Origin: Actinomycetota bacterium | GTDB lineage: Bacteria > Actinomycetota > UBA4738 > HRBIN12 | Reading direction: 5' to 3' | Length of the DNA stretch: 64,000 nucleotides | Assembly: GCA_035697485.1 (NCBI GenBank) | Contig: DASSCU010000024.1 | Coordinates: 124,001 to 188,000 of the forward strand | In this document: in pieces, positions 1-64,000 of the stretch | Numbering within the stretch: position 1 is the first letter of the stretch | Layout: each line of letters opens with the position of its first letter | The notes under the pieces: model-generated | The model's input: the letters and a program-made list of their open reading frames with translations, nothing else | Databases searched by the model: none | What the model was told of the DNA's origin: nothing | Made by a program: the position numbers and the translations under genes

Positions 1-429
1 ACGGTGATCGGCGACGGCCTCACCGAGGCGCTCGACGTGATCGAAGCCGAGCGGACCGAGAACGCGGAGCTCCCGGCTGCGGTGGTCCTGCTCTCCGACG
101 GCGCCGACACCGGCAGCGTGGTGTCGCCGCCGCAGGCCACCGCGCGTGCTCGCGACATGGTCGTGCCCGTGTTCACGGTCGCGATCGTCGGCGACGAGGA
201 CCAGGAGGGCGGCGACACCGAGCTCCTCCAGACGATCGCACGCACCTCGGGAGGGACGCTCTCGACCGCCGCGAGCGCCGGCGAGCTCGACGAGGTCTAT
301 GAGCGGCTCGGCGCGCAGCTGACATCGGACCTCGCGGTCGGGAACTCGGCGATGCCGCTGCTGGTCGCCTCGGTCGTGTTGACGGCCCTCGCGGTCGCGT
401 CGTTCCTCGGCCTCGGCCGCCGCAGCTGA
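1..429 (+). CDS. VWA-domain membrane protein, C-terminal part (5' end outside window)
   Basis: The reading frame is open from the first base, so only the last 142 residues are present. The fragment opens with TVIGDGL and then has AVVLLSDGADTGS, the conserved strand and Asp of a von Willebrand factor A domain, followed by the typical late segment VVPVFTVAIVGD. The protein ends in one hydrophobic helix (PLLVASVVLTALAVASFLG) and a short basic tail, so it is probably anchored by its C-terminus. This arrangement resembles BatA-like VWA proteins. The metal-site DxSxS motif, if present, is upstream of the window. The specific role is unknown. Confidence 0.75.
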   Translation, partial: TVIGDGLTEALDVIEAERTENAELPAAVVLLSDGADTGSVVSPPQATARARDMVVPVFTVAIVGDEDQEGGDTELLQTIARTSGGTLSTAASAGELDEVYERLGAQLTSDLAVGNSAMPLLVASVVLTALAVASFLGLGRRS

Positions 430-477
430 ATGAGCTGAGGGCCGCCCGACACCCGTGTGAAGACCGACACGACGCCG

Positions 478-1644
478 TCAGCCCAGCGTGGGACGGCCCA
501 TCGCTCGACGCCACTCCTCGTTGAACCAGTAGAGGAAGCGGTCCTGCCGCGGGTACACGCCGCGCGTGAAGGCTCGCGAGCTCACCCCCGTCTGCGCGCG
601 CTCGCACACGTCCCAGTCCTGCTTGGAGATCATGTCCCAGAACTCGACCGTGGCCTCCGGCTTGAAGAGCTCGGGGTCGGCGATCGTCTCGGGGCGGAAC
701 ATGAACTCGCTGACGACGGTCGTGCGGTTCGGTCCCTTCGGATAGCCGATGTAGTACATCGCGCTGTCGGGGTGCAGATTCAGCATCAGGTTGGGGAACT
801 GGTAGGTGCCGTAGTACATCTCGTAGTCCTCGGGCTCGAGCCCCGGGAACTTCGGCAGCTGTGACTGCCCCGTCGGCGTGAACGACGTGGCCCCCTCCAT
901 CATCCGGTTGCCGTCGTCGGGGATCTCCTCGTCCCAGACCTCGCCGAACCGGAAGAGCGGGATCACCTGCACGAGTTCGGGGTGCACCTGCGGGCAGTGC
1001 AGGCACTCGTTGTAGTTCTCGACGACGATCTTCCAGTTCGCCTTCACCTCGTACACCAGGCGCACGCCGATCCGCAGCTCGTCCATCTTGAACCGCTCGA
1101 ACGCGGTGATCGTCTCGGCGCCGTCGGTGAGCGACTCGAGGAGCGACTCCTTCGGCCCGCCCGTCGTCATGTTCACGAACATGAACCCGGCGTAGTGATC
1201 GATCGCGATGTCGTACAAGGGGTGGTCGGAGCGGTCGAAGTGCTCGTCCTCCTTCACGTTGGGCGAGCCGACGAGCTGGCCGTTCAGGTCGAACGTCCAC
1301 GCGTGGTACGGGCAGACGAAGGCCTTCCGGACGTGCTGGGTACCCTCGATCTCGTCGAGGAATTTCGTGCCACGGTGGCTGCAGACGTTGTAGAAGGCGC
1401 GCAGCTCGCCCGCGTCGTTGCGGGTGATGAAGATCGACTCACCGGCGACGTCACGAACGACGTAGTCGCCGGTGACGGCGACCTCCTCGGTGCGCCCCAC
1501 GCAGATCCACTCGCCCCACCAGATCTTCTCCCGCTCCTCCTCCCAGACGTCGAGGCTGGCGTAATCGGCGCTCCCGAGGGTCGGGCGGGGCTCCCACTCG
1601 ACCTCGTCGTTGCGGATCTTGATCTCGTGCTCGGTCTTGGCCAT
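478..1644 (-). CDS. Rieske [2Fe-2S] oxygenase, alpha-subunit type
   Basis: This 388-residue protein has a Rieske cluster motif, C88-S-H90-R-G with C111-P-Y-H114, and a C-terminal mononuclear iron domain with the signature E213-C-L-H216-C-P-Q-V-H221. It fits ring-hydroxylating or quaternary-amine oxygenases (the group holding choline monooxygenase, carnitine oxygenase and GbcA), which use O2 and an electron from a reductase. No ferredoxin reductase gene is adjacent, so its partner must be elsewhere. The ATG at 1644 is preferred over longer in-frame starts because it is preceded by GAGAGGATCG and begins the conserved N-terminus. It is divergent from an Lrp/AsnC regulator with a dyad between them. 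Because of the amine-catabolic surroundings, glycine betaine or another betaine is a plausible substrate, but this is inference. Confidence 0.85.
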   Translation of the reverse strand: MAKTEHEIKIRNDEVEWEPRPTLGSADYASLDVWEEEREKIWWGEWICVGRTEEVAVTGDYVVRDVAGESIFITRNDAGELRAFYNVCSHRGTKFLDEIEGTQHVRKAFVCPYHAWTFDLNGQLVGSPNVKEDEHFDRSDHPLYDIAIDHYAGFMFVNMTTGGPKESLLESLTDGAETITAFERFKMDELRIGVRLVYEVKANWKIVVENYNECLHCPQVHPELVQVIPLFRFGEVWDEEIPDDGNRMMEGATSFTPTGQSQLPKFPGLEPEDYEMYYGTYQFPNLMLNLHPDSAMYYIGYPKGPNRTTVVSEFMFRPETIADPELFKPEATVEFWDMISKQDWDVCERAQTGVSSRAFTRGVYPRQDRFLYWFNEEWRRAMGRPTLG

Positions 1645-1660
1645 GGCGGAGCGATCCTCT

Positions 1661-1702
1661 CGTGGACGGTTCGCGGATACCGACAAGGGTATCCCGTCCA
1701 CG
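1661..1702. promoter_or_regulatory. Nested inverted repeat between Rieske gene and Lrp/AsnC gene
   Basis: Two perfect dyads share one centre region. The outer arms are CGTGGACG (1661-1668) and CGTCCACG (1695-1702). The inner arms are GGATACC (1675-1681) and GGTATCC (1688-1694), separated by GACAAG. The element lies 17 bp upstream of the Rieske ATG and 81 bp upstream of the regulator ATG. Lrp/AsnC proteins bind dyads and often control a divergent neighbour and themselves, so an operator is the likeliest reading. A structured leader for the Rieske mRNA is an alternative. Confidence 0.5.
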
Positions 1703-1783
1703 GCTCGCGTCGGTACTCGGACCCGCACGGTCTGCCGCGGATATCGCACATCGAGGGCATGGCTTCTGCGAGAATCGCAGCCC

Positions 1784-2266
1784 ATGGCCACCCCGCGCTT
1801 CGACGACCTCGACCTGCGCATCATCGATGCCCTCGCCGAGGACGGACGCCGGCCCTTCACGTCGGTCGCCGACGAGCTCGGTGTCGCAGAGGCGACGATC
1901 CGATCGCGGGTGGCCCGTCTGCAACGGATCGACGCGATCCGGTTCGTGACCGACGTGAAGCCGCACGAGCTCGGTTTGCTCTTCGCATACCTCGGGGTTC
2001 GGCTGGGCGGCCGCGACGTAGGGTCGGCGATCGACGGGCTCTGCGCCATCCCCGAGGCCGTGTACGTGATCGAGTGCACCGGCCACTACGACGTGCTGGT
2101 CGAGATCGTCGCCCAGGACGGAGACGATCTCCTGCGTGTGATGCACGAGCAGGTGCGAGCGGTCCCGGGCGTCATCGAGGTCGACTCGTTCGTCGGGCTC
2201 CGCATCGCCAAAGGAACGTTCCGCTACACGGATCTGGGCCGCGCCGGCGAGCCGCCGCATCGATGA
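1784..2266 (+). CDS. Lrp/AsnC-family transcriptional regulator
   Basis: This 160-residue protein has an N-terminal helix-turn-helix (about residues 8-50, LDLRIIDALAEDGRRPF then VADELGVAEATIRSRV) and a C-terminal RAM/ligand-sensing domain (about 65-145, with the GHYDVLVEI strand). The length is typical of the family. It probably senses an amino acid or amine and controls the divergent Rieske oxygenase through the dyad at 1661-1702. The ATG at 1784 is chosen because it begins the conserved HTH; a possible -10 (GAGAAT, 1770-1775) lies 8 nt before it, which would make the mRNA leaderless. Its stop overlaps the start of the next gene in an ATGA, so the GNAT gene is probably co-transcribed. Confidence 0.85.
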   Translation: MATPRFDDLDLRIIDALAEDGRRPFTSVADELGVAEATIRSRVARLQRIDAIRFVTDVKPHELGLLFAYLGVRLGGRDVGSAIDGLCAIPEAVYVIECTGHYDVLVEIVAQDGDDLLRVMHEQVRAVPGVIEVDSFVGLRIAKGTFRYTDLGRAGEPPHR

Positions 2267-2853
2267 CGCTGCAGATCTCCCGCGCCGGTCGTGAGCGGAT
2301 GCCCGCGCTCGCTCGCGTGCTGGCGCGCGCCTTCGTCGACGATCCGGTCATCCGGTGGCCGCTCCCGGCCGACGTCGACGACATCGGACCGGGTCCGTTC
2401 GATGTTCACGTGGGCCTACGTCGACCTCGCCGATCTCGGCATGGTGTGGGAGGCGGCCGGTGGCACGGCGTCGCGGTGTGGGTCCCACCGGGCAGGGCCG
2501 AGCAGCTGATCGCATCCGACCGGCGGGTGCGCGAGCAGCTCCTGCCCCTCACGGACGACGGCGGACGTCGCTACGGCGTGCTCTGGGACTGGATCGAGGA
2601 CCAGCTGCCCGACGAGCCGCATTGGTTCCTCGACGCGCTCGGCGTCGAACCGTCGCGGCAGTCCGGGGGGATCGGCACGGCGCTTCTCCGATGGGGGCTC
2701 GAGCGCGCGGCGGCCGACGACGTGCCCGTGACGCTCGAGACCGGCCGCCTCGACACGATCCGCTACTACGAGCGGTTCGGGTTCCGGGTGGTACACGAGG
2801 GCGAGCCCGAACCGGCGGGGCCACACGTCTGGTTCATGCGGCTTGACCCGTGA
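2263..2853 (+). CDS. GNAT N-acetyltransferase with compensating internal frameshifts
   Basis: The 196-codon frame ends with a recognisable acetyl-CoA-binding region: LGVEPSRQSGGIGTALLRWG (motif A) and IRYYERFGFRVV (motif B). The substrate is unknown. Between about 2400 and 2465 the encoded peptide is a run of Arg and Gly (HVGLRRPRRSRHGVGG), unlike the family. Frame 2 over the same bases reads FTWAYVDLADLGMVWEAA, which aligns with YAALGIVIEA in the neighbouring paralogue. The frame therefore appears to be left by one indel and restored by another just before HGVAVWVPPG. The ATG overlaps the stop of the Lrp-type gene by 4 bp, suggesting translational coupling. Either a real mutation pair or a consensus error is possible. 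Confidence 0.75.
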   Translation: MTLQISRAGRERMPALARVLARAFVDDPVIRWPLPADVDDIGPGPFDVHVGLRRPRRSRHGVGGGRWHGVAVWVPPGRAEQLIASDRRVREQLLPLTDDGGRRYGVLWDWIEDQLPDEPHWFLDALGVEPSRQSGGIGTALLRWGLERAAADDVPVTLETGRLDTIRYYERFGFRVVHEGEPEPAGPHVWFMRLDP

Positions 2854-2991
2854 GTCGATCGACCGCACCCTGAGTGTGCCGACGCTCACGACCGCGACGA
2901 TCCATCGGGTGCCGGCACTGGCGCCGACGTCGAGGAACGCGCCGTACCGCTGTTCGCCGCGCTGCTGCGTGAGTACGCGGCGCTCGGCATC

Positions 2992-3402
2992 GTGATCGAG
3001 GCCGGTGACAGCGCCGGCGTCGCAGCCTGGATACCTCCCGGGAGCGACGTGGGCCTGGAGCAGGTCAACGTCGCGACGTGGTCCGAGGTCGTCGGCCTCA
3101 CCGACGACGGAGGCGATCGGTACCACCGCTTCTGGAGCTGGCTCGAGTCCGACGTGCCGTACGAGCCGCATTGGATGCTCGACATGCTGGGCGTCGACCC
3201 GGCTCGCCAGGGGGAAGGCATCGGCAGCGCCTTGGTTCGCTACGGGGTCGAGCGGGCCGAGGCCGATGGCGTACCGGCGTTCCTCGAGACCAGCAAGGCT
3301 CGGAACGTGCCCTACGACGAGCGGTTCGGCTTCCGGACGGCGGCCGAGGAGGACGCCCCGGACGGCGGGCCGCACATCTGGTTCATGCGACTCGACCCGT
3401 GA
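2992..3402 (+). CDS. GNAT acetyltransferase paralogue, broken at its 5' end
   Basis: The 136 residues carry a full C-terminal GNAT core: AGVAAWIPPG, then LGVDPARQGEGIGSALVRYG (acetyl-CoA pyrophosphate loop) and YDERFGF. It is clearly a tandem duplicate of the preceding gene (both end PH-WFMRLDP). The only in-frame start is a GTG at 2992 inside the conserved domain. In-frame homology extends upstream without a start (VPLFAALLREYAALGIVIEA), and a possible lost N-terminus (GTG at 2876, VPTLTTATIHRVPALA) lies in frame 2. About 50 residues seem to be missing between the two pieces. It is probably a decaying pseudogene, or a truncated protein if translated from 2992. Confidence 0.55.
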   Translation: MIEAGDSAGVAAWIPPGSDVGLEQVNVATWSEVVGLTDDGGDRYHRFWSWLESDVPYEPHWMLDMLGVDPARQGEGIGSALVRYGVERAEADGVPAFLETSKARNVPYDERFGFRTAAEEDAPDGGPHIWFMRLDP

Positions 3403-3412
3403 ACCGCCGGGC

Positions 3413-3868
3413 TCACGAGGAGCCGTCAGCGAACCGCGCGATCTCTTCCGTGTGCTCGGGGTAGTGGTCGAACGTCTCGTCGACGAACCACGAGCTCGCC
3501 GTGTCGTCGACCTCGTCGAGCGCCTCGAGGGCGGTCCTCGCCTTCATGCGCCCGGCCTCGGCGCCGGCCACCGCCTGTTCCCACGTGAGCGACTTCGACT
3601 CCTCTGCCCAGGCGGCGTTCATCGCCTGCCAGACGTCCTCGGGCTGCTCCTCGGCGGCGAACGTGCCGGCTGCCATCTCCTCGAGATGCGAGCCGGCGAG
3701 AGCCGCCCACTTCCCGCTGTGGAACACGAGGTCGGTGACCGACCACCCCGGCACGACGCCGGCGACGGTCCGCAGTTCCACGGGTACGCGCTCGGCGGCC
3801 TCGAGCAGCGCCGCCCACGCCTCGGCCTCCCGCCGCAGCAACTCCTCGCGATCGTGCGCTTCCGTCAT
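3413..3868 (-). CDS. DinB-like four-helix-bundle protein (DfsB / maleylpyruvate-isomerase-like)
   Basis: This 151-residue acidic protein has the pattern of the DinB/MDMPI superfamily: a long first helix, the motif VPGWSVTDLVFHSGKWAAL with a potential metal-ligand His, and a last helix containing DHYPEHTEEI. Members bind a divalent metal and often act with mycothiol, the actinobacterial thiol. The precise reaction cannot be told. Its ATG overlaps the stop of mmsA (ATGA), so the two are probably translated from one mRNA. It converges with the broken GNAT gene, with 10 bp between the stops. Confidence 0.65.
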   Translation of the reverse strand: MTEAHDREELLRREAEAWAALLEAAERVPVELRTVAGVVPGWSVTDLVFHSGKWAALAGSHLEEMAAGTFAAEEQPEDVWQAMNAAWAEESKSLTWEQAVAGAEAGRMKARTALEALDEVDDTASSWFVDETFDHYPEHTEEIARFADGSS

Positions 3869-5358
3869 CGCGTCCTCGGGAATCCGAGGTCGATGCTCGA
3901 CGTGCCCGGGTCGGGCCAGCGCTCGGTGACGACCTTGCCGCGCGTGTAGAAGTTGATGCCTTCGGGTCCGTACATGTGGTTGTCGCCGAAGAGCGAGTTC
4001 TTCCAGCCGCCGAACGAGTAATAGCCGACGGGCACCGGGATCGGGACGTTCACCCCGACCATGCCGGCCTGACAGTCGAACTGGAACGCCCGCGCCGCCC
4101 CACCGTCGCGGGTGAAGATCGCGGTGCCGTTCCCGTACGGGTTCTCGTTGACGAGCCGCAGCGCCTCGTCGTAGGTGTCGACCCGCATCACCTCGAGCAC
4201 CGGCCCGAAGATCTCGTCCTTGTAGGCGTCCATCTCGGTCGTGACATGGTCGATCAGCGACACGCCGAGGAAGAACCCGTCGCTCTCGCGGTACAAGCCG
4301 TGCTCGCGCCCGTCCTCGACGATCGTGGCACCCTGCGCCTTCGCGGAGTCGAGGTAGCCGGCGACCTTGTCGCGGTGGTCGCGGGTGACGAGTGGCCCCA
4401 TCTCGGACTCCGGCTCGAGGCCGTTGCCGATCTTCACGAGCGGAAGGCGTTCCTTGATCGCTTCGACCAGGCGGTCGCCGGCGTCGCCGACGGCGACGGC
4501 CACGCTGATCGCCATACAGCGCTCGCCGGCCGAGCCGTAGGCGGCGGAGACGGCGGCGTCGGCCGCCATGTCGATGTCGGCGTCGGGCAGCACCACCATG
4601 TGGTTCTTCGCGCCGCCGAGGGCCTGCACCCGCTTCCCGTTCGCGGTGCCGGTGGCGTAGATGTACTTCGCGATCGGCGTGGAGCCGACGAACGACACCG
4701 CCTCGATGTCAGGGTGCTCGAGGATGCGGTCCACGACGACCTTGTCGCCCTGCACGACGTTGAACACGCCGTCGGGCAGGCCCGCCTCCTTCAAGAGCTC
4801 GGCGACGTCGAGCGACGCCCCCGGATCCTTCTCGCTTGGCTTGAGCACGAACGTGTTCCCGCAGGCGATGGCGTTCGCGAACATCCACATGGGCACCATC
4901 GCCGGGAAGTTGAACGGCGTGATGCCGGCGACCACGCCCAGCGGCTGGCGGATCGAGAACACGTCGACGCCCGTCGAGGCCTGCTCGGTGAACCCGCCCT
5001 TCAGCAGGTGCGGCACGCCGGTCGCGAACTCGATGTTCTCCAGCCCGCGAGCGACCTCGCCCATCGCGTCGGACAGCACCTTGCCGTGCTGCTCGGTGAT
5101 GATGCGTCCGAGGTCGGCGCGGTGCTCATGGATCGCCTCGCGGATGCGGAACATGACGTCTGCGCGCTTGGACAGCGACGTCCGCCGCCACGAGAGGAAC
5201 GCCTCGCGCGCGGTCTCGACCGCTTGGTCGACCTCATGGACGCTCGCGAAGTCGACCTCGTGGGTCTGTTCGCCGGTCGCCGGGTTGAACACGGGCCCGG
5301 TGCGCCCGCTCTCTCCCGGAACGAGCTTCCCGCCGATCCAGTGGCTGAGGCGTTCCAT
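3865..5358 (-). CDS. mmsA: Methylmalonate-semialdehyde dehydrogenase (CoA-acylating)
   Basis: The 497-residue protein is full length for MmsA. It has the Rossmann and substrate segment TPFNFPAMVPMWMFANAIA with N150, the cofactor helix VSFVGSTPIAKYIY, and the catalytic Cys in GSAGERC281MAISVAV, all diagnostic of the CoA-dependent family ALDH6. The enzyme oxidises methylmalonate or malonate semialdehyde to propionyl- or acetyl-CoA in valine, inositol or beta-alanine catabolism. The ATG at 5358 (GGGAGCT upstream) replaces an 81-residue non-homologous extension. It overlaps the downstream DinB-like gene and is divergent from hsp20. In this setting it could also serve beta-alanine derived from polyamine breakdown, which is inference. 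Confidence 0.93.
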   Translation of the reverse strand: MERLSHWIGGKLVPGESGRTGPVFNPATGEQTHEVDFASVHEVDQAVETAREAFLSWRRTSLSKRADVMFRIREAIHEHRADLGRIITEQHGKVLSDAMGEVARGLENIEFATGVPHLLKGGFTEQASTGVDVFSIRQPLGVVAGITPFNFPAMVPMWMFANAIACGNTFVLKPSEKDPGASLDVAELLKEAGLPDGVFNVVQGDKVVVDRILEHPDIEAVSFVGSTPIAKYIYATGTANGKRVQALGGAKNHMVVLPDADIDMAADAAVSAAYGSAGERCMAISVAVAVGDAGDRLVEAIKERLPLVKIGNGLEPESEMGPLVTRDHRDKVAGYLDSAKAQGATIVEDGREHGLYRESDGFFLGVSLIDHVTTEMDAYKDEIFGPVLEVMRVDTYDEALRLVNENPYGNGTAIFTRDGGAARAFQFDCQAGMVGVNVPIPVPVGYYSFGGWKNSLFGDNHMYGPEGINFYTRGKVVTERWPDPGTSSIDLGFPRTR

Positions 5359-5374
5359 CGATATCAGCTCCCAT

Positions 5375-5498
5375 CGCAGGCAGGGGTTCGGTCCTGCGGG
5401 TCGACTCGTGATCCCCCCAGCGGCTCCGGTCAGCCGGCCCGAGCCACCACGTGCACGCGACGATGGTATCGAAGCAAGGTCCCAACGCTCACGGGACC
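5375..5498. promoter_or_regulatory. Divergent mmsA/hsp20 promoter region with two short dyads
   Basis: The 199-bp space between the two divergent starts contains CGCAGG/CCTGCG (5375-5380 and 5393-5398) near mmsA and GGTCCC/GGGACC (5478-5483 and 5493-5498) near hsp20. Neither a CIRCE nor a HAIR heat-shock operator is recognisable. Six-base arms are weak evidence in DNA this GC-rich. Confidence 0.2.
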
Positions 5499-5557
5499 GT
5501 CGACCGACGGATCGCACGAAGCCGGACGTACGGTGGCGGTGAGAGGAGGTGAGTTCC

Positions 5558-6037
5558 ATGCTGGACGTCTGGGACGAGTTCATGGTGCTGCAGCGCCGCA
5601 TGGACGACCTGTTCAGGACCTACCTCGGACCGCGCGCGCGGGCGACGTTCCCCGCGCTGCCCGAGGGATTCCGCCGGCCGTTCATGCCGGTCTGCGACGT
5701 CTTCGGCCGTGAGGGAGACCTCATCGTGCACCTGGAGGTTCCCGGCATCGACCCGGAGAAGGACGTCACGATCCAGGTCGAGGACGACGTGCTCGTGATC
5801 CGCGGTGAGCGCTCGACCAAGGAAGAGGTCGAGGACAAGGACTACTACCGCATGGAGTCGTCGTTCGGCTCCTTCGAGCGCCGTCTGCCGATCCCCGAAG
5901 GCGTGAAGGAAGACGACATCGTCGCCACCTACGCCGACGGCGTGCTCGAGATCGTGCTCCCCGGGGCCGCTCCGAAGATCGAGGAGCCGGTCGAGGAGAA
6001 GCACGAGGTCAAGACGATCCCGATCAAGGCCGCCTGA
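5558..6037 (+). CDS. Hsp20 / alpha-crystallin small heat shock protein
   Basis: This 159-residue protein has an alpha-crystallin domain (about residues 45-140) starting at MPVCDVFGREGDLIVHLEVPGI and closing with the DGVLEIVLP signature. It ends in the family C-terminal extension, here with TIPI serving as the I-x-I/V anchor. It is an ATP-independent holdase that keeps unfolding proteins soluble in the cytoplasm. The ATG at 5558 is chosen over the in-frame GTG at 5549 because AGGAGGT sits 8 nt before it. A stem-loop at 6057-6096 probably ends the transcript. Confidence 0.93.
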   Translation: MLDVWDEFMVLQRRMDDLFRTYLGPRARATFPALPEGFRRPFMPVCDVFGREGDLIVHLEVPGIDPEKDVTIQVEDDVLVIRGERSTKEEVEDKDYYRMESSFGSFERRLPIPEGVKEDDIVATYADGVLEIVLPGAAPKIEEPVEEKHEVKTIPIKAA

Positions 6038-6056
6038 GCGGTCGGTCGGGTCGGCC

Positions 6057-6096
6057 ACGGCACCGCCCGAGCCCTGCGGGGTCCGGACGGTGCCGT
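6057..6096 (+). terminator. Stem-loop after hsp20
   Basis: Perfect 9-bp arms ACGGCACCG (6057-6065) and CGGTGCCGT (6088-6096) enclose a 22-nt loop, 20 bp past the hsp20 stop. There is no U-tract, which is common for actinobacterial terminators. Confidence 0.5.
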
Positions 6097-6185
6097 TGCG
6101 CCCGTGTTCAACGCGGTTGCGCCTCCCGTGTCAAAGGCCCATCATCCGCACGTCGGAGAGTCCGAGTGGCGAGGGAGGACGTGCG

Positions 6186-7328
6186 ATGGGGCAGTTCGAC
6201 TCGGTGATGCGGAACGAGCAGACACGTCGCAGGTTCCTGCGGTCGATGGCCGTCGTCGGCGGCATGGGCGTGCTCGCGGCGTGCCGCAAGGACGTGCAGT
6301 CGAGCGGGTCCGGGTCGAGCGCGGCGGCGAGCGCGATCCCACCGATCACCGAGGAGACCGGTGAGCTCAAGATCCACGAGTGGGCCGGCTACGACGCGAA
6401 GTGGCTCTGGCGCGACTACGCGAAGGCCGGGTACCCCGATCCAACGTTCAGCTTCCTCACGAACACCGAGGGCGTGATCGCGAAGACGGCCGGCGGATTC
6501 TATTGGGACATCACCCACCCTGAGATCGGCTACATCCAGGATTACCTCGACCTCGGTGCGATCCAACCCTGGGACACGTCGCTGATCTCGAACTTCGCGA
6601 AGCTCGAACCGACGCTCCAGGAGACGGGTCAGCTAAACGGCGAGCAGTACGAGATCGTGCTCGACTGGGGTTACTCGGGCGTGATCATCCGCACCGATCA
6701 GGTCGACCCGTCGATCAACTCCTATAGCTACCTGTTCGACGACGCCCTCGCCGGGCACATCTCGTGGTTCGACACGCCGTGGATCCTCTCGATGGCGCAC
6801 GTCACCCTCGGGCTCGAGTCCGATCCACTCGACGCGACGCCCGAGGATCTGCAAGCTGCCAAGGAGCACTGCATCGAGGCCACCAAGAACCTGCACTCGA
6901 TCTGGGTCGACTACGCGCAGATGTGGGACGACGTGGCGAAGGGCAACGTGTGGGCGGCCTACTCGTGGCCCGATACCTACGTGGTCCTGAAGGAGGATCA
7001 GCCGGTGGAGTACATCAAGCCGAAGGAAGGCGTCTTCACCTGGGCCGAGGGCCTGATCCTGCGCTCGGAGACCGAGAACTACCATCACGCGCACGAGTTC
7101 GCCGACGCATGGGCGAGCGTCGAGGTCGGACAGCGGCTCGTGAGCACATGGGGGTACGGCCATGCGAACACCGACGTCGACCTCTCCAAGATCGACCCCG
7201 ACGTCGTGGAGGTCTTCGGACTCGACGACCTCGAGGCCGCGCTCTCGAGCGGCATCTTCGACGCCTACCAGCCCCAACGGGCCGAGTACAACCGCGCCTG
7301 GGACGAGGTCAAGGCGGCAGCGGGCTAG
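6186..7328 (+). CDS. potD: Polyamine-type ABC transporter substrate-binding lipoprotein (set 1)
   Basis: This 380-residue protein starts with a twin-arginine signal (RRRFLR, residues 14-19) that merges into a lipobox VLAAC33, so it is probably exported folded by Tat and lipid-anchored outside the membrane. The mature part matches the spermidine/putrescine receptor family (ELKIHEWAGYDAKWLWRDY near the start, repeated Trp/Tyr/Asp for amine binding). The ATG at 6186 has GAGGGAGGA upstream and gives the signal peptide directly; longer in-frame starts do not. It heads a four-gene operon with both permeases and the ATPase, so the set is complete. The exact ligand (putrescine, spermidine or another amine) cannot be read from the sequence. 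Confidence 0.85.
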   Translation: MGQFDSVMRNEQTRRRFLRSMAVVGGMGVLAACRKDVQSSGSGSSAAASAIPPITEETGELKIHEWAGYDAKWLWRDYAKAGYPDPTFSFLTNTEGVIAKTAGGFYWDITHPEIGYIQDYLDLGAIQPWDTSLISNFAKLEPTLQETGQLNGEQYEIVLDWGYSGVIIRTDQVDPSINSYSYLFDDALAGHISWFDTPWILSMAHVTLGLESDPLDATPEDLQAAKEHCIEATKNLHSIWVDYAQMWDDVAKGNVWAAYSWPDTYVVLKEDQPVEYIKPKEGVFTWAEGLILRSETENYHHAHEFADAWASVEVGQRLVSTWGYGHANTDVDLSKIDPDVVEVFGLDDLEAALSSGIFDAYQPQRAEYNRAWDEVKAAAG

Positions 7329-7351
7329 CCAGCTCCTTCGCCCTCCAGCCG

Positions 7352-8260
7352 ATGGCGACCGAAACCGCGCCTGCCGAGGACGTCGCGTCCACGCCTCGGC
7401 GCCGCCGCGGCACCGGCAGGTGGCGGGCGACGAGCGGTCTGCTCGCGACCCCCACGATCTGGTTGATCGTCTTCTTCGTCGTGCCCGTGGTGATGGTGGG
7501 TCTCTATAGCGTGGGCCTCCTCACGCTCTTGCGCAACGACGACTGGCTCTCGCTCGAGCACTGGCGATTCTTCCTCACGAGCGACACGTACCTGAGCCTG
7601 TTCTGGAAGTCGGTCCGCATGTCGCTCGGCGTCTCGATCACGGCGGTGCTGCTCGCCTACCCGGTCGCCTACCTGCTGGCCCTGATCGCGGGCACACGCA
7701 AGTACACGCTGCTGTTGGTGATCATCGTGCCGTTCCTCACGAGCTACTTGCTCCGAGTGCTCGCCTGGCGCGTGATCCTCGGGGAGTCGGGCGTGGCGAA
7801 CTCGTTCCTGCAGACCGCCGGGCTCGTGGAGGAGCCCGTGCGGTGGCTGTTCAACAGTCAGTTCGCGATCTACCTCGTGCTCTCCTACGTGTGGGTGCCG
7901 TTCGTGGCACTGCCGATCTTCGTCTCCCTCGAGAATCTCGACCACCATCTGCTCGAAGCCTCGAGCGATCTCGGGGCGAGCAGACTGCGTACGTTCTGGA
8001 CGGTCACGTTGCCGCTCTCGCTCCCCGGCGTCGTGGCGGGGTTCATCTTCGTGTTCATCCCGACGATCGGCGAGTACGTGACGCCCCAACTCGTCGGGGG
8101 ACCCGGCGGGTTCATGTTCGGCAGCGCGATCCAGAGCGCGTTCACTACCGGCCTCGACTGGCAGTTCGGCTCGGCCATGGCGATGTTCCTGATCTTCGCG
8201 GTCGCCCTGCTCCTGGTGGTCTTCGGCCGCTTCCTCGACGTCCGGAGCGTGGCGGAATGA
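7352..8260 (+). CDS. potB: Polyamine-type ABC transporter permease (set 1)
   Basis: This 302-residue protein has about six membrane helices and the cytoplasmic EAA loop (LLEASSDLGASRLRTFWTVTLPLSLPGV) that docks onto the ATPase. This is the PotB/PotH side of a heterodimeric importer: the N-terminal basic stretch is followed by a long first periplasmic loop. The ATG at 7352 starts just before the basic N-terminus. Its stop shares an ATGA with the next permease gene, so the two are coupled. It lies 23 bp after the receptor gene. Confidence 0.88.
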   Translation: MATETAPAEDVASTPRRRRGTGRWRATSGLLATPTIWLIVFFVVPVVMVGLYSVGLLTLLRNDDWLSLEHWRFFLTSDTYLSLFWKSVRMSLGVSITAVLLAYPVAYLLALIAGTRKYTLLLVIIVPFLTSYLLRVLAWRVILGESGVANSFLQTAGLVEEPVRWLFNSQFAIYLVLSYVWVPFVALPIFVSLENLDHHLLEASSDLGASRLRTFWTVTLPLSLPGVVAGFIFVFIPTIGEYVTPQLVGGPGGFMFGSAIQSAFTTGLDWQFGSAMAMFLIFAVALLLVVFGRFLDVRSVAE

Positions 8261-9105
8261 ACGTCGCGGTCTCGAACGCCGGTCGTCGCTGGCTGTGGCT
8301 GACCTTCTGGATCCTCGTGGTCTTCCTGTATGCGCCACTCGTGATCCTCGTGATCTTCTCGTTCAACGACCGAGATCTCGTCTCCTTCCCATGGGAAGGC
8401 TTCACGGTGCGGTGGTACCAAACCTTCGTCGACAACATCGAGATCATCGACGCCCTGCGCCAGAGCATGTGGGTCGCGGCGCTGACCGCGGTCGTCACCA
8501 CGGTGCTCGCCATCCCCGCGTCGATCGCACTGGTGCGGCGCCGGTTCTTCGCCAAAGCACTGGTATCGGGCGTCATGCTCGCGCCACTCGTGATCCCGCT
8601 CGTCGTGCTCGGCACCGCCTTGCTGATCCTCTTCAACACGATCGGCATGCCGTTTTCCGGACTCACGATCGCGATCGGACACATCGTGATCGCGTTGCCC
8701 TTCGCGATCCTCACGCTCGTGCCACGGCTCGAGCGCATCCCCGCCTCGCTCGAGGAAGCATCCCGCGACCTCGGCGCCGGTTGGTTCACCACGTTCCGCC
8801 AGATCACGTGGCCTTTGATGCTGCCGGCGATCTTCTCTGCGTTCCTGCTGAGCTTCGTGATCTCGTTCGACGAGGTCGTGGTCGCGTCGTTCGTCTCGGG
8901 CGATCAGGTGACCTTCCCGGTCTACCTCTACTCGCAGCTCCGGCTCCCGCGACAATTGCCCGCGATGATCGCCGTCGCCGTCGTGATCCTCGTGATCTCG
9001 GCGATCGTCGTGATCGCGTCGGAGGTGCTGCGCAAGATCACCGACCGCCGGCTCGAGGCCGATACGACTGTCGTCGACGACGAGGAGGAGGTGTCGGTGG
9101 CATGA
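8257..9105 (+). CDS. potC: Polyamine-type ABC transporter permease (set 1)
   Basis: The second permease subunit has 282 residues and six predicted helices. The first helix runs straight into SFNDRDL, the usual PotC/PotI N-terminus, and the EAA loop reads LEEASRDLGAGWFTTFRQITWPL. The tail after the last helix is acidic (VVDDEEEV). It overlaps both the preceding permease stop and the following ATPase start by 4 bp, so three proteins are probably made in fixed proportion from one message. Confidence 0.88.
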   Translation: MNVAVSNAGRRWLWLTFWILVVFLYAPLVILVIFSFNDRDLVSFPWEGFTVRWYQTFVDNIEIIDALRQSMWVAALTAVVTTVLAIPASIALVRRRFFAKALVSGVMLAPLVIPLVVLGTALLILFNTIGMPFSGLTIAIGHIVIALPFAILTLVPRLERIPASLEEASRDLGAGWFTTFRQITWPLMLPAIFSAFLLSFVISFDEVVVASFVSGDQVTFPVYLYSQLRLPRQLPAMIAVAVVILVISAIVVIASEVLRKITDRRLEADTTVVDDEEEVSVA

Positions 9106-10202
9106 GCGAGACCGGCGCCGCGATCAGCATCCGGGGCGTTCGCAAGTCGTTCGGCGACGTGCACGCCGTCGACGGCATCTCGCTCGACGTCGCCGAGGGC
9201 GAGTTCATCACGCTGCTCGGCCCGTCGGGGTGCGGCAAGACGACGACGATGCGCATGATCGCCGGATTCGAGGAACCCGACGAGGGCACGATCCTTCTGC
9301 GCGGGGTCGACGTCGTCGGGGTGCCGCCCAACAAGCGCGAGGTGAACATGTGCTTCCAGCACTACGCGCTGTTCCCGCACATGAACGTCGAGCGCAACGT
9401 CGAGTACGGGCTGAAACTGAAGAAGGTGCCGAAGGGCGACCGGGCGGCGATCGTCGCGGAGATGCTCGAGATCGTCGGGCTCGGGGGACTGCAGCAGCGC
9501 AGGCCCGGTCAGCTCTCGGGAGGGCAGCAGCAGCGTGTCGCGCTCGCTCGTGCGCTCGTGAACCAACCGGCGGCGTTGCTGCTCGACGAGCCGCTCGGGG
9601 CCCTCGACGTGAAGCTGCGGAAGCAGATGCAGCTCGAGCTCAAGCGCATCCAGCTCGAGCTGAAGACCACGTTCGTCTACGTCACGCACGACCAGGACGA
9701 GGCGCTGTCGATGAGCGACCGCATCGCGGTGATGAATCAGGGTGTGATCGAGCAACTCGGCAAGCCCCGCGAGGTCTACGAGCAACCGGCGACGCCGTTC
9801 GTCGCGGACTTCGTCGGCGTGCTGAACGCGATGGACGTGCGCGTCGACGAGGTGGCGGGCGAGGACCTCGTGATGCGGGTGAACGAGCGGGACCGCATCG
9901 TCGTGCCGGTCGGCCCCACGGGGACCGACGCGGGGATCGGATCGTCCCTGCTCGTGGCCGTTCGCCCCGAGCGCGTCGAGCTCTCGGCCGGCGACGTCTC
10001 GGCGAACGGCGGATCGCGACTGTCCGGCAGGGTCGCCCAGGTCGTCTACCTGGGCACGTTGACCCAGTTCCACATCGACACGCCGATCGGCAAGCGGTTG
10101 ATCGTGCACCGCCTGAGCGACGACCGTTCTTCGAGCGTTCAGCAGGGCGATGAGGTCGTCCTGACGTGGACGCGCGACGACGCGGCCGTGCTCGGTGGCT
10201 AG
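9102..10202 (+). CDS. potA: Polyamine-type ABC transporter ATPase (set 1)
   Basis: This 366-residue ATPase has Walker A GPSGCGKTT, the Q-loop FQHYALFPHM, the signature LSGGQQQRV, Walker B ALLLDEPLGALD and the H-loop VTHDQDEAL. A C-terminal TOBE-type regulatory domain (about 245-360, with VAVRPERVEL) makes it the PotA/FbpC group. It powers the importer encoded just upstream. It overlaps the permease stop in an ATGA. Its own stop is only 3 bp from the convergent acyl-CoA dehydrogenase stop, leaving no room for a separate terminator. Confidence 0.92.
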   Translation: MSETGAAISIRGVRKSFGDVHAVDGISLDVAEGEFITLLGPSGCGKTTTMRMIAGFEEPDEGTILLRGVDVVGVPPNKREVNMCFQHYALFPHMNVERNVEYGLKLKKVPKGDRAAIVAEMLEIVGLGGLQQRRPGQLSGGQQQRVALARALVNQPAALLLDEPLGALDVKLRKQMQLELKRIQLELKTTFVYVTHDQDEALSMSDRIAVMNQGVIEQLGKPREVYEQPATPFVADFVGVLNAMDVRVDEVAGEDLVMRVNERDRIVVPVGPTGTDAGIGSSLLVAVRPERVELSAGDVSANGGSRLSGRVAQVVYLGTLTQFHIDTPIGKRLIVHRLSDDRSSSVQQGDEVVLTWTRDDAAVLGG

Positions 10203-10205
10203 CGG

Positions 10206-11384
10206 TCAGCCCACGAGCGCCTGGCTGCCTCGCTTCTGCAGCTGATCGGCGACGATGTTGCGCTGGATCTCGCTCGTCCCCTCCCAGATGCGATCGACGC
10301 GAAGCTCGCGCCAGAACCGCTCGGCGACGTTTTCGCGCATGTAGCCGCGGCCGCCGAAGATCTGCACGGCACGATCGGCGACGCGTCCGGCCATCTCGCT
10401 CGCGTAGAGCTTCGCCATCGAGCATTGCCCGTGCTGGATCTTCACGTCGATGCCGGCGTCGACGTTCTCCGCGAGTCGATACGTCATCAGCCGTGCCGCC
10501 CACAACTCGGTGAGGGAGTCTGCGAGCATGTGCGAGATCGCCTGGTGCTCGACGATCGCTCGGCCGAACTGCACCCGCTGCTGCGCGAACCCGGTCGCCT
10601 CGTCGATCAGGCGCTCGGCGGCGCCGCAACAGCGGGCGGCGATCATCAGGCGCTCGTAGCGGAACCACTCGTACGTGAACGCCATGCCGTCACCCTCCTC
10701 ACCGACAAGGTTGGCGGCGGGAACCCGCACGTCCTCGAAAGCGACGACCGCGTGAGTGTCGGGGTACGTGTGCGTATAGGCCGGTTCGCGCACCAGTCGA
10801 ACGCCGGGCGTGTCCTTGTCGACGAAGAACATCGCATGGGCGCCCTCGTTGGGCCCGCCGACGATCTTCGCCTGGAAGAAGCAGTAGGTGGCGCCGTTGA
10901 ACGAGGTGACGTGCATCTTCTCCCCGTCGAGCACGTACTCGCGGCCGTCGCGGCGGGCGGTGGCCTCGATCGCGTCGACGTCGCTGCCGGCCCCGGCCTC
11001 GGTGATCGCGTAGCACTCGTGTTGCTCGCCGCGGATCGTGGGCAGGATCCACGTCTGCATCTGGTGGTCGCTGACGACCGCCGGCGCCCAGGCCGGAGGC
11101 GTGTGCACGCACCAGCCGAGTGCGTTCGTGACGCGCCCGATCTGCTCGGAGACCAGCACCTGCTGCAGGGTGGTCATGCCGGTGCCGCCGAGGTCCTTCG
11201 GCATGTTCATCGCGTAGAAACCGAGCTCGACCGCCCGATCGTGGTGCTTGGCGCGCTCGTCGGAGGGGATGCGGCCGCCGTGGGCCTCGGCGTGCTCCTC
11301 CCACGGGATCAGATCTTCGTCGACGAAGCGTCGGGCGCGCTGCTGGATGTCACGGTCCTCGGTGGAGAGCGGGTAGGTGGTCAT
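10206..11384 (-). CDS. Acyl-CoA dehydrogenase family flavoenzyme
   Basis: The 392-residue protein has the full acyl-CoA dehydrogenase fold: an N-terminal helical part, the FAD/substrate segment YAITEAGAGSD, and the C-terminal RVDRIWEGTSEIQRN with the catalytic Glu of the EGTSE motif. RGYMRE lies before it, as is usual. It should oxidise a CoA thioester (chain length unknown) and pass electrons to ETF. The mRNA appears leaderless because TAGACT lies 7 nt before the ATG. No ETF or thiolase gene is adjacent. Confidence 0.9.
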   Translation of the reverse strand: MTTYPLSTEDRDIQQRARRFVDEDLIPWEEHAEAHGGRIPSDERAKHHDRAVELGFYAMNMPKDLGGTGMTTLQQVLVSEQIGRVTNALGWCVHTPPAWAPAVVSDHQMQTWILPTIRGEQHECYAITEAGAGSDVDAIEATARRDGREYVLDGEKMHVTSFNGATYCFFQAKIVGGPNEGAHAMFFVDKDTPGVRLVREPAYTHTYPDTHAVVAFEDVRVPAANLVGEEGDGMAFTYEWFRYERLMIAARCCGAAERLIDEATGFAQQRVQFGRAIVEHQAISHMLADSLTELWAARLMTYRLAENVDAGIDVKIQHGQCSMAKLYASEMAGRVADRAVQIFGGRGYMRENVAERFWRELRVDRIWEGTSEIQRNIVADQLQKRGSQALVG

Positions 11385-11391
11385 GCGGCGG

Positions 11392-11397
11392 AGTCTA
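11392..11397 (-). promoter_or_regulatory. -10 box of leaderless acyl-CoA dehydrogenase transcript
   Basis: On the minus strand TAGACT lies exactly 7 nt upstream of the ATG at 11384, with no ribosome binding site between. This fits transcription starting at or next to the start codon. Confidence 0.55.
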
Positions 11398-11474
11398 GGC
11401 CAGCGTCCGAGACGTTCGTGAACCGGAGGAGGTCACTCTCAGTCACCGGATCGACGCGACCAGCTCGGGGGTCC

Positions 11475-12578
11475 TCACGTGAGGTCGCTCACCAACTCGA
11501 ACGCTTCCCCGATCATCGTCATGCGGCTGAACCCGTCGGGCATGCCCGAGCACTGATGCCCCGCCACGATCGTCACGTCGCGGGCCGGACACGTGTACGC
11601 CGTTGTGCCCCAGAAGCCGTCGTGGCCCCACCAGACCTCGCCACCGACCTCCGCACGGAACAGGAACATCGCGGCCGACGACGGATCGTCCTCGTCGCTC
11701 ACACCGTCGGCGAGCGGCACGTCGATCAGCGTCGTGGTCATCGACGCGAGGGTCGACGGCTCACGGAAGACCTCGCCGGCGAGCAGCCCTCGGAAGAACC
11801 GGGCGAGGTCACGACAGGTCGACATCAGCCCGCCGCCCCCGTACAGGTCGATCGACGCGTCCATGTCCGCGACGTCGTACCCGCCCTCGTACTGATGCGA
11901 CAGCGCCGGCAGCGAGGCCGGCTCGGGTTCGATCGACTCCTGCCAGGTGTGCTCGAGGCCGAGCCGCTCGCAGCCGACGAGCTCACGGATGGCCGCACCC
12001 ATCGTCAGATCCGTCGTCCGCTCGAGCACCTCTCCGACCAGGCAGGCACCGGTATCCGAGTACCCGAACCGTTCGCCCGGCGGGCCGTACGGCGTCCCGT
12101 GGGACACGGCGAACTCGATCTGTTCGAGCCGCGTCCAGCGGCGCCCGAGGTCCCGGTACACCTGCGACGTGAAGCCGTCGCGGATCGACGGGTCGTAGGC
12201 GTCGGCCGCGAAGTCGTAGATGCCACTCGTGTGGGTGAGCAGGTGTCGCAGCGTGATCGCGTCGGTGTCGTACCCACCCCTTCGAAGGAGCTCGTCGTAC
12301 TCCCCCGCGAGGAGCGTCGCGATGGTCTCGTCGAGCGAGAGACGCCCGTCCTCGACCAACCGGAGCGTGGCCGCAGCCACGAACGGCTTCGTGACGCTCG
12401 CGATGCGGAACCGCGAGCCCGCCACGAGCGCCTCTCCCGTCGTGCGGTCGGCCACCCCGGCCGCGACCTCGGCGTCGACGCCGGGTGCGAGCACATGCAG
12501 CAATCGACCGGGCATCTGCGGCCACACCTCGACGTCGCGATCGACGAGCGCCTGGAGCGAGGCGTCCAGATCGCTCAC
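11475..12578 (-). CDS. Serine beta-lactamase/D-aminopeptidase-family hydrolase
   Basis: This 367-residue protein belongs to the class C beta-lactamase-like family. The nucleophile motif is S61-V-T-K64 (in RIASVTKPF), preceded and followed by typical helices, and HTSG follows at about 116. The second motif reads Y173-S-D where many members have Y-x-N, an unusual substitution; the third region is likely WWGHDG. There is no signal peptide, so it probably acts in the cytoplasm on a small ester or amide. The GTG at 12578 overlaps the amidase stop (GTGA), so it is coupled to the amidase and may act on the same pathway. Confidence 0.82.
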   Translation of the reverse strand: MSDLDASLQALVDRDVEVWPQMPGRLLHVLAPGVDAEVAAGVADRTTGEALVAGSRFRIASVTKPFVAAATLRLVEDGRLSLDETIATLLAGEYDELLRRGGYDTDAITLRHLLTHTSGIYDFAADAYDPSIRDGFTSQVYRDLGRRWTRLEQIEFAVSHGTPYGPPGERFGYSDTGACLVGEVLERTTDLTMGAAIRELVGCERLGLEHTWQESIEPEPASLPALSHQYEGGYDVADMDASIDLYGGGGLMSTCRDLARFFRGLLAGEVFREPSTLASMTTTLIDVPLADGVSDEDDPSSAAMFLFRAEVGGEVWWGHDGFWGTTAYTCPARDVTIVAGHQCSGMPDGFSRMTMIGEAFELVSDLT

Positions 12579-13999
12579 GGGTGCGTGGGCACCTCGCGCT
12601 GCACGCTCTTCCACGGTCGCACCCGCTCGAGCGCTGCGCCGATGCGGAAGGCGCTCACATCGTCGAAGGTGCGTCCGACGATCTGCACGCCGGTAGGCAC
12701 GCCGTTCGACGCCACCCCGCTCGGCACCGCGAGCACGGGACACGGCGCGAGCACGTTGAACGGCGTCGTCATGTAGCAGAGGAACTGCCGGTCGTTCGGG
12801 CCGCCGTCGTCGAAGACCTTCCCGAGGATGCTGTCGCCCGCCGGGATGCCGGTGACCGCCCACGTCGGGCACACGAGGGCCCGGTAGCGCCGGAGGAGCT
12901 TCCCGAGCGGTTCCCACATCTCCTGCTCCCCCTCGAGACCGGTCAGGTAGGAACGAGGCTCGGTCATGTACATCTGGGCCTCCTCGGCCCAGGCGAGCGC
13001 GTAGTCGTTGAGCAGATCGCCGAACGCCGCGGCTGCCCCGCCGATCTCGGCGCCGAAGATCGCCGCGTAGTGGCGGCGCGCGGTCGCCATGATGTGCTGC
13101 AGGTTCCACGGGATCGCGACCTCGTCGACGATGGCACCGGCGTCCTCGAGGGCCGCACCGACGGCCCGGGTGTCCGCCGCCACCTCGGGATCGACCGCCC
13201 AGGCCCCTAGGTCGACCGAGAGCGCGATGCGCCACCCATCGATGCCCTTGAGCCGGGCCGGGACGCGCACCTTCGGACGCAGCGACGTCACGTCGAGCAC
13301 GTGGGGACCTGCCAGGGCGTTCTCGAACAGCGCGCAGTCGGCCACCGTGCGCGCGAGCGGTCCGTCGTGGCAGAACCGGTCGAGGTTGAAGGGCGGCCCG
13401 GTCGGCACGCGTCCGTGCGGTGGCTTGAATCCCACCACCCCGTTGATCGACGCTGGGATGCGGATCGACCCACCGATGTCGGAGCCGGTCGCGAGCAGCG
13501 ACGTCCCGCTCGCGAGCGATGCGCCCGTGCCGCCGCTCGAGCCGCCGACCGCGACGGACGGGTTCCAGGGGTTGCGCGTCACGCCCCACAGCTTCGAGTG
13601 CGTGTACCCGGCGCAGCTGAACTCCGGGGTCGTCGTACGCGCATGGACGACCGCGCCGGCCATGAAGATACGCTCGCCGATCGGCGCCGTCTCGCTCGCG
13701 ATCTCGTCGATCGCGAGTGACCCGTACCGCATGCGCCAGCCCTTCACCGGCACCTCTTCCTTCAGCGCGACCGGCAGGCCCTCGAGCGGCCTGATCCGCT
13801 CGCCGCGCGCGTACCGCCGGGCGCTCGCCTCGGCGGCCTCGCGAGCCTCCTCGGGGCGCCGCTCGCAGAGCGCGTTCACGACGGGCTCGACCTCGTCGGC
13901 GCGTCGCTCGACGCTCTCGAGCAGCTCGACGGGCGAGAGGTCCAGCGCCCGCATCGCGGCGAGCGCGTCGGTGGCGGTCATCTCCCAGGGCTCGGTCAT
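12575..13999 (-). CDS. Amidase-signature hydrolase
   Basis: This 474-residue protein has the complete Ser-cisSer-Lys triad: K80 in PVALKEEVP, S154 in GGSSGGTGAS, and S178 in GSDIGGSIRIPA. The family hydrolyses carboxamides. GatB/GatC partners are absent and the sequence diverges from GatA, so a catabolic role is likelier than tRNA amidation. The ATG at 13999 has TAGCCT 7 nt upstream (leaderless). It forms a two-gene unit with the serine hydrolase, perhaps opening an amide or lactam in steps; the substrate is unknown. Confidence 0.88.
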   Translation of the reverse strand: MTEPWEMTATDALAAMRALDLSPVELLESVERRADEVEPVVNALCERRPEEAREAAEASARRYARGERIRPLEGLPVALKEEVPVKGWRMRYGSLAIDEIASETAPIGERIFMAGAVVHARTTTPEFSCAGYTHSKLWGVTRNPWNPSVAVGGSSGGTGASLASGTSLLATGSDIGGSIRIPASINGVVGFKPPHGRVPTGPPFNLDRFCHDGPLARTVADCALFENALAGPHVLDVTSLRPKVRVPARLKGIDGWRIALSVDLGAWAVDPEVAADTRAVGAALEDAGAIVDEVAIPWNLQHIMATARRHYAAIFGAEIGGAAAAFGDLLNDYALAWAEEAQMYMTEPRSYLTGLEGEQEMWEPLGKLLRRYRALVCPTWAVTGIPAGDSILGKVFDDGGPNDRQFLCYMTTPFNVLAPCPVLAVPSGVASNGVPTGVQIVGRTFDDVSAFRIGAALERVRPWKSVQREVPTHP

Positions 14000-14006
14000 G
14001 GCGCGC

Positions 14007-14012
14007 AGGCTA
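14007..14012 (-). promoter_or_regulatory. -10 box of leaderless amidase transcript
   Basis: TAGCCT on the minus strand, 7 nt upstream of the amidase ATG at 13999. Confidence 0.5.
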
Positions 14013-14083
14013 CCCCGCCCTGCGGATCGAACGCACCGGTTCGGGGTTCGACAGGCCACCGAGTGGGAAGGCAGGATGCAGAC

Positions 14084-15013
14084 ATGAAGCTCCGACGCAG
14101 ACGTAGCTCGAACGTGGAGGACCGGCGGGGACAGAGCCCGATCGGCGGCGGCGGCATGAGCTTCCCCGGCCTCGGCGGCGGGTCAGGCGGCGGGGGCCTG
14201 CCGATCGGCAAGGGCGGCGGCATCGGACTGGTGATCCTCGTGATCGTGCTCGCCGTCTGCGTGGCCCCGCGGCTGGGCGACGGCGGCGGCGATCTCGGGG
14301 ACATCCTCGGCGGCGATCCGTTCTCGGGATTCGGTGAGGCGCAGCCGGGCGACACCACGACGCCGCTCGACCCCGACGACAAGCTCTTCGGGTTCGTGAA
14401 CGCCGTCGTCGACGACGTGAACCTCACCTGGACCGACATCTTCGCGGAGTCCGGACAGCGCTATGAGGAGGCGACACTCGTCGTGTTCGAGGGTCAGACC
14501 CAGACCGCCTGCGGACGAGGCTCGGCCGCCACCGGCCCGTTCTACTGTCCGGCCGACAGCCAGATCTACCTGGACCTCGGGTTCTTCAAGGAGCTGCGCG
14601 ACCGGTTCGGAGCGCCGGGCGACTTCGCGCAGGCGTACGTGATCGCCCACGAGTACGGACATCACGTGCAGAACCTGCTCGGCATCAACGCCGAGGTGCA
14701 ACGCCTCGTACGGGACGACCCCGGCCGGGCCAACGACCTCTCGGTCCGTATGGAGCTGCAGGCCGACTGCCTGGCGGGCGTGTGGGGGCACACCGCCCTG
14801 CAGCAGGGGGAGCTCAGCGAGGGCGACCTCGAGGAGGCACTCGCCGCCGCGGAGTCGATCGGCGACGATCGCATCCAGGAGACGACCACGGGCCGGATCG
14901 ACCCGGAGAGCTGGACCCACGGCTCGTCGGCGCAGCGAGCGAAGTGGTTCCGCGTCGGCTTCGACTCGGGTGACCCCGCGCGCTGCGATACGTTCCAGGC
15001 CGATCCGCTGTAG
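14084..15013 (+). CDS. Neutral zinc metallopeptidase (YpfJ/PF04228 type)
   Basis: This 309-residue protein has a basic N-terminus, a Gly-rich linker, one membrane helix (about 46-62) and an extracytoplasmic metallopeptidase domain. The zinc site is H189-E190-Y-G-H193 with the probable third ligand E224 in MELQADCLAG. Paired Cys (C143, C155) suggest a disulfide outside the cell. The family is widespread and its substrate is not known. The ATG at 14084 is preferred over one 21 nt upstream because it begins the conserved MKLRRRR start. It converges with the CBS-type gene with 8 bp between stops. Confidence 0.88.
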   Translation: MKLRRRRSSNVEDRRGQSPIGGGGMSFPGLGGGSGGGGLPIGKGGGIGLVILVIVLAVCVAPRLGDGGGDLGDILGGDPFSGFGEAQPGDTTTPLDPDDKLFGFVNAVVDDVNLTWTDIFAESGQRYEEATLVVFEGQTQTACGRGSAATGPFYCPADSQIYLDLGFFKELRDRFGAPGDFAQAYVIAHEYGHHVQNLLGINAEVQRLVRDDPGRANDLSVRMELQADCLAGVWGHTALQQGELSEGDLEEALAAAESIGDDRIQETTTGRIDPESWTHGSSAQRAKWFRVGFDSGDPARCDTFQADPL

Positions 15014-15021
15014 CACGACCC

Positions 15022-16062
15022 TCAGGCGATGAACTCCAGCCGGTCGCGGTGCGACTCGATCGCTGCGACCGTTCCGGGATCGAGCGTGTGGTCGCGCTCG
15101 GGCTCCTCGACCTCGGGCGTCTCTCCGTAGAGCTCGCCCGACAGGTAGCGCTGACCCGTGTCGCAGATCACGGTGACCACGCGCTCCAACTCAGGATGGT
15201 GCTCGATCACCTTGTGGACCGCGGCGACGTTGATGCCGCTCGACGGGCCGCAGAGCAGCCCTTCCTCGCGTGCGAGTCGGCGCGCCGTCACGAGGGCCTC
15301 TCCGGTCGAGACGGTGACGATGCCGTCCATCGCGGCGAGGTCGAGGTTCGGAGGCACGATGCCGTCGCCGATGCCCGGCACCCCATGCGTGCCCCACCTG
15401 TGCTCGCTGATCAACGGGCACTCCGCGGGCTCGACCGCGAAGGCGAGCACTGACGGGTTGCGGGCCTTGAGCGCGTGGGCGACCCCGCTGATCCACCCGC
15501 CGGTGCCCTGCGCCCCCACGACCGCGTCGACCCGGCCGCCCGACTGCTCCCAGATCTCCTCGCCGCTTGCGAGCTGCGCCTCTGGGTTGTCGGGGTTCTC
15601 GAACTCCCCCGGGAAGAAATACCGGTCGGGGTCGGCGGCGACGATTTCGCGCATCCGCTCGAGCGCCAGGTCGATGTCGGTGCCCGCGCCGGGGGTCAGG
15701 ACGAGATCGGCACCGTAGGCCTTGATCATCGTCTTCCGTTCGTTGCTCATGCCCTCGGGCATCACGATCGTGCAGCGGTATCCCTTGATCGCGGCGACCG
15801 CCGAACAGGCGATGCCGGCGTTCCCGGTCGTGCACTCGATGATCGTCATACCGGGCTTCAGGGCGCCTCGCTCTTCGGCCTTCGCGAGCATCGCCGCGTA
15901 GATCCGGTCCTTCACCGACCCGGTCGGGCCGTACCATTCGACCTTCGCGAGCACCTCGACCCCGGGGGGTGCCACCCGCTGCAGCCGGACCAGGGGGGTC
16001 CGACCGATCGCGTCGAGCAGTGTCGCGACCTCGTCCCGGTAGGCATCCCACGTGATCGACAC
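15022..16062 (-). CDS. PLP-dependent cysteine synthase / cystathionine beta-synthase family enzyme
   Basis: This 346-residue fold-type II PLP enzyme has K51 in GPTGSVKDR for the Schiff base, the substrate loop TTGNAG, and the phosphate-binding AQGTGGWISG. The usual CysK loop TSGNTG is altered to TTGNAG, and the protein lacks the C-terminal CBS (Bateman) pair of full-length CBS. It could make cysteine from O-acetylserine or another activated serine, or cystathionine. The GTG start has AAAGGAAC upstream. It lies 36 bp after the IclR gene on the same strand, suggesting a two-gene unit. Confidence 0.85.
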   Translation of the reverse strand: MSITWDAYRDEVATLLDAIGRTPLVRLQRVAPPGVEVLAKVEWYGPTGSVKDRIYAAMLAKAEERGALKPGMTIIECTTGNAGIACSAVAAIKGYRCTIVMPEGMSNERKTMIKAYGADLVLTPGAGTDIDLALERMREIVAADPDRYFFPGEFENPDNPEAQLASGEEIWEQSGGRVDAVVGAQGTGGWISGVAHALKARNPSVLAFAVEPAECPLISEHRWGTHGVPGIGDGIVPPNLDLAAMDGIVTVSTGEALVTARRLAREEGLLCGPSSGINVAAVHKVIEHHPELERVVTVICDTGQRYLSGELYGETPEVEEPERDHTLDPGTVAAIESHRDRLEFIA

Positions 16063-16098
16063 CGGCTCAGTTCCTTTCCGTGTTCGGGTCCATACGGT

Positions 16099-16893
16099 TC
16101 AGACCGCCCGGGCGCCGCGGTCCACGTACCCCAGACGCCTCGAGATGGCCAGGCCTGCATCGGCCGTGAGCTTGCCGATGCGAGGAAGGTCCACGGCGCG
16201 CATCCGGAACGCGGGCCCCGAGACGCTGAGCGCGGCGACGAGGTCGCCGCCCATGCCGCGCACGGGCGCCGCGACGGCGTTCAGGCCCTCCTCGAGCTCC
16301 TCCATCGTCTGGGCGTAGCCGCGGGCACGGATCTCGGAGAGTTGCGCGCGCAACTTCCGCACATCGGTGATCGTGCGCGGCGTGAGCCGGGTGAGCGGGG
16401 CGCCGAGCAGACGGTCGCGCTCGGCGTCGGTCGCGTAGGCGAGCAGCACCTTCCCGTTCGACGTGCAGTGCAACGGGGTGCGTTGTCCGACCCAGCTCAC
16501 GCTCACGATCGACCGCGTGCCCGTGACCTGGTCCACGTACACGACCGACCCGCCCGAGAGCACGCCGAGGTTCACCGTCTCGCGGGTCGTCTCGGCGAGC
16601 TCGTCGAGGATCGGGCGGGCGGCCCGCACGAGGTCGTTGCCTCCCACGGCTGCGCCGGCGAGCGAGATCAGCCCGAAGCCGAGGCGGAACTTCTCGGTGA
16701 TCGGATCCCGTTCGACGAAACCCCGCTCGGACAGCGTCGCGATCAATCGGGAGGCCGTCGCCTTGTGCACCCCGAGCTTGCGTCCGAGCTCGGTGACGCC
16801 GAGCTCACCGTGCTCGCTGATCAGCTCGAGGGCTCGCAGGGCACGTCGGACCGACTGCAGGTTCCCACCGCCACCCTCGCGTTCGTCTCGCAT
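16099..16893 (-). CDS. IclR-family transcriptional regulator
   Basis: This 264-residue protein has a winged HTH (about 12-75; LGVTELGRKLGVHKATASRLI) followed by the IclR effector domain (about 85-255; LHCTSNGKVLLA, YAQTMEELEEGLNAVAAPV). These regulators sense small carboxylates or amines and often control neighbouring catabolic genes. The ATG at 16893 is preferred to a TTG at 16920. It is followed by the CBS-type gene and lies upstream of the sox operon on the other side of an unknown gene, so either could be its target; this is not settled by the sequence. Confidence 0.9.
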   Translation of the reverse strand: MRDEREGGGGNLQSVRRALRALELISEHGELGVTELGRKLGVHKATASRLIATLSERGFVERDPITEKFRLGFGLISLAGAAVGGNDLVRAARPILDELAETTRETVNLGVLSGGSVVYVDQVTGTRSIVSVSWVGQRTPLHCTSNGKVLLAYATDAERDRLLGAPLTRLTPRTITDVRKLRAQLSEIRARGYAQTMEELEEGLNAVAAPVRGMGGDLVAALSVSGPAFRMRAVDLPRIGKLTADAGLAISRRLGYVDRGARAV

Positions 16894-16956
16894 GTCGCAA
16901 CGCCCCGGTCTCGTGCGCAACCGCGCCGCGGACGGTACGCCGGGCCGCCGAACGTG

Positions 16957-17604
16957 TCAACGGGCGCGGTTTCTCGATGTCAGCCATCGCGGATAGGACA
17001 TCGAATCCTCGAGCTCGAAGCTGAGTCCGGGAGGCCTGGGGCCCCGGAACAGCACCGCGACGGTCGCGCGGAGGACCGGCTCCAGGCTTTCCGATTCCCC
17101 CCCGGCCTCGAGGGCGATCGTCCACCATGCTTCGCTGCCGACGGTGAATCCCGAGACCTCGACCGAGCATCCGGGAAGCCCGGCCTCGGTCACGGGCCGC
17201 TCGACGAGCCCTTCCCCGGACATCCGGAAAGAACGGCGGTGACGGGTCTTCCAGAGGGCGACCCAGCTCGCGCCGTCGGCCGGCGGCAGGGCAACCGCGC
17301 TGAGCGGGAACAGCCATTTCTCCCAACGCTGGAGCCGGCCTCGGCCACCACCCGGCACCTCCAACACCCCGAGGTCTCCCCGGTACGCCTTCAGATCGAG
17401 CTCGGTGCCCCCCTTGATCTTCACCCCGAGCTCGGGGGCGGCCGGGTCCACGAGGTAGCGGTCCTCTCGCTGCTCGATCCATGCGTCGAACGGGCCCACC
17501 CACGCCAGCACCGCGTGCGGGATCTGGCCGCGGTAGATCCACCGGACCTCGAGCGAGATCGCCCCACCCTCGAAGGCTGGCGCGATGGGTTCGATCCTGT
17601 TCAT
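16957..17604 (-). CDS. Conserved-looking protein of unknown function
   Basis: I do not recognise this 215-residue protein. It looks soluble: no signal peptide or membrane helix. The N-terminal half alternates charged and hydrophobic residues (ISLEVRWIYRG, then YLVD and GVKIKGGTELDLKAYRG), weakly reminiscent of a beta-barrel such as a CYTH domain, but the ExExK signature is not there. The C-terminal part has EAWWTIALEAGGE. A ribosome binding site (GAAGGGAAGG) precedes the ATG, and codon use is like its neighbours, so it is probably a real gene. It is divergent from soxB. Confidence 0.6.
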   Translation of the reverse strand: MNRIEPIAPAFEGGAISLEVRWIYRGQIPHAVLAWVGPFDAWIEQREDRYLVDPAAPELGVKIKGGTELDLKAYRGDLGVLEVPGGGRGRLQRWEKWLFPLSAVALPPADGASWVALWKTRHRRSFRMSGEGLVERPVTEAGLPGCSVEVSGFTVGSEAWWTIALEAGGESESLEPVLRATVAVLFRGPRPPGLSFELEDSMSYPRWLTSRNRAR

Positions 17605-17665
17605 CGCACGCCTTCCCTTCGACCCTTCCGGATGAGGGACGTTCCCCGCCCGCTCGACCAGCCGA

Positions 17666-17678
17666 CGTCAGTCTGACG
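17666..17678. promoter_or_regulatory. Short palindrome in the soxB upstream region
   Basis: CGTCAGTCTGACG is a perfect dyad around a central T in the 214-bp divergent space between the unknown gene and soxB. It could be an operator, for example of the nearby IclR protein, but its length is modest. The rest of this space shows only the -10 box at 17805-17810. Confidence 0.3.
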
Positions 17679-17804
17679 CCGCCTCGCGGGAACGGCATCC
17701 CCCGAAGCGGGTGAGGAAGCGAAGGGTAGGCCGCCCGGCCCTCCGTTCACTCCTTGGGTTGCGGTGGGCGCACCCCCGGCCGGGACGGTCCGCCCCGAGC
17801 CGCC

Positions 17805-17810
17805 TACCCT
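17805..17810 (+). promoter_or_regulatory. -10 box of leaderless sox operon 1 transcript
   Basis: TACCCT ends 8 nt before the soxB ATG at 17819, with no Shine-Dalgarno sequence between. Confidence 0.45.
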
Positions 17811-17818
17811 GTGCGGCG

Positions 17819-19018
17819 ATGGGCGAGCGCTTCTGGCGTGCAGCGGAACCAAGGCCGGCCTACGAGGTCGTGATCGTGGGTGCCGGCGGGCACGGACTCG
17901 CCACCGCGTACTACCTCGCCGCGAACCACGGCATCACCGACGTCTGCGTGGTCGAGAAGGGCTGGCTCGGAGGCGGCAACATGGCCCGCAACACCACGAT
18001 CATCCGATCGAACTACCTCTGGGACGAGTCGGCGGCGATCTACGAGCACTCGCTGAGGCTCTGGGAGAGGCTCGAAGAGACGTTGTCGTTCGACATGCAG
18101 TTCTCGCAGCGCGGCGTATTGAACCTCGCCCACGACCTCGGCGACGTGCGCGCGAGCGTGCGGCGCGTGGAGGCCAACAGGCTGAACGGTGTCGACGCCG
18201 AGTGGCTCGATGCCGACGGCGTGAAGGCGTTCGCGCCGATCGTCAACACCTCGCCCCACGTTCGTTACCCGGTGCTGGGGGGCACGCTACAGCGCCGCGG
18301 CGGTGTCGCACGCCACGACAAGGTTGCGTGGGGCTATGCGCGCGGTGCCGATCGCCACGGCGTCGACATCGTCGAGCACGCCGAGGTCACCGGGTTCCTG
18401 CGGGGCGATGGCGGCACGGTGGAAGGGGTCGAGACCTCCCGGGGCACGATCCGGGCGGGGAAGATCGCCCTCGCGGCCGCCGGCCACACGAGCGTGCTGG
18501 CCTCGATGGTCGGTCTTCGGCTGCCGGTGCAGTCCCATCCCCTGCAGGCCCTCGTGAGCGCGCTGTACGAACCCGTGCTCGACTGCGTCGTGATGTCGAA
18601 CGCCGTGCACGTCTACGTCTCGCAGGCCGACAAGGGCGAACTCGTGATGGGAGCCGGCATCGACGCGTACATCGGGTACGGGCAGCGCGGGTCGTTCCAC
18701 GTGATCGAGCACCAGATGGCTGCGGCGATCGAGCTGTTCCCGATGTTCGCCCACGCCTCGATGCTGCGGACGTGGGGCGGCATCGTCGACGTCTGCCCCG
18801 ACGCCTCGCCGATCATCGACCGTACGCCGATCGACGGGCTCTTCGTCAACTGCGGCTGGGGTACGGGCGGGTTCAAGGGCACGCCGGGATCGGGATGGGT
18901 CTACGCCGAGACGATCGCGAACGGCGAGCCCGGGCCGCTGGCCCGACCGTTCTCGCTCGACCGGTTCACGACCGGCGCCCTGATCGACGAGCACGGCGCG
19001 GCGGCGGTCGCGCACTGA
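17819..19018 (+). CDS. soxB: Heterotetrameric sarcosine oxidase, beta subunit (locus 1)
   Basis: This 399-residue flavoprotein is the catalytic subunit that oxidises sarcosine. It has the FAD-binding GAGGHG (21-26), and H166 in [12 protein letters not shown], the position that carries covalently bound FMN in characterised SoxB. C-terminal [13 protein letters not shown] and [11 protein letters not shown] are typical. With SoxA, SoxD and SoxG it yields glycine, H2O2 and 5,10-methylene-THF. The ATG at 17819 is chosen over a longer frame because homology starts here and a -10 box lies just upstream. Unusually, an MmcQ/YjbR gene separates it from soxD. Confidence 0.92.
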
Positions 19019-19027
19019 TGGTGGCGC

Positions 19028-19375
19028 ATGGGCATCCGGGCATCGACCGTGCGAGCGTTCACCCTCTCGCTCCCCGAGACCGAGGAGCGCGAGACGTGGG
19101 AGACCGCCACGTTCCGCGTCCGGAGCAAGATCTTCCTGATGTTCAGCGAGCAGGAACGCCATGCGTGGATCAAGTCGATCCACGACGAACAGCGCGCGCT
19201 GATCGCGATGGACGCGGACGCGTGGTTCGCCCCACCCTACGTCGGTCCGAGCGGTTGGGTCGGCGCCGTGCTCTCGAAGACCGACGGCGACGAGGTGCGC
19301 GAGCTGATCGTCGAGGCATGGCGCATGACGGCACCCAAGCGTCTCGTCGCGTCCTTCGACGAGGGGAAGGCATGA
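19028..19375 (+). CDS. MmcQ/YjbR-family small protein
   Basis: This 115-residue protein fits the MmcQ/YjbR family (double-stranded DNA-binding-like fold): FTLSLPETEERETWETATFRV at the start, a central IFLMF strand, and ending with the helix ELIVEAWRMTAPKRL. It sits 9 bp after soxB and 4 bp before soxD, so it is co-transcribed with sarcosine oxidase, an unusual location. Its function here is unknown; a cyclic or small-molecule-binding role and a DNA-binding role are both possible. Confidence 0.75.
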   Translation: MGIRASTVRAFTLSLPETEERETWETATFRVRSKIFLMFSEQERHAWIKSIHDEQRALIAMDADAWFAPPYVGPSGWVGAVLSKTDGDEVRELIVEAWRMTAPKRLVASFDEGKA

Positions 19376-19379
19376 CGCC

Positions 19380-19667
19380 GTGCTGCTGATCCCCTGCCCG
19401 TGGTGCGGCCCCCGCGAGGAGATCGAGTTCCGCTACGGCGGGCAGGCGCACGTGAGCTACCCGGCCGATCCCGAGACCCTCACCGACGAGGAGTGGGCCG
19501 ACTACCTCTTCATGCGCGACAACCCTCGGGGCTGGTGGTCGGAGCGCTGGATGCATACAGCCGGATGCCGCCGCTGGTTCAACCTCACGCGGAACACGGC
19601 CACGAACGAGATCGGGGCCGCGTACCGCGTCGGCGAGGCGCCCCCCGGCGAGGCAGCGGACCGGTGA
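19380..19667 (+). CDS. soxD: Sarcosine oxidase delta subunit (locus 1)
   Basis: This 95-residue protein has the zinc-binding pattern of SoxD: C-P-W-C-G at residues 6-10, then H60 and C64 in MHTAGCRRWF. SoxD is a small structural subunit that binds zinc and helps hold SoxA and SoxB together. The GTG start is 4 bp after the MmcQ-like stop. The middle (ADPETLTDEEWADYLFMRDNPRGW) matches the family, and the protein is slightly longer than the locus 2 copy. Confidence 0.92.
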   Translation: MLLIPCPWCGPREEIEFRYGGQAHVSYPADPETLTDEEWADYLFMRDNPRGWWSERWMHTAGCRRWFNLTRNTATNEIGAAYRVGEAPPGEAADR

Positions 19668-19770
19668 CGGCCGTCAGGGCATCGCGAGGGTGCGCCGGCC
19701 CGCTGAGCGTGGGTCGCCATCTCGGGCTCCCTTCACTGGCACGGAGCCGCGCCGGCCTGAGGAGAGCCGC

Positions 19771-22467
19771 ATGACCGGGCGGCGACTCGTGCCGCCCGCC
19801 GGGCACGGTGTCGATCACGCGAGGTCGCTCGTGTTCTCGTTCGACGGCGAGGGGTACGAAGGCCTCGCCGGCGACACGCTCGCGAGCGCGCTGCTCGCGA
19901 ACGGTGTCGAGGTCGTCGCCCGCTCGCCGTTGCAAGGGCGACCGCGCGGGGTGTTCTCCGCCGGCGTCGAGGAGCCGAACGCGTTCGTCGAGGTCTCGGC
20001 GCCGGTGTTCCGCCCGATCGTGCCGGCGACCTCGGTGCCGCTCGTCGAAGGGCTCGTCGCATCGCCACGACCCGGGGTGGGAAGGCTCCCTCTCGGCGAC
20101 ACCGGCGCGCCCGTCGCGCACCATCGCCACGTGCACGTCGAGACGCTCGTGGTCGGCGCCGGCGTCGCCGGGCTGCGAGCCGCGCTCGAAGCCGCGGAGG
20201 CCGGTGACCGGGTGATGCTCGTGGACGAGCGACCGTGGCTCGGCGGCACCGCGACGTCCGGTGACGATGTCGACGGCGAGCCAGCGCTGGCGTGGATCGC
20301 GACCACCGGTGGAGCGCTCGCGAGCGCGTCGGAGGTGACCGTGGTCAGTGACGCCACGGCGCTCGGCGTCTACGACGACGGCTACGTCGTGGTGTACGAA
20401 CGGTCGTCACCGGTCGAACGCGTGCACCACGTGCGAGCTCGTCGCGTCGTGCTGGCGACCGGCGCCCACGAGCGTCCGATCGGGTTCCGGCGCAACGACC
20501 TGCCCGGCGTGATGCTCGCCTCCGCCGCGAGGCTCTACGCGGACCGCTTCGGCGTGCTGCCCGGGGAGCGGGCCGTCGTGTTCAGCACGAACCACGCGGG
20601 GCACGACGACGCGGTCGCACTCACTCGAAACGGGCTCGACGTCGCCGCGATCGTCGACCCCGGCGAGGGTGGCCGCGCCACAGACGCGGCTCGCCAGGCC
20701 GGCGTCGAGGTGCGCACCGGCTGGTCGGTGCTGGCCGCGGACGGCGACCCACGCGTCCGATCGGTGACGCTCCTCGGGCCCGGCGGTGCGGTCGACACGA
20801 TCGCCGCCGATCTCGTGCTCGTCTCCGGCGGCTGGAACCCGGCGTCGCAGCTCTGGCGCGGGATCGGGGGCGGCCTGCGCTGGGACGACGACCGGACGTG
20901 CTTCGTGCCCGACGGCTCGGGACCGCCCTGGCTCTCGGTCGTCGGCGCCGCGGCCGGCGACGTGCCTTCGAGCGTCCCGTACTGGTACACGCCCGCCGAC
21001 GACCTCTCCGAGCACTTCGTCGAGCTGCAGCGTGACTCGACGGTGGCCGACGTGCTCGACGCCGTCGGTCACGAGCTCCGCTCGACGGAGCATGTCAAGC
21101 GCGCCACGTACATCGGCACCGCGATCGACCAGGGGCGCACGAGCGGGGCGCTCACCGCGGCGATCGTGAACGAGGCATGGGGCGAGGGTCCCGGAGCGCA
21201 GGGGCCGACGAACAGCCGCCCGCCCTACACGCCGGTCCCCTACTCGGTGCTCGCGGGACCCGATCGTGGACCCAGGCTGCTCGACCCGGTCCGCACCACC
21301 CCGATGCACGAGCGGCACGTCGAGCGTGGTGCCACCTTCGAGAACGTCGGCCAATGGAAGCGGCCGTGGTACTTCCCGCTTCCCGGCGAGTCGATGCACG
21401 CGGCCGTGCAGCGAGAGTGCCTGGCGGTTCGGCGTGCCGCCGGCGTGATGGACGCATCGACCCTCGGCAAGATCGAGCTCGTCGGGCCGGACACGGCGGT
21501 CTTCCTCGACCGTCTCTACACCAACCGCATGTCGACGCTCCGCGTGGGCTCGATCCGGTACGGGATGATGCTCGGGCTCGACGGCATGGTGTTCGACGAC
21601 GGGGTCGCGATGCGGCTGGCCGACGACCGGTACCTGATCACGACCACGACCGGCGGCGCCGCGAAGGTCATGGACCACGTCGAGGAGTGGCTCCAGACGG
21701 AGTGGCCGTACCTGCAGGTGTACGCGACGAGCGTGACCGAGCAGTGGGCGACGATCGCGCTGAACGGGCCGGCCTGTCGCGACGTGCTCGCGGCGGCGGG
21801 CACCGACGTCGACGTCGACGCGACGGCCTTCCCGTTCATGACGTGGCGGGAGGGAGACGTCGCGGGCATGCCGGCCCGGGTCGCTCGCGTGAGCTTCAGC
21901 GGCGAGCTCGCCTACGAGATCAACGTCGCGGGGCACCTCGGCCTCGCGATGTGGGACGCCGTGCTGGAGGCCGGTCAGCCGCTCGGCCTCACCCCTTACG
22001 GCACGGAGTCGATGCACGTGCTGCGGGCCGAGAAGGGCTTCGTGATCGTGGGCCAGGACACCGACGGCACGGTGACCCCGCACGACCTCGGTATGTCGTG
22101 GATCGTTCGGAAGGACGACTCCGACTTCGTCGGTCGGCGTTCGCTCCGCCGGGCGGACACGGTGCGGCCCGACCGCAAACAGCTCGTCGGGTTGCTGCCG
22201 ACCGACCCTGGCGTCTGGTTGCCCGAGGGCGCGCAGCTCGTCTCGCCCGAGCATGCGTCGGCCGAAGCGCCCGTGCCGATGATCGGCCACGTCACGTCGA
22301 GCTACCGCAGTGCCGTGCTCGAGCGCACCTTCGCGCTGGCGATGGTGGCCGGCGGACGCGAGCGGATCGGCGGGCACGTGGTGTCGCCAACCCCCCGGGG
22401 TCCAGTGGAGTGCGCCGTCGTGCCGCCGGTGTTCTACGACGCCGAGGGGGGGCGCCGTGACGGCTGA
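19771..22467 (+). CDS. soxA: Sarcosine oxidase alpha subunit (locus 1)
   Basis: This 898-residue protein has an N-terminal small domain (SLVFSFDGEGYEGLAGDTLASALLANGV, matching the fold but without Fe-S cysteines), an NAD-binding Rossmann domain (GAGVAG, 129-134), a linker with STEHVKRATYIGTAIDQG, and a C-terminal GcvT-like folate-binding domain (from about 555). The last domain traps the formaldehyde equivalent on THF. The ATG at 19771 follows GAGGAGAG, while the longer frame lacks homology. The stop overlaps soxG by 11 nt. The domain order is classical for SoxA. Confidence 0.92.
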   Translation: MTGRRLVPPAGHGVDHARSLVFSFDGEGYEGLAGDTLASALLANGVEVVARSPLQGRPRGVFSAGVEEPNAFVEVSAPVFRPIVPATSVPLVEGLVASPRPGVGRLPLGDTGAPVAHHRHVHVETLVVGAGVAGLRAALEAAEAGDRVMLVDERPWLGGTATSGDDVDGEPALAWIATTGGALASASEVTVVSDATALGVYDDGYVVVYERSSPVERVHHVRARRVVLATGAHERPIGFRRNDLPGVMLASAARLYADRFGVLPGERAVVFSTNHAGHDDAVALTRNGLDVAAIVDPGEGGRATDAARQAGVEVRTGWSVLAADGDPRVRSVTLLGPGGAVDTIAADLVLVSGGWNPASQLWRGIGGGLRWDDDRTCFVPDGSGPPWLSVVGAAAGDVPSSVPYWYTPADDLSEHFVELQRDSTVADVLDAVGHELRSTEHVKRATYIGTAIDQGRTSGALTAAIVNEAWGEGPGAQGPTNSRPPYTPVPYSVLAGPDRGPRLLDPVRTTPMHERHVERGATFENVGQWKRPWYFPLPGESMHAAVQRECLAVRRAAGVMDASTLGKIELVGPDTAVFLDRLYTNRMSTLRVGSIRYGMMLGLDGMVFDDGVAMRLADDRYLITTTTGGAAKVMDHVEEWLQTEWPYLQVYATSVTEQWATIALNGPACRDVLAAAGTDVDVDATAFPFMTWREGDVAGMPARVARVSFSGELAYEINVAGHLGLAMWDAVLEAGQPLGLTPYGTESMHVLRAEKGFVIVGQDTDGTVTPHDLGMSWIVRKDDSDFVGRRSLRRADTVRPDRKQLVGLLPTDPGVWLPEGAQLVSPEHASAEAPVPMIGHVTSSYRSAVLERTFALAMVAGGRERIGGHVVSPTPRGPVECAVVPPVFYDAEGGRRDG

Positions 22468-23014
22468 GGCGTTCGAGCGGGACCCGTTGGCATCGCGCGT
22501 CGGCGATCTCGCAGCGGTCGCGGAGCGAACAGGCGGGCGCGTGACGCTCGAGCACGCCCCCTTCCTCGCGCAGGTCTCACTGCGGCTCGATCCCTCGCTC
22601 ACCGGACGCGCGCCGTACCCGATCCCGCTCGAGCCGAACACCGTGTGGGAAGACGGCTCGCGTGCGGTGCTCTGGCTCGGCCCCGACGAATGGCTCGTGC
22701 TCGGACCGCCGCACGCGAGCGCCGAGATCGCCGGTGAGCTCCGGACGGCACTCGATGGATCACATCGCTCGGTGATCGACGTGAGCTCGAATCGCGTCGC
22801 GATCGAGCTCGGCGGTCCGGGTCGGTTCGACCTGCTCGCGAGCGGGTGCTCGATCGACCTGCACCCACGAACGTGGCACCGAGGGATGTGCGCGCAGACG
22901 CTCTTCGCCAAGACCCAGGTGATCCTGCACGAGCGAGCCGATACGACCCGCGTGCTCGTGCGACCGTCGTTCGCCGACTACCTGCTGGACCGGTCGATCG
23001 CTGGCCTCGCCTAG
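22457..23014 (+). CDS. soxG: Sarcosine oxidase gamma subunit (locus 1)
   Basis: This 185-residue protein matches SoxG: PIPLEPNTVWEDGSRAVLWLGPDEWLVLGP, then the VIDVSSNRVAIELGGPGRFDLLASGCSIDL segment and a C-terminal FADYLLDRSI. The gamma subunit is related to the tail of GcvT and packs against the folate domain of SoxA. The GTG at 22457 overlaps the soxA stop. This closes the soxB-mmcQ-soxD-soxA-soxG operon; glyA and folate genes that often follow are not present here. Confidence 0.88.
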   Translation: MTAEAFERDPLASRVGDLAAVAERTGGRVTLEHAPFLAQVSLRLDPSLTGRAPYPIPLEPNTVWEDGSRAVLWLGPDEWLVLGPPHASAEIAGELRTALDGSHRSVIDVSSNRVAIELGGPGRFDLLASGCSIDLHPRTWHRGMCAQTLFAKTQVILHERADTTRVLVRPSFADYLLDRSIAGLA

Positions 23015-23037
23015 CGCGTCGGGCCACGGCCACGCGC

Positions 23038-23043
23038 TAGAGT
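23038..23043 (+). promoter_or_regulatory. -10 box of leaderless MFS transcript
   Basis: TAGAGT ends 6 nt before the ATG at 23050, so this transporter has its own promoter despite lying only 35 bp after soxG. Confidence 0.45.
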
Positions 23044-23049
23044 CCGCGC

Positions 23050-24687
23050 ATGTCGGCCGAGGCGAGCACGGCACAGGCATCCGGCGCCGCCGGTATGGTG
23101 CTCCTCACGCTGTGTGCCGGACAGTTCCTGATGGCGCTCGACAGCTCCGTGATGAACGTGTCGATCGCCACCGTCGCCGACGACCTCGACACCACCGTGA
23201 CGGGGATCCAGACCGCGATCGTCCTCTACACGCTCGTGATGGCGATGCTGATGGTCACGGGCGGCAAGATCGGCTCGATCATCGGACGCAGACGCGCGTT
23301 CACGATCGGGCTCGTGATCTACTGCTCGGGGTCGCTGACGACGGCTTTTTCGCCGAACCTCGGCGTGCTGCTCCTCGGATGGTCGCTCCTGGAGGGGATC
23401 GGCGCGGCCCTGATCATGCCGGCGATCGTCGCCCTCGTCGCCGGTAACTTCCCCGCGGATGGGCGTCCTCGTGCCTACGGATTGATCGGGGCGGCCGGGG
23501 CCATCGCGATCGCCGTTGGGCCGCTGATCGGCGGACTCGCGACGACCTACGCGTCCTGGCGGTGGGTCTTCGTCGGCGAGGTGGTCGTCGGCGCGGGCAT
23601 CTTCCTGTTCAGCCGCCGGATCGCCGCCGAGCCGGTCGAGAACCCCCCGCACCTCGACCTGTTGGGCTCCTTCCTCTGGGCCCTCGGGATGGGCCTCACG
23701 ATCTTCGGCGTCCTGTTCTCGGGCGACTGGGGATGGGTTGTTGCGAACGACGGCGCCCCGACGGTGTTCGGCGGGCTGTCGCCCGTGATCTGGTTGATCC
23801 TCGGGGGCCTGGCGACGATCGGGCTGTTCATGCGGCACGTGCGTCGGCTCGACGCCGTAGGAAAGGAACCGCTGGTGACACCGTCGCTCTTCCGGAACGA
23901 GCAGATGACCGGCGGACTCGTGATGTTCTTCTTCCAGTTCGTGGTGATGATGGGGCTGTTCTTCGTGATCCCGCTCTACCTGTCGGTCGCCCTCGGGCTC
24001 TCGGCGATCGACACCGGGATCAAGATCACGCCGCTCTCGCTCACCATGCTGCTCGCCGCGGCGGGCGTCCCGAAGTTCTTCCCGAACGTCTCGCCTCGGC
24101 GGGTGGTCGAGCTCTCCCTCGTCGCCGCGGTCTTCGGCATCGTGCTGCTCTTCAGCACGATGGACGTGAACGCGAGCGCGGCGATCGTGACGGGTCCGCT
24201 CATGCTGATCGGGCTTGCGATGGGGGGCCTCGCCTCGCAGCTGGGGAGCGTCACCGTCTCGGCGGTCCCCGACGACGAGAGCCCCGAGGTCGGCGGCCTC
24301 CAGAACACCGCCACGCAGTTCGGCGCGTCGCTCGGCACGGCGCTCGCAGGCTCGGTGCTGATCGCCTCGCTGTCGGCATCGTTCCTGACCGGGATCGAAG
24401 AGAACCCGGACGTGCCACAGCAGGTCGTCTCACAGTCGACCGTTCAGCTGACGAGCGGTGTGCCCTTCATCTCCGACGCGGACCTCGAGACGGCGCTGGA
24501 CGACGCAGGGGTCGACCCTACGACCAGCCAGGCGATCGTCGACGTGAACGAGCAGGCTCGCGTGGACGGCCTGCGTTCCGCGCTCGCCCTGCTTGCGATC
24601 ATCGGAATGATCGCGCTCTTCTTCACGAAGCGGATCCCGACGACGCAGCCCGGCACGGTCGCAGCGGCGATCGACGCCCCTGCCTAG
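23050..24687 (+). CDS. MFS transporter, DHA2 (14-helix drug:H+ antiporter) type
   Basis: This 545-residue protein has about 14 hydrophobic helices. The first carries LDSSVMNVSIATVADDL (the DHA2 motif D1), and the loop between helices 2 and 3 has GGKIGSIIGRRR (motif A); motif C appears as AAGAIAIAVGPLIGG. An extracytoplasmic segment of about 80 residues (IEENPDVPQQV onward) sits before the last helix. Such proteins export lipophilic or cationic compounds using the proton gradient. The substrate is unknown; it probably protects the cell or exports a product rather than importing sarcosine. Confidence 0.88.
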   Translation: MSAEASTAQASGAAGMVLLTLCAGQFLMALDSSVMNVSIATVADDLDTTVTGIQTAIVLYTLVMAMLMVTGGKIGSIIGRRRAFTIGLVIYCSGSLTTAFSPNLGVLLLGWSLLEGIGAALIMPAIVALVAGNFPADGRPRAYGLIGAAGAIAIAVGPLIGGLATTYASWRWVFVGEVVVGAGIFLFSRRIAAEPVENPPHLDLLGSFLWALGMGLTIFGVLFSGDWGWVVANDGAPTVFGGLSPVIWLILGGLATIGLFMRHVRRLDAVGKEPLVTPSLFRNEQMTGGLVMFFFQFVVMMGLFFVIPLYLSVALGLSAIDTGIKITPLSLTMLLAAAGVPKFFPNVSPRRVVELSLVAAVFGIVLLFSTMDVNASAAIVTGPLMLIGLAMGGLASQLGSVTVSAVPDDESPEVGGLQNTATQFGASLGTALAGSVLIASLSASFLTGIEENPDVPQQVVSQSTVQLTSGVPFISDADLETALDDAGVDPTTSQAIVDVNEQARVDGLRSALALLAIIGMIALFFTKRIPTTQPGTVAAAIDAPA

Positions 24688-24705
24688 CCACCAAGGGCCA
24701 GAAGT

Positions 24706-24739
24706 CCCGCTCGACGCGGGCCTGGGGGAGTCGGCCCCC
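24706..24739 (+). terminator. Double hairpin after the MFS gene
   Basis: Two small stems follow the MFS stop: CCCGC/GCGGG (24706-24710, 24716-24720) and GGGGG/CCCCC (24724-24728, 24735-24739). No U-tract follows. Together they are a plausible but weak terminator. Confidence 0.35.
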
Positions 24740-24838
24740 TGCCGTCGAGAGCTAACCTGTCAATAGGTCGGTTTCCGGCCTCCCGAGCGCTCTCTCCCGA
24801 GGCCGGACATCCGAGGGATGGAGGGAAGGAGGTCGACG

Positions 24839-25261
24839 ATGGCAACCTCAACGAAGCCGTACGTCGTACCGGAAGGGATGGTCGAGCCCGAACCCGTGGT
24901 GCGTTCGGGTTGGATGACGTTCGCCGCCATCGTGTTCCTGTTCAGCGCTTTCGCCAACCTGATCTGGGGGCTCGGTGCGCTCGCCGACAAGGCGTACCTG
25001 GATGAAGGCGGTTTGCTGTACAGCACCCTCGAGACCTGGGGGTGGGTCGCCGTGATCTGGAGCGGCGCCGTCCTCATCGCTGCGCTGCTCTTGTTCGCCC
25101 GTGTCCCCGCGGCACCGGTCGTCGGCATCGTGTTGGCGTCGGTGAGCTGCCTGTTCTGGCTGTTCGCCCTGCCGGTGCTTCCGCTGTTCGCGATGACCGC
25201 GATCCTGATCGACGTCCTCGTGATCTACGGACTGACCGCACACGGGCTGGATGCCGCGTAG
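24839..25261 (+). CDS. DUF7144-type four-helix membrane protein
   Basis: This 140-residue protein has a short cytoplasmic N-terminus and four membrane helices (about 29-50, 70-90, 95-112, 116-135). The pattern SGWMTFAAIVFLFSAFANL, then ETWGWVAVIWSGAVLIAAL and VLVIYGLTAHG, matches the DUF7144 membrane proteins found in actinobacteria. Function is unknown. GGAAGGAGGT lies 5 nt before the ATG at 24839, which decides the start against an ATG 21 nt upstream. Confidence 0.8.
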   Translation: MATSTKPYVVPEGMVEPEPVVRSGWMTFAAIVFLFSAFANLIWGLGALADKAYLDEGGLLYSTLETWGWVAVIWSGAVLIAALLLFARVPAAPVVGIVLASVSCLFWLFALPVLPLFAMTAILIDVLVIYGLTAHGLDAA

Positions 25262-25353
25262 CGGACGGTACAGAGCGCCCGCCACGATCGGCCTGGGCCG
25301 TGCCGACGGCACGACCCGGGCTCGTGGCGTCGTCGTGGCCGCCGGGTTCGTGA

Positions 25354-26565
25354 TCAGCGGTGGGTGCCGGCACTCGCGGCATCGGGCACCATGCGGTCCT
25401 CGCGGAACCGATCCGGTGAGAACGGCGCGATCAGCGGATCGAGCCGCCCGGTGGCCAGCATCTCGGCCATCGTCTTGCCGAAGACCGGGGCGCCTTTGAA
25501 CCCCCATGTGCCCATGCCCGACATCAGGAAGAAGCGCCGCACGTCGCTTTCGCCGAGCAGCGGCGAGGAGTCGGGCGTCATGTCGCATAGACCGGTCCAC
25601 TGCCGCATCAGCCGTGCCTTCGCCATGAACGGCAGCAGCTGGATCGTGCGCTTCGCGGCTTCCGCGGCGAAGTCGAACGTCGAGCGCGTCGAGTACGTGT
25701 TGTAGGGAAGTGTTTCCGCCCCGACGACGAGCTCGCCGCGCGCCGTCTGCTGCGTGTAGATGTAGAGGTCCATCGACGAGACGAGACCCCACAGCACCGG
25801 CCGGTACGCCTCGGTCACGAACGCCTGCAGGGCCATCGTCTCGATCGGCAGGCGCACTCCCGCCATCCGGGCGAGCACCCCCGACCATCCTGCAACGGCA
25901 CTGACGACGCGGCCGGCGGCGACCGACCCTCGGTTCGTCCGCACCCCGCGGCACTCGCCGTCGACGACGTCGACGGCCGTGACCTCGACGCCCTGGTGGA
26001 TCTCGACACCGCGGCGGTTCGCCGCACTCGCGTACCCCCAGACCACGGAGTCATGGCGCGCGAACGCCCCCGGGGGGTGATAGCTCGCGCCGATCACCGG
26101 CAGCTCCCCGCCGGCGGTGAGGTCGACGAGCGGACACACCTCGAGCACTTGGTCGGGGGTGAGGATCTCCGTGTCGACGCCGTAGTGTCGATGCAGCAGC
26201 ACCTTCTCCCGTTCCACCTGCAGGGTGTCTGGGGAATGGCACAGATCGAGGTTGCCCTGCGTGCTGAACAGCACGTTGAAGTCGAGCTCCTGGGAGAGCG
26301 TGCGGTACATGCCGAGGCTCGTCGCGTACAGGGGCACGGTCTCGGTCGTGTTGTACGTGGCACGCAGGACCTGCGTGTTGCGGCCGCTTCCGCCGCTGCC
26401 GATGTACGACCGTTCGAGCACGGCGACGTCGCGGATGCCGTGGTACTCGGCGAGGTGGAAGGCGAGTGAGAGCCCGTTCACGCCGCCGCCGACGATCACG
26501 ACGTCGTATCGCGGCTTCAGGTCGCGCCGCGTGAGGAACTCCCGATGCTTGAGCAGGCCGCTCAC
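25354..26565 (-). CDS. soxB: Sarcosine oxidase beta-subunit-like flavoprotein (locus 2)
   Basis: This 403-residue FAD enzyme parallels the locus 1 SoxB: GGGVNG dinucleotide motif (27-32) and H171 in FARHDSVVWGYAS, the covalent-FMN position. The C-terminal MTPDSSP and MSGMGTWGFKGAP match. It is the last gene of its operon rather than the first, and its GTG overlaps the soxG stop (GTGA). The substrate could be sarcosine or a related N-methyl amino acid, because the partner SoxA differs from the classical one. Confidence 0.85.
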   Translation of the reverse strand: MSGLLKHREFLTRRDLKPRYDVVIVGGGVNGLSLAFHLAEYHGIRDVAVLERSYIGSGGSGRNTQVLRATYNTTETVPLYATSLGMYRTLSQELDFNVLFSTQGNLDLCHSPDTLQVEREKVLLHRHYGVDTEILTPDQVLEVCPLVDLTAGGELPVIGASYHPPGAFARHDSVVWGYASAANRRGVEIHQGVEVTAVDVVDGECRGVRTNRGSVAAGRVVSAVAGWSGVLARMAGVRLPIETMALQAFVTEAYRPVLWGLVSSMDLYIYTQQTARGELVVGAETLPYNTYSTRSTFDFAAEAAKRTIQLLPFMAKARLMRQWTGLCDMTPDSSPLLGESDVRRFFLMSGMGTWGFKGAPVFGKTMAEMLATGRLDPLIAPFSPDRFREDRMVPDAASAGTHR

Positions 26566-26984
26566 GAACCGAGCACCTCCGCCGCGTCGAGGCGGATGCG
26601 CTCCTCGGCGTGGGCCGCGAGCATCGCCGGCACGAAGATCGTGACCTGGTCGCCCACGATCAGCACTTTCGCCGGGGCCCTCGCCACCTCGCCCTGGATC
26701 CAGCCCTCCGTGGGCAGCTCGAGCTCGCAGACCCGGGCGAATGCGGCGGGTGCGTCGGCACCATCGAGCACCAGTGCCACCCAGGCGTCGGAGACGTCCT
26801 CGACCCAGGCGCGCGGACCGGTGGACGCTGGCACGCCCGAGAGATCGTCGGGGCCGACGAGTATCACCTCCCGGGGTGCGACGCGCAGGAGGGTGACGCC
26901 GTCCGGGGCCTCGATCGCGTCGCACGCCTCGCTCGAGTCCAGCACGCAGACGACCGAGGGCAGTTCGACCCGCAGCTCAGCCAC
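26562..26984 (-). CDS. soxG: Sarcosine oxidase gamma-subunit-like protein (locus 2)
   Basis: This small protein (about 140 residues) lies exactly where SoxG is expected, between soxA and soxB. It has the features VTLLRVAPREVILVGPDDL and WVALVLDGADAPAAFARVCELEL, resembling the gamma subunit. It is shorter than the locus 1 copy (185) and quite different in sequence. GTG at 26984 (or 26996) gives an 8-20 nt overlap with the soxA stop. The assignment rests on position and the characteristic folate-domain-like pattern. Confidence 0.7.
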   Translation of the reverse strand: MAELRVELPSVVCVLDSSEACDAIEAPDGVTLLRVAPREVILVGPDDLSGVPASTGPRAWVEDVSDAWVALVLDGADAPAAFARVCELELPTEGWIQGEVARAPAKVLIVGDQVTIFVPAMLAAHAEERIRLDAAEVLGS

Positions 26985-29574
26985 GCACTCGCCCACCTTC
27001 GGGGTCGTAGAACGGGGTGGCCACGACCGACGCCGTCGCTCCCGACCCCGTCTCGAGCCGCTCGGGGAACCCACCGTCGACGGCGCGCAGCCATCCCAGG
27101 CCGATCGCGCGGTCGAGCGCGATCGAGCGCTCGGCCGAGGTGATGCGGCCGACCACGGCGCCGCCCACGATGAGGGGTTCCCCGCGCAGGTCGGCCGTGT
27201 CGGCCGGTCCGCCGCCGAACTCGAGCCCGACCTGGCGCCGAGAGGGCGGCAGGGAACCCATGCGCTCGAGGGCCTGCTTCCCCACGAACCATGGCTTCGA
27301 CATCTCGACGGCCCACGGCATGCCCAGCTTCGCCGGCGTGTCGTCGGGCATCGTGTCCTGTCCCAGATAGACGTGCCCCTTCTCGAGCCGCAGCAGCTCG
27401 AGCGCGTCGAGGCCGTGCGGGCGCAGATCCCAGTCGCGCCCCGTCTCGACGAGCGCGCGCCACAGCTCCGGGCCACGCCGGCGAGGGTGGTGAAGCTCGA
27501 ACGCGAGCTCGCCGACGAAGCCCGTGCGGACCGCACGACAGGGCACGCCCGCGACCGTCACGTCGGCGAATGCTGGATAGGGCACGGTCCGCGCATCGAC
27601 CGCGTCGTCGGTGAGGCGCTCGAGCAGGTCGCGCGCGTGCGGCCCCGCAAGGTTGATCGCCCCCCACTGCGCCGTGCGGTCCAGCACGTGCACGTCGAGC
27701 TCGAACCGGTCGGCGAAGTTCCGAAGGTGGGCGTCGGTGCGTCCCGCTCCGCCCGAGGTCGAGTTCAGGTACCACTCCCCGTCACCGACGCGTGCGAGCA
27801 GCCCGTCACCCATCACGTAGCCGGCCTCGTCGAGCGTGAGCACGTAGCGGGTGCGGCCGGGTTCCAGGTCGTCGGTGCGACACGGGAACAACCGATCAAC
27901 CAGCGTGTCGGCGTCAGGACCGGCGATCGTGAACTTGCCGAGGGTGCCGACGTCCATCAGGCTGACCCGCTCACGCACCGCCCGGTACTCCTCGCGCCAG
28001 TCCCCGTAGGAGAACGGGCGGAGCCATCCCCCGGATCGGTCGAGCCGGGCACCGGCACCGACGTGCACCTCGTGCAGCGACGTGCGCTTGTCCACGGTCT
28101 CGTGCACGCCCGCAGCGAGCGTCTCGAGCGTGACCGGGCGGGCCGGGGGACGCGCGGTCGTGCGAGGCACGTCGGCGACGGGTTCGGTCGGCGTCGCCGG
28201 GCCGTCGACGCGCGAGGCCGCGAAGCATGACAGCGCCCGCCCGCACATCGCCCCCTGGCAGGGTCCCATCGTCGTCGTCGTGTAGCGCTTCAGGATCTCG
28301 GCGTTGCGGAAGCCCTCGTCCCACGCCTGCTCGAGGTCGTGCATCGAGACGTCTTCGCACAGGCAGACGGTACCGTCGTGCCCGCATGCGCCATCGCGCA
28401 GCGGCGCTCGCGCAGCATCGCCCACGAGCGTCACGGCCTCGTCGGGCAGCGACATGCGAGCGAGCCCGTCGCGTGGCGTCAGCCCGAGCGAGAGCACGAG
28501 CAGGTCGCACGCGAAGCGCTTCCCCAGTGCCTCACGACGCAGCACCACCGATCGGAGCGACGAACCTCCGCGGGCCTCGTGCACCTCGCCGTCGAGGACC
28601 ACCTCGCCGACGCCGTGGGACGGCAGCCGGCCGGCGAGTGCGGCCGACACGGCGACGGCGGCGATCCCGACCCCGGCGCCGATCACGGCCCGCAAGTGGT
28701 CGATCCCTTCCTCGGTGCGGACGACCGCGACGGCCCGCTCGCCCGGACGCACCCCGTGGACCCCGGCCAGCGCGGCGGCGGCTCGGCCGAGCATCACGCC
28801 CGGCAGGTCGTTGCCGGGGAAGACGCCGTGCTGCTCGACCGCGCCGGTCGCCACGACCACGCGCGACGGGTGCGCGTGCACGAGCTCGCCGTCGCCGGCG
28901 AGCGGCACGTGCAGGCCCTCGTACACCCCGAGCGCGGTGAACCCCTCCATCACGGTGACGGTGCCGATGGACCGCACTCCGGCCTCGAGCTCGGCGAGAC
29001 GATCCGAGGTGGGTCCCGGCGCGATCGCGTGCCCGACGGAACCCTCGTCGCACACGAGCACCGACCCGTCGGTGCCCGCTTCCAGTGCGGCTTCGAGCCC
29101 CGCGATCCCGGCGCCGATCACGAGGGTGTCCACATGCTCGTGGCGGACGACCTGGCGTGCCGCGGCCGTCGTCGGTGGCAGCGCCCCGAGCCCGGTCGCC
29201 CGCCGGATCACCCGCTCGGCCACGGGCCATGCGAACCGCGGACGGACGAACGTCTTGTAGTAGAAGCCGACGGGCGTCAGCCGGTGCAGGAAGTCGGTCA
29301 CGTGCAGCAGGTCGCGCTCCGCGTCGGGGAAGCCACCCGGCCGATCGATCCGCATCCGTTCGGCGCACGGCGCGGTGCACGTGTGCACGGCGGGCTTCCC
29401 GTCGACCGTCATCAGGCAGTTGGGACAGTCCCCGGTGCCGCAGTACAGGCCGCGACGCCGGTGATACTTCAGCGACCGTGAGAACGTGCGGACGCCCGCC
29501 CGGTACAGGGCCGACGCGATGGTGTCACCGGCCTCGAACGGCACCGGCCGCCCCTCGAACTCGAACGTGCCCAC
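26977..29574 (-). CDS. soxA: SoxA-like alpha subunit with Fer2 and BFD-type Fe-S motifs (locus 2)
   Basis: This 865-residue protein has four recognisable parts: an N-terminal [2Fe-2S] domain with C45, C50, C53 and C66 (YCGTGDCPNCLM); a Rossmann FAD/NAD domain (GAGIAG, 154-159); a BFD-like cluster with CLCEDV and GPCQGAMC (about 405-445); and a C-terminal GcvT folate domain (SLMDVGTLGKFTIAGPDA onward). The classical SoxA at locus 1 has no such cysteines. This build is closer to opine/cyanide-synthase-type oxidoreductases joined to GcvT, so electrons might leave through Fe-S clusters instead of only to O2. The GTG start is 1 bp from the soxD stop. Confidence 0.85.
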   Translation of the reverse strand: MGTFEFEGRPVPFEAGDTIASALYRAGVRTFSRSLKYHRRRGLYCGTGDCPNCLMTVDGKPAVHTCTAPCAERMRIDRPGGFPDAERDLLHVTDFLHRLTPVGFYYKTFVRPRFAWPVAERVIRRATGLGALPPTTAAARQVVRHEHVDTLVIGAGIAGLEAALEAGTDGSVLVCDEGSVGHAIAPGPTSDRLAELEAGVRSIGTVTVMEGFTALGVYEGLHVPLAGDGELVHAHPSRVVVATGAVEQHGVFPGNDLPGVMLGRAAAALAGVHGVRPGERAVAVVRTEEGIDHLRAVIGAGVGIAAVAVSAALAGRLPSHGVGEVVLDGEVHEARGGSSLRSVVLRREALGKRFACDLLVLSLGLTPRDGLARMSLPDEAVTLVGDAARAPLRDGACGHDGTVCLCEDVSMHDLEQAWDEGFRNAEILKRYTTTTMGPCQGAMCGRALSCFAASRVDGPATPTEPVADVPRTTARPPARPVTLETLAAGVHETVDKRTSLHEVHVGAGARLDRSGGWLRPFSYGDWREEYRAVRERVSLMDVGTLGKFTIAGPDADTLVDRLFPCRTDDLEPGRTRYVLTLDEAGYVMGDGLLARVGDGEWYLNSTSGGAGRTDAHLRNFADRFELDVHVLDRTAQWGAINLAGPHARDLLERLTDDAVDARTVPYPAFADVTVAGVPCRAVRTGFVGELAFELHHPRRRGPELWRALVETGRDWDLRPHGLDALELLRLEKGHVYLGQDTMPDDTPAKLGMPWAVEMSKPWFVGKQALERMGSLPPSRRQVGLEFGGGPADTADLRGEPLIVGGAVVGRITSAERSIALDRAIGLGWLRAVDGGFPERLETGSGATASVVATPFYDPEGGRVRG

Positions 29575-29575
29575 C

Positions 29576-29809
29576 TCAGGGACCCTCGATCGCGTTCGTC
29601 CGGGTGTCGCGGGTCACGCTCGTCCACGTGCGGCAGCCCATCGCGTGGAACCATCGCTCGCGCTGCGAGCCCTCGGGGTTCTCGGGCAGGTAGACGCGGG
29701 CGAAGTCGGCCTCCGTGTCGGGGGCATCGAGCTCGCGCCACTCGCCGCCGAACGAGAACTCCGTGAACGGCCGGGGGCCGCAGTGGGCGCAGGGGATCTC
29801 GATCGCCAC
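29576..29809 (-). CDS. soxD: Sarcosine oxidase delta subunit (locus 2)
   Basis: This 77-residue protein is a compact SoxD: C-A-H-C-G at residues 7-11 and H55/C59 in WFHAMGCRTW provide the zinc ligands. RVYLPENPEGSQRERW is the family core. It follows the PYROXD2-like gene by 9 bp and precedes soxA by 1 bp, so the subunit order in this operon is D-A-G-B instead of B-D-A-G. Confidence 0.9.
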   Translation of the reverse strand: MAIEIPCAHCGPRPFTEFSFGGEWRELDAPDTEADFARVYLPENPEGSQRERWFHAMGCRTWTSVTRDTRTNAIEGP

Positions 29810-29818
29810 GACCGATCC

Positions 29819-31450
29819 CTAGCCCACGCGCTTCTTCAGGTCTCGCAGCACCCGGTGGGACGCCACGTACCCCGGAGCGCCGGTCACGCCTCCCCCCGGA
29901 TGCACGCCGGCGCCGCAGAGGTAGAGCCCCTCGACCGGTGTCGAGTAGCTCGACCACCCGGGCAGGGGTCGCATGAAGAACAACTGCTCGATGTTCAGGT
30001 CGCCGTGGAAGATGTTCCCCTCGGTGAGTCCGTACGTCCGCTCGAGGTCCAGGGGCGTCACCGTGTAGCTCGCCTCGACCGCCCCCGGCACGTTCGGCGC
30101 GTACCGCCCGATGCGCTCGATCACCCGGCCGGTGAGCTCCTGCTTGCGGTCGTCCCACGTCCCCTCACCCAGCTCGAACGGCAGGTACTGCACGAAGCAG
30201 GTCATCACGTGCCGACCCGGCGCGACCGCTTGGTCGACCAGGGTGTCGTCGACGTTCGACGCCGTGACGCAGTCGACCCAGAGCTCGTCGGGCAGCTCGC
30301 CCCACTGATGCTGGTCGTAGCTGCGCTGCGCCTGTTCCAGGGTGGGCACGAGCGTCGCGAGCGACCGCTGGTTCGGGCTCGCACCCTCGGGCATGCCCGT
30401 CCAGACGGGCTCCTCGCGGAGCGCGAGGTTCACCTTCGCGCACGGGCCGGCCATCTTGATCGCGGCGACGTCGTCGCGGAAGTCCCCCGGCAGGTCCCCC
30501 TCCTCGAGCATGCCGAGGAACGTGCGCTTCGGGTCAGCGTTCGAGACCACGACGCGGGCGACGATCTCCGTGCCGTCGTCGAGCACGACGCCGACGGCTC
30601 GCCCGTCGCGCGCCGAGATCCGCGCGACCGGAGCATCCGTCCGGATCTCTGCGCCGGCCTCGGTCGCCGCCGCCGCCATCGCTCGCGTGATCGAGCCCAT
30701 GCCGCCGATCACGTGGCCGTTGAAACCCTGCACGTCGTGCTCACCGCCCGAGAGCATGTGGAACATCAACCCGATCGCCGTGCCCGGCCGATAGGGCGGC
30801 GCATGCATGCCGTAGACGTTGTTCGCGAGGTAGAGGCGCTTGACCTCCTCGGACTCGAACCATCGGTCGACGAACTCGCCGAGTGAACCCGTCGTGAACC
30901 GCACGAGATCGGTGAGCTCGTCACCGCCGAGACCCTTCAGGCGCGTGTAGGCGCGCTTGCCCTCCTTCACCTTGCCCCAGCCGGTCGCGTAGAGGTCCGG
31001 CGGCTCCTCGAGGAAGAACCCCTGCAGGTGACCGGCGAGGCGGTGCAACCGGTGCGTCACCTCGACGAAGGTCTTCGCGTCGGCCTTCGAGTAGCGGGCG
31101 ATCTCGTCGGCGGTGCGCTCGTCCTGCTCCCACCACGCGAGCGTGCGGCCACCCTCCAGCACGACCTGAAGCGCCGGCTCGCAGGGCACCATGCGCAGCC
31201 CGTGGCGGGCAAGGCCCATGTCCTTGATGATCTCCGGACGCAGCATCGAGGCGATGTACGACGTCGTGGAGGCCCTGACGCCGGGCAGGATCTCCTCGGT
31301 GACGCACGCACCGCCCACCACGTCGCGTCGCTCGAGCACGAGGGACTTCAGGCCGGCGCGGGCGAAGTAGAAGGCAGCCGTGAGACCGTTGTGTCCCCCG
31401 CCGACCACGACGACGTCGTAGCGCTGCTCCAAACGATGACCCCCGTTCAC
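29819..31450 (-). CDS. PYROXD2-like / phytoene-desaturase-superfamily FAD oxidoreductase
   Basis: This 543-residue enzyme has an N-terminal FAD-binding motif VVVVGGGHNGLTAAFYFARAG and the matching C-terminal segment GLYLCGAGVHPGGGVTGAPGY, as in PYROXD2 and carotenoid desaturase-like proteins. The NPxxTGxV-type core between them is consistent. Its reaction is unknown. It heads the second sox operon, suggesting it acts on an N-methylated amine or the imine made from it. The GTG at 31450 begins the homology; a CAGACT box 15 nt upstream may be the -10. Confidence 0.8.
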   Translation of the reverse strand: MNGGHRLEQRYDVVVVGGGHNGLTAAFYFARAGLKSLVLERRDVVGGACVTEEILPGVRASTTSYIASMLRPEIIKDMGLARHGLRMVPCEPALQVVLEGGRTLAWWEQDERTADEIARYSKADAKTFVEVTHRLHRLAGHLQGFFLEEPPDLYATGWGKVKEGKRAYTRLKGLGGDELTDLVRFTTGSLGEFVDRWFESEEVKRLYLANNVYGMHAPPYRPGTAIGLMFHMLSGGEHDVQGFNGHVIGGMGSITRAMAAAATEAGAEIRTDAPVARISARDGRAVGVVLDDGTEIVARVVVSNADPKRTFLGMLEEGDLPGDFRDDVAAIKMAGPCAKVNLALREEPVWTGMPEGASPNQRSLATLVPTLEQAQRSYDQHQWGELPDELWVDCVTASNVDDTLVDQAVAPGRHVMTCFVQYLPFELGEGTWDDRKQELTGRVIERIGRYAPNVPGAVEASYTVTPLDLERTYGLTEGNIFHGDLNIEQLFFMRPLPGWSSYSTPVEGLYLCGAGVHPGGGVTGAPGYVASHRVLRDLKKRVG

Positions 31451-31532
31451 GTTCCGAGGAAGCGCAGTCTGCCACGGGGGGCGGGCCTGCACACGCGAGG
31501 AACGTGACCCTGGGTTGGTTGCGGTCGGCGGA

Positions 31533-32561
31533 TCAGCCGGGCTTCGTCAGCCAACCGCTGTCGGACGTGTTCCAGGCCCCGGCCAGGTAGCTCCCGGGAG
31601 GCGGATCGACCTCGTAGTAATCGCCGCCCTCGCAGTCGAACGGGTACTGGCCGTCGGACATCGGGTCGCAGACCAGCTGCATCGCTCCGCCCCCGGAGAA
31701 CCAGGGTCCACCGTCCGCGTAGCACATCACGTCATAGGACGTGTAGCAGTGGCCGGCGCCCGACGAATGCGGAGCCGAGTGCTGCACCGCACCCAGCGTG
31801 TGCCCGACCTCGTGCAGGAAGACGTAGGCCCCCTGCCACGCCGAGCCACTGACCTCGACCATCGCGAACCTCGGGCCGAACGCGGCCTGGTTGTTCAGGT
31901 TCACTGCCGGATCGGGGCGGTCGTCGTAGTAGATCGTGCCCTGGCCCGACGGGCCGTAGCAGCAGGTGACGTTGTCGATGAAGACGACGTAGGTGAACCG
32001 GGGGGCGTCGAAGTTCGTGTCACCGAGGCCGTGGGCGACGCGGTTCACGAGCGATCCGATCACGTCGTTGAACGTGAAGGCGGCGTCTGCGCCGATCGGC
32101 AGCATCGAGATCGCGGAAACGGTGACCTTCCGTCCGTTCTTGCAGAACATGCGCAGATGCTGCCCGTCGGTCCCGGGTGTCTGCGCATCCAGGTTCGCGT
32201 CGGCCATCGCGACCGAATCCCGGACCCACGAGCGGAACACCGCCGCCCGCGACGTCGTGTCGTTCGGGTATGCGTAGAACACGCGGACGCGCCGGCCGTT
32301 CAGTCCGTTTCCGGCGCACAGGTCCGACGGCTCCGAGCGGGCCGGCACCGTCGCCTCCCTGGCGGCGGCGCGCTCGGCCGTGGGAGGCACACGGTCCCCG
32401 CCGTGGGTGCACAGTCCATCCGCGACGGGGACGAGTCCCGGTCCGCACTCGCGCGCCGCTCCCGGCCGGGGCGATGCGACACCTGACGCGACCGAGCTCG
32501 GCGGGGCGAACGCCCCCGCCACGAGCATGCCCACCAGGAACGGAAGGGTCGCTCGTCGCAT
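31533..32561 (-). CDS. Secreted metzincin-like zinc protease
   Basis: This 342-residue protein has a Sec signal peptide (MRRATLPFLVGMLVAGAFAPPSSVA) and a zinc-binding helix H250-E-V-G-H254-T-L-G257-A-V-Q-H, followed by a Met-turn candidate in DVM279CY. The usual third ligand of HExxHxxGxxH is Q260, with H261 next; a later His such as H265 or H271 may serve instead. Eight or more cysteines suggest disulfides in an exported enzyme. It stands alone between metabolic genes on the same strand and has no obvious link to amine catabolism. Confidence 0.8.
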   Translation of the reverse strand: MRRATLPFLVGMLVAGAFAPPSSVASGVASPRPGAARECGPGLVPVADGLCTHGGDRVPPTAERAAAREATVPARSEPSDLCAGNGLNGRRVRVFYAYPNDTTSRAAVFRSWVRDSVAMADANLDAQTPGTDGQHLRMFCKNGRKVTVSAISMLPIGADAAFTFNDVIGSLVNRVAHGLGDTNFDAPRFTYVVFIDNVTCCYGPSGQGTIYYDDRPDPAVNLNNQAAFGPRFAMVEVSGSAWQGAYVFLHEVGHTLGAVQHSAPHSSGAGHCYTSYDVMCYADGGPWFSGGGAMQLVCDPMSDGQYPFDCEGGDYYEVDPPPGSYLAGAWNTSDSGWLTKPG

Positions 32562-32726
32562 GGTGGAGGTGTCGGCCCGCGGACCACGTCGACTTGAGGT
32601 GGCTCAGCCCGACGGACGGGCGATCACGGTCGAAGCTCACATCCGGGGTCGGCGGGTTGCAGGCGTCGTAGACCGACGCGAGCCGTAGATCGGCAAGAAA
32701 CCGCGTCGACCGGCATCGAGGGCTCG

Positions 32727-33602
32727 TCAGGCTTCGAGGAGGGCGAGCATCCGCTCTTGCCACTCGACGGTCGCGGCGACCTGGTTGAACGTGAAGAGGT
32801 GCAGGGTTTCGATGTGTGCGCTCGGGTCGGCGAACGCAGGGGCCATCCCCTCGAGCAGCGCGTCGGGCCCGAACTTCCCCGGGGTGATCAAGTGGCCCAC
32901 CATACGCTTGTTCTTCTTCAGGTAGCGCGCGCTGTCGGCGATGCCGATGCGGGCGCTGATCGTCATGAGCTTGGCCATGTCGGCCACGCCCGGGGTGCCG
33001 AGGTGCACGGCGAGAGCTACCCCCTGGCGACGCATCTCGGCGATCCACCGCACGATCGCATCGGGGTTAAAGCACATCTGCGTCGCCATGTACGACACGT
33101 ACCGCTGCTTCTCGAGCAGCACCTCGAGCAGGCGTTGATCGCTGATGTCGCCGTGGCCCTCGGGGTAGCTCGGCGATCCGATCGCCTCGAACGGGTGGCC
33201 CAGCTCGTCCATCGCACGGAGCAGGGCCAGTCCATCGTGGAACTCGCCCGGGTCCTTGGCATCACCCCCCACCACGAACGCCTCGCGGACCCCGGCCTCG
33301 CGGCACCGGTCGAGGAGCGCACCGAGGTGCGCACGGTCTCGGATCATGTGGGCCGACAGGTGCGGCACCACGTCGTGCCCGACGGCCGCCAGCTGCTCGG
33401 CGAGCTCGATCGTGGACTCGATGCCGTGGCTCGGCGACGCGGTGACCGTGACCGTGGCGCCGTCGGGCAGGGCCTCGGCCGCGTCGAGCGCGTTCTTCAA
33501 CGGGATCAGCTCGAACTTCGGCGCCGCCACGAGCGAACGCAGCGCGGCGCGCTGCTCCTCGGGGAGCACGCCACCACGTCGTCTGCCGAGCCTCACCGCC
33601 AC
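32727..33602 (-). CDS. metF: Methylenetetrahydrofolate reductase-family protein
   Basis: This 291-residue protein has the TIM-barrel pattern of MTHFR: FELIPLKN, the folate/FAD segments TVTASPSHGIES and PHLSAHMIRD, and the central EAFVVGGDAKDPG. The canonical enzyme interconverts 5,10-methylene-THF and 5-methyl-THF. As last gene of the corrinoid operon it could oxidise methyl-THF made by the methyltransferase pair. The GTG at 33602 follows GGAAGG and is preferred to one 6 nt later. The protein is shorter and divergent from biosynthetic MetF, which is in keeping with a dedicated catabolic form. Confidence 0.82.
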   Translation of the reverse strand: MAVRLGRRRGGVLPEEQRAALRSLVAAPKFELIPLKNALDAAEALPDGATVTVTASPSHGIESTIELAEQLAAVGHDVVPHLSAHMIRDRAHLGALLDRCREAGVREAFVVGGDAKDPGEFHDGLALLRAMDELGHPFEAIGSPSYPEGHGDISDQRLLEVLLEKQRYVSYMATQMCFNPDAIVRWIAEMRRQGVALAVHLGTPGVADMAKLMTISARIGIADSARYLKKNKRMVGHLITPGKFGPDALLEGMAPAFADPSAHIETLHLFTFNQVAATVEWQERMLALLEA

Positions 33603-33690
33603 CTCGTTCCACCTTCCACGTGACCGCCGGACATGATGACGTATCGGCCGGCCGCGCCGTGAACCCGAGCCGGACCCCCGGTCATCCCGG

Positions 33691-35256
33691 TCACACGTTC
33701 GAGTCCGGGAAGCTCGCCTTCTTCCGCTCGATCCACTCGCGAAGCTCCTCGTCCTTCGCCTCGTCGATCGGCGGCGCCTCGTACTCGGCCAGCATGCGCT
33801 TCCAGACGGTGTTCGCACGCATCGCAGCGTCCAGCGATCCCTCGAGTTCCCATTGCTCGAACGAGTTGTTGTCGGCGATCTCGGACCGGTAGAACGCGGT
33901 CTCGAAGTTCGCCAGCGTGTGCGCGGTGCCGAGAAAGTGCTGCCCGGGGCCGTTCTCGACGATCGCGTCGACCGCCTGGCCGTTCGGCGAGAGGTCCATG
34001 CCCTTGGCGAGGGCGTGCATCTGCCCGCACTGGTCCAGATCGAGCACGAACTTCTCGTAGCCCATCGCGAGCCCGCCCTCGAGCCAGCCCGCGGCGTGCA
34101 GCACGAAGTTCACGCCGGCGAGGATCGTGGGCTGCAGCGTGTTCGCCGACTCGTACGCGGCCTGCGCGTCGGCGACCTTCGAGGCGGTGAGCGAGCCGCC
34201 GCTGCGGAACGGGACCTCGAGCCTGCGGGCGCAGGCGGCGAGCGCGTACAGCACGAGCGCAGGCTCCGGCGTTCCGAACGTCGGCGCCCCCGACTGCATC
34301 GACATCGACGACGCGAACGAACCGAAGACCACCGGCGCACCAGGGCGCACCAGCTGCACGTAGGCCATGCCCGCGAGGGCCTCGGCGAGCGTCTGGGTCG
34401 CGGCACCGGCGGCGGTCGCCGGGCTCATCGCCCCCGCGAGGATGAACGGCGTCATGATCACGGCTTGGTTCGCCTCCGCGTAGGCCTTCGCGGCGCCCAG
34501 CATGATCGTGTCCCACACGAGCGGCGAGTTCGCGTTGATCAGGCTCAGCACGTGCGGCTGCGCTTCGAGCGCGTCGGCGCCGAACAGGATGCGGGCCATC
34601 TCGACCGTATCCTGGGCCCGTTGGGGGTGGGTCACCGAGCCCATGAACGGCTTGTCCGAGTAGCGCATGTGCGCGTACACCATGTCGTAGTGCCGCTTGT
34701 TCACGGGCAGGTCGACCGGTTCGCACACGGTGCCGCCGGAGTGGTGCAGGTAGGGGGTGGCAGAGGCGAGCTTCACGAAGTTCCGGAAGTCCTCGATCGT
34801 GCCGTAGCGGCGTCCGCCGTCGAGGTCACGCACGAACGGCGAGCCGTATGCCGGGGCCAGGACGGTCGCGGCGCCGCCGATGTGCACGGTGTTGGCCGGG
34901 TTCCGGGCGACCTGGTCGAACTCACGCGGAGCGGCGGCCTGCACGAGCTGGCGAGCGAGCCCACGAGGGAACCGCACGCGCTCGCCGTCGACGTCACATC
35001 CCGCACCCTTCAGCAGCTCGAGCGCGTCAGGCGCCTCGCGGAACTCGATACCGACCTGTTCGAGGATCGTGTCGGCGTTGTGCTCGATCGTCGCGAGGCC
35101 TTCCTCGCTCACCATCTCGACCGGCGTGAGTTCCCGGGTGATGAAGGGCACCCGTTCGGCGACCGCGGCGAGGCGTGCGGCCGCGCGTCCCTCCCGTCCG
35201 CCGGTGCGACGCCGGCGCGGTGTCGCCTCGGACGTGGCTCCGGTGTCGTCGCTCAT
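33691..35256 (-). CDS. mttB: Non-pyrrolysine MttB-superfamily methylamine:corrinoid methyltransferase
   Basis: This 521-residue protein matches trimethylamine/betaine methyltransferases (COG5598): HIGGAATVLAPAYGSPFVRDLDGG, SGGTVCEPVDLPVNKRHYDMVYAHM and MGYEKFVLDLDQCGQM. No in-frame UAG is present, so it is a pyrrolysine-free member like glycine betaine methyltransferase MtgB. It would move a methyl from a quaternary amine to the Co(I) of the corrinoid protein encoded upstream. The ATG overlaps the activator gene stop (ATGA). Glycine betaine is the leading substrate because of the nearby transporter and DMG/sarcosine enzymes; proline betaine, carnitine and others are possible. Confidence 0.9.
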   Translation of the reverse strand: MSDDTGATSEATPRRRRTGGREGRAAARLAAVAERVPFITRELTPVEMVSEEGLATIEHNADTILEQVGIEFREAPDALELLKGAGCDVDGERVRFPRGLARQLVQAAAPREFDQVARNPANTVHIGGAATVLAPAYGSPFVRDLDGGRRYGTIEDFRNFVKLASATPYLHHSGGTVCEPVDLPVNKRHYDMVYAHMRYSDKPFMGSVTHPQRAQDTVEMARILFGADALEAQPHVLSLINANSPLVWDTIMLGAAKAYAEANQAVIMTPFILAGAMSPATAAGAATQTLAEALAGMAYVQLVRPGAPVVFGSFASSMSMQSGAPTFGTPEPALVLYALAACARRLEVPFRSGGSLTASKVADAQAAYESANTLQPTILAGVNFVLHAAGWLEGGLAMGYEKFVLDLDQCGQMHALAKGMDLSPNGQAVDAIVENGPGQHFLGTAHTLANFETAFYRSEIADNNSFEQWELEGSLDAAMRANTVWKRMLAEYEAPPIDEAKDEELREWIERKKASFPDSNV

Positions 35257-37277
35257 GTGCTGCTCCTCTCGGGTTCGCTGGTGCGTCCGCGGCGACGGGG
35301 ACGGTCGCCCGGCGAGACGATGCGCCGTGGCGGGAGATCGACGACGGCGCCCAACCGCGGGAACGGATCGGTGGCGTGCGGGATGCCCATCGCCCCGACG
35401 AAGTGCTCCTGGAACCGCGGTTCCACCGCGGTCTCCAGCTTCTCCACGCGCCGCACGACGGCCTCGATCTCCTCGCGGGAGGCGCGGTTCAGCAGCGCGA
35501 TGCGGGCGCCGGTGCCGGCGGCGTTCCCGGCGCTCGTGACGTGCTCGGGGTCGCAGTCGGGCACGAGCCCGAGCACCATCGCGTGGACCGGGTCGATGTG
35601 GGCGCCGAACGCGCCGGCCAGCCGGATCCGGTCGACGGTCTCGATGCCGAACGCGTCCATCAAGAGGCGGCACCCGGCGTACAGGGCTCCCTTCGCGAGC
35701 TGGATCTGCCGCACGTCGTTCTGCGTGATCACGAGACGCGGGGCTCCCGGCACATCGTGCAGCACGTAGGAGAACGTCCGCCCGTCGGCCTCGATGCGTT
35801 CGCTCCGATCGGCGAGGGAACCGTCGATCGCGCCGTCGGTGGTGACCACGCCCGCGAGGAAGAGCTCCGCGATCGCCTCGATGATGCCGCTGCCGGCGAC
35901 CCCGGTCACGGTGGTCGCGTCGAACCCCGCCTCGTCGCTCCACCGATCGTCGCCGATCACCCGGAACCGCGGCTCCAGGGTCTCGCGATCGATGCGGACG
36001 CGCTCGATCGCCCCCGGCGCCGCGCGCTGCCCGCAGGAGATCTGCGCGCCCTCGAACGCCGGACCGGTCGGGCTCGACGCGGCGAGCAGCCGGTCGCGGT
36101 CGCCGAGCACGATCTCCGCGTTCGTGCCGACGTCGACGATGAGGTTCACCACGGCCTGGTCGTGCGGCGCCTCGGAGAGGATCACGCCGGCGGTATCGGC
36201 GCCCACGTGTCCGGCGATGCACGGCAGCACGTACACGCGCGCTCCGGCGTTCGTCGTCGTGAGATCGAGCTCGAGTGCACCACGATGCACGGCCTCGTCG
36301 GTGACGAGGGCGAACGGCGCGCCCCCCAACTCGGTCGGATCCAGACCGAGGAACAGGTGGTGCATGATCGGGTTGCCGACGACCGTGAGCTCGAGCACGT
36401 CGATCACGTCGGCCCCTGCCTGCGCGCACAGGTCGGCGATCATGCCGTCGACGCAGGCTCGGATCGCGGCGGTCAGCTCAGACTCGGACCCCGGATGCAT
36501 CATCACGTAGCTCACGCGGCTCATCAGGTCCTCGCCGAACCGGATCTGCGGATTCATCGACCCGGCGCTCGCGAGCACCTGCCCCGTGTGCAGGTCGCAC
36601 AGGTGCCCGGCCACCGTGGTCGAGCCCACGTCGAACGCCACCCCGAGTGCCACGTCGTGAAACCCCGGCCACATCGCGGTGATCGTCGTCCCGTCGTGAA
36701 CGGCCACCGTGACCTTCCAATCGCCGGACCGCAGGAGGCGTTGCAGCGATGTGAGCACATGCGGGTCGCAGGCGAGGTCCGCGAGCCCCCAGTCGCGCTC
36801 GAGCGCGCCCATCAGGCGTTGCAGGTCGCCGCTCGGGTCCGCGAGATCGGGCTCACGCACCTCGACGTAGTGCAGCCGAACGACCGGATCGACCTCGATC
36901 GGGTGCGCATCGGCCTCCTTGCGCACGACCTGACGATGCAGCTGGCTCTCGGGCGGCACATCGACGACGAGATCGTCGCTCACGCGCGCATGGCACCCGA
37001 GGCGCCGGTCGGCGGCGAGGCCGGATCGTTCCCGATAGCGCGCCTCGGGTTCACTGAACGGGGTCAGGTGGTCGGCGCGCGACGTGATGCCGTGCTTGGC
37101 GAACTCGCCCTCGGCGACGACGACCTGGCATCGCCCGCAGATACCACGGCCACCGCAGACGGAGTCGAGGTCGACCCCGAGCGAGCGGGCGGCATCGAGC
37201 AGGTTCGTCCCGTCGGCGATGCGGCCCCGCTTCCCCGAGGGCGTGAAGACGACGAGCGAGCCCTCGGCCTCGGTCAC
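35253..37277 (-). CDS. Reductive activator of corrinoid proteins (RACE; DUF4445/ASKHA domain)
   Basis: This 674-residue protein has an N-terminal plant-type [2Fe-2S] ferredoxin with C41, C47, C50 and C95, a linker, and a large C-terminal ASKHA ATPase domain (from about 215, GVAFDVGSTTVAGHL; FDVGSTT phosphate loop and later NLIVDVGTNAE). This is the RamA/RACE type that uses ATP to reduce inactive Co(II) back to Co(I). It lies between the folate methyltransferase and MttB, overlapping both by 4 bp. The ATP-driven reduction is known from anaerobes; here it must work in a cell that also makes H2O2. Confidence 0.9.
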   Translation of the reverse strand: MTEAEGSLVVFTPSGKRGRIADGTNLLDAARSLGVDLDSVCGGRGICGRCQVVVAEGEFAKHGITSRADHLTPFSEPEARYRERSGLAADRRLGCHARVSDDLVVDVPPESQLHRQVVRKEADAHPIEVDPVVRLHYVEVREPDLADPSGDLQRLMGALERDWGLADLACDPHVLTSLQRLLRSGDWKVTVAVHDGTTITAMWPGFHDVALGVAFDVGSTTVAGHLCDLHTGQVLASAGSMNPQIRFGEDLMSRVSYVMMHPGSESELTAAIRACVDGMIADLCAQAGADVIDVLELTVVGNPIMHHLFLGLDPTELGGAPFALVTDEAVHRGALELDLTTTNAGARVYVLPCIAGHVGADTAGVILSEAPHDQAVVNLIVDVGTNAEIVLGDRDRLLAASSPTGPAFEGAQISCGQRAAPGAIERVRIDRETLEPRFRVIGDDRWSDEAGFDATTVTGVAGSGIIEAIAELFLAGVVTTDGAIDGSLADRSERIEADGRTFSYVLHDVPGAPRLVITQNDVRQIQLAKGALYAGCRLLMDAFGIETVDRIRLAGAFGAHIDPVHAMVLGLVPDCDPEHVTSAGNAAGTGARIALLNRASREEIEAVVRRVEKLETAVEPRFQEHFVGAMGIPHATDPFPRLGAVVDLPPRRIVSPGDRPRRRGRTSEPERSST

Positions 37278-38218
37278 GACGGCGGAGACACCTCCGGCGG
37301 CTCTCCCTGGGGTACGGTCCGGCGCCCGGCACGGCCCCCCCGGCGTCGTCCGCCGGCCGAGCCCGCCTCGCTGCGGCCTTCACCGTAGCGTCTGATCCAG
37401 GCCGCGGCGTGCGCGTCGGCGCCCATCAGCACGTCGGCCGCCATCACAGCCTGGCGCACCTCTTCGTGCAGCGGCGACGTGATCGCGCTCGTCATGCCGT
37501 TCGCGATCGCCATCGCGAGGAACGCGCCGTTCAGCCCGTTGCGGTTCGGCAGGCCGAAGGAGACGTTCGAGGCGCCGCACGTCGTGTTCACGCCGAGCTC
37601 GTCGTGCAGCCGCCGCACGAGCGCGAACACCTGCCGCCCGGCGGTGCCCATCGCCCCCACCGGCATCACGAGCGGATCGACCACGATGTCGTGGGCGGGG
37701 ATGCCGTGATCGGCGGCCGCGCGCACGATCTTCTCGGCGACGGCGAACCGCACGTCGGGGTCCTCGCTGATGCCGGTCTCGTCGTTCGTGATCGCGACGA
37801 CCGCCGCGCCGTGCCTGGCGACGAGCGGCAGCACCGAGTCGATACGGTCGTCCTCCCCGGTGACCGAGTTCACCAGCGGCTTGCCCTCGTAGGCCGCCAG
37901 GCCGGCCTCGAGCGCGCCCACGATCGACGAGTCGATCGAGAGCGGCACGTCGGTGAGCGACTGCACGAGCCTCACGGTCTCCGCGAGGATCGCCGGCTCG
38001 TCGGCGAGCGGGATGCCCGCGTTGACGTCGAGCATGTGGGCCCCGGCGGCCACCTGCGCCTGGGCGTCGGCGATCACGGTCGTGAAGTCCCCCGCCGTCA
38101 TCTCCTCGGCGAGCTTCTTCCGGCCTGTCGGGTTGATGCGCTCCCCGATGATCACGAACGGCCGGCCGATGCCGATCACGACCTCGCGGGACGCGGAGCT
38201 GACGACGGTCTCGGCCAC
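37274..38218 (-). CDS. Methyltetrahydrofolate:corrinoid methyltransferase (pterin-binding)
   Basis: This 314-residue TIM-barrel protein matches the pterin-binding family (MtgA/MtrH/AcsE-like): PFVIIGERINPTGRKKLAEE, MLDVNAGIP (folate-binding Asp/Asn), SIDSS, GKPLVNSVTGE and NTTCGASNVSFGLPNR. It would transfer the methyl from the corrinoid protein to THF. The last 40 residues (GGRRRGGRAGRR) are basic and disordered and not in the catalytic fold; they may be a tether. The GTG start is 2 bp after the PF13769 stop and its stop overlaps the activator start. Confidence 0.9.
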   Translation of the reverse strand: MAETVVSSASREVVIGIGRPFVIIGERINPTGRKKLAEEMTAGDFTTVIADAQAQVAAGAHMLDVNAGIPLADEPAILAETVRLVQSLTDVPLSIDSSIVGALEAGLAAYEGKPLVNSVTGEDDRIDSVLPLVARHGAAVVAITNDETGISEDPDVRFAVAEKIVRAAADHGIPAHDIVVDPLVMPVGAMGTAGRQVFALVRRLHDELGVNTTCGASNVSFGLPNRNGLNGAFLAMAIANGMTSAITSPLHEEVRQAVMAADVLMGADAHAAAWIRRYGEGRSEAGSAGGRRRGGRAGRRTVPQGEPPEVSPPS

Positions 38219-38220
38219 CG

Positions 38221-38574
38221 CTATCCGTCCTCGCCCGACGGACGCACGACATCGCCGGCGCCGCTCACGTCGGCCCCGCCCTGCACACCGCCGGCCCGGA
38301 TCGTGGCCCTCAGCGCGTCCTCATCCCACTCGGAGAGGATCTTCACGGTCTCGGTGTCGACCTCGTGCTGGAGATCGTCGCCGCACTCCCGCGTGTCCAT
38401 GCGCATCTGCTCCGTGTAGTCGTCGGAACCGATCAGTCCTGCCACCATCGCCGCGGCGTCGACGGCTTCCTGGAAGCGGTCGGGCAGCAGCGCCCGGGCG
38501 CTCTCGCCGCCCTCGCCGCGAGCGAGGACCTGCATCGGAATATCGCGCCACCGGATCACCGTCAGCTCTGCCAC
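38221..38574 (-). CDS. PF13769 small protein (named virulence factor in databases)
   Basis: This 117-residue protein fits the small family labelled Virulence_fact (PF13769): MAELTVIRWRDIPMQVLARG, RFQEAVDAAAMVAGLIGSDDYTEQ and HEVDTETVKILSEW. The name is historical; I know of no demonstrated virulence role. From memory, homologues occur beside methyltetrahydrofolate methyltransferases and MttB proteins. Here it lies inside the corrinoid operon, 2 bp before the methyltransferase. It has one Cys and no metal motif. A partner or scaffold of the corrinoid protein is possible but unproven. AAGGGG precedes the GTG. Confidence 0.72.
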   Translation of the reverse strand: MAELTVIRWRDIPMQVLARGEGGESARALLPDRFQEAVDAAAMVAGLIGSDDYTEQMRMDTRECGDDLQHEVDTETVKILSEWDEDALRATIRAGGVQGGADVSGAGDVVRPSGEDG

Positions 38575-38616
38575 GCATGCCCCTTCCTGATCATGTCGGG
38601 CCTCGTGGACCTCGGG

Positions 38617-39318
38617 CTAGGACGCCGTCGCGGCCGCGCGCTTGGCCATCACGAGCGCCTGCGCGGTCTCGGCCGCCACCGCCGCGTCGCGGCAGTAGGC
38701 ATCGGCGCCCACGGCCTTGCCGAACTCCTCGTTCAGCGGCGCGCCGCCGACGAGCACGATGTACTTCTCCCGCAGGCCCTTCGCCTCGAGCTCGTCGATC
38801 ACGACCTTCATGTAGGGCATCGTGGTGGTGAGCAGCGCGCTCATGCCCAGGATGTCGGGCTCGTGTTCCTCGAGCGCCGCGAGGTAGCCCTCGACCGGGT
38901 TGTTGATGCCGAGGTCGATCACGTCGAACCCGGCGCCCTCGAGCATCATCGCGACGAGGTTCTTGCCGATGTCATGGATGTCGCCCTTCACGGTGCCGAT
39001 CACCACGGTGCCCATGCGCTCGGCGCCGGTCTCGGCCAGCAGCGGCCGCAGCACCTCCATTCCGGCCTTCATCGCGTTGGCGGCCAGCAGGACCTCGGGC
39101 ACGAACAGGATGCCGTCGCGGAAGTCGATGCCCACGATGCGCATGCCTTCAACCAGCGCGTCGTTCAGGACCTTGTCGGCCGGCCATCCACGTTGCAGCA
39201 GGATGTTCGTGCCCTCGAAGATCTCCTCCGCCAACCCGTCGTAGAGGTCGTCGTGCATCTGCTTGACGAGCTCGTCGTCGGGAAGTCTCGAGAGATCGAG
39301 CTCCTCCTCGTCGGTCAT
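38617..39318 (-). CDS. Corrinoid (B12-binding) methyl carrier protein
   Basis: This 233-residue protein has an N-terminal four-helix cap (about 10-95) and a C-terminal cobalamin-binding Rossmann domain with the His-on motif D113-x-H115-x-x-G118 (KGDIHDIGKNLV) and GGAPL near residue 191. It is of the MtbC/MtgC/MtmC type that carries the methyl group between MttB and the folate methyltransferase. A strong GGGAGG lies 5 nt before the ATG. It follows the DMGDH-like gene by 21 bp. Confidence 0.93.
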   Translation of the reverse strand: MTDEEELDLSRLPDDELVKQMHDDLYDGLAEEIFEGTNILLQRGWPADKVLNDALVEGMRIVGIDFRDGILFVPEVLLAANAMKAGMEVLRPLLAETGAERMGTVVIGTVKGDIHDIGKNLVAMMLEGAGFDVIDLGINNPVEGYLAALEEHEPDILGMSALLTTTMPYMKVVIDELEAKGLREKYIVLVGGAPLNEEFGKAVGADAYCRDAAVAAETAQALVMAKRAAATAS

Positions 39319-39339
39319 GTCGCCTCCCTCACCGCGCTC

Positions 39340-41817
39340 TCACACCTTCTGCCGTTCGCCTTTGGGATCCCAGAGCGGCTCGTTCGTCACCGTCGCCGCG
39401 AGCCGATCGCCGAAGTACTCCACCTCCATCGGTGTGCCCTCGACCGCCAGCTCCGCCGGCAGGTAGCCGTAGACGATGCCGCGCCCGATCGAGTACCCGT
39501 AGTTCGCGCTGGTCACGTACGACACGACGCGGCCGTCGTGCCACAGCGGCTCCTTGCCCATCACCACCGCGCGATCGTCGTCGAGCGTCAGGCAGCTGAG
39601 TCGCTGCGCAGGGCCGCCGGCGTCGCGGATCGCCTCGAGCGCCGCCTTCCCCGTGAAGTCCTTGTCCCATCGCACCGCGAAACCGAGCCCTGCCGCCAGC
39701 GGGTCGTGCTCGGCGTCGATGTCCTGCGCCCAGAGCCGGTAGCCCTTCTCCAGCCGGAGCGAGTCGAAAGCGCCGGCGCCGGCCGCGACCAGCCCGTGCT
39801 CGCGCCCCGCCTCCCAGAGCACGTCCCAAGCCCGCTGCCCCATCGCGATCTGGCCGTAGAGCTCCCAGCCGAGCTCGCCCGCGTAGCTGATGCGCTGGGC
39901 CCACACGGGCGTGACCTCGCCGATGCTCAGGTAGCGCGCCGTCAGGTACGGGAACGCTCCGTTCGACACGTCGACGTCCGTCACCGCCTGCAGCACGTCG
40001 CGGGCCCTCGGCCCCCACAGGCCGAGCGCGAACAACGACCCGGTACGGACCGTGATGTGCACGCGTTCCTCCTCGCGGATCTGCGATCGCAGGAAGGCCT
40101 CGTCGTGATGACCCGACCCGCCGCCCGTCACGACGCGGAACCGGCCCGCTCCCTTGCGGGTGACGGTCAGGTCGAGCCTGATGCCGCCCCGCTCGGTGAG
40201 GGCCGCGGTGTAGACGACCGATCCCACCGGCTGGTCGATGCGGTTCGCGAACACCCGCTCGAGGTAGTCGAGCGCATCCGGACCGGTCACGTCGAATTTC
40301 GCGAAGGGCGTGATATCGAACAGGGCCACCCCGTGCCGGGTGGCGAGGTGCTCGGCGCCGACCTCGGCAGACCATCCGCGCGCCGCCCAGCCCGTGCGTC
40401 GCGCCCACTCGTGCGTGGCGCCACCCACCAGCTCTCGGTTCGCCGCGAACCACTGGGGCCGTTCCCACCCCGCACCCTGGAAGAACTCGGCGCCGAGCGT
40501 CCGCTGACGCTCGAAGAACGGGCTCAGCTTGAGTCCGCGCGGCTTCGACGGCTGCTGCAGCGGATGGATGATGTCGTAGACCTCGCGGTACTGTTGCTTC
40601 CCGCGTTCGACCACGTACGGCGCCGACGTCTGGAACGGGTAGAACCGGTTCGCGTCGGCCTCCGCCAGGTCGTAGCTGGGCGAGCCCTCGACCATCCACT
40701 CGACCGCTTGGCGGGCCATGCCGCCGGCGTGCGTCACCCACACCGCTTCGCAGACCCAGAAGCCTCGCACCTCGGCGCTCTCGCCCACGATCGAGCCGGC
40801 GTCGGGCGTGAACGAGAACATGCCGTTCAGCGTGCGAGCCGGGTCGCTCGGACGCATGTACCCGGCGAGCGCGGGGAACATCCTCGCGGCCTCCGTCTCG
40901 CACAAGTCGAAGTCGTCGGGGGTGAACGGCATCAGCGACGGCGGCATCGAGAGACCGGGTCGACGGATGTCGCGTTGCGGCGTGACGATCGGCTCGTGGC
41001 GGTAGTTCCCGACGCCGTAGTGATCATCGCGCTGGCGGAAGTACAGCGACATGTCTTGGTGGCGGACCACCGGCTGCCGCGCCCAGGTGTCGCCGTCCAT
41101 GCCGGCCAGCTCGGGGATCGGATCGGTCCACACGAGCTGGTGCTGCACCGCCACGAGCGGGATCGGCACGCCCGCGAGCGCGCCGACCGACGGTCCCCAG
41201 ATGCCGGCGCAGAGCAGCACACGCTCGCACTCCACCGTGCCGCGATCGGTCTGCACCCCGCACACCCGACCCTCGCGGATGTCGAACCCGGTGACGGTGA
41301 CCTCGCCCTCGAACCCGACACCGGCGGCCTGTGCCTTCCGCGCGAGCGCCTCGACGATCTTCACGCCCCTGCCCGCGCCGTCGCTCGGCACCCAGTACGC
41401 GCCGAGGATCGACGACGGGTCGAGGAGCGGCGAACGCTCGGCGGCTTCGGCGGGGCTCAGCAGCTCGGTCCCTTCGAGACCGAAGGAACGCGCGAACCCC
41501 TGACGACGCTTCAGCTCCTGCATGCGCTCGACGGTCGTGGCGACCTCGAGGCCCCCCACGCCGTACCAGACGCGTTCGCCGTCGAGGTCGAGGGAGTCGT
41601 ACAGGGCGACCGAGTCCCGCGCGATCCTGCACATCGCGCGGGACCCGTTCGTCTGGAAGATGATGCCCGGCGCGTGGCTCGTCGACCCGCCCGTCTCGAA
41701 CAAGGGTCCTTGCTCGAGCACGAGCACGTCGTTGACACCGAGTTCGGTCAGGTGATAGGCGGCGGAGACGCCGACGATGCCGGCGCCGATGATGACGGTC
41801 TGCGCGCGATCCCGCAT
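39340..41817 (-). CDS. Dimethylglycine dehydrogenase-like FAD + GcvT protein
   Basis: This 825-residue protein joins an N-terminal DAO-type FAD domain (GAGIVG, 11-16; H48 in GSTSHAPG, the covalent FAD position of DMGDH/SDH) to a C-terminal GcvT folate domain (about 430-825; VALFDITPFAKFDVTGPDAL). Such enzymes demethylate dimethylglycine or sarcosine and hand the methylene to THF. It is first in the corrinoid operon, so the product of MttB action on glycine betaine would be its substrate. The ATG at 41817 is chosen because the FAD motif begins there; the longer frame adds 73 non-homologous residues. Confidence 0.88.
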   Translation of the reverse strand: MRDRAQTVIIGAGIVGVSAAYHLTELGVNDVLVLEQGPLFETGGSTSHAPGIIFQTNGSRAMCRIARDSVALYDSLDLDGERVWYGVGGLEVATTVERMQELKRRQGFARSFGLEGTELLSPAEAAERSPLLDPSSILGAYWVPSDGAGRGVKIVEALARKAQAAGVGFEGEVTVTGFDIREGRVCGVQTDRGTVECERVLLCAGIWGPSVGALAGVPIPLVAVQHQLVWTDPIPELAGMDGDTWARQPVVRHQDMSLYFRQRDDHYGVGNYRHEPIVTPQRDIRRPGLSMPPSLMPFTPDDFDLCETEAARMFPALAGYMRPSDPARTLNGMFSFTPDAGSIVGESAEVRGFWVCEAVWVTHAGGMARQAVEWMVEGSPSYDLAEADANRFYPFQTSAPYVVERGKQQYREVYDIIHPLQQPSKPRGLKLSPFFERQRTLGAEFFQGAGWERPQWFAANRELVGGATHEWARRTGWAARGWSAEVGAEHLATRHGVALFDITPFAKFDVTGPDALDYLERVFANRIDQPVGSVVYTAALTERGGIRLDLTVTRKGAGRFRVVTGGGSGHHDEAFLRSQIREEERVHITVRTGSLFALGLWGPRARDVLQAVTDVDVSNGAFPYLTARYLSIGEVTPVWAQRISYAGELGWELYGQIAMGQRAWDVLWEAGREHGLVAAGAGAFDSLRLEKGYRLWAQDIDAEHDPLAAGLGFAVRWDKDFTGKAALEAIRDAGGPAQRLSCLTLDDDRAVVMGKEPLWHDGRVVSYVTSANYGYSIGRGIVYGYLPAELAVEGTPMEVEYFGDRLAATVTNEPLWDPKGERQKV

Positions 41818-41854
41818 GCCTCGCAACTCCCGCTCCGGGCGACCGCGCCATGGT

Positions 41855-41874
41855 CCCACGGCCGAGTGCGTGGG
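41855..41874. promoter_or_regulatory. Inverted repeat upstream of the corrinoid operon
   Basis: CCCACG (41855-41860) and CGTGGG (41869-41874) with an 8-nt spacer lie about 40 bp before the DMGDH-like ATG. It may be an operator. No clear -35/-10 pair was found in this 103-bp space. Confidence 0.25.
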
Positions 41875-41920
41875 CAACACCAGGGTCGCGCGATGCGCAA
41901 CCGCCCCGGACTGGCCCGGA

Positions 41921-42919
41921 TCACCGCTCCGAGGTGGGCGAGGCTTCCTCGATGTGATCGGGCGTGTGGTGCACGGCGGGAACCGATCCGAGCCGGCCCG
42001 CCTGGAAGTCCTCGAACGCGGTGAGGAGTTCGTCACGAGTGTTCATCACGAAGGGTCCGTACCATGCGACGGGTTCACGGATCGGACGACCGCCGAGCAC
42101 GAGCACCTCGAGCTCTGGCGCTCGAGAAGCCTGCTTCGCCGAGGCCGCGACGCGCAGGCCGTCGCCGGCGCCGAACACCGCGAGCTGCCCCATCTCGATC
42201 GGCCTCGCCTCGGCACCGACCGACCCCGACCCCGCCAGCACGTAGGCGAGTGCGTTGTACGACGGATCCCACGGCAGATCGAGCGTCGCGCCCGGCGAGA
42301 GCGTCGCGTGCAACAACGTGATCGGCGTGTAGGTGTCGCCGGGACCCGGATGCCCGGCGAGCGATCCCGCGATCACGCGCACGAGTGCCCCGCCGTCCGT
42401 CGACGCGAGCAGGCCGACCTCGGCCGCCCGAAGGTCCTGGTAACGCGGGGGCGCCCACTTCTCGGCTTTCGGCAGGTTCACCCACAGCTGGATGCCGTGG
42501 AACAGGCCTCCGCTCACGACCAGCCGTTCCGGCGGCTTCTCGATGTGCAGGATGCCGGCCCCGGCCGTCATCCACTGTGTGTCGCCGTTCGTGATCGTGC
42601 CGCCGCCGCCGTTCGAGTCCTCGTGCTCGAAGGTGCCGTCGATGATGTAGGTCACGGTCTCGAACCCGCGGTGCGGGTGCCAGGGCGTGCCCTTCGGCTC
42701 GCCGGGTGCGTACTCGACCTCCCCCATCTGATCCATGTGGATGAACGGGTCGAGGTCCGCGAGGTCGACACCCGCGAAGGCACGACGCACCGGGAATCCC
42801 TCGCCCTCGAACCCTGCTGGGGCGACGGTGACCGCCTTCACGGGTCGCTGCACGAGGGTGACGTCGAACGTCGGAACCCTGGCGAGGGTGGTGATGTCAT
42901 CGACGGTGACTGCGGGCAT
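41921..42919 (-). CDS. Pirin-family cupin protein
   Basis: This 332-residue bicupin protein has the pirin metal site: H-P-H-R-G-F-E-T (about residues 78-85) and GGLFHGIQLWVNLPKAEK. The N-terminal half is the conserved pirin domain; the C-terminal half has the second cupin. Some pirins are quercetin 2,3-dioxygenases and others redox-sensing regulators; which applies here is not clear. The ATG at 42919 follows GGAGGAGGGG. An upstream palindrome suggests local control, so it is probably transcribed on its own ahead of the corrinoid operon. Confidence 0.9.
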   Translation of the reverse strand: MPAVTVDDITTLARVPTFDVTLVQRPVKAVTVAPAGFEGEGFPVRRAFAGVDLADLDPFIHMDQMGEVEYAPGEPKGTPWHPHRGFETVTYIIDGTFEHEDSNGGGGTITNGDTQWMTAGAGILHIEKPPERLVVSGGLFHGIQLWVNLPKAEKWAPPRYQDLRAAEVGLLASTDGGALVRVIAGSLAGHPGPGDTYTPITLLHATLSPGATLDLPWDPSYNALAYVLAGSGSVGAEARPIEMGQLAVFGAGDGLRVAASAKQASRAPELEVLVLGGRPIREPVAWYGPFVMNTRDELLTAFEDFQAGRLGSVPAVHHTPDHIEEASPTSER

Positions 42920-42957
42920 GGACCCCTCCTCCGAAACGTCCTCACGACCGGAGAACG

Positions 42958-42977
42958 ATACTTGCGTCCGCAACTAT
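42958..42977. promoter_or_regulatory. Operator-like palindrome upstream of pirin
   Basis: Nine-base arms ATACTTGCG (42958-42966) and CGCAACTAT (42969-42977) pair at 8 of 9 positions around TC. It lies 38 bp before the pirin ATG on the minus strand. Dyads like this serve MarR/HxlR- or TetR-type repressors. No such regulator gene is adjacent. Confidence 0.45.
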
Positions 42978-42997
42978 TCCCCGACGCGTCGAAGACG

Positions 42998-43029
42998 GAA
43001 GAGGACGGCCCCGTCGGGCCGCCCTCTTC
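42998..43029 (-). terminator. Terminator of the betaine importer operon
   Basis: A strong stem-loop: GAAGAGG-A-CGGCCC (42998-43011), loop CGTC, then GGGCCG-C-CCTCTTC (43016-43029); 13 pairs with one mismatch. It lies 15 bp past the stop of the receptor gene. Confidence 0.75.
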
Positions 43030-43044
43030 ATCGTTTGCCGGCCG

Positions 43045-44064
43045 TCAGGACGCGGCTGGCAGCCACCCCTGCACGGTGTCCTGGTTCGCGTCGATCCACG
43101 TCTGCGCGGCTTCGGCGGGATCCGTCCCCTCCTGGATCGCGAGGGCGACCTCGTTCTGATCCTCCTCGGTCCACTGGAAGTTCGAGAAGAACTCGAACGC
43201 CGCCGCGTCCTTGCTCTCGAGCTCGGCGCTGAACGCCTTGTAGAGCACGTCCTCCGCGTAGTCGCAGTCGTAGCCGACCGCGGCATCGGGATCCTCGGCC
43301 GCGATCGTCTCGCACTCCTCGTCGTACGCCGGGAGTTCGACCTCGACGAGGTCGTACTTCGCGTTCGCCCATTGCGGCGTCCACCAGTACATCAGGATGG
43401 GCTCCTGCGCGTTGTAGGCCTTGTCGAGCGCCGCGAGCGAGGCGGCCTCGGACCCGCTGTAGACCACCTCGAGATCCAGGCCGAGGCTGGAGATGATCGC
43501 CTCGTCGAAGATCGAGTAGGTCGTGTCCGCCCCGAGGAACCGGCCCTTGTCGCCGGTCTCTGCGGTCGCGAACGCGTCGGCGTTCTCCTTGAACCCTTCC
43601 CAGGTGCCGAAGTCCGGGTTCTCCTCGACGACGTAGGACGGCGTGAACCACCCGATGTTGCCGACGATGCCGAGCTCGCCGCCGTCGACGACCGTCCCTG
43701 CACCGTCGATGTAGTCCTTGCGGTCCTTCAGGTGCCCGGACGGCCACACCTCGAGGGTCGCGTCGACGTCGCCGTCGGCCATCGCCGGGAACTGACCCGA
43801 CTCGTTGATCTCCTGCAGCTCGACCGTGCAGCCCATCTCGCTCTCCATGACGGTCTGCGCCACGGCGGCGTTCGCCTCGGCGCCAACCCACGGGTTGACC
43901 GCGATCGTGATCGTGTCGCTGCCGCACTGCGCAACCGATGCCGAATCGGTGCCGCCGCCTCCGCCGGTGTCGCCGCCGCCCTCTTCCACGTCGCTGCATG
44001 CGGCGAGGACGAGCGTGGCGACCGCGACCGCCGACACCCCCCACGCGAACCTGTGCTTCCTCAT
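43045..44064 (-). CDS. proX: Glycine betaine-type ABC transporter substrate-binding lipoprotein
   Basis: This 339-residue lipoprotein has a signal peptide ending LVLAAC23 and a Gly-rich linker. The mature part matches OpuAC/Pro[30 protein letters not shown] and [12 protein letters not shown]. Trp residues W59, W107, W139, W227 and W232 could form the aromatic box that holds a trimethylammonium group. This supports a quaternary amine ligand such as glycine betaine; TMAO or choline cannot be excluded. Its ATG overlaps the permease stop (ATGA). Unusually, it comes last in the operon. Confidence 0.88.
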
Positions 44065-46127
44065 CCGTTCTCCTCTCCCTGGTCTCCCTGGTCGTCTTCG
44101 ACCGTCTTCGTGATCGCCCGCACCCGGAACCACCAGCCGAGCCCCATCCCCACGGGACCCCGCATCGATTTCGGTGCCGACCCCATCGCTTGAGTTATAC
44201 GGTCGAGAACGATGGCGAGGAGCAGGATGCAGACGCCTGCGACCACACCTCGCCCGATCTGCTGCTTCCCGAGCGCGAACACGACCTCCTGTCCCAGCCC
44301 CGCCGCGCCGATCAACCCGGCGATGATCACGACCGACAAGGCCATCATGATCGTCTGGTTCACGCCGAGCAGGATCGTGGGCCTGGCGAGGGGTAGCTGC
44401 ACCTTGCGCAGCAACTGATTCTGCGTGCAGCCGAACGACCGCCCGGCCTCCACGATCTCGTTCGGCACCTGGCGGATGCCGAGGTTCGTCAGCCGGATGC
44501 CCACGGGCAACGCATAGATGACCGATGCGATGATCGCCGGCACCCGACCGGGCTCGACGAGGAACAGGACGGGCACGAGATAGACGAAGGCGGGCATGGT
44601 CTGCATCGCATCGAGGATCGGCTTCGAGATCTGCTCGAACCGATCGTTGCGGGCCGCGAGGATGCCGAGCGGGATCGCGAACAACAAGGTGATGGCCACC
44701 GCGACCAACACCTGCGCGAGGGTGCCCATCGACAGATCCCACATGCCGAGGAACCCGAGGGCGGCGATGCACGCGAACGATCCGATCGCCAGTCGCCACC
44801 CCGAAACGCGCCAGCCGATCAACGCGAAGGCGCCGGCCATCATCCACCACGGCACCCCCACGAACAGCGACTGGATCGGGTCGAGCAGGTACACGAGGAT
44901 GAAGTCGGCGATGGCACTCGTGATGTCGCCGAGGTTGGTCTGCGACCACTCCACAATCGCGTTCGCCGGCGTGGCCACCGAGAACTCCCACTCCTCGAGG
45001 AACGACTGCTGTCGCAGCACTTCTCGGCCGATCACGACGGCGACGACGGTGATCAGGAGCGCAGCCACCGCGAGTTGCCCTCGCGTGAGGGTTCGACCGC
45101 CGATGCGGACCGGCTTCGTGTGTTGACGCTCGCGCTTGCTCCACGCGGTCGTGACCCGATCCAGCACGATCGCCATGACCACGATCGCGATGCCGCCGTT
45201 GAGGGCCTCACCCACGTTGAGCTGCTGGAGACCGTCGAGCACCGTCTGACCCAACCCTCCGGCGCCGACGAAGGCGGCGATGACCACGATGCCGAGAGCC
45301 ATCATGATCGTCTGGTTCACCCCGAGCATGATCGAGGGCTTGGCGAGCGGCACCTGCACGAGCCGAAGGCGTTGGCGCTCGGTCGACCCGAACGACGTGG
45401 CCACCTCCAGCGAGGTCTCGGGCACCCCTCGGATGCCGAGCGCCGTGAGACGGATCGCGGGCGGGAGCGCGAACGCGAGCGTGGCCATCAACGCCGGGGG
45501 GTTCCCGATCCCGAACAGGAGCACGGCAGGAAGCAGATAGGCGTAGGCGGGGATCGTCTGCATCGCGTCGAGGATCGGCCGCAGCACGCGCTCGACCCTC
45601 GGGCGGCGGCCCGCCCAGATACCCACAGGCACGCCGATCGCGATCGCCACGGAGACCGAGACCAGGACCAGCGCGAGCGTCTCGATCGCGGCGTCCCATA
45701 CGCCGAGCAGTCCGAACGACAGCACGCCCGCAGCGGTCAGCACGGCCATCTTCCAGCCGGCCAGCACACCGGCCAGGGCGGCGGCCCCCACCACGAGTCC
45801 GAACCACGTGAGTCGCTCCAGCGCGGTGACCGTCGCGTCGACGAGCGTGTCCACCGTGTTCTCGATCGGGGTCAGGAAGTAGGTGAACAAGGGGCTGGTC
45901 GTGCGGTTCTGGATCGCCCAGTCGCGGAACGCGTCGAACCACGCCGTGACGTCGACGACCCAGCTTTCCGGGAACCCGGGCCGCAGCCAGACGTAGCCGA
46001 TCGCCACCACGACGACGCCGACCGCTCCCCAGGCGAGCCGGCGGGGCCACGGGTTGACCGGTCGCTCAGGCGCGAGGGGCAGGGTCGGCCGGTCCGCGAC
46101 ACGCGAGCGAGGAGGCGCGACCGCCAT
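44061..46127 (-). CDS. proW: Glycine betaine-type ABC permease, two permease domains fused in tandem
   Basis: This 688-residue membrane protein contains two complete ProW-like halves (about 45-345 and 355-665). Each ends with an EAA loop and the near-identical [11 protein letters not shown] segment: [25 protein letters not shown] in the first, [25 protein letters not shown] in the second. Normally one permease gene makes a homodimer; here both halves are in one chain. The halves are diverged, so the fusion is not recent. Both flanking genes touch it (1-bp gap upstream, 4-bp overlap downstream). Confidence 0.9.
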
Positions 46128-46128
46128 G

Positions 46129-47160
46129 TCAGCGTTCCTCGACCAGCGCGGCCATCACCGCGTTTCGATCCACGAGACCGACGAGATCTTCGCCCTCGAC
46201 CACCCGGATCGTACGTTCGGCGTCGGCGACCATCGGGATGAGGTCCTGCACCACCGTCGTCGGGGCGACCGTCGGTCCCTCGATCGCTCCGTGCCCGTTC
46301 ACTGGCTTCATGATCGCCCGAGCGGTCAGCACGTGGGCTCGCGGAACATCCTTCGTGAAGTCGGAGACGTAATCGTCGGCCGGGTGTGCGACGACCTCCT
46401 CCGGCGTGCCGACCTGCACGAACGCGCCGTCCTTCATGATCGCGATGCGGTCACCGAGCTTGAGGGCCTCGGCCAGGTCGTGGGTGATGAAGATCATCGT
46501 CTTCTTCATCTCGTTCTGCAGGCGGCGTACCTCGTTCTGCATGTCCCGTCTGATGAGTGGGTCGAGCGCGCTGAACGGCTCATCGAACAGCATGATCTCC
46601 GGGTCGGTGGCAAGGGCGCGCGCGAGGCCGACGCGCTGCTGCATCCCGCCCGAGAGCTCGTCGGGGAACCGATCGCCCCATCCTCCGAGCCCGACCACGT
46701 CGAGCACCTCCGTGGCCTTGGCGAGCCGAGCGTCCTTTTCCGTTCCCTGGATCTCGAGGCCGAACGCGACGTTGTCGACGATGCGACGGTGCGGCAGCAA
46801 CCCGAAGTGCTGGAAGACCATGCTGATCTTGGTTCGTCGCACGGTGCGGAGCTCGTCATCGTTCATCTGCATGACGTCGCGTCCGTCGACGAGGATCTCT
46901 CCCGCGGACGGATCGTGGATGCGGTTCAGCATGCGGACGAGCGTGGACTTCCCCGAGCCGGACAGGCCCATGACCACGAAGACCTCGCCCTGTCCCACAT
47001 CGAACGAGATGTCCCTGACCGCGGCCACGCACCCGGTCTTCGCCAGCAGTTCGGCCCGCGGCAGGTCGGCATCGGGCGTGCCCACGATGCGGTCTGCCTT
47101 GGGTCCGTAGACCTTCCACACGTTGCGACACGAGACCGTGGCGTTCGGCGTCTCGGCCAA
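46129..47160 (-). CDS. proV: Glycine betaine-type ABC transporter ATPase
   Basis: This protein of about 343 residues has Walker [19 protein letters not shown], Walker [14 protein letters not shown] and HDLAEAL. The ProV/OpuAA insert ([21 protein letters not shown]) lies before Walker A and a single CBS-like segment is at the C-terminus (about 285-343). The likely start is a TTG at 47160, preceded by GGGAGGGGG and by a promoter at 47217-47245; the longer frame would begin upstream of that promoter. It is the first gene of the importer operon. Confidence 0.88.
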
Positions 47161-47216
47161 GGCGCGGCACCCCCTCCCGGGTCGGGCCCTGACGGACCCA
47201 CCGTACGGACCGACCG

Positions 47217-47245
47217 ATAGTGGTTCCACCCGCCCGCCCGCGCAA
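47217..47245 (-). promoter_or_regulatory. Promoter of the betaine importer operon
   Basis: On the minus strand TTGCGC (47240-47245) is followed after exactly 17 bp by CACTAT (47217-47222). Transcription would start some 45-50 nt before the TTG start of the ATPase gene. Confidence 0.5.
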
Positions 47246-47290
47246 GTCAGGGGTTGCGGAGCCGACAACGCAGGGTGCGTCGCCGCGATA

Positions 47291-48139
47291 TCAGGCGAGG
47301 CCGAGCACGAGCAGGCCGGTCACGACCAGCGCGATGCCCACGTACTGGTTGGCGACCGGACGTTCGTGCAGGAACCCGATCGAGAGCGCGACGGCGATCA
47401 ACGGGAACACGGCCGACGCGATCAACACGATCGACAGCAACCCCTTCGACGCGCCGATCGAGTAGGTCACGACCCCGAGGAGGTCGGCGGCGCCCGATGC
47501 AAGCGCGAGCACCAACCCGATGTTCCAGCCGAGGCGGTCGAACTCTCGCCGCCGGATGATCGACAGCGCCGTGAACATCGCGAGTTGTGCGCAGCGCGAC
47601 GCCCACAGCCCCGGCACCCATCCGACCTCCTGGGCGAAGTACCCGAGGAAGAATCCCCCCACCCCGAACAACACCGCCGAGACGATCGCCCACGGCAGCC
47701 CGGGGGGTCTCGTGTGCGTCCCCGCCCGCAGCTTCGCGAGATCGGTCGAGGTGAGCATCACGCCGAGCACCGTGATCGCGCCGCCGACGATCGCCGCGGG
47801 GCCGGGTCGCTCGCCGAGCACCACCACGGCGAGGGTGACGCCGACGACCGCGTACGTCGCGCCGATCGGCGAGACGACGGCGACAGGCCCGAGCTGCAAC
47901 GCGCGGTAGTGCGACAGGTAGGCCCCGCCCGAGGCGAGGCCGTTCATCAGCACGAACGCGACGTACGGGGCCATGACGCTCGGGTCGTGCCCGCCGGCGA
48001 TCATGAAGCCGGTCATCACGACCGCGCTCAACGCCTGCGCGACCATCACGGTCGGAAGGCTGCCGATGCGCCGCCCCCCGACGGCGCCCGTGAAGTCGGC
48101 GAGCCCCCACCCGAGGGCGGCCGCGAGGCCGTAGATCAC
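47291..48139 (-). CDS. EamA/DMT-family transporter
   Basis: This 282-residue protein has ten hydrophobic helices in two repeats, each with the EamA pattern (LAAALGWGLADFTGAVGG at the start; SAVLFGVGGFFLGYFAQEVG at the second). Repeat ends have VVVLGERPGPAAIVGGAITVLGV and GFLHERPVANQYVGIALVVTGL, diagnostic for the family. It probably exports a metabolite. Its GTG overlaps the CoA-ligase stop (GTGA), so it is coupled to that gene. Confidence 0.88.
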   Translation of the reverse strand: MIYGLAAALGWGLADFTGAVGGRRIGSLPTVMVAQALSAVVMTGFMIAGGHDPSVMAPYVAFVLMNGLASGGAYLSHYRALQLGPVAVVSPIGATYAVVGVTLAVVVLGERPGPAAIVGGAITVLGVMLTSTDLAKLRAGTHTRPPGLPWAIVSAVLFGVGGFFLGYFAQEVGWVPGLWASRCAQLAMFTALSIIRRREFDRLGWNIGLVLALASGAADLLGVVTYSIGASKGLLSIVLIASAVFPLIAVALSIGFLHERPVANQYVGIALVVTGLLVLGLA

Positions 48140-50259
48140 CCGGGGCGGACTTCCGCGAGGGCGTCGACGGCCACGGCGCCGCGCTCGCACACGAGCAAGG
48201 GGTTCGCCTCGAAGGAGGTCAGCCGGCCTCGGAGGTCGTGGGCGATGCGGGCGATCGCCTCGACCGCCCTCGCCGCCGCCCGTAGATCGTGATCCTGTGG
48301 GTCGAGCCCACAGTCCGATGCCTGATCGAGCATGTAGGCGCGGGCCTGCGCAGGGGTGAGCGGACACGGCACGAAGACCGCCTCGCCCTCCTCGGCGAGA
48401 GCTCCGCCGGGTCGCACGGTGATCATCGGCCCGAACCGCTCGTCGACGACGGCGCCCACGAGGACTTCGGAGCCACGCACCATCTGCTGCACGAGCACCT
48501 TCGGCACGCGTGCCCCCGCCCGCTTCGCGGCCTCGAGCACCTCGGCCGCGGCGACCTCGACGTCGGTCGCGTTGCGCAGCCCGAGCCGGACACCGCCGAG
48601 CTTCGCCTTGTGCGGGATCTCGGGCGCCTGGGCCTTCACGACGACCGGGAACCCGATCGAGCGGGCGAACGCCGCCGCCTGCTCGGGGCTGGCGACGGTC
48701 CGTTCCTTCGGCCGGGCGACCCCGTACAGGCGCAGGATCCGGGCACCCGTCTCCTCGTCGATCGGGCCCTCGTGTCCGCGCAGCACCCGCAGCGCCTTCG
48801 CACGGTCGGGATGCGGCGGCAGGTCGTCGGCCGTCGCCCGCGCCTTCGCGCTCTGGAACTCGACGAGCGCCCGGATCGCTCCGGCCGATGCGTGGTGCCC
48901 TTGCAGGAACGGCAGTGCATGCTTCCTCGTGAACGACTTCGCCGCCCGCTCGTAGGCGAGCGGGCTCATCGCCACGCTGGCGAACACCACCCCGGTCTCG
49001 CGCCGCAGCGCCGCGACCCTCCTCAGCACCGGGTCGGCCCACGGCGTCTCCCCCTCGAGCCTCGGGGGGAACGCGTCGAAGGCGATGAAGCCGACGGCCG
49101 GGTCGTTCGCCAGCGCCTCGAGCGCGCCCTCGAACATCTCGGTCTCGACCGCGGCCTGCCCGGTGACGTCGAGCGGGTTGTTCTGCGAGGCGAAGTGGGG
49201 CAGCACCTTCGCCAGCCTGCGCCGCGTCGTCGGCGAGAACTCGGGCAGGTCCAGACCCGCGGCCCCGGCGGCTTCCGCGAAGAGCGTGCACGCGCCGCCC
49301 GACTGCAGCGCCGCGGCGACGCCGGGCGTCCGCAGCTTCCGCTCCTTCGAGAGCAGCACGGCGGCCTCGAACATCGTCACGGGGTCCTCCACCAGGATCA
49401 CGCCCTGGGCGCGGAGCCACGCGTCCCGCAGAGTGGTGTTGCCGGCCAAGGCCCCGGTGTGCGCGACGATCGAGCGGCGCGCCGCCTCGCTCCTGCCCTC
49501 GGGGGCGCAGATCAGCACGGGCTTGCCGGTGCGTCGCAACGCGTCGAGGCCGTGGTCGATGCCGTCGACGTCGCGCATCGTCTCGATGTAGCTCGTAACG
49601 ACCTTCGTCTTCGGGTCGGCGGCCGCCCACTCGAACATGTCGCCGAGCCCGAGCACGGCCTCGTTGCCCACCCCCAGGATGATGCGCAGGCCCACGCCGC
49701 GATCCGAAGCCAGCTGATTCATCGTCCACGCCACCGTGCCGCTCTGGCTGATCACGCTGATCGACCCGGGAAGCGGCTCGGGGGGTGGGGTGGTGCCGTA
49801 GGGCGCGATGCGGTCGACGTAGTTCACGAAGCCCTCGACGTTCGGGCCGAGCACCGGGATGCCCGTGCGAAGCGCGGCCTCACGCAGCTCGGCTTGCAGG
49901 GCGGCCCCTTCCTCGCCCGCCTCGGCGAACCCCGACGAGACGACCATGATGCTCCGCACGTCGCGGGCGCCGCAGTCGTCGATCATGCGAACGACCACCC
50001 GGGCCGGCACGACGAACACCACGAGGTCGACACCCCGCGGCAGTTCGGCGATCGCATGCAGGCACGGGCGCCCCCACACCTCGTCGTACTTCGGGTTGAT
50101 CGGGAAGAGCTCGCCCTCGAAGCCGACGTGGCGGAGGGAACGCTCGATCTCGGGCGCCCACGAGTCCGGGGACTCCGAGGCGCCGACGATCGCGACGGAG
50201 CGCGGCGCGAGCAGCGGCGTGAGGTCGTACCGGGGGCGCCGCGAGCGTGATCGGCTCAC
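48136..50259 (-). CDS. NDP-forming acyl-CoA synthetase (acetate-CoA ligase family)
   Basis: This 707-residue protein has a CoA-binding Rossmann domain (VAIVGASESPDSWAPEI), succinyl-CoA-ligase-like domains (SQSGTVAWTMN; QSGGACTLFAEAAGAAGLDLP) and a C-terminal ATP-grasp domain (FPVVVKAQAPEIPHKAKLGGVRLGL). All parts of the ADP-forming type are present in one chain. It would form or use an acyl-CoA with ATP or GDP coupling; the acid is unknown. GTG at 50259 overlaps the upstream hydratase stop, and its stop overlaps the transporter start. Confidence 0.88.
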   Translation of the reverse strand: MSRSRSRRPRYDLTPLLAPRSVAIVGASESPDSWAPEIERSLRHVGFEGELFPINPKYDEVWGRPCLHAIAELPRGVDLVVFVVPARVVVRMIDDCGARDVRSIMVVSSGFAEAGEEGAALQAELREAALRTGIPVLGPNVEGFVNYVDRIAPYGTTPPPEPLPGSISVISQSGTVAWTMNQLASDRGVGLRIILGVGNEAVLGLGDMFEWAAADPKTKVVTSYIETMRDVDGIDHGLDALRRTGKPVLICAPEGRSEAARRSIVAHTGALAGNTTLRDAWLRAQGVILVEDPVTMFEAAVLLSKERKLRTPGVAAALQSGGACTLFAEAAGAAGLDLPEFSPTTRRRLAKVLPHFASQNNPLDVTGQAAVETEMFEGALEALANDPAVGFIAFDAFPPRLEGETPWADPVLRRVAALRRETGVVFASVAMSPLAYERAAKSFTRKHALPFLQGHHASAGAIRALVEFQSAKARATADDLPPHPDRAKALRVLRGHEGPIDEETGARILRLYGVARPKERTVASPEQAAAFARSIGFPVVVKAQAPEIPHKAKLGGVRLGLRNATDVEVAAAEVLEAAKRAGARVPKVLVQQMVRGSEVLVGAVVDERFGPMITVRPGGALAEEGEAVFVPCPLTPAQARAYMLDQASDCGLDPQDHDLRAAARAVEAIARIAHDLRGRLTSFEANPLLVCERGAVAVDALAEVRPG

Positions 50260-51092
50260 GCCTGCTCCCCCCGGAAGCGCTCGTCGCGCCACGCGATCGC
50301 CGCCTTCAGGCCCTGTTCCTGGGTGATGCGGCGGAAATCGTCACGCGCGGGCAGGTTCGCCGTCTCGATCAGCACGTCGAGCTCGGTGTTGGCTGCCATC
50401 GCCGCCCGGAACCCGGCGACGTCCCACACACGGTTCACCGCCCGCTTCGTCGTCGCGATCACGAACGGCTCGTTCTTCGCGATCTCGTTCGCGAGCGCCA
50501 GCGTTGCGTCGTCGAGCTCGGTGGCGGGCACGACGCGGTTCACCATGCCGATGCGCAGGGCCTCGTCGGCGCCCACGCGATCCTCCCCCGTGAACAGCAG
50601 CTCCTTCGCCCGGCGCACGCCCACGACCCACGGCAGGAACATCGACACGACGCCCGAACCGAAGCGGATGTCGACGTAGCCGAACTTCGCGTCGTCGGCG
50701 ACCACCGCGAGGTCGCAAGCGAGCATCAGGTCGGTGCCCCCTGCCAGACAGTACGAGTGCACCTGCGCGATGGTGGGCTTGGAGCACTCGGTGAACTCGA
50801 GCATGTGCTCGGTCGACCGCGAGAGCTCCTCGTGCCAGGACCTGGCGTCGTGCTCACCGCCCTCCGCGTCCTCGTTCAGGTCGTACCCGGCGCAGAAGGC
50901 GCGACCGGCGCCGCGAAGGATCGCGACGCGAACGTCGTCGTCCTCGCTCGCATCGTGCACGGCGGTGGACATCGCCTCGATCAGCTCGCCGTTCAGGGCG
51001 TTGAGGGCGTCCGGGCGGTTCATCGTGAGGCGCCGCACGGGTCCGATGTCCTCCACGAGCAGCACGGGCCCTGGGGCGGTCGACTCGCTCAC
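50256..51092 (-). CDS. Enoyl-CoA hydratase/isomerase (crotonase) family protein
   Basis: This 278-residue protein has the crotonase oxyanion hole segments AFCAGYDLNED (about 66-74) and VHSYCLAGGTDLMLACD (about 111-127). The usual catalytic Glu positions downstream are not the consensus (FGYVDIRFGSGVVSMFLPW), so the reaction may be isomerisation, hydrolysis or another crotonase chemistry rather than simple hydration. It begins a three-gene unit with the acyl-CoA synthetase and a transporter, each overlapping by 4 bp. AGAGGGAGAG precedes the GTG. Confidence 0.88.
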   Translation of the reverse strand: MSESTAPGPVLLVEDIGPVRRLTMNRPDALNALNGELIEAMSTAVHDASEDDDVRVAILRGAGRAFCAGYDLNEDAEGGEHDARSWHEELSRSTEHMLEFTECSKPTIAQVHSYCLAGGTDLMLACDLAVVADDAKFGYVDIRFGSGVVSMFLPWVVGVRRAKELLFTGEDRVGADEALRIGMVNRVVPATELDDATLALANEIAKNEPFVIATTKRAVNRVWDVAGFRAAMAANTELDVLIETANLPARDDFRRITQEQGLKAAIAWRDERFRGEQA

Positions 51093-51169
51093 GGCTCTCC
51101 CTCTCTCGTCGAACTCTCGTCGAACGATCTCTCCTCGCGTTCGGCCGGTGCCACGCGAGGCCCGGGATG

Positions 51170-52408
51170 CTAGCGCGACCCGAGCAGGTCGAGCACCTGG
51201 CCGGCGGCGCGCTCACCCGACCGCAGGGCGCCCTCCATCGTGCCGTGGTACTCGCTCGCGGTGTGCTCCCCTGCGAACGCGATCGGACCGACCGTGCGGG
51301 CGAACACCTCACGACGCTGCCACGAGGCCGGATCCCAGCTCGAGTACCCGCCGAGCGTGTACGGGTCGTCGGCCCACGCGTAGAGCACGGGCTCGCCCAC
51401 GAGCGTGAGATCGGGGTTCATCGCTCGCACCGCCTCGAGCCAGGGGACGATCTCGCCACGCGTCACCCCGAGCGACTCCTGTGCGGCGTGCGAGCCCGCG
51501 AACGCCGTGACGCAGCGCCGCGGCCTGCCGTCCTCGCCGTTCGCCGTCCAGCACCACATCGATCGATCCGTCGCCTGTCTCGACCGCGTGGGAGGGTGCT
51601 CCTTCGTCGCGACCGCGAACTTCGATGCCTCACCCAAGCGCAGCGACGCGAGCGCCGACGCGAGGTCGTCGGGGAGCGCGGGCAGGAACGTCATGCGCGC
51701 CGCGATCGGCGACGGGATCGCGACCACCACGGCTTCCGCGCGCTCGGCGTGCGGCCCGACCCGTACCGTGACCCTCTCGGCATCGTGCTCGATCGCGTCG
51801 ACCGCGTGGCCGGTCCGCACGTCGGGCAATGACGCCGCGAGCTCGCGAGCGATCGCCAGGTTCCCGCCACCCACACGCACGTACCGGTCCGGACCCGGCG
51901 CGAACGGCCGCTCGCCGCCGAACTCGCCGAGCGCAACCTCGTGTAGGTCCCGAGCGCACGTGCCGGCCAGGCGCAGCATCACGATCGACCGGGCACCCTC
52001 GTCGTCGTCGAGCGAAGCCAGGAACGACCCGACCGTCATCGACGCGACCCGCGCGGGGGAAAGCTCGGCGATGGCATCGTTCGCGCGCTCGAGGAACCGG
52101 TCCTGCGCCTCGAGCGTGGCGGCCATGGCTCCCCACGGTTCGCGACGACCGTACGACGCACCCGTCTCGACGAGCCCGAGGCCGAACCGCTCCGCGGTCT
52201 CCCGCACCTTCGTGTCGCCGGCCATGATCCACTCCGCGCCGAGCTCGACCACCGCGCCGTTGGTGAGCCTGGTCGACCAGACCCTTCCCCCGACGCGTTC
52301 CCGCGCCTCGAGCACCGAGACGTCGATCCCCGCATCGACGAGCCGACGGGCGGCCGACAGTCCGGAGAATCCTGCGCCAACCACGACGACCCTCGGCGTC
52401 GTATGCAT
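51170..52408 (-). CDS. Flavin-containing amine oxidase (MAO/polyamine oxidase type)
   Basis: This 412-residue protein has the FAD motif VVVVGAGFSGLSAARRLVDAG, the second signature LEARERVGGRVWST, and the C-terminal FAGEHTASEYHGTMEGALRSGERAA, all standard in monoamine/polyamine oxidases. The enzyme would convert an amine to an aldehyde with H2O2. It is divergent from the second polyamine importer, 139 bp away, so the importer probably feeds it and the two may share a regulator. There is no signal peptide, which argues for intracellular action. Confidence 0.88.
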   Translation of the reverse strand: MHTTPRVVVVGAGFSGLSAARRLVDAGIDVSVLEARERVGGRVWSTRLTNGAVVELGAEWIMAGDTKVRETAERFGLGLVETGASYGRREPWGAMAATLEAQDRFLERANDAIAELSPARVASMTVGSFLASLDDDEGARSIVMLRLAGTCARDLHEVALGEFGGERPFAPGPDRYVRVGGGNLAIARELAASLPDVRTGHAVDAIEHDAERVTVRVGPHAERAEAVVVAIPSPIAARMTFLPALPDDLASALASLRLGEASKFAVATKEHPPTRSRQATDRSMWCWTANGEDGRPRRCVTAFAGSHAAQESLGVTRGEIVPWLEAVRAMNPDLTLVGEPVLYAWADDPYTLGGYSSWDPASWQRREVFARTVGPIAFAGEHTASEYHGTMEGALRSGERAAGQVLDLLGSR

Positions 52409-52547
52409 CAGTGACCAGGTCCGAATGGACTACCGGATCGTGGCGCGCGTGGGCGAAACTTGCAGGACACGGTACGCCTATGGTACTCAGCGCCATCGAC
52501 CTGAACGGCGGCTCAATCTGGTTGGGCGCCGCACGAGGGAGGCAGGC

Positions 52548-53819
52548 ATGATCGGAAGGCACCCGATGGAGAACCGCTGGTCGCGACGCCAGTTCCTGGG
52601 AAGGGCGGCCGGTGGCGCGGTCGCGATGCCCTCCCTGGCAGCGATCCTCGCCGCGTGCTCGAAGCCCGGGGAGAACGCGGGGGGCTCGGGCTCGGGCTCC
52701 GCGTCGACCGAGATCCCGATCGCGACCCTCGAGAACCCGGTCGAACTCCCCGTGACGATGGACACGATCGCCGCCGACACGCCGATCGAATCGGGTCCGC
52801 TCGTGCTCTACAACTGGGCCGACTACATCCACAAGAAGGTGGTCGCGGAGTTCGAGGAGGAGTACGGCGTCGACGTGGAGATCACCACCTACAACAACAT
52901 GGAGGAGGGGATCCAGAAGGTCGCCAACGGGCAGGTGACGCCCGACGTCTTCGTGCCCACGGTCGGCTACCTGCGCCGCCTCGTGCAGAAGGATCTTCTG
53001 ATGCCGCTGCAGCAGGAGCTGATCCCGAACATGCTCGCGAGCGTCTGGCCGTCGTACTCCGATCCCGGCCCCTACTACGACCTCGGGTGGAACTACAGCG
53101 TGCCCTACACGATCTACACGTGGGGCGTGGCCTACCGTCGCGATCGCGTGAGCGACGAGGATCTCGCCGCGCAAGGGTGGGAGGCCCTGTGGAACCCGGA
53201 GTACGCGGGCGCGATCAGCCTCTACGACTCCTACGGCGACACGATCGCGGTCGCGATCTTGCGCAACGGCAGCCTCGACGTGAACACCGGGGACCCGGCA
53301 TTGATCGACGCGGCCAAGGTCGCGATCCTGGAGACGATCAACGACCACGAGGCTCGCCTCACGATCAACGGCGTCTACGCGAAGCTCCCGGCCGGCGACT
53401 TCACCGTCGCCGAGGCGTGGTCGGGCGACATCGTCGGGGCCCAGTGGTACCTGCCGAGGGGCACCGGCACCGACGTGCTCGGCTACTGGCGCCCCGAGCC
53501 GGGGCAGACGATGATCGGGAACGACACGCTGGTCGTGCCGGCGGAGGCGCAACGACCGCGGCTCGCCCACGAGTTCATCAACTTCATGCTCGACGAGCAG
53601 CACGGGACCGACAACTTCGTCAACTGGAACGGTTACCAGCCGCCGTTCGTGTCGATCCAGCCGGATTCCCTCATCGATCAGGGCGTCGTGCCGGAGAACC
53701 TGTCCGACGCCGTCGTGACCGAGGAGATGTTCGCCGACGACCTGACCCCGATCGAGCTCTCCCCCGAGGTCGAGGCGATGTGGCTCGATGCCTGGACCGA
53801 GATCAAGGCGGGTGCCTGA
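52548..53819 (+). CDS. potD: Polyamine-type ABC transporter substrate-binding lipoprotein (set 2)
   Basis: This 423-residue receptor has a Tat motif RRQFLG (13-18) and lipobox LAAC37. The mature domain starts LVLYNWADYIHKKVVAEFEEEYGVDV, a typical PotD/PotF start, with NMEEGIQKV and VFVPTVGYLRRLV. It is only distantly similar to the set 1 receptor, so it may bind another amine. GAGGGAGGC lies 5 nt before the ATG at 52548. The operon continues with two permeases; the matching ATPase is downstream on the opposite strand. Confidence 0.92.
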   Translation: MIGRHPMENRWSRRQFLGRAAGGAVAMPSLAAILAACSKPGENAGGSGSGSASTEIPIATLENPVELPVTMDTIAADTPIESGPLVLYNWADYIHKKVVAEFEEEYGVDVEITTYNNMEEGIQKVANGQVTPDVFVPTVGYLRRLVQKDLLMPLQQELIPNMLASVWPSYSDPGPYYDLGWNYSVPYTIYTWGVAYRRDRVSDEDLAAQGWEALWNPEYAGAISLYDSYGDTIAVAILRNGSLDVNTGDPALIDAAKVAILETINDHEARLTINGVYAKLPAGDFTVAEAWSGDIVGAQWYLPRGTGTDVLGYWRPEPGQTMIGNDTLVVPAEAQRPRLAHEFINFMLDEQHGTDNFVNWNGYQPPFVSIQPDSLIDQGVVPENLSDAVVTEEMFADDLTPIELSPEVEAMWLDAWTEIKAGA

Positions 53820-54795
53820 GATCGAGACATCGGCGACGCACGACGAGCGACCACGGCGCCGCCTTTGGCGGCGCCGTGCCTCGGTCGACGAACCGGGGGG
53901 CGCGAGCGGCGCCTGGTATCCCCGCTGGTATTGGCCCTCCTTCGTGGCTCCGGGCAGCCTGTGGCTGGCGCTCTTGTTCCTACTGCCGTTCTACGTGGTG
54001 TTCTCGGTGGCGTTCGGCACGGTCGACTTCGAGAACTTCGGGGCCCCTGTCCCCTACTACGCGCCGTGGTGGTGGTCGTTCGACACATTCAACGAGACAC
54101 TCAGCAAGTTCTACGAAGGCACCGCGATCTACCGGCCGCCGCTGTTCCGCACGTTCGCCTACGTGTTCTCCGCGACGGTGATCTGCCTCGTGGTGGGGTA
54201 CACGGTCGCCTACTTCGCCGCGCGGAGCGCGACGAAGTACAAGGGCCTCATCCTGATCCTGCTCATCTCTCCCTTGTGGATCAGCTACCTGATGCGGATC
54301 TACGCGTGGCAAGGGCTGCTCGACACCGACGGGCCGATCAACCTCCTGCTCAGGCCGCTCGGTTTCGGCGAGACGAACTGGCTGGAGGGCATGCACGTCA
54401 CGGTCATCCTCGGCCTCGTCTACGGCTACATCCCGTTCATGATCCTGCCGATCTACGCATCGCTCGACCGGATCCAGGAGAGCCTGCTCGAGGCCGGGCG
54501 CGATCTCGGCGCGAGCGGACGGCAGACGTTCTGGCGCGTCACGCTGCCCCTGTCGCGCCCCGCGATCCTGGCCGGCATCGTGATCGTCACGCTGCCCATG
54601 TTCGGCGACTACTACACGAACGACCTGCTCGGGTCGACGAAGACCTCGATGTTCGGGAACCTGATCTCGACGCAGCGGGAGCAGCAAGGCGGGTCCACCC
54701 GCATGGCCTCGCTCGTGCTCATCCTGGCCGTGATCGTGCTGGTGCCGATGTTGTACTACCTGCGCGAGACGAAGCGCGCCGCGGAGCAGGCGTGA
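53812..54795 (+). CDS. potB: Polyamine-type ABC permease (set 2)
   Basis: This 327-residue protein has six membrane helices. After a basic N-terminus, helix 1 is SLWLALLFLLPFYVVFSVAFG; the EAA loop reads LLEAGRDLGASGRQTFWRVTLPL. PISLWISYLMRIYAW-type residues in the third helix are usual for PotB. GTG at 53812 gives an 8-nt overlap with the receptor stop; an ATG 24 nt upstream is an alternative. Confidence 0.88.
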   Translation: MPEIETSATHDERPRRRLWRRRASVDEPGGASGAWYPRWYWPSFVAPGSLWLALLFLLPFYVVFSVAFGTVDFENFGAPVPYYAPWWWSFDTFNETLSKFYEGTAIYRPPLFRTFAYVFSATVICLVVGYTVAYFAARSATKYKGLILILLISPLWISYLMRIYAWQGLLDTDGPINLLLRPLGFGETNWLEGMHVTVILGLVYGYIPFMILPIYASLDRIQESLLEAGRDLGASGRQTFWRVTLPLSRPAILAGIVIVTLPMFGDYYTNDLLGSTKTSMFGNLISTQREQQGGSTRMASLVLILAVIVLVPMLYYLRETKRAAEQA

Positions 54796-55691
54796 GCACG
54801 GCGATTGAGCACGCGCCGGCGACCCCAGCCAGGGGCTACTTCAGGAACCCCTGGCGGAAGCCGCGCATCCTGCAGGGCGTGACGATCGGGTACTTGCTCT
54901 GGTCCTTGCTGCCGGTGGTGATCGCCGTGATCTTCTCGTTCAACGGAGGTCGCTCCCGCATCTCATGGCAGGGATTCTCGTTGCGGTGGTGGACCCAGGA
55001 CCCCACCGACTCGCTCCTGCGCGATGAGGCGATGCGCTCGGCCATGGCGCAGACCTACAAGCTCGCCATCATCACCGTGCTGGTCGCGGTGCCGCTCGGC
55101 ACATTGTTCGCGATCGGCATCGACCGATGGCACGGCCGGCCCGCGCGGAGCGCCAACTTCACGATGCTGCTGTCCTTCGTCGTGCCCGAGATCATCCTGG
55201 GCGTCTCCCTCTACATCCTGTTCACGAACCTGCTGCAGGGGCTCGTGCCGCTCGGGACGCCGGCGCAGGCGATCGGGCTGATCAGCTTCCAGCTGAGCTA
55301 TCCGGTGATCATCGTGCGAGCCCGCCTGCTCTCGATCGGCCCCGAGTACGAGGAGGCCGCGATGGACCTCGGCGCCACCCCGAGTCAGGCGATCCGTCGG
55401 ATCCTGCTGCCGCTGATCGCCCCGGCGATCCTCGCGAGCGTTGCCCTCGTCTTCGCCGACGTCGTCGACGACTTCGTCACCGTCGCCGCGCTGTCAGCCG
55501 AGGCGAGCAGCGAGACGCTCGCCCAGAAGATCTACTCAGCCTCGCGCGCCTCGCCGACCCCCGAGGTCAACGCCGCCGCCACGATGATGTTGATCACGAC
55601 GTTGCTCGTGGTCGCCGGTGGCCTGCTGTTCTATCGCCGGTTCAGCCGGGGGCAGAGCGACATCGCCACGACCGACTTCATGCAGCTGTAG
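54792..55691 (+). CDS. potC: Polyamine-type ABC permease (set 2)
   Basis: This 299-residue permease has six helices: IFSFNGGRSRISWQGFSLRWW after helix 1, as in PotC/PotI, and the EAA loop YEEAAMDLGATPSQAIRRILLPL. The GTG overlaps the potB stop (GTGA). The next gene on this strand is 1.2 kb away, so the operon stops without its ATPase. Confidence 0.88.
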   Translation: MSTAIEHAPATPARGYFRNPWRKPRILQGVTIGYLLWSLLPVVIAVIFSFNGGRSRISWQGFSLRWWTQDPTDSLLRDEAMRSAMAQTYKLAIITVLVAVPLGTLFAIGIDRWHGRPARSANFTMLLSFVVPEIILGVSLYILFTNLLQGLVPLGTPAQAIGLISFQLSYPVIIVRARLLSIGPEYEEAAMDLGATPSQAIRRILLPLIAPAILASVALVFADVVDDFVTVAALSAEASSETLAQKIYSASRASPTPEVNAAATMMLITTLLVVAGGLLFYRRFSRGQSDIATTDFMQL

Positions 55692-55694
55692 CTC

Positions 55695-55712
55695 CCCGGC
55701 CCGATCGCCGGG
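55695..55712. terminator. Hairpin between convergent potC and potA (set 2)
   Basis: CCCGGC (55695-55700) and GCCGGG (55707-55712) around CCGATC, 4 bp after the potC stop and 20 bp before the potA stop. It could serve both strands. Stem short, no U-tract. Confidence 0.4.
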
Positions 55713-55731
55713 CCCTTGACCCGGGACGCGC

Positions 55732-56844
55732 CTAGTCCTCGAGCTCGCCGCTCTCCATCACGGCGGTCCCAGCTTCGGGGAGCACCCGCAGTGCCTCGAC
55801 CGGGAAGTGCACCGTCACCGGGGCGCCGGAGTCGAACGGCATGGCACCGCCCTCGTTCTGCACCCAGGCCTGGATGCGCTGGCCCGGCGCGAGGTTCACG
55901 ATCACCTGCAACACCGACCCGACGTAGACGACACGCTCCACCATGCCGGGCACGCGGTTCTCCCCGCTGGTGCCCTGCGGCTCGAGGCTCACCCGCTCGG
56001 GGCGGATCGTGACCTTGGCCTGGCCACGGGTGTCCTCGTCGCCCTGGCCGGCGACGAACGAGAACTCTCCGATCGCCACCTTGCAGCCGTTGGGGACTTG
56101 CCCCGCGGCGGTCGCCTCCATCAGGTTCGACACGCCGAGGAAGTCGGCGACGTAGGCGGTCGCGGGCTCCTCGTAGATCTCCTTGGGTCGCCCGATCTGC
56201 TCGACGCGCCCCTGGCTCATCACCGCGATGCGGTCCGACATCGTGAGCGCTTCCTCCTGGTCGTGCGTCACGTAGACGAACGTGATGCCGACCTCCTCCT
56301 GCAGGGCCTTCAGCTCGATCTGCAGGCGCTTGCGGAGCTTGGCGTCGAGGGCACCGAGCGGCTCGTCGAGCAGGAGCACGGCGGGGTTCAGGATCAGCGC
56401 CCGCGCGAGCGCGACCCGCTGCTGCTGACCGCCCGAGAGCTGTGAAGGGCGGCGGTTGCCGAACCCCGTGAGCGCCACGAGCTCGAGTGACTTCCCGACC
56501 CGGTCGCGCATCTCCTGCTTGGAGACGTCCTTGTACTTCAGGCCGAACGCCACGTTCTCCTCGACCGTGAGGTGCGGGAAGAGCGCGTAGTTCTGGAAGA
56601 CGGTGTTCACGTTCCGTTTGTGGGGCGGCGTCTGGGCCATGTCGACCCCGTCGAGCAGGATCTGGCCTTCGCTCGGGCGTTCGAACCCGGCGATCATGCG
56701 CAACGTCGTGGTCTTGCCGCAGCCCGACGGGCCGAGTAGAGAGAAGAACTCGCCGGAGGGCATGTCGAGGTTGATACCGGCGACCGCCGTGAAGTCCCCG
56801 AACCGCTTGACCAGATCGACGAGTTGGACCTCTCCACCTGCCAT
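55732..56844 (-). CDS. potA: Polyamine-type ABC transporter ATPase (set 2)
   Basis: This 370-residue ATPase has GPSGCGKTT, FQNYALFPHLTV, LSGGQQQRV and AVLLLDEPLGALD, with the H-loop VTHDQEEAL. A TOBE domain is at the C-terminus (about 285-355; VTIRPERVSLEP). It faces the potD-B-C genes tail to tail and so has an independent promoter: TAGACT lies 8 nt before the ATG at 56844. The separation means its level need not match the permeases; it might also serve the orphan receptor at 59531-60784. Confidence 0.92.
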   Translation of the reverse strand: MAGGEVQLVDLVKRFGDFTAVAGINLDMPSGEFFSLLGPSGCGKTTTLRMIAGFERPSEGQILLDGVDMAQTPPHKRNVNTVFQNYALFPHLTVEENVAFGLKYKDVSKQEMRDRVGKSLELVALTGFGNRRPSQLSGGQQQRVALARALILNPAVLLLDEPLGALDAKLRKRLQIELKALQEEVGITFVYVTHDQEEALTMSDRIAVMSQGRVEQIGRPKEIYEEPATAYVADFLGVSNLMEATAAGQVPNGCKVAIGEFSFVAGQGDEDTRGQAKVTIRPERVSLEPQGTSGENRVPGMVERVVYVGSVLQVIVNLAPGQRIQAWVQNEGGAMPFDSGAPVTVHFPVEALRVLPEAGTAVMESGELED

Positions 56845-56852
56845 GGACGCGG

Positions 56853-56858
56853 AGTCTA
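56853..56858 (-). promoter_or_regulatory. -10 box of leaderless potA (set 2) transcript
   Basis: TAGACT on the minus strand ends 8 nt before the ATG at 56844; identical to the box of the acyl-CoA dehydrogenase gene. Confidence 0.55.
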
Positions 56859-56924
56859 GTCCAGGCGAGCCGCGACCGGTCAACACGACGGGAGCGAGGC
56901 GTTCGCCCGTGGCATCATGCCCCG

Positions 56925-58127
56925 ATGGACGAGCTCGCCCGCCCGCCCGCGACCACCGGACGGCCGCTCGAGCGCCCTCTCGACGCCGCGGCGGGCCGGC
57001 GCGCGACGCTGCCGTTGCTCGCCGGCTACCTGGCGTTCGGTCAGTACTGGGGCGTCTGGGTGATCCTCGTGTTCGACTTCCAGCGGTTCCACGGGCTGAC
57101 GTCGAGCCGGCTCGGTGCCCTCTACACGATGCTGTCGCTGACGGCGGTCGCGGTGATGCTCGTGGGCGCCCCGAGGCTGCAGCGGCTGCCGCTCACGACG
57201 ACCGTCCCGCTGTCCATGCTCGTGCTCGCCGGGGGCTCGCTCGTGATCGCGTATCAGCCGACCGCCATCATCGCCCTCGGGTTCCTGATCGTGGGCGCCG
57301 GCAACGGCCTGATCGACGTCTACCTGAACGTGGCTGCCCAACGGGTCGAGGTCGCCACGAGGCGCCCGGTGCTGCAGTGGCTCCACGCCTCGTACGCGCT
57401 CGGCGGCGTCACGGGAGCCGCGATCGCGGGGCTGCTGCTGGTCGCCGACGTCGACTACCGGTGGGGGCTGGCTCTCGCGGGTCTCACGCTCGCCGTCACC
57501 GCCGCCTGGAACGCACGGACCGCGCCCCCTGAGCGCAGCCCCGAGGGTGCCCAGGCCGTCTTGTCGGTCTCCGCGCTCTTCCGCACGCCGGCGCTCTGGG
57601 TACCGGCGCTCACCGTGCTGTTCGCGTTCCTCGTGGAGGGGTCGATGGATGCGTGGTCGGGCCTGTACCTCCGCGACGAGCTCGGCGCATCGGCGGGGGT
57701 CGCGTCGCTCGCCTTCATCGCGTTCTCGGGCGCGATCTTCCTCGGCAGGCTCTTCGCGGGGAAGGTGCTCTTCGGGCTCGGCCCTCGCACGACGATCATC
57801 GTGGCCGGGGCGGGATCCTTCGTAGGAGGTCTGCTCGCGATCGCCACTGACGACCTCGTCGTCGTGGCGATCGCCTACCTGATCCTCGGGTTCATGATCA
57901 GCGCGGCCGCACCCGCGGGGTTCAGCCTCACCGAGGACATCGACGAGGATCCCACCAGCGCGATCGCCGCCGTCACGACGGTCGGCTACACGGGTTTCAT
58001 CTGGAGCCCGCCGCTCTTTGGTTATGTCGCCCAGACGATCGATCTGCGGGCGGCGATGGCCGTAATCGTGATCGCCACCGTCGGGATCATCGTCGCGGGA
58101 CTCATGGCCCCACGCTCACGAGTGTGA
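56925..58127 (+). CDS. MFS transporter, 12-helix
   Basis: This 400-residue protein has about 12 helices with an N-terminal acidic tail. Recognisable features: LGALYTMLSLTAVAVM, GFLIVGAGNGLIDVYLNVAAQRVE (helix 4), LHASYALGGVTGAAIAG, and the C-terminal half starting TPALWVPALTVLFAFLVEGSMDAWSGLYL. These resemble the fucose/YbjJ-like group of MFS proteins of unknown substrate. The end overlaps the convergent DUF3291 gene by 12 bp. A weak CATCAT box 6 nt before the ATG suggests a leaderless message. Confidence 0.88.
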   Translation: MDELARPPATTGRPLERPLDAAAGRRATLPLLAGYLAFGQYWGVWVILVFDFQRFHGLTSSRLGALYTMLSLTAVAVMLVGAPRLQRLPLTTTVPLSMLVLAGGSLVIAYQPTAIIALGFLIVGAGNGLIDVYLNVAAQRVEVATRRPVLQWLHASYALGGVTGAAIAGLLLVADVDYRWGLALAGLTLAVTAAWNARTAPPERSPEGAQAVLSVSALFRTPALWVPALTVLFAFLVEGSMDAWSGLYLRDELGASAGVASLAFIAFSGAIFLGRLFAGKVLFGLGPRTTIIVAGAGSFVGGLLAIATDDLVVVAIAYLILGFMISAAAPAGFSLTEDIDEDPTSAIAAVTTVGYTGFIWSPPLFGYVAQTIDLRAAMAVIVIATVGIIVAGLMAPRSRV

Positions 58128-58574
58128 GCTCGGCGGCGGCGGGAACGCATCGCGGAGCGTGAACCCCTCGCGGGTCGGACCCCGCGCACGGAGCGACTCG
58201 AGCTTCGTCTTCGCGTCCTCGACCATCGGGGTCTCACCCGCCCGGATCCACCACAGGGCCGTCGATGCCTCGGCGAGCTTCTCGAACCACTCGGACCGGC
58301 GTCGCAGGTAGCCCGCGTGCTCCGACCGGAACACGAACGCGTGGAGCGCCTCGACCGAGTCCCAAACCGACATGTTCACGATGATCATGTCGTCGTCGAA
58401 GACCCGGAGCGCGGTCGCGTCGCCGTCGTCGGTCTGCAGTCGCCACACGAACCCGGGGCTCGCATCCGCGAGCGTGTTGATCGGTTCGAGCCCGTCGACG
58501 AACGCCTGCATCGACGGGCGGTCGAGCGGCTCCCGCAGGCGGGCGACGTTGATCTGCGCGACGTGGAAGGTCAT
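58116..58574 (-). CDS. DUF3291-type dimeric alpha+beta barrel protein
   Basis: This 152-residue protein fits DUF3291: starting FHVAQINVARLREPLDRPSM, then FVDGLEPINTLADASPGFVWRLQTDDGDAT, NMSVWDSVEALHAFVFRSEHAGYLRRRSEWFE and WWIRAGETP. The fold resembles antibiotic monooxygenases, but no catalytic residues are known. It stands alone. TAGGCT lies 7 nt before the ATG at 58574 (leaderless), which decides the start. Confidence 0.85.
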   Translation of the reverse strand: MTFHVAQINVARLREPLDRPSMQAFVDGLEPINTLADASPGFVWRLQTDDGDATALRVFDDDMIIVNMSVWDSVEALHAFVFRSEHAGYLRRRSEWFEKLAEASTALWWIRAGETPMVEDAKTKLESLRARGPTREGFTLRDAFPPPPSSHS

Positions 58575-58581
58575 GGCGGGC

Positions 58582-58587
58582 AGCCTA
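58582..58587 (-). promoter_or_regulatory. -10 box of leaderless DUF3291 transcript
   Basis: TAGGCT on the minus strand, 7 nt upstream of the ATG at 58574. Confidence 0.5.
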
Positions 58588-58648
58588 GCGTGACCTTCCC
58601 GAGGTCCGGACCGACGTCGCTCTTCGGCAGCCCTCGGCGAGTGAACCG

Positions 58649-58936
58649 TTACGCGGTGTCCTGCTCGATCTCCCCGTCGTGCCACTCGGGCTCGTCCTCG
58701 AGCAGCGCTCGGTACTCGAGGTACCGCTCGTGCTGCGCCGGGTCGTCGGCGTTGCGCTCGTACGTTTCACGATCGGTGAAGACGGCGAACATCCAGGCGG
58801 TGTCGCTGTCGTTCTCGAAGAGCACGTAGGAGGTCACGAACCCAGGGACCTCGTCGTAGCCCTGCCGCTCAGTGACCTTGCTGAGCTGCTCCCGGTTCTC
58901 GGGCTTCACCCGCGTGCGCGCCACGGTGCCGTACAT
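58649..58936 (-). CDS. Antibiotic biosynthesis monooxygenase (ABM)-like small protein
   Basis: This 95-residue protein matches small ABM-like ferredoxin folds: YGTVARTRVKPENREQLSKV at the start, VPGFVTSYVLFENDSDTAWMFAVFTDRETYERNADD in the middle. It probably forms a dimeric barrel; the substrate is unknown. GGAAGGGGGA precedes the ATG. It lies 74 bp from the next gene on the same strand (DUF3291), a protein of similar fold. Confidence 0.75.
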   Translation of the reverse strand: MYGTVARTRVKPENREQLSKVTERQGYDEVPGFVTSYVLFENDSDTAWMFAVFTDRETYERNADDPAQHERYLEYRALLEDEPEWHDGEIEQDTA

Positions 58937-59045
58937 CGGCTCCCCCTTCCCGCGGGCACGCTCGGTCGGACGGTCGCGCCCACGCTACGCCCGCAGGATC
59001 GTCGGGTGAACCCCCTCTTCGGCCCCGCCGTGCCGACGCTCGGGG

Positions 59046-59051
59046 TACGCT
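59046..59051 (+). promoter_or_regulatory. -10 box of leaderless lipoprotein transcript
   Basis: TACGCT ends 6 nt before the GTG at 59058. Confidence 0.4.
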
Positions 59052-59057
59052 CGGCTG

Positions 59058-59561
59058 GTGCGTTCGGCTTCCCTGGTGACGGTCGTGCTCCTGGTCGCGT
59101 CGTGCAGCCTGGTCGACGACCCGGCGCCGTTCGCACCCCTTCACCAATCGGTCCGCCAGGAGATCCCCGGTACGTTCGGTTACGACCTGCTTCCGGTCGA
59201 CGGCTTCGATCCAGCGATCGATCCGCTGCAGGCGTGGCGAGGACTCACCGGCGCGGCGGGTGGCACCCACGTCTCCGTCACGCTGGCCGCGGTCGAGGAC
59301 CCCGTCGACGGCGGTTGGGGGCCGTCGTGGGTGTTCTTCACACGCGACCTCTGCTACTTCACGGCCAAGGGTGACTTCGTCTCGCCCTCGCGCAGCGGCG
59401 ACGGCGACGGCTGCACGCCGCGCAATGTGCTCGTTCAGGTGGTCGATGCCTCGACAGGCGATTTCGTGGCGGTCTTCGAGGCCTACGACGCGGACCTCAC
59501 CTGGCTGCCCGACCGTGTGGGAACGCCCGCTCAGGTGCCGGGGGCGAGGCGCTTCCAGTAG
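59058..59561 (+). CDS. Putative lipoprotein of unknown function
   Basis: This 167-residue protein begins with a short signal ending VASC16, a plausible lipobox. The rest is a soluble domain without a known family: GTHVSVTLAAVEDPVDGGWGPSWVFFTRDLCYFTAKGD contains strands and two Cys (C115, C136) that could form a disulfide outside the membrane. The 3' end overlaps the convergent polyamine-receptor gene by 31 bp. The -10 box 6 nt upstream supports the GTG. Confidence 0.6.
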   Translation: MRSASLVTVVLLVASCSLVDDPAPFAPLHQSVRQEIPGTFGYDLLPVDGFDPAIDPLQAWRGLTGAAGGTHVSVTLAAVEDPVDGGWGPSWVFFTRDLCYFTAKGDFVSPSRSGDGDGCTPRNVLVQVVDASTGDFVAVFEAYDADLTWLPDRVGTPAQVPGARRFQ

Positions 59562-60784
59562 TCGAGCCAGCGCGCGCGTTCGCTCGGGCCGAACCCCACG
59601 AGCATCTGCGCATCGGCGAACGTGCCGTTGTCGAGCAGCGTGCTGATCAGGTTCGGCGGCACCTCCATGTGCCACGGCGAGTCGGGTGCCGCGAACGCCT
59701 GGGGCGTGACCCCCTCGAGGGGCGGTTGGTAACCGTTCCAGCAGAAGTTCTCCACGCCGACGCGCGTGTCGAGCAGGTGGTTCAGGAACGCGTGCGCGAG
59801 CTCGGGGTGCCGGCCACGCGCGCAGACCGCCATCAGGTCGCACCCGACGATCTTCTCCGATCCGGGGGGGGACCAGAACCGGAGCTTCGCGCCGAGGTCG
59901 AAGTCGCCCTCGGCCGCCGCGTACCCCGGGGCAGACAGCACGTCGCCCGACCACGCCTGGTGGGCGGCGAACGCACCCTCGGGCAGGCCCTCCTCGACTC
60001 CGTCGTTCGTGAACCGCACGTGGGTGAGCGAGACGGCGTCGGCGAGCGAACCCACCGCGGCGTCCAGCTGCGCGTCGGTCGCGGTGCGCACGTCGAGGAC
60101 GCCGTCACGCAACAAGGCGAGCGAGATCGCCTCGAGGAAGCCGTCGTACATGCCGACCCGCCCGCGGTAGTCCGGGTTCCAGAAGACGCCCCACGGGTCG
60201 GTCGCCGCATCGGGCGCATCGGCCGCATCGACCATGTCGGACCGCCACGCCACGCCGCTCACGTACACGGTGTACGGCAGCGAGTATCGCTGCCCTGGGT
60301 CGTAGAACGGCCCACCGCCCTCACGGAACCAGGGCCAGAGGTTGCCGACGTTGGGGAGCCGACCGTGGTCGAGCGGGCGCAGCAACCCCGCGTCGATCAA
60401 CCCCGGCAGGACATCGATCGTCGGGAAGAACACGTCGAACCGCGTGTCGGGGTCCTGCAGGCGCGATATCGCCTCGTCCATGTGCGTGAAGCTCTCGACC
60501 TCGACCCGCACGGAACCCCTCGGGAACGAACGTTCGAACGACGAGAGCGTGCTTTTCGACAGGTAATCACGCCATTCGTAGACCCTGAGCACTCCCTCGT
60601 CGTCCGGCTTGCGGCTCTCGAACGTCGGGCCGACCGGTCTCGCCCCTGACCCCAGTCGCCCTCCCCGGTCGCGGTCGCAGGCCGCCAGCAACGCCGGGAA
60701 CGTGACGCCGACGGCAGCGAGTCGTCGCAGGAACGCCCGCCGATCGAGCCCGGGAACATCGTGCCGAGGGTCCACCGGGCCCAT
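59531..60784 (-). CDS. Orphan polyamine-type ABC substrate-binding lipoprotein (third receptor)
   Basis: This 417-residue receptor has a Tat motif RRAFLR (15-20) and lipobox LLAAC36. GVLRVYEWRDYLSKSTLSSFERSF, then NFCWNGYQPP near the end, place it with PotD-like receptors. NFxNWNGYQPP is also in the set 2 receptor, to which it is closer than to set 1. No permease or ATPase is beside it; it could dock onto the set 2 permease. The ATG at 60784 begins the signal peptide directly. Confidence 0.88.
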   Translation of the reverse strand: MGPVDPRHDVPGLDRRAFLRRLAAVGVTFPALLAACDRDRGGRLGSGARPVGPTFESRKPDDEGVLRVYEWRDYLSKSTLSSFERSFPRGSVRVEVESFTHMDEAISRLQDPDTRFDVFFPTIDVLPGLIDAGLLRPLDHGRLPNVGNLWPWFREGGGPFYDPGQRYSLPYTVYVSGVAWRSDMVDAADAPDAATDPWGVFWNPDYRGRVGMYDGFLEAISLALLRDGVLDVRTATDAQLDAAVGSLADAVSLTHVRFTNDGVEEGLPEGAFAAHQAWSGDVLSAPGYAAAEGDFDLGAKLRFWSPPGSEKIVGCDLMAVCARGRHPELAHAFLNHLLDTRVGVENFCWNGYQPPLEGVTPQAFAAPDSPWHMEVPPNLISTLLDNGTFADAQMLVGFGPSERARWLDYWKRLAPGT

Positions 60785-60824
60785 CTTGCGGGAACGGACG
60801 TGCGGGCCGCAAGGAGCGCGACGG

Positions 60825-61646
60825 CTAGGCTTCGGGCGGCTCGATCTCGGGAGGCGCCGCGCCCTGCCCCCACGCGTCGGCGCCGCCGTCGACGAGTACC
60901 GACGACCCCGTGATGTAACCACCGCCCGCCGAGGCGAGGAACGCGATCGTCGCGGCGACCTCCTCGGGCAAGCCCGCCCGACGCATCGGCACCTGGGCCG
61001 CGAACCCTGCCACCACCTCGTCGCCTCCGTACTGCTGGAGCCCCTCCGTCTCGATCAATCCCGCCGCGATGCACACGGCGCGGATGCCGTAACGAGACCA
61101 CTCGTTCGACAGTGAGGAGGCCATCGTCTCAAGGGCGGATCGCGCCATCGACGAGTGCGCCATCATCGGGATGCCACGACGAGGGCTGAACCCGATGACG
61201 AGGATCGTGCCGCGTCGTCGCGGGATCATCCACCGCGTGGCCACCTCGTGCGTGAGGTGCCACACGGCGTCGACGTTCAGCCGGTGCACCGCTCGAAGGC
61301 CCTTGAGGGAGATGTCCTCGGCGGCCGCCGCGAACTGCCCGCCGGCGTTGTTCACGAGCACGTCGGCACCGCCGAAGCGCTCGTCGACCCTCGCGAGGAA
61401 CCCGGCGACCTCGTCGGGCTCTCGCACGTCGCAGGTGGCGGCGAGCACATCGGACCCGGACGCGTCGAGTTCCGCCCGCACGGCTTCGATGGGCTCCGGA
61501 CGTCGCCCGCAGATCGCGACGCGTGCGCCGGTGCGCGCGAGCTCGCGGGCCGTCGCCCGCCCGATGCCGGTGCCCCCGCCGGTGACGATCGCGACCTTCC
61601 CCTTGTTGGCGTCGGCGGTGAGCGGGGAGCGGAATCCGTCTGCCAT
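60825..61646 (-). CDS. Short-chain dehydrogenase/reductase with altered active site
   Basis: This 273-residue SDR has the NAD(P)-binding G-G-G-T-G-I-G (28-34), NNAGG and the C-terminal ITGSSVLVDGG. At the catalytic position, Y-x-x-x-K is replaced: the sequence reads MAHSSMARSALETM, as in some dienoyl-CoA-reductase-like SDRs that lack the Tyr. The substrate may thus be a CoA ester, but this is inference. The ATG at 61646 is chosen because a -10-like CATACT lies 7 nt upstream; longer frames cross the divergent gene. Confidence 0.85.
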   Translation of the reverse strand: MADGFRSPLTADANKGKVAIVTGGGTGIGRATARELARTGARVAICGRRPEPIEAVRAELDASGSDVLAATCDVREPDEVAGFLARVDERFGGADVLVNNAGGQFAAAAEDISLKGLRAVHRLNVDAVWHLTHEVATRWMIPRRRGTILVIGFSPRRGIPMMAHSSMARSALETMASSLSNEWSRYGIRAVCIAAGLIETEGLQQYGGDEVVAGFAAQVPMRRAGLPEEVAATIAFLASAGGGYITGSSVLVDGGADAWGQGAAPPEIEPPEA

Positions 61647-61659
61647 GCTGCGCAGTATG
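61644..61659. promoter_or_regulatory. Symmetric divergent leaderless start region
   Basis: CATGCTGCGCAGTATG holds both start codons and both -10-like boxes. On the plus strand CATGCT is 7 nt before the hydrolase ATG (61657); on the minus strand CATACT is 7 nt before the SDR ATG (61646). Each start codon lies in the other gene's -10 box, so the two transcripts should compete. Confidence 0.45.
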
Positions 61660-62525
61660 CCCGAGGTGACGAGCGCGGTCGTCGTCGGCAGCGGTGGGGT
61701 CCGCCTGTCGGTGCGCCTGCACGAGGCGCCCACGCCCACTGCGCCGGGGCTGCTGCTCCATCACGGCCTGGCGTCGTCCCAACGCATCTGGGACGGGGTG
61801 CTGCCCCGGCTCACACGACGGTTCCGCGTCGTGACGTTCGATGCGCGCGGGCACGGCCTGAGCGGCAAGCCGAACCGGGGCTACGGGTTCGCCCATGTCG
61901 TGGCCGACGCGCTCGCGGTCGCGCGCGACACCGGCCTCGGCCGCCCGATCGTGGTCGGGCACTCGTGGGCGCGATGGTGACGCTCGAGCTGGCGGCACGC
62001 CACCGCCGGTCGGTCGCCGGCGCCGTGCTCGTCGACGGTGGCCTGCTCCGCATGCGCGACGAGCTCGACTGGGCGGCGGCGAAGGAGTTGCTCGCACCGC
62101 CGAACCTCGCGGGCATGCCGTTCGAGGAGTTCCGTGGAGTGATGCGCATGTTCATGGCCGACGCCGTCGACGTCACGCCCGACGTCGAGACCCAGATGCT
62201 CTCGGTGATGCGCGTGCGTCGCGACGGCACGATCGCGCCGCGCCTGGCCCGCTCGAACCACTTCCGCATCCTGCGGGCGATCTGGGAACAGGACCCCGAT
62301 GACCTGTGGACCCGGGTCGCCGCGCCCACGCTCGCGATCGTCGCTCACGGCACCGACGCCGACCGCGACGTGAGGGCGCGTCGGGCGGCAGCAAAGGTGC
62401 AGGAGCTCACTCGTGGGCGAGCGGTCACGGTTTCATGGATGCGGGGCATCCACGACCTGCCTCTGCAGCATCTGGACGCCGTCGCCCGCCGCATCGAACG
62501 CTTCGCGCGAAGCGCCGTAGGCTAG
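61657..62525 (+). pseudogene. Alpha/beta hydrolase, frameshifted
   Basis: The first part (61657-61980) reads an alpha/beta hydrolase start: LLLHHGLASSQRIWDGVLPRL, FDARGHGLSG and VVGHSW, then RW and a stop. The rest continues in the +3 frame as GAMVTLELAARHRRSVAGAVLVDGG through to 62525, with a His in GIHDLPL. Adding one G in the run at about 61966-61970 would restore VVGHSWGAM, the nucleophile elbow. So one base is missing. This is either a real inactivation or a sequencing error in a G-run. Intact, the protein would be about 289 residues. Confidence 0.8.
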
Positions 62526-62532
62526 GGACGGG

Positions 62533-62802
62533 ATGTTCGTGCTCGTGTTGATCCTGCTGTTGCTCGCCGCCGTGTTCGGTGTGCTCGGAGCCGTGCTGAA
62601 GGCGGTGGCGTTCCTCGTGATCACCGCCCTGCTCACGGTGACCGTGCTGGCCGCGCTCGCATGGTGGGGCTTCAAGCGAGCGACCCGCGAGTTCCGGGCA
62701 GAGTACGATCGGCAGATCACCGAGCAGCGGGTCACCCGCTACCGCGTGAACGAGGCGCAGCACGACCCCGAGCACCTGCCGCCGCACGACGACCGATACT
62801 GA
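62533..62802 (+). CDS. Small two-helix membrane protein
   Basis: This 89-residue protein has two adjacent hydrophobic segments (about 1-22 and 25-47), and a charged, mostly helical tail (RATREFRAEYDRQITEQRVTRYRVNEAQHDPE). The family is unknown. TAGGCT lies 9 nt before the ATG, with GGGACGGG between. It ends exactly against the stop of the convergent FAD enzyme gene. Confidence 0.55.
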   Translation: MFVLVLILLLLAAVFGVLGAVLKAVAFLVITALLTVTVLAALAWWGFKRATREFRAEYDRQITEQRVTRYRVNEAQHDPEHLPPHDDRY

Positions 62803-64000
62803 TCAGCGGCGACGGTGTCGCGCGGCCCTCTTCGCGACCCACTCCCGATACGCCAGCGGCGCGTACCCGGCCGCATCCAGCAGGATGCCGCGCGACCGAC
62901 CCGCGTCGGCGCGACGGTCGCCCGCCTCGAGCGCCCGCGACGAGAGCCACACCGCCGGGAAGCGCAGGGGTTCGGGCGGCGACTTCGCCTCGGGCCCGAC
63001 GACCGGCATCGAGGTCCACTCGTCGTCGAGGCCCAGCACCATCGAGGCGAGGATGCGCCCGCCCAGCATCGTCTGGGATAGCCCGTGCCCGGAGAACCCC
63101 ATGCCCGCGTGCACGTTGCCGGGCTCGAGCGTGCGGAAGAACGGCAGGAACGTGGCGGTCTGGTCGATCGGTCCGCCCCACGCGTGGGTGAAACGGATGC
63201 CCTCCAGCTGCGGGAAGAGCCAGAGCAGCCCTCGGGCGGCGGCCTCGGCAACACGGCGGTCGTGCGAGGCCGCTCGCCCCCCTGCCCTGCCACCGAACAC
63301 GACGCTCAGGGCGCCGCCGCCGATCACGATGCGTCCGTCGTCGGTCGGACGCAGGTAGTACACGAGCTCCCGCCCGTCGCCGATGCCCACCTGCGACGTC
63401 CAACCGATCTCCTCGAGGCGGTCGGGGATCGGCTCGGTTGCGACCACGTGGTCCGCGATCACGCCGAAGCTGCGGCGGAAGCCGGGCCAACCAGCCGCCC
63501 ACGCGCCGATCGCGAGCACCACCGCCCGAGCCTTCACCGCGCCGTGGGTCGTGCGCACGACCGCCGGCCGCGAACGATCGAGCCCGGTCATCGCCGTCCG
63601 CTCGAAGATGTGGACCCCTCGCTCGAGCGCGACACGACGCAGGCCTCGCGCGAGCCGGGCCGGCTGGACGATGGCGCCGTCGGGACCGAACCGCGCCTCG
63701 GTGAATCGGGGTGAGTCGGCGATCGCCCGAGCCTCGTCGAGCGGGATCGGCCGCAGTCGATCGCCAAGCCCCCTCGCTTCGAGGAACGCCGCCGCAGAGG
63801 TCTCGTCGACGTCGGTCTGCCACGGTCCCGTCGCGACTCGCATCGTGCCCTCGTGGTGGAACCACGCGTCGACGCCATTGGCCTCGAGCCACGCGCCCGC
63901 CTCGCCGACCGTGTCGGCGACCGCCTGCAGGTAGCGCAGCCCCTCGTCCTCTCCGAAGAGCGCGCACGTGGCCGGCGCGTCCCACCACGACGACGAGAAG
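62803..64000 (-). CDS. DAO-type FAD-dependent amine oxidoreductase (N-terminus outside window)
   Basis: The frame stays open to the end of the window, giving the last 398 residues. It belongs to the DAO family (glycine/sarcosine oxidase and gamma-glutamylputrescine oxidase type): VQPARLARGLRRVALERGV, KARAVVLAIGAWA, YYLRPTDDGRIVIGGGA, and the C-terminal HAWGGPIDQTATFLPFF and HAGMGFSGHGLSQTMLGGRIL. The Rossmann GxGxxG is upstream of the window. It would oxidise an amino acid or amine. SSSWWDAPATC near the left edge, with its Trp pair, resembles gamma-glutamylputrescine oxidase. It probably adds to the amine-catabolic set. Confidence 0.85.
   Translation of the reverse strand, partial: FSSSWWDAPATCALFGEDEGLRYLQAVADTVGEAGAWLEANGVDAWFHHEGTMRVATGPWQTDVDETSAAAFLEARGLGDRLRPIPLDEARAIADSPRFTEARFGPDGAIVQPARLARGLRRVALERGVHIFERTAMTGLDRSRPAVVRTTHGAVKARAVVLAIGAWAAGWPGFRRSFGVIADHVVATEPIPDRLEEIGWTSQVGIGDGRELVYYLRPTDDGRIVIGGGALSVVFGGRAGGRAASHDRRVAEAAARGLLWLFPQLEGIRFTHAWGGPIDQTATFLPFFRTLEPGNVHAGMGFSGHGLSQTMLGGRILASMVLGLDDEWTSMPVVGPEAKSPPEPLRFPAVWLSSRALEAGDRRADAGRSRGILLDAAGYAPLAYREWVAKRAARHRRR

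What the first reader, a model, noticed from the sequence alone, without database searches (positions are those of the whole stretch)
32727..47160. Complete corrinoid quaternary-amine demethylation system in an aerobic actinobacterium-like genome
Seen: genes for a betaine-type importer, DMGDH-like enzyme, corrinoid protein, PF13769 protein, pterin methyltransferase, RACE activator, non-Pyl MttB and MetF, all on one strand. The seven-gene unit 41817 to 32727 has gaps of 88 bp or less and two 4-bp overlaps. Known: MtgB/MtgC/MtgA systems serve anaerobes such as Desulfitobacterium and Acetobacterium, which feed methyl-THF into Wood-Ljungdahl. Inference: here MetF could oxidise methyl-THF, and DMGDH-like and SoxBDAG enzymes capture the other two methyls, so all three betaine methyl groups end on THF and glycine remains. 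I am not aware of a characterised actinobacterial example.
Basis: partly seen in the sequence, partly recalled or inferred. Interest (0 to 1): 0.85.

Follow-up and report, generated by a model that had tools for sequence, protein, structure and literature searches.

The report
Aerobic actinobacterial betaine demethylation operon
An oxygen-using actinobacterium carries one compact set of genes that very probably strips all methyl groups off glycine betaine with a vitamin-B12 enzyme system; the kind of system was described in aerobic marine Proteobacteria in 2025, but this version has its own gene make-up and points to an overlooked small protein that always travels with it.

Summary
The mechanism proposed is well supported: the MttB groups with D. 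hafniense MtgB, not Pyl-MttB; the first gene matches dimethylglycine oxidase; the MetF's closest solved relative is the SYK-6 enzyme reported to oxidise methyl-THF; the genome has two haem-copper oxidase genes and no acetyl-CoA synthase. But the novelty claim fails: aerobic MtgB/C/D betaine demethylation with RamA and MetF2 was shown in Ruegeria pomeroyi in 2025 (PMC12478193), and this MttB clade is widespread in aerobic Pseudomonadota, Chloroflexota, Acidimicrobiia and about 6% of sampled Actinomycetota. Different here: DMG oxidase inside the operon, SYK-6-type MetF, no DUF1638 in the cassette, intact separate MetH. One finding looks unreported: PF13769 ('virulence factor') is present in 35 of 35 complete cassettes and, in Actinomycetota, almost only there (Fisher p 6e-28). 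Verdict: new variant of a known system. Biochemical activity is inferred, not shown.

The parts
39340..41817 (-). dimethylglycine oxidase/dehydrogenase-like protein (DAO + FAO_M + GCV_T + GCV_T_C), 825 aa
   Evidence: Pfam; best solved relative N,N-dimethylglycine oxidase 1pj5, 732 bits over full length, against 430 for human DMGDH; FAD-site His (TSHAPG), H225, Y259 and the Asp that is Ala in the 3gsi entry are all kept (roles of these residues from memory)
38617..39318 (-). corrinoid protein (MtgC-like), 233 aa
   Evidence: B12-binding_2 + B12-binding; DIHDIG, SAL and VGG motifs; NCBIfam best NF047996 MtgC 210 bits, below its cut-off 370
38221..38574 (-). PF13769 ('Virulence_fact') protein, 117 aa, function unknown
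   Evidence: 55.6 bits, cut-off 25; in 35 of 35 complete cassettes; AF2 model pLDDT 84, no fold match in PDB at E<=0.001
37274..38218 (-). methylcorrinoid:THF methyltransferase (MtgD/MtgA-like), 314 aa
   Evidence: Pterin_bind, NF005719 353 bits over cut-off 259; relatives in PDB: MetH folate domain and CFeSP methyltransferase
35253..37277 (-). RACE, reductive activator of corrinoid proteins, 674 aa
   Evidence: Fer2 + RACo linker, middle and C-terminal domains; CGGRGICGRC cluster motif; best solved relative RACo 3zyy
33691..35256 (-). non-pyrrolysine MttB-family methyltransferase (MtgB-like), 521 aa
   Evidence: PF06253 745 bits; 62% identical to S. meliloti 4yyc, 44% to D. hafniense MtgB 9yce, 25% to Pyl-MttB; tree
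32727..33602 (-). divergent MTHFR (SYK-6 type MetF), 291 aa
   Evidence: PF02219 36 bits, cut-off 24; best by sequence 7xg9 and by fold 7xlf/7xg9, E 2e-18
41921..42919 (-). pirin-family protein between importer and operon; membership unsure
   Evidence: Pirin + Pirin_C
43045..44064 (-). betaine-type substrate-binding protein
   Evidence: OpuAC; best solved relative TmoX 4xz6, then other betaine/osmolyte binders; next gene set to the operon also in L131
44061..46127 (-). ProW-like permease with two BPD_transp_1 domains
46129..47160 (-). ProV-like ATPase
   Evidence: TIGR01186 367 bits over cut-off 326.6
17870..23014 (+). sarcosine oxidase genes soxB, soxA and soxG with short genes between (possible soxD)
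   Evidence: SoxB TIGR01373 600 bits over cut-off 529; SoxA 996 bits (cut-off 1164); SoxG 98 bits (cut-off 144)

Best explanation
A cobalamin-dependent glycine-betaine demethylation pathway in an aerobe. The importer brings in betaine. MttB (here an MtgB) moves one methyl from betaine to the cob(I)alamin of the small corrinoid protein, leaving dimethylglycine; the pterin enzyme moves it on to THF; the MetF oxidises 5-methyl-THF to 5,10-methylene-THF; the dimethylglycine oxidase takes the second methyl straight to methylene-THF on its own folate domain, leaving sarcosine; sarcosine oxidase takes the third, leaving glycine. RACE re-reduces the corrinoid when oxygen or chance oxidises it, with ATP. 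PF13769 probably helps corrinoid reactivation, loading or protection. Shown: gene order, families, conserved residues, relatives, co-occurrence. Inferred: substrate, direction, regulation, all activities.
For: Tree places MttB beside D. hafniense MtgB and inside a clade of aerobic cassettes. The operon's own first gene is a full-length dimethylglycine oxidase homologue with the catalytic residues, the enzyme that would use the MttB product. DMG/sarcosine genes lie near 32 of 58 relatives, and next to the same operon in L130 and L131. MetF is nearest to SYK-6 MTHFR, which oxidises CH3-THF. Binding protein keeps the aromatic cage seen in TmoX but has Ile where TmoX has Glu131, the TMAO-binding residue. 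Two COX1 genes, no CdhC/ACS, Fhs present. Genetics of the close analogue in R. pomeroyi (PMC12478193).
Against: No assay or expression data. MtpB, MtcB, MtyB and R. pomeroyi MtgB sequences could not be put into the tree, so substrate is by neighbours only. The corrinoid protein is below the MtgC curated cut-off. 'MetF' is only 30% identical to the SYK-6 enzyme. Only 7 of 58 relatives show an Opu-type importer nearby.
Confidence: 0.75

Rival explanations
1. Same machinery, other first substrate: the MttB demethylates another quaternary amine or osmolyte (proline betaine, carnitine, choline type), and the DMG oxidase is there for a separate flow.
For: MttB paralogues with different substrates share one corrinoid protein in other organisms (stated in PMC12478193); this genome has three further PF06253 genes; importer class binds several osmolytes; a Rieske oxygenase related to carnitine/betaine monooxygenases lies at 478-1644.
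Against: DMG oxidase is co-transcribed by position (21 bp gap) and in the same place in L130 and L131; the MttB's nearest characterised relative is a betaine enzyme.
Confidence: 0.15
2. Dual methionine synthase and betaine demethylase as in R. pomeroyi: corrinoid and pterin proteins also serve homocysteine methylation with an MtgE.
For: A stand-alone S-methyl_trans protein (346 aa) lies on the same contig at G000:C24:66128-66991.
Against: A complete MetH with its own B12-reactivation domain is encoded on contig C43, and no MtgE is in or near the operon.
Confidence: 0.06
3. The methyl flow runs the other way or stays at methyl-THF for methionine, with MetF as an ordinary reductase.
For: MTHFR enzymes usually reduce methylene-THF (general knowledge).
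Against: Two other MTHFR genes exist in the genome and score far higher to the MTHFR family; this one is of the SYK-6 type and sits in a catabolic operon.
Confidence: 0.04

Closest known systems
Aerobic MtgBCD glycine-betaine demethylase of Ruegeria pomeroyi DSS-3 (PMC12478193, 2025)
   Same: PF06253 methyltransferase, small corrinoid protein, separate pterin methyltransferase, RamA/RACE activator, dedicated MetF2, downstream DMG and sarcosine demethylation, aerobic host
   Different: There the genes are scattered, tied to methionine synthesis through MtgE, with DUF1638 named as second reactivation protein and no MetH. Here one seven-gene operon starts with DMG oxidase, lacks DUF1638, has a SYK-6 type MetF, and the genome keeps MetH.
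Anaerobic MtgABC of Desulfitobacterium hafniense (9yce/2qne)
   Same: MtgB 44% identical to the window MttB; same three-part chemistry
   Different: Anaerobe feeding Wood-Ljungdahl; here no CdhC/ACS and two COX1 genes
N,N-dimethylglycine oxidase of Arthrobacter globiformis (1pj5)
   Same: Full-length match, catalytic residues kept
   Different: Here placed in a corrinoid operon
S6MTHFR of Sphingobium SYK-6 (7xg9/7xlf; PMC12585457)
   Same: Closest solved MTHFR by sequence and fold; oxidises 5-CH3-THF in a demethylation pathway
   Different: About 30% identity; partner there is LigM, not a corrinoid system
S. meliloti putative trimethylamine methyltransferase 4yyc
   Same: 62% identical, same clade
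   Different: Substrate not reported in the records used; species assignment of 4yyc is from memory

Membership tests
MtgB (non-Pyl glycine betaine:corrinoid methyltransferase) | PF06253 domain over full length, no in-frame amber codon | tested here: met
   745 bits
MtgB (non-Pyl glycine betaine:corrinoid methyltransferase) | groups with D. hafniense MtgB and not with Pyl-MttB | tested here: met
   SH-aLRT 97-99; TIGR02369 (Pyl type) 252 bits, below cut-off 525
MtgB (non-Pyl glycine betaine:corrinoid methyltransferase) | separate from MtpB, MtcB, MtyB | not testable with these tools
   reference sequences could not be fetched
MtgB (non-Pyl glycine betaine:corrinoid methyltransferase) | betaine-dependent methylation of the corrinoid protein | not testable with these tools
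   needs an assay
MtgC corrinoid protein | curated NCBIfam MtgC models | tested here: not met
   210 bits (NF047996, cut-off 370) and 163 (NF047995, cut-off 310); NF047996 is the best-scoring family, but the protein is not filed as that family
MtgC corrinoid protein | DxHxxG...SxL...GG cobalamin motif | tested here: met
Aerobic MtgBCD system (R. pomeroyi type) | mtgB, mtgC, mtgD and RACE together | tested here: met
Aerobic MtgBCD system (R. pomeroyi type) | DUF1638 reactivation protein | tested here: inconclusive
   absent from the cassette; one copy on contig C62 beside another MttB
Aerobic MtgBCD system (R. pomeroyi type) | dual role replacing MetH | tested here: not met
   full MetH present; the paper itself lists exceptions with both
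N,N-dimethylglycine oxidase | DAO plus folate domain with FAD-His, H225, Y259, folate Asp | tested here: met
Canonical MetF (TIGR00676) | curated score | tested here: not met
   40 bits, cut-off 293.7
RACE / RACo | 2Fe-2S domain, linker, middle and ASKHA C-terminal domain | tested here: met

The most novel reading that the evidence does not exclude
The 'virulence factor' domain PF13769 is an undescribed core part of these corrinoid methyl-transfer systems, needed for loading, protecting or re-reducing the corrinoid in oxygen, and more strictly tied to the cassette than DUF1638.
Probability: 0.5. Interest if true: 0.6.

Novelty: new variant of a known kind. Interest (0 to 1): 0.42.

Why it matters
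It extends the aerobic corrinoid route for betaine, one of the commonest osmolytes, to Actinomycetota and Chloroflexota as a self-contained catabolic operon that need not double as methionine synthase. It pairs a corrinoid system with a SYK-6 type, methyl-THF-oxidising MetF, so all three methyls could meet at methylene-THF. And it gives a testable role for a domain so far named only 'virulence factor'.

Tried and rejected
In-frame TGA in two MttB paralogues was checked as a possible recoding: the aligned cores are stop-free, so the TGAs lie outside. A PYLIS_3 Rfam match in mttB (E 0.078, below gathering score) is taken as coding similarity, as there is no TAG. Recent transfer or contamination: composition of the stretch matches the rest of the window (0.992) and the other contigs looked at. 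TMAO as the imported substrate is less likely: the Glu131 of TmoX is Ile here. Fold search for PF13769 found nothing; PADLOC found nothing. Promoter/terminator scan no better than shuffles. Papers PMC4217433 and PMC11868366 are not held.

Full report
Observation. The seven-gene unit runs 41817 to 32727 on the minus strand with gaps of 21, 42, 2, -4, -4 and 88 bp. A betaine-type ABC importer (47160-43045) and a pirin gene (42919-41921) lie upstream on the same strand.

Is it more than chance? Yes. In 80 named relatives and 20 Actinomycetota stretches the block corrinoid protein - [DUF1638] - PF13769 - pterin methyltransferase - RACE - mttB - (metF) recurs. L131 (another genus of the same family) has the whole unit, DMG oxidase to MetF, with the importer next to it and sarcosine oxidase genes about 2 kb downstream of metF; L130 has DMG oxidase to mttB. 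In 397 Actinomycetota genomes drawn evenly, 28 have an MttB match at E<=1e-100, 23 of them at about 57% identity or more.

What each part is. MttB: 62% identical to 4yyc (S. meliloti), 44% to D. hafniense MtgB, 25% to Pyl-MttB. In the tree it sits in a 57-row clade (SH-aLRT 98) of Pseudomonadota, SAR324, Chloroflexota, Acidimicrobiia and other Actinomycetota, with MtgB as the nearest characterised outside row; the three other MttB proteins of this genome lie elsewhere (quick tree, some long branches). DMG enzyme: 732 bits to Arthrobacter dimethylglycine oxidase against 430 to human DMGDH; FAD-site His, H225, Y259 and the folate Asp (Ala in the 3gsi entry) are kept (roles of the residues from memory). 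MetF: a divergent MTHFR, below the canonical model's cut-off, nearest to SYK-6 MTHFR by sequence and by fold of the AF2 model (pLDDT 88, E 2e-18). That enzyme oxidises 5-CH3-THF (PMC12585457). RACE, corrinoid and pterin proteins have the expected domains and motifs.

Host. G000 is 3.41 Mb in 64 contigs. It has two COX1 genes over the cut-off, no CdhC/ACS, an Fhs gene, a complete MetH with activation domain and two more MTHFR genes. An aerobic life without Wood-Ljungdahl is inferred from these; the assembly is 95.6% complete.

Mechanism. See best explanation. Steps shown here: gene content, order, conserved residues, kinship, co-occurrence. Steps inferred: betaine as substrate (neighbour genes, MtgB kinship, aromatic cage of the binding protein with Ile for TmoX Glu131), oxidative MetF, ATP-driven reactivation.

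Known or new. Mausz et al. 2025 (PMC12478193) describe the same machinery in aerobic R. pomeroyi by proteomics and mutants, with RamA, DUF1638 and MetF2, and report 5% of ocean mtgC reads as Actinomycetota. Differences here: operon with DMG oxidase, SYK-6 type MetF where Pseudomonadota cassettes often carry a MetF of another type (similar to this genome's C37 copy), no DUF1638 in the cassette, MetH kept. No characterised actinobacterial case turned up in the papers searched.

Overlooked part. PF13769 is in all 35 loci that have corrinoid, pterin and RACE genes; DUF1638 is in 32, missing from L051, L130 and L131. In the 397 Actinomycetota genomes PF13769 occurs in 22, 21 of which have the MttB match (Fisher p 6e-28); the genomes are related, so the p-value overstates independence. 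The accession has no occurrence in the library, and neither Price 2018 (PMC5764234) nor Mausz 2025 names it in the main text; supplements and figures were not seen. Invariant W9, R10, P13, Q15 and a confident model without a known fold give handles. The domain also occurs in B. subtilis, so it is not exclusive to these cassettes across bacteria.

Limits. Substrate specificity within the MttB family was not resolved, because the E. limosum and R. pomeroyi reference sequences could not be fetched. Neighbour counts come from relatives picked by similarity to this MttB and are not independent draws.

Noticed in passing
L091 (G000:C62) 367-6051 +: A second corrinoid set in the same genome: corrinoid protein, pterin methyltransferase, RACE, DUF1638 and an MttB 42% identical to the window's; substrate unknown. 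It holds the genome's only DUF1638.
   Followed up: partly
L003 and L004 (G000:C17, C25): Two more distant MttB-family genes (26-30% identity), the second with a corrinoid protein downstream.
   Followed up: partly
window 478-1644 -: Rieske oxygenase related to carnitine and glycine-betaine monooxygenases (GbcA model 167 bits, cut-off 670; best solved relative carnitine monooxygenase), so the region may hold a second, oxygenase route for quaternary amines.
   Followed up: partly
window 17870-23014 + and 25354-29809 -: Two sarcosine-oxidase-like gene sets, one close to the standard type and one divergent.
   Followed up: partly
window 38221-38574 -: PF13769 protein is near-obligate in these cassettes in several phyla; see novel case.
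   Followed up: yes
window 34092-34191 -: Sub-threshold Rfam PYLIS_3 match (E 0.078) in mttB with no TAG codon; taken as coding similarity.
   Followed up: no
G114 (genome search): A complete actinomycetotal genome has PF13769 and DUF1638 about 0.2 kb apart but no MttB match at E<=1e-100: possibly a cassette with another methyltransferase.
   Followed up: no

Follow-up and report, generated by a model that had tools for sequence, protein, structure and literature searches.

The window analysed here, a stretch of 64,000 nt from the genome G000, carries an SDR gene on the minus strand (60825..61646, 273 aa) and, divergent from it, an alpha/beta hydrolase gene on the plus strand. The SDR product matched Pfam adh_short_C2 (4.1e-48) and resembles PECR; its best match among solved structures was 1yxm, a peroxisomal trans-2-enoyl-CoA reductase (1.7e-62). 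SDR enzymes usually contain the motif Tyr-x-x-x-Lys. In the SDR alignment this motif seems to be replaced, with H164, S165, A168 and R169 invariant in all seven orthologs.

The hydrolase is encoded in two parts that lie in different frames. The 5' part (61657..61980) matched Abhydrolase_1 (4.5e-15) and was 69% identical over 104 aa to its counterpart in G001, a congener of G000. The 3' part (61971..62525) was 74% identical to G001 over 184 aa, and by itself gave no Pfam match. The frame changes just after the GHSW motif (61957-61980 of the window), and in both G001 and G007 the two parts are in one frame. The identities of the 3' part to G001 at the three codon positions were 0.83, 0.86 and 0.63, as expected if coding constraint remains. 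Because the gene is intact in relatives and its downstream part is still constrained, the frameshift would be either a recent change or an assembly error.

Downstream of the hydrolase lies a gene for a small membrane-like protein of 89 aa (62533..62802, plus strand), whose match to Pfam SLATT_1 was below the curated cut-off. The other adjoining genes were assigned by Pfam to an MFS transporter, a DUF3291 protein, a weak ABM match, a solute-binding protein and an FAD oxidoreductase. Among the seven neighbouring genes (56925-63843) Pfam detected no regulator family, and 59076-59561 gave no Pfam match of any kind.

The start codons of the SDR (61646-61644, minus) and the hydrolase (61657-61659, plus) are separated by 10 bp. 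The 16 nucleotides from 61644 to 61659 read CATGCTGCGCAGTATG, and this sequence and its coordinates were exact, as was the earlier report of opposite genes with starts 10 bp apart. The back-to-back layout is thereby confirmed. The SDR start agrees in position with those of the aligned orthologs. For the hydrolase, an alternative in-frame ATG at 61645..61647 (plus), which overlaps the SDR start codon and is also present in G001, would lengthen the protein by four codons; it has neither a Shine-Dalgarno sequence nor a -10 motif at the right distance. Another possible start is the GTG at 61666, which has CAGTAT at a spacer of 7 and is not kept in G001. The N-terminal length of relatives favours 61657.

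A -10-like hexamer, CATACT, lies 7 nt before the SDR ATG (61659-61654, minus), begins at -13 and includes the hydrolase start codon. The likely -10 hexamer of the hydrolase, CATGCT (61644-61649, plus), has the same spacing, also begins at -13, encloses the SDR start codon and is the same in G001. These positions bear out the claim of the preliminary description that each start codon lies inside the -10 candidate of the other gene. With 10 bp between oppositely directed starts, the CAT opening each hexamer is the other gene's ATG read on the complementary strand. CATACT and CATGCT were the only NANNNT sequences in the 60 bases 5' of the respective starts. No TANNNT was found on the reading strand in 61300-61660 (plus) or in 62000-61641 (minus), and no Shine-Dalgarno tetramer of the AGGA/GGAG/GAGG type within 16 nt of either ATG.

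The 16-mer had also been described as nearly self-complementary. This holds, with seven of the eight positions pairing and G61647/T61656 as the exception, but the palindrome is weak evidence and not striking. Three of the eight pairs (six bases) are the two start codons themselves. Four of the remaining five pairs match, for which the probability (at least four of five) is 0.027, and 16-bp near-palindromes of this quality are common in the window (93, versus 79.8 with an SD of 5.1 in 10 first-order Markov sequences). We therefore draw no support for a function of the site from the palindrome.

The inner part of the 16-mer, CTGCGCAG, is a perfect 8-bp palindrome and is the same in G001, which would suit an operator bound by a dimeric regulator, whether repressor or activator. 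G007, G008 and G009, however, have other bases at these inner positions. When up to two mismatches were allowed, the genome contained one other site (C56:45089-45106), which scores as coding, and the pattern and its reversed control gave three hits each on both strands. The operator was rejected on the inner bases and on the coding score of its sole other site, and we regard such a role for the dyad as highly improbable.

In M. tuberculosis, leaderless genes make up 26% of those with a primary start site (PMC3898074), and the -10 element of the vegetative promoters of Propionibacterium acnes is TANNNT (PMC3848588). Genes were called with our own codon-score script, whose start choices are approximate. 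TANNNT was present at -15..-12 of 58 of the 407 called starts in G000, versus 4.6 expected from flanking positions, with peaks at -13 (21 starts) and -12 (22 starts). The corresponding counts were 24 of 176 in G008 (2.4 expected) and 14 of 153 in G009 (2.7 expected). The motif is thus enriched 6-9 nt 5' of called starts.

The sampled genome resembles the leaderless transcripts of M. tuberculosis (PMC3898074) in being enriched for TANNNT 6-7 nt 5' of start codons, and the two starts studied here resemble them in having no Shine-Dalgarno sequence. On the other hand, the first base of both hexamers is C and not the T of the TANNNT described there, because nesting at such a distance requires CAT. 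That report calls a transcript leaderless when 5'-end mapping gives a 5' UTR no longer than 5 nt, whereas the present genes are predicted members of the class.

CANNNT was not enriched at the starts (11 versus 12.2 expected in G000, 7 versus 3.5 in G009, 2 versus 4.0 in G008), and CATNNT was slightly enriched (6 versus 3.3, 3 versus 0.6 and 2 versus 0.8, respectively). A motif that begins with C is therefore in itself no evidence for a promoter, and the proposal that the two genes are leaderless is carried by comparison with relatives, not by the motif alone.

For the SDR, 17 genomes of the family were compared, eight of which contained the gene at E <= 1e-80; the copy in G002 is cut by a contig end, which left seven for use. 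CATACT was found in five of the seven orthologs, at -13 in G000, G001, G008 and G009 and at -15 in G007. G011 has CATCAT at -13. G006 has no such motif, and has AGGA at -10; the other six orthologs have no Shine-Dalgarno tetramer. In G008 and G009 the hydrolase is not beside the SDR, and CATACT is kept where no start codon needs its CAT, which makes this the strongest single evidence for the SDR promoter. A conserved -10-like hexamer 6-9 nt from the start together with the lack of a Shine-Dalgarno sequence, by which we recognize leaderless genes, was thus found for the SDR, with C as the first base in place of the usual T. A leaderless SDR start with a nested -10 is well supported by these comparisons.

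The hydrolase was found in 11 genomes of the family (E <= 2e-21). It lies beside the SDR in G000, G001 and G007, at a contig end in G010, and elsewhere in seven. In all seven of these unpaired hydrolases (G003, G004, G005, G006, G012, G013 and G014), TANNNT precedes an ATG or GTG with a spacer of 7-9; G003, G004, G013 and G014 offer a further candidate start, a GTG farther downstream that lacks the motif. No TANNNT-type motif was seen at the one start examined for the hydrolase of G022, which belongs to another family. The regularity among the unpaired relatives makes a leaderless hydrolase probable.

In the paired genomes the hydrolase hexamer is CATGCT at a spacer of 7 (G000 and G001) or TAGCAT at a spacer of 12 (G007), in all cases overlapping the SDR start. 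None of these starts has a Shine-Dalgarno sequence, and CATGCT was seen only in G000 and G001. As its hexamer is 12 nt from the ATG, the G007 gene would carry a short leader. CATGCT shares the A and the last T with the consensus, and this A belongs to the SDR start codon. Given the lack of CANNNT enrichment at starts, the evidence is weaker for the hydrolase promoter than for that of the SDR. The preliminary description had called each gene leaderless. This stands for the SDR, whose CATACT is kept with and without the hydrolase; for the hydrolase, a leaderless start with a nested -10 is moderately supported, by the seven of seven relatives with TANNNT, its own hexamer being CATGCT.

It may instead be that the SDR promoter is alone at the site and that CATGCT simply results from the SDR start codon. 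The hydrolase transcript would then carry a leader and begin within the SDR gene or elsewhere. The lack of enrichment of CANNNT, the share of the SDR start codon in the A of CATGCT and the spacer of 12 in G007 would all agree with this. Against it, the plus strand contains no TANNNT in 61300-61660, no Shine-Dalgarno sequence precedes the hydrolase ATG, all seven unpaired hydrolases of the family have the leaderless layout, and the identity between G000 and G001 described below spans the site. We consider this alternative doubtful.

The preliminary description had proposed conservation in relatives as a check, and the interlocked pair was found in three genomes of two genera (G000, G001 and G007), with start gaps of 10, 10 and 12 bp. 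G000 and G001 have the same 16-mer, with SDR proteins 80% and hydrolases 69-74% identical. In G007, with its gap of 12 bp, the inner bases differ, and the palindrome inside the site is thus not conserved beyond the genus. Pairwise comparison of G000 with G001 showed a run of 23 identical bp at the site (61644-61666). The longest identical runs elsewhere were 20 bp in the SDR, 12 and 20 bp in the two hydrolase parts and 15 bp in the small gene, and the identity at third codon positions was 0.60 in the SDR and 0.51 and 0.63 in the hydrolase parts. Because the run at the site exceeds any in the neighbouring genes, in which 51-63% of the third positions are identical, some constraint on the whole element is likely.

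The SDR tree was ((G007,G008),(G002,(G009,(G000,G001)))), with bootstrap values of 89-95% at the forks. This tree accommodates two losses of the hydrolase (in G008 and G009) as economically as two gains. We favour loss, twice, from an ancestral pair, because the small gene lies next to the hydrolase across the family (3' of it in all 11 family genomes with a hydrolase match), and it is this small gene that stands opposite the SDR in G008 and G009. In a wider set of SDR relatives from named genomes (the best 80 of 560 confirmed stretches), no hydrolase was beside the SDR at any of 79 loci within the flanking DNA covered, a sample that may leave out records near G000. For 13 of these 79 loci the upstream motif was scored: TANNNT precedes the candidate start in L086, L092 and L096, CAGAGT in L093, and no motif was found in nine.

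The close spacing, unlike the palindrome, does count as an argument, as the gene arrangement is rare. Start gaps of 8-14 bp were found in none of the 71 called divergent neighbours of G000 (464 kb, window included), none of 35 in G009 (200 kb) and none of 28 in G008 (200 kb). The present pair is not among the 71 because the script, misled by the frameshift of the hydrolase, placed the start of that gene at 61965.

The symmetric pattern CATNNTN4ANNATG occurs at 31 sites in the genome, all of which were scored. The present site alone had clear coding potential outward on both sides, with L031 doubtful. The reversed control pattern occurs at two sites. This excess over the control is overstated, because most of the other sites (24 of 30) are crossed by a frame with a coding score >20. 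The stronger form CATANTN4ANTATG was found five times in 27 genomes of the class (once for the reversed control), none of them between divergent genes. With one clear divergent pair among 31 sites, and none among the five of the stronger form, a recurrent device was rejected. Separately, the symmetric CATAGTGCCGACTATG was seen in L201:1501-1516 (G010:C164:15848-15863) at the start of a 410-codon frame with a GC3 of 0.93; on its other side lies merely a 52-codon frame of low GC3.

We think that the two genes are probably leaderless and served by a compact bidirectional promoter at this site. Each gene would have its own -10 hexamer 7 nt 5' of its ATG, and transcription would begin at each ATG or 1-2 bases from it, which places the predicted starts 11 apart (61646 and 61657). 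The two diverging mRNAs would have no complementary sequence in common, and antisense pairing is therefore not expected if the starts are as predicted. As to its origin, packing appears the most likely: the SDR -10 is independent of the hydrolase, and the hydrolase start would have been placed on it.

A related account is that two separate weak promoters became packed together by chance and that their interlock has no function. It differs from the compact bidirectional promoter solely in denying constraint on the closeness. The palindrome probability of 0.027 is compatible with it, and so is the finding that only one of the 31 CATNNTN4ANNATG sites is clearly a divergent pair, the motif not being a repeated device. 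The presence of the pair in two genera with gaps of 10, 10 and 12 bp speaks against it, as does the 23-bp identical run, and we judge it unlikely.

Warman et al. 2021 is said to be the founding paper on bidirectional promoters. The class has been defined by divergent starts 7-25 bp apart (PMC10268837). In E. coli such starts are most often 18 bp apart, with 10 and 23 bp also common, and opposing polymerases cannot bind together (PMC12825309). Closely juxtaposed divergent promoters are likewise called common in a figure legend of the M. tuberculosis study (PMC3898074). The present site is like the bidirectional promoters with a symmetric -10 (PMC12825309, PMC10268837) in that its predicted separation of 11 falls within 7-25 bp, and looks like a compact case of this already described kind. 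It differs from them in that both transcripts are predicted to be leaderless and the start codons themselves lie within the -10 hexamers, and in that the published cases were recognised from mapped transcription starts, while this one is predicted from sequence. The commonest published kind, with 18 bp, shares one -10, whereas here there are two neighbouring hexamers (PMC12825309). We found no title in the literature on divergent leaderless genes with start codons in each other's -10, and do not claim from this that none is in print.

In a bidirectional promoter of this compactness the two polymerase footprints would fall on the same DNA, so that binding by one would shut out the other. This occupancy by one polymerase at a time, as in the E. 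coli promoters (PMC12825309), would follow from the overlap of the footprints and the published cases. In the five E. coli bidirectional promoters examined, basal transcription was too low for competition, although a strongly activated side can cause the opposite one to be repressed (PMC12825309). At ordinary (weak) promoter strength, exclusion would probably have little effect on output.

The pair had been proposed to form a switch, in which mutual exclusion of polymerases makes SDR and hydrolase expression alternate. The geometry admits one polymerase, the layout recurs in G000, G001 and G007, and the E. coli promoters show that strong activation one way can repress the other (PMC12825309). 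However, no regulator family was found among the seven adjoining genes (56925-63843), the palindrome inside the site varies beyond the genus, and at basal level the five E. coli promoters were not active enough to compete (PMC12825309). Moreover, G008 and G009 keep the SDR promoter without the hydrolase, which makes this partner dispensable, and the hydrolase reading frame is broken in the G000 assembly. The switch is thus a possibility that these results do not support, and we think it very unlikely. There is equally little likelihood that selection keeps the reciprocal interlock of start codons and -10 hexamers so as to force either-or transcription of a PECR-like reductase and a hydrolase.

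Should transcription starts map to the predicted positions, the site would be a minimal natural two-way promoter, in which coding and promoter information occupy the same letters on both sides. It would also be a clean site for asking whether polymerase exclusion affects gene expression. The arrangement shows how leaderless genes can pack closer than leadered genes.

Other close divergent pairs were seen at larger gaps. The pair at L080:4820-4853 (G000:C5:24820-24853) has a gap of 32 bp with TACGCT and TAGGCT, a full TANNNT for both genes, and is by motif a cleaner back-to-back leaderless pair than the SDR and the hydrolase. In G008, two called divergent pairs have gaps of 31 and 32 bp.
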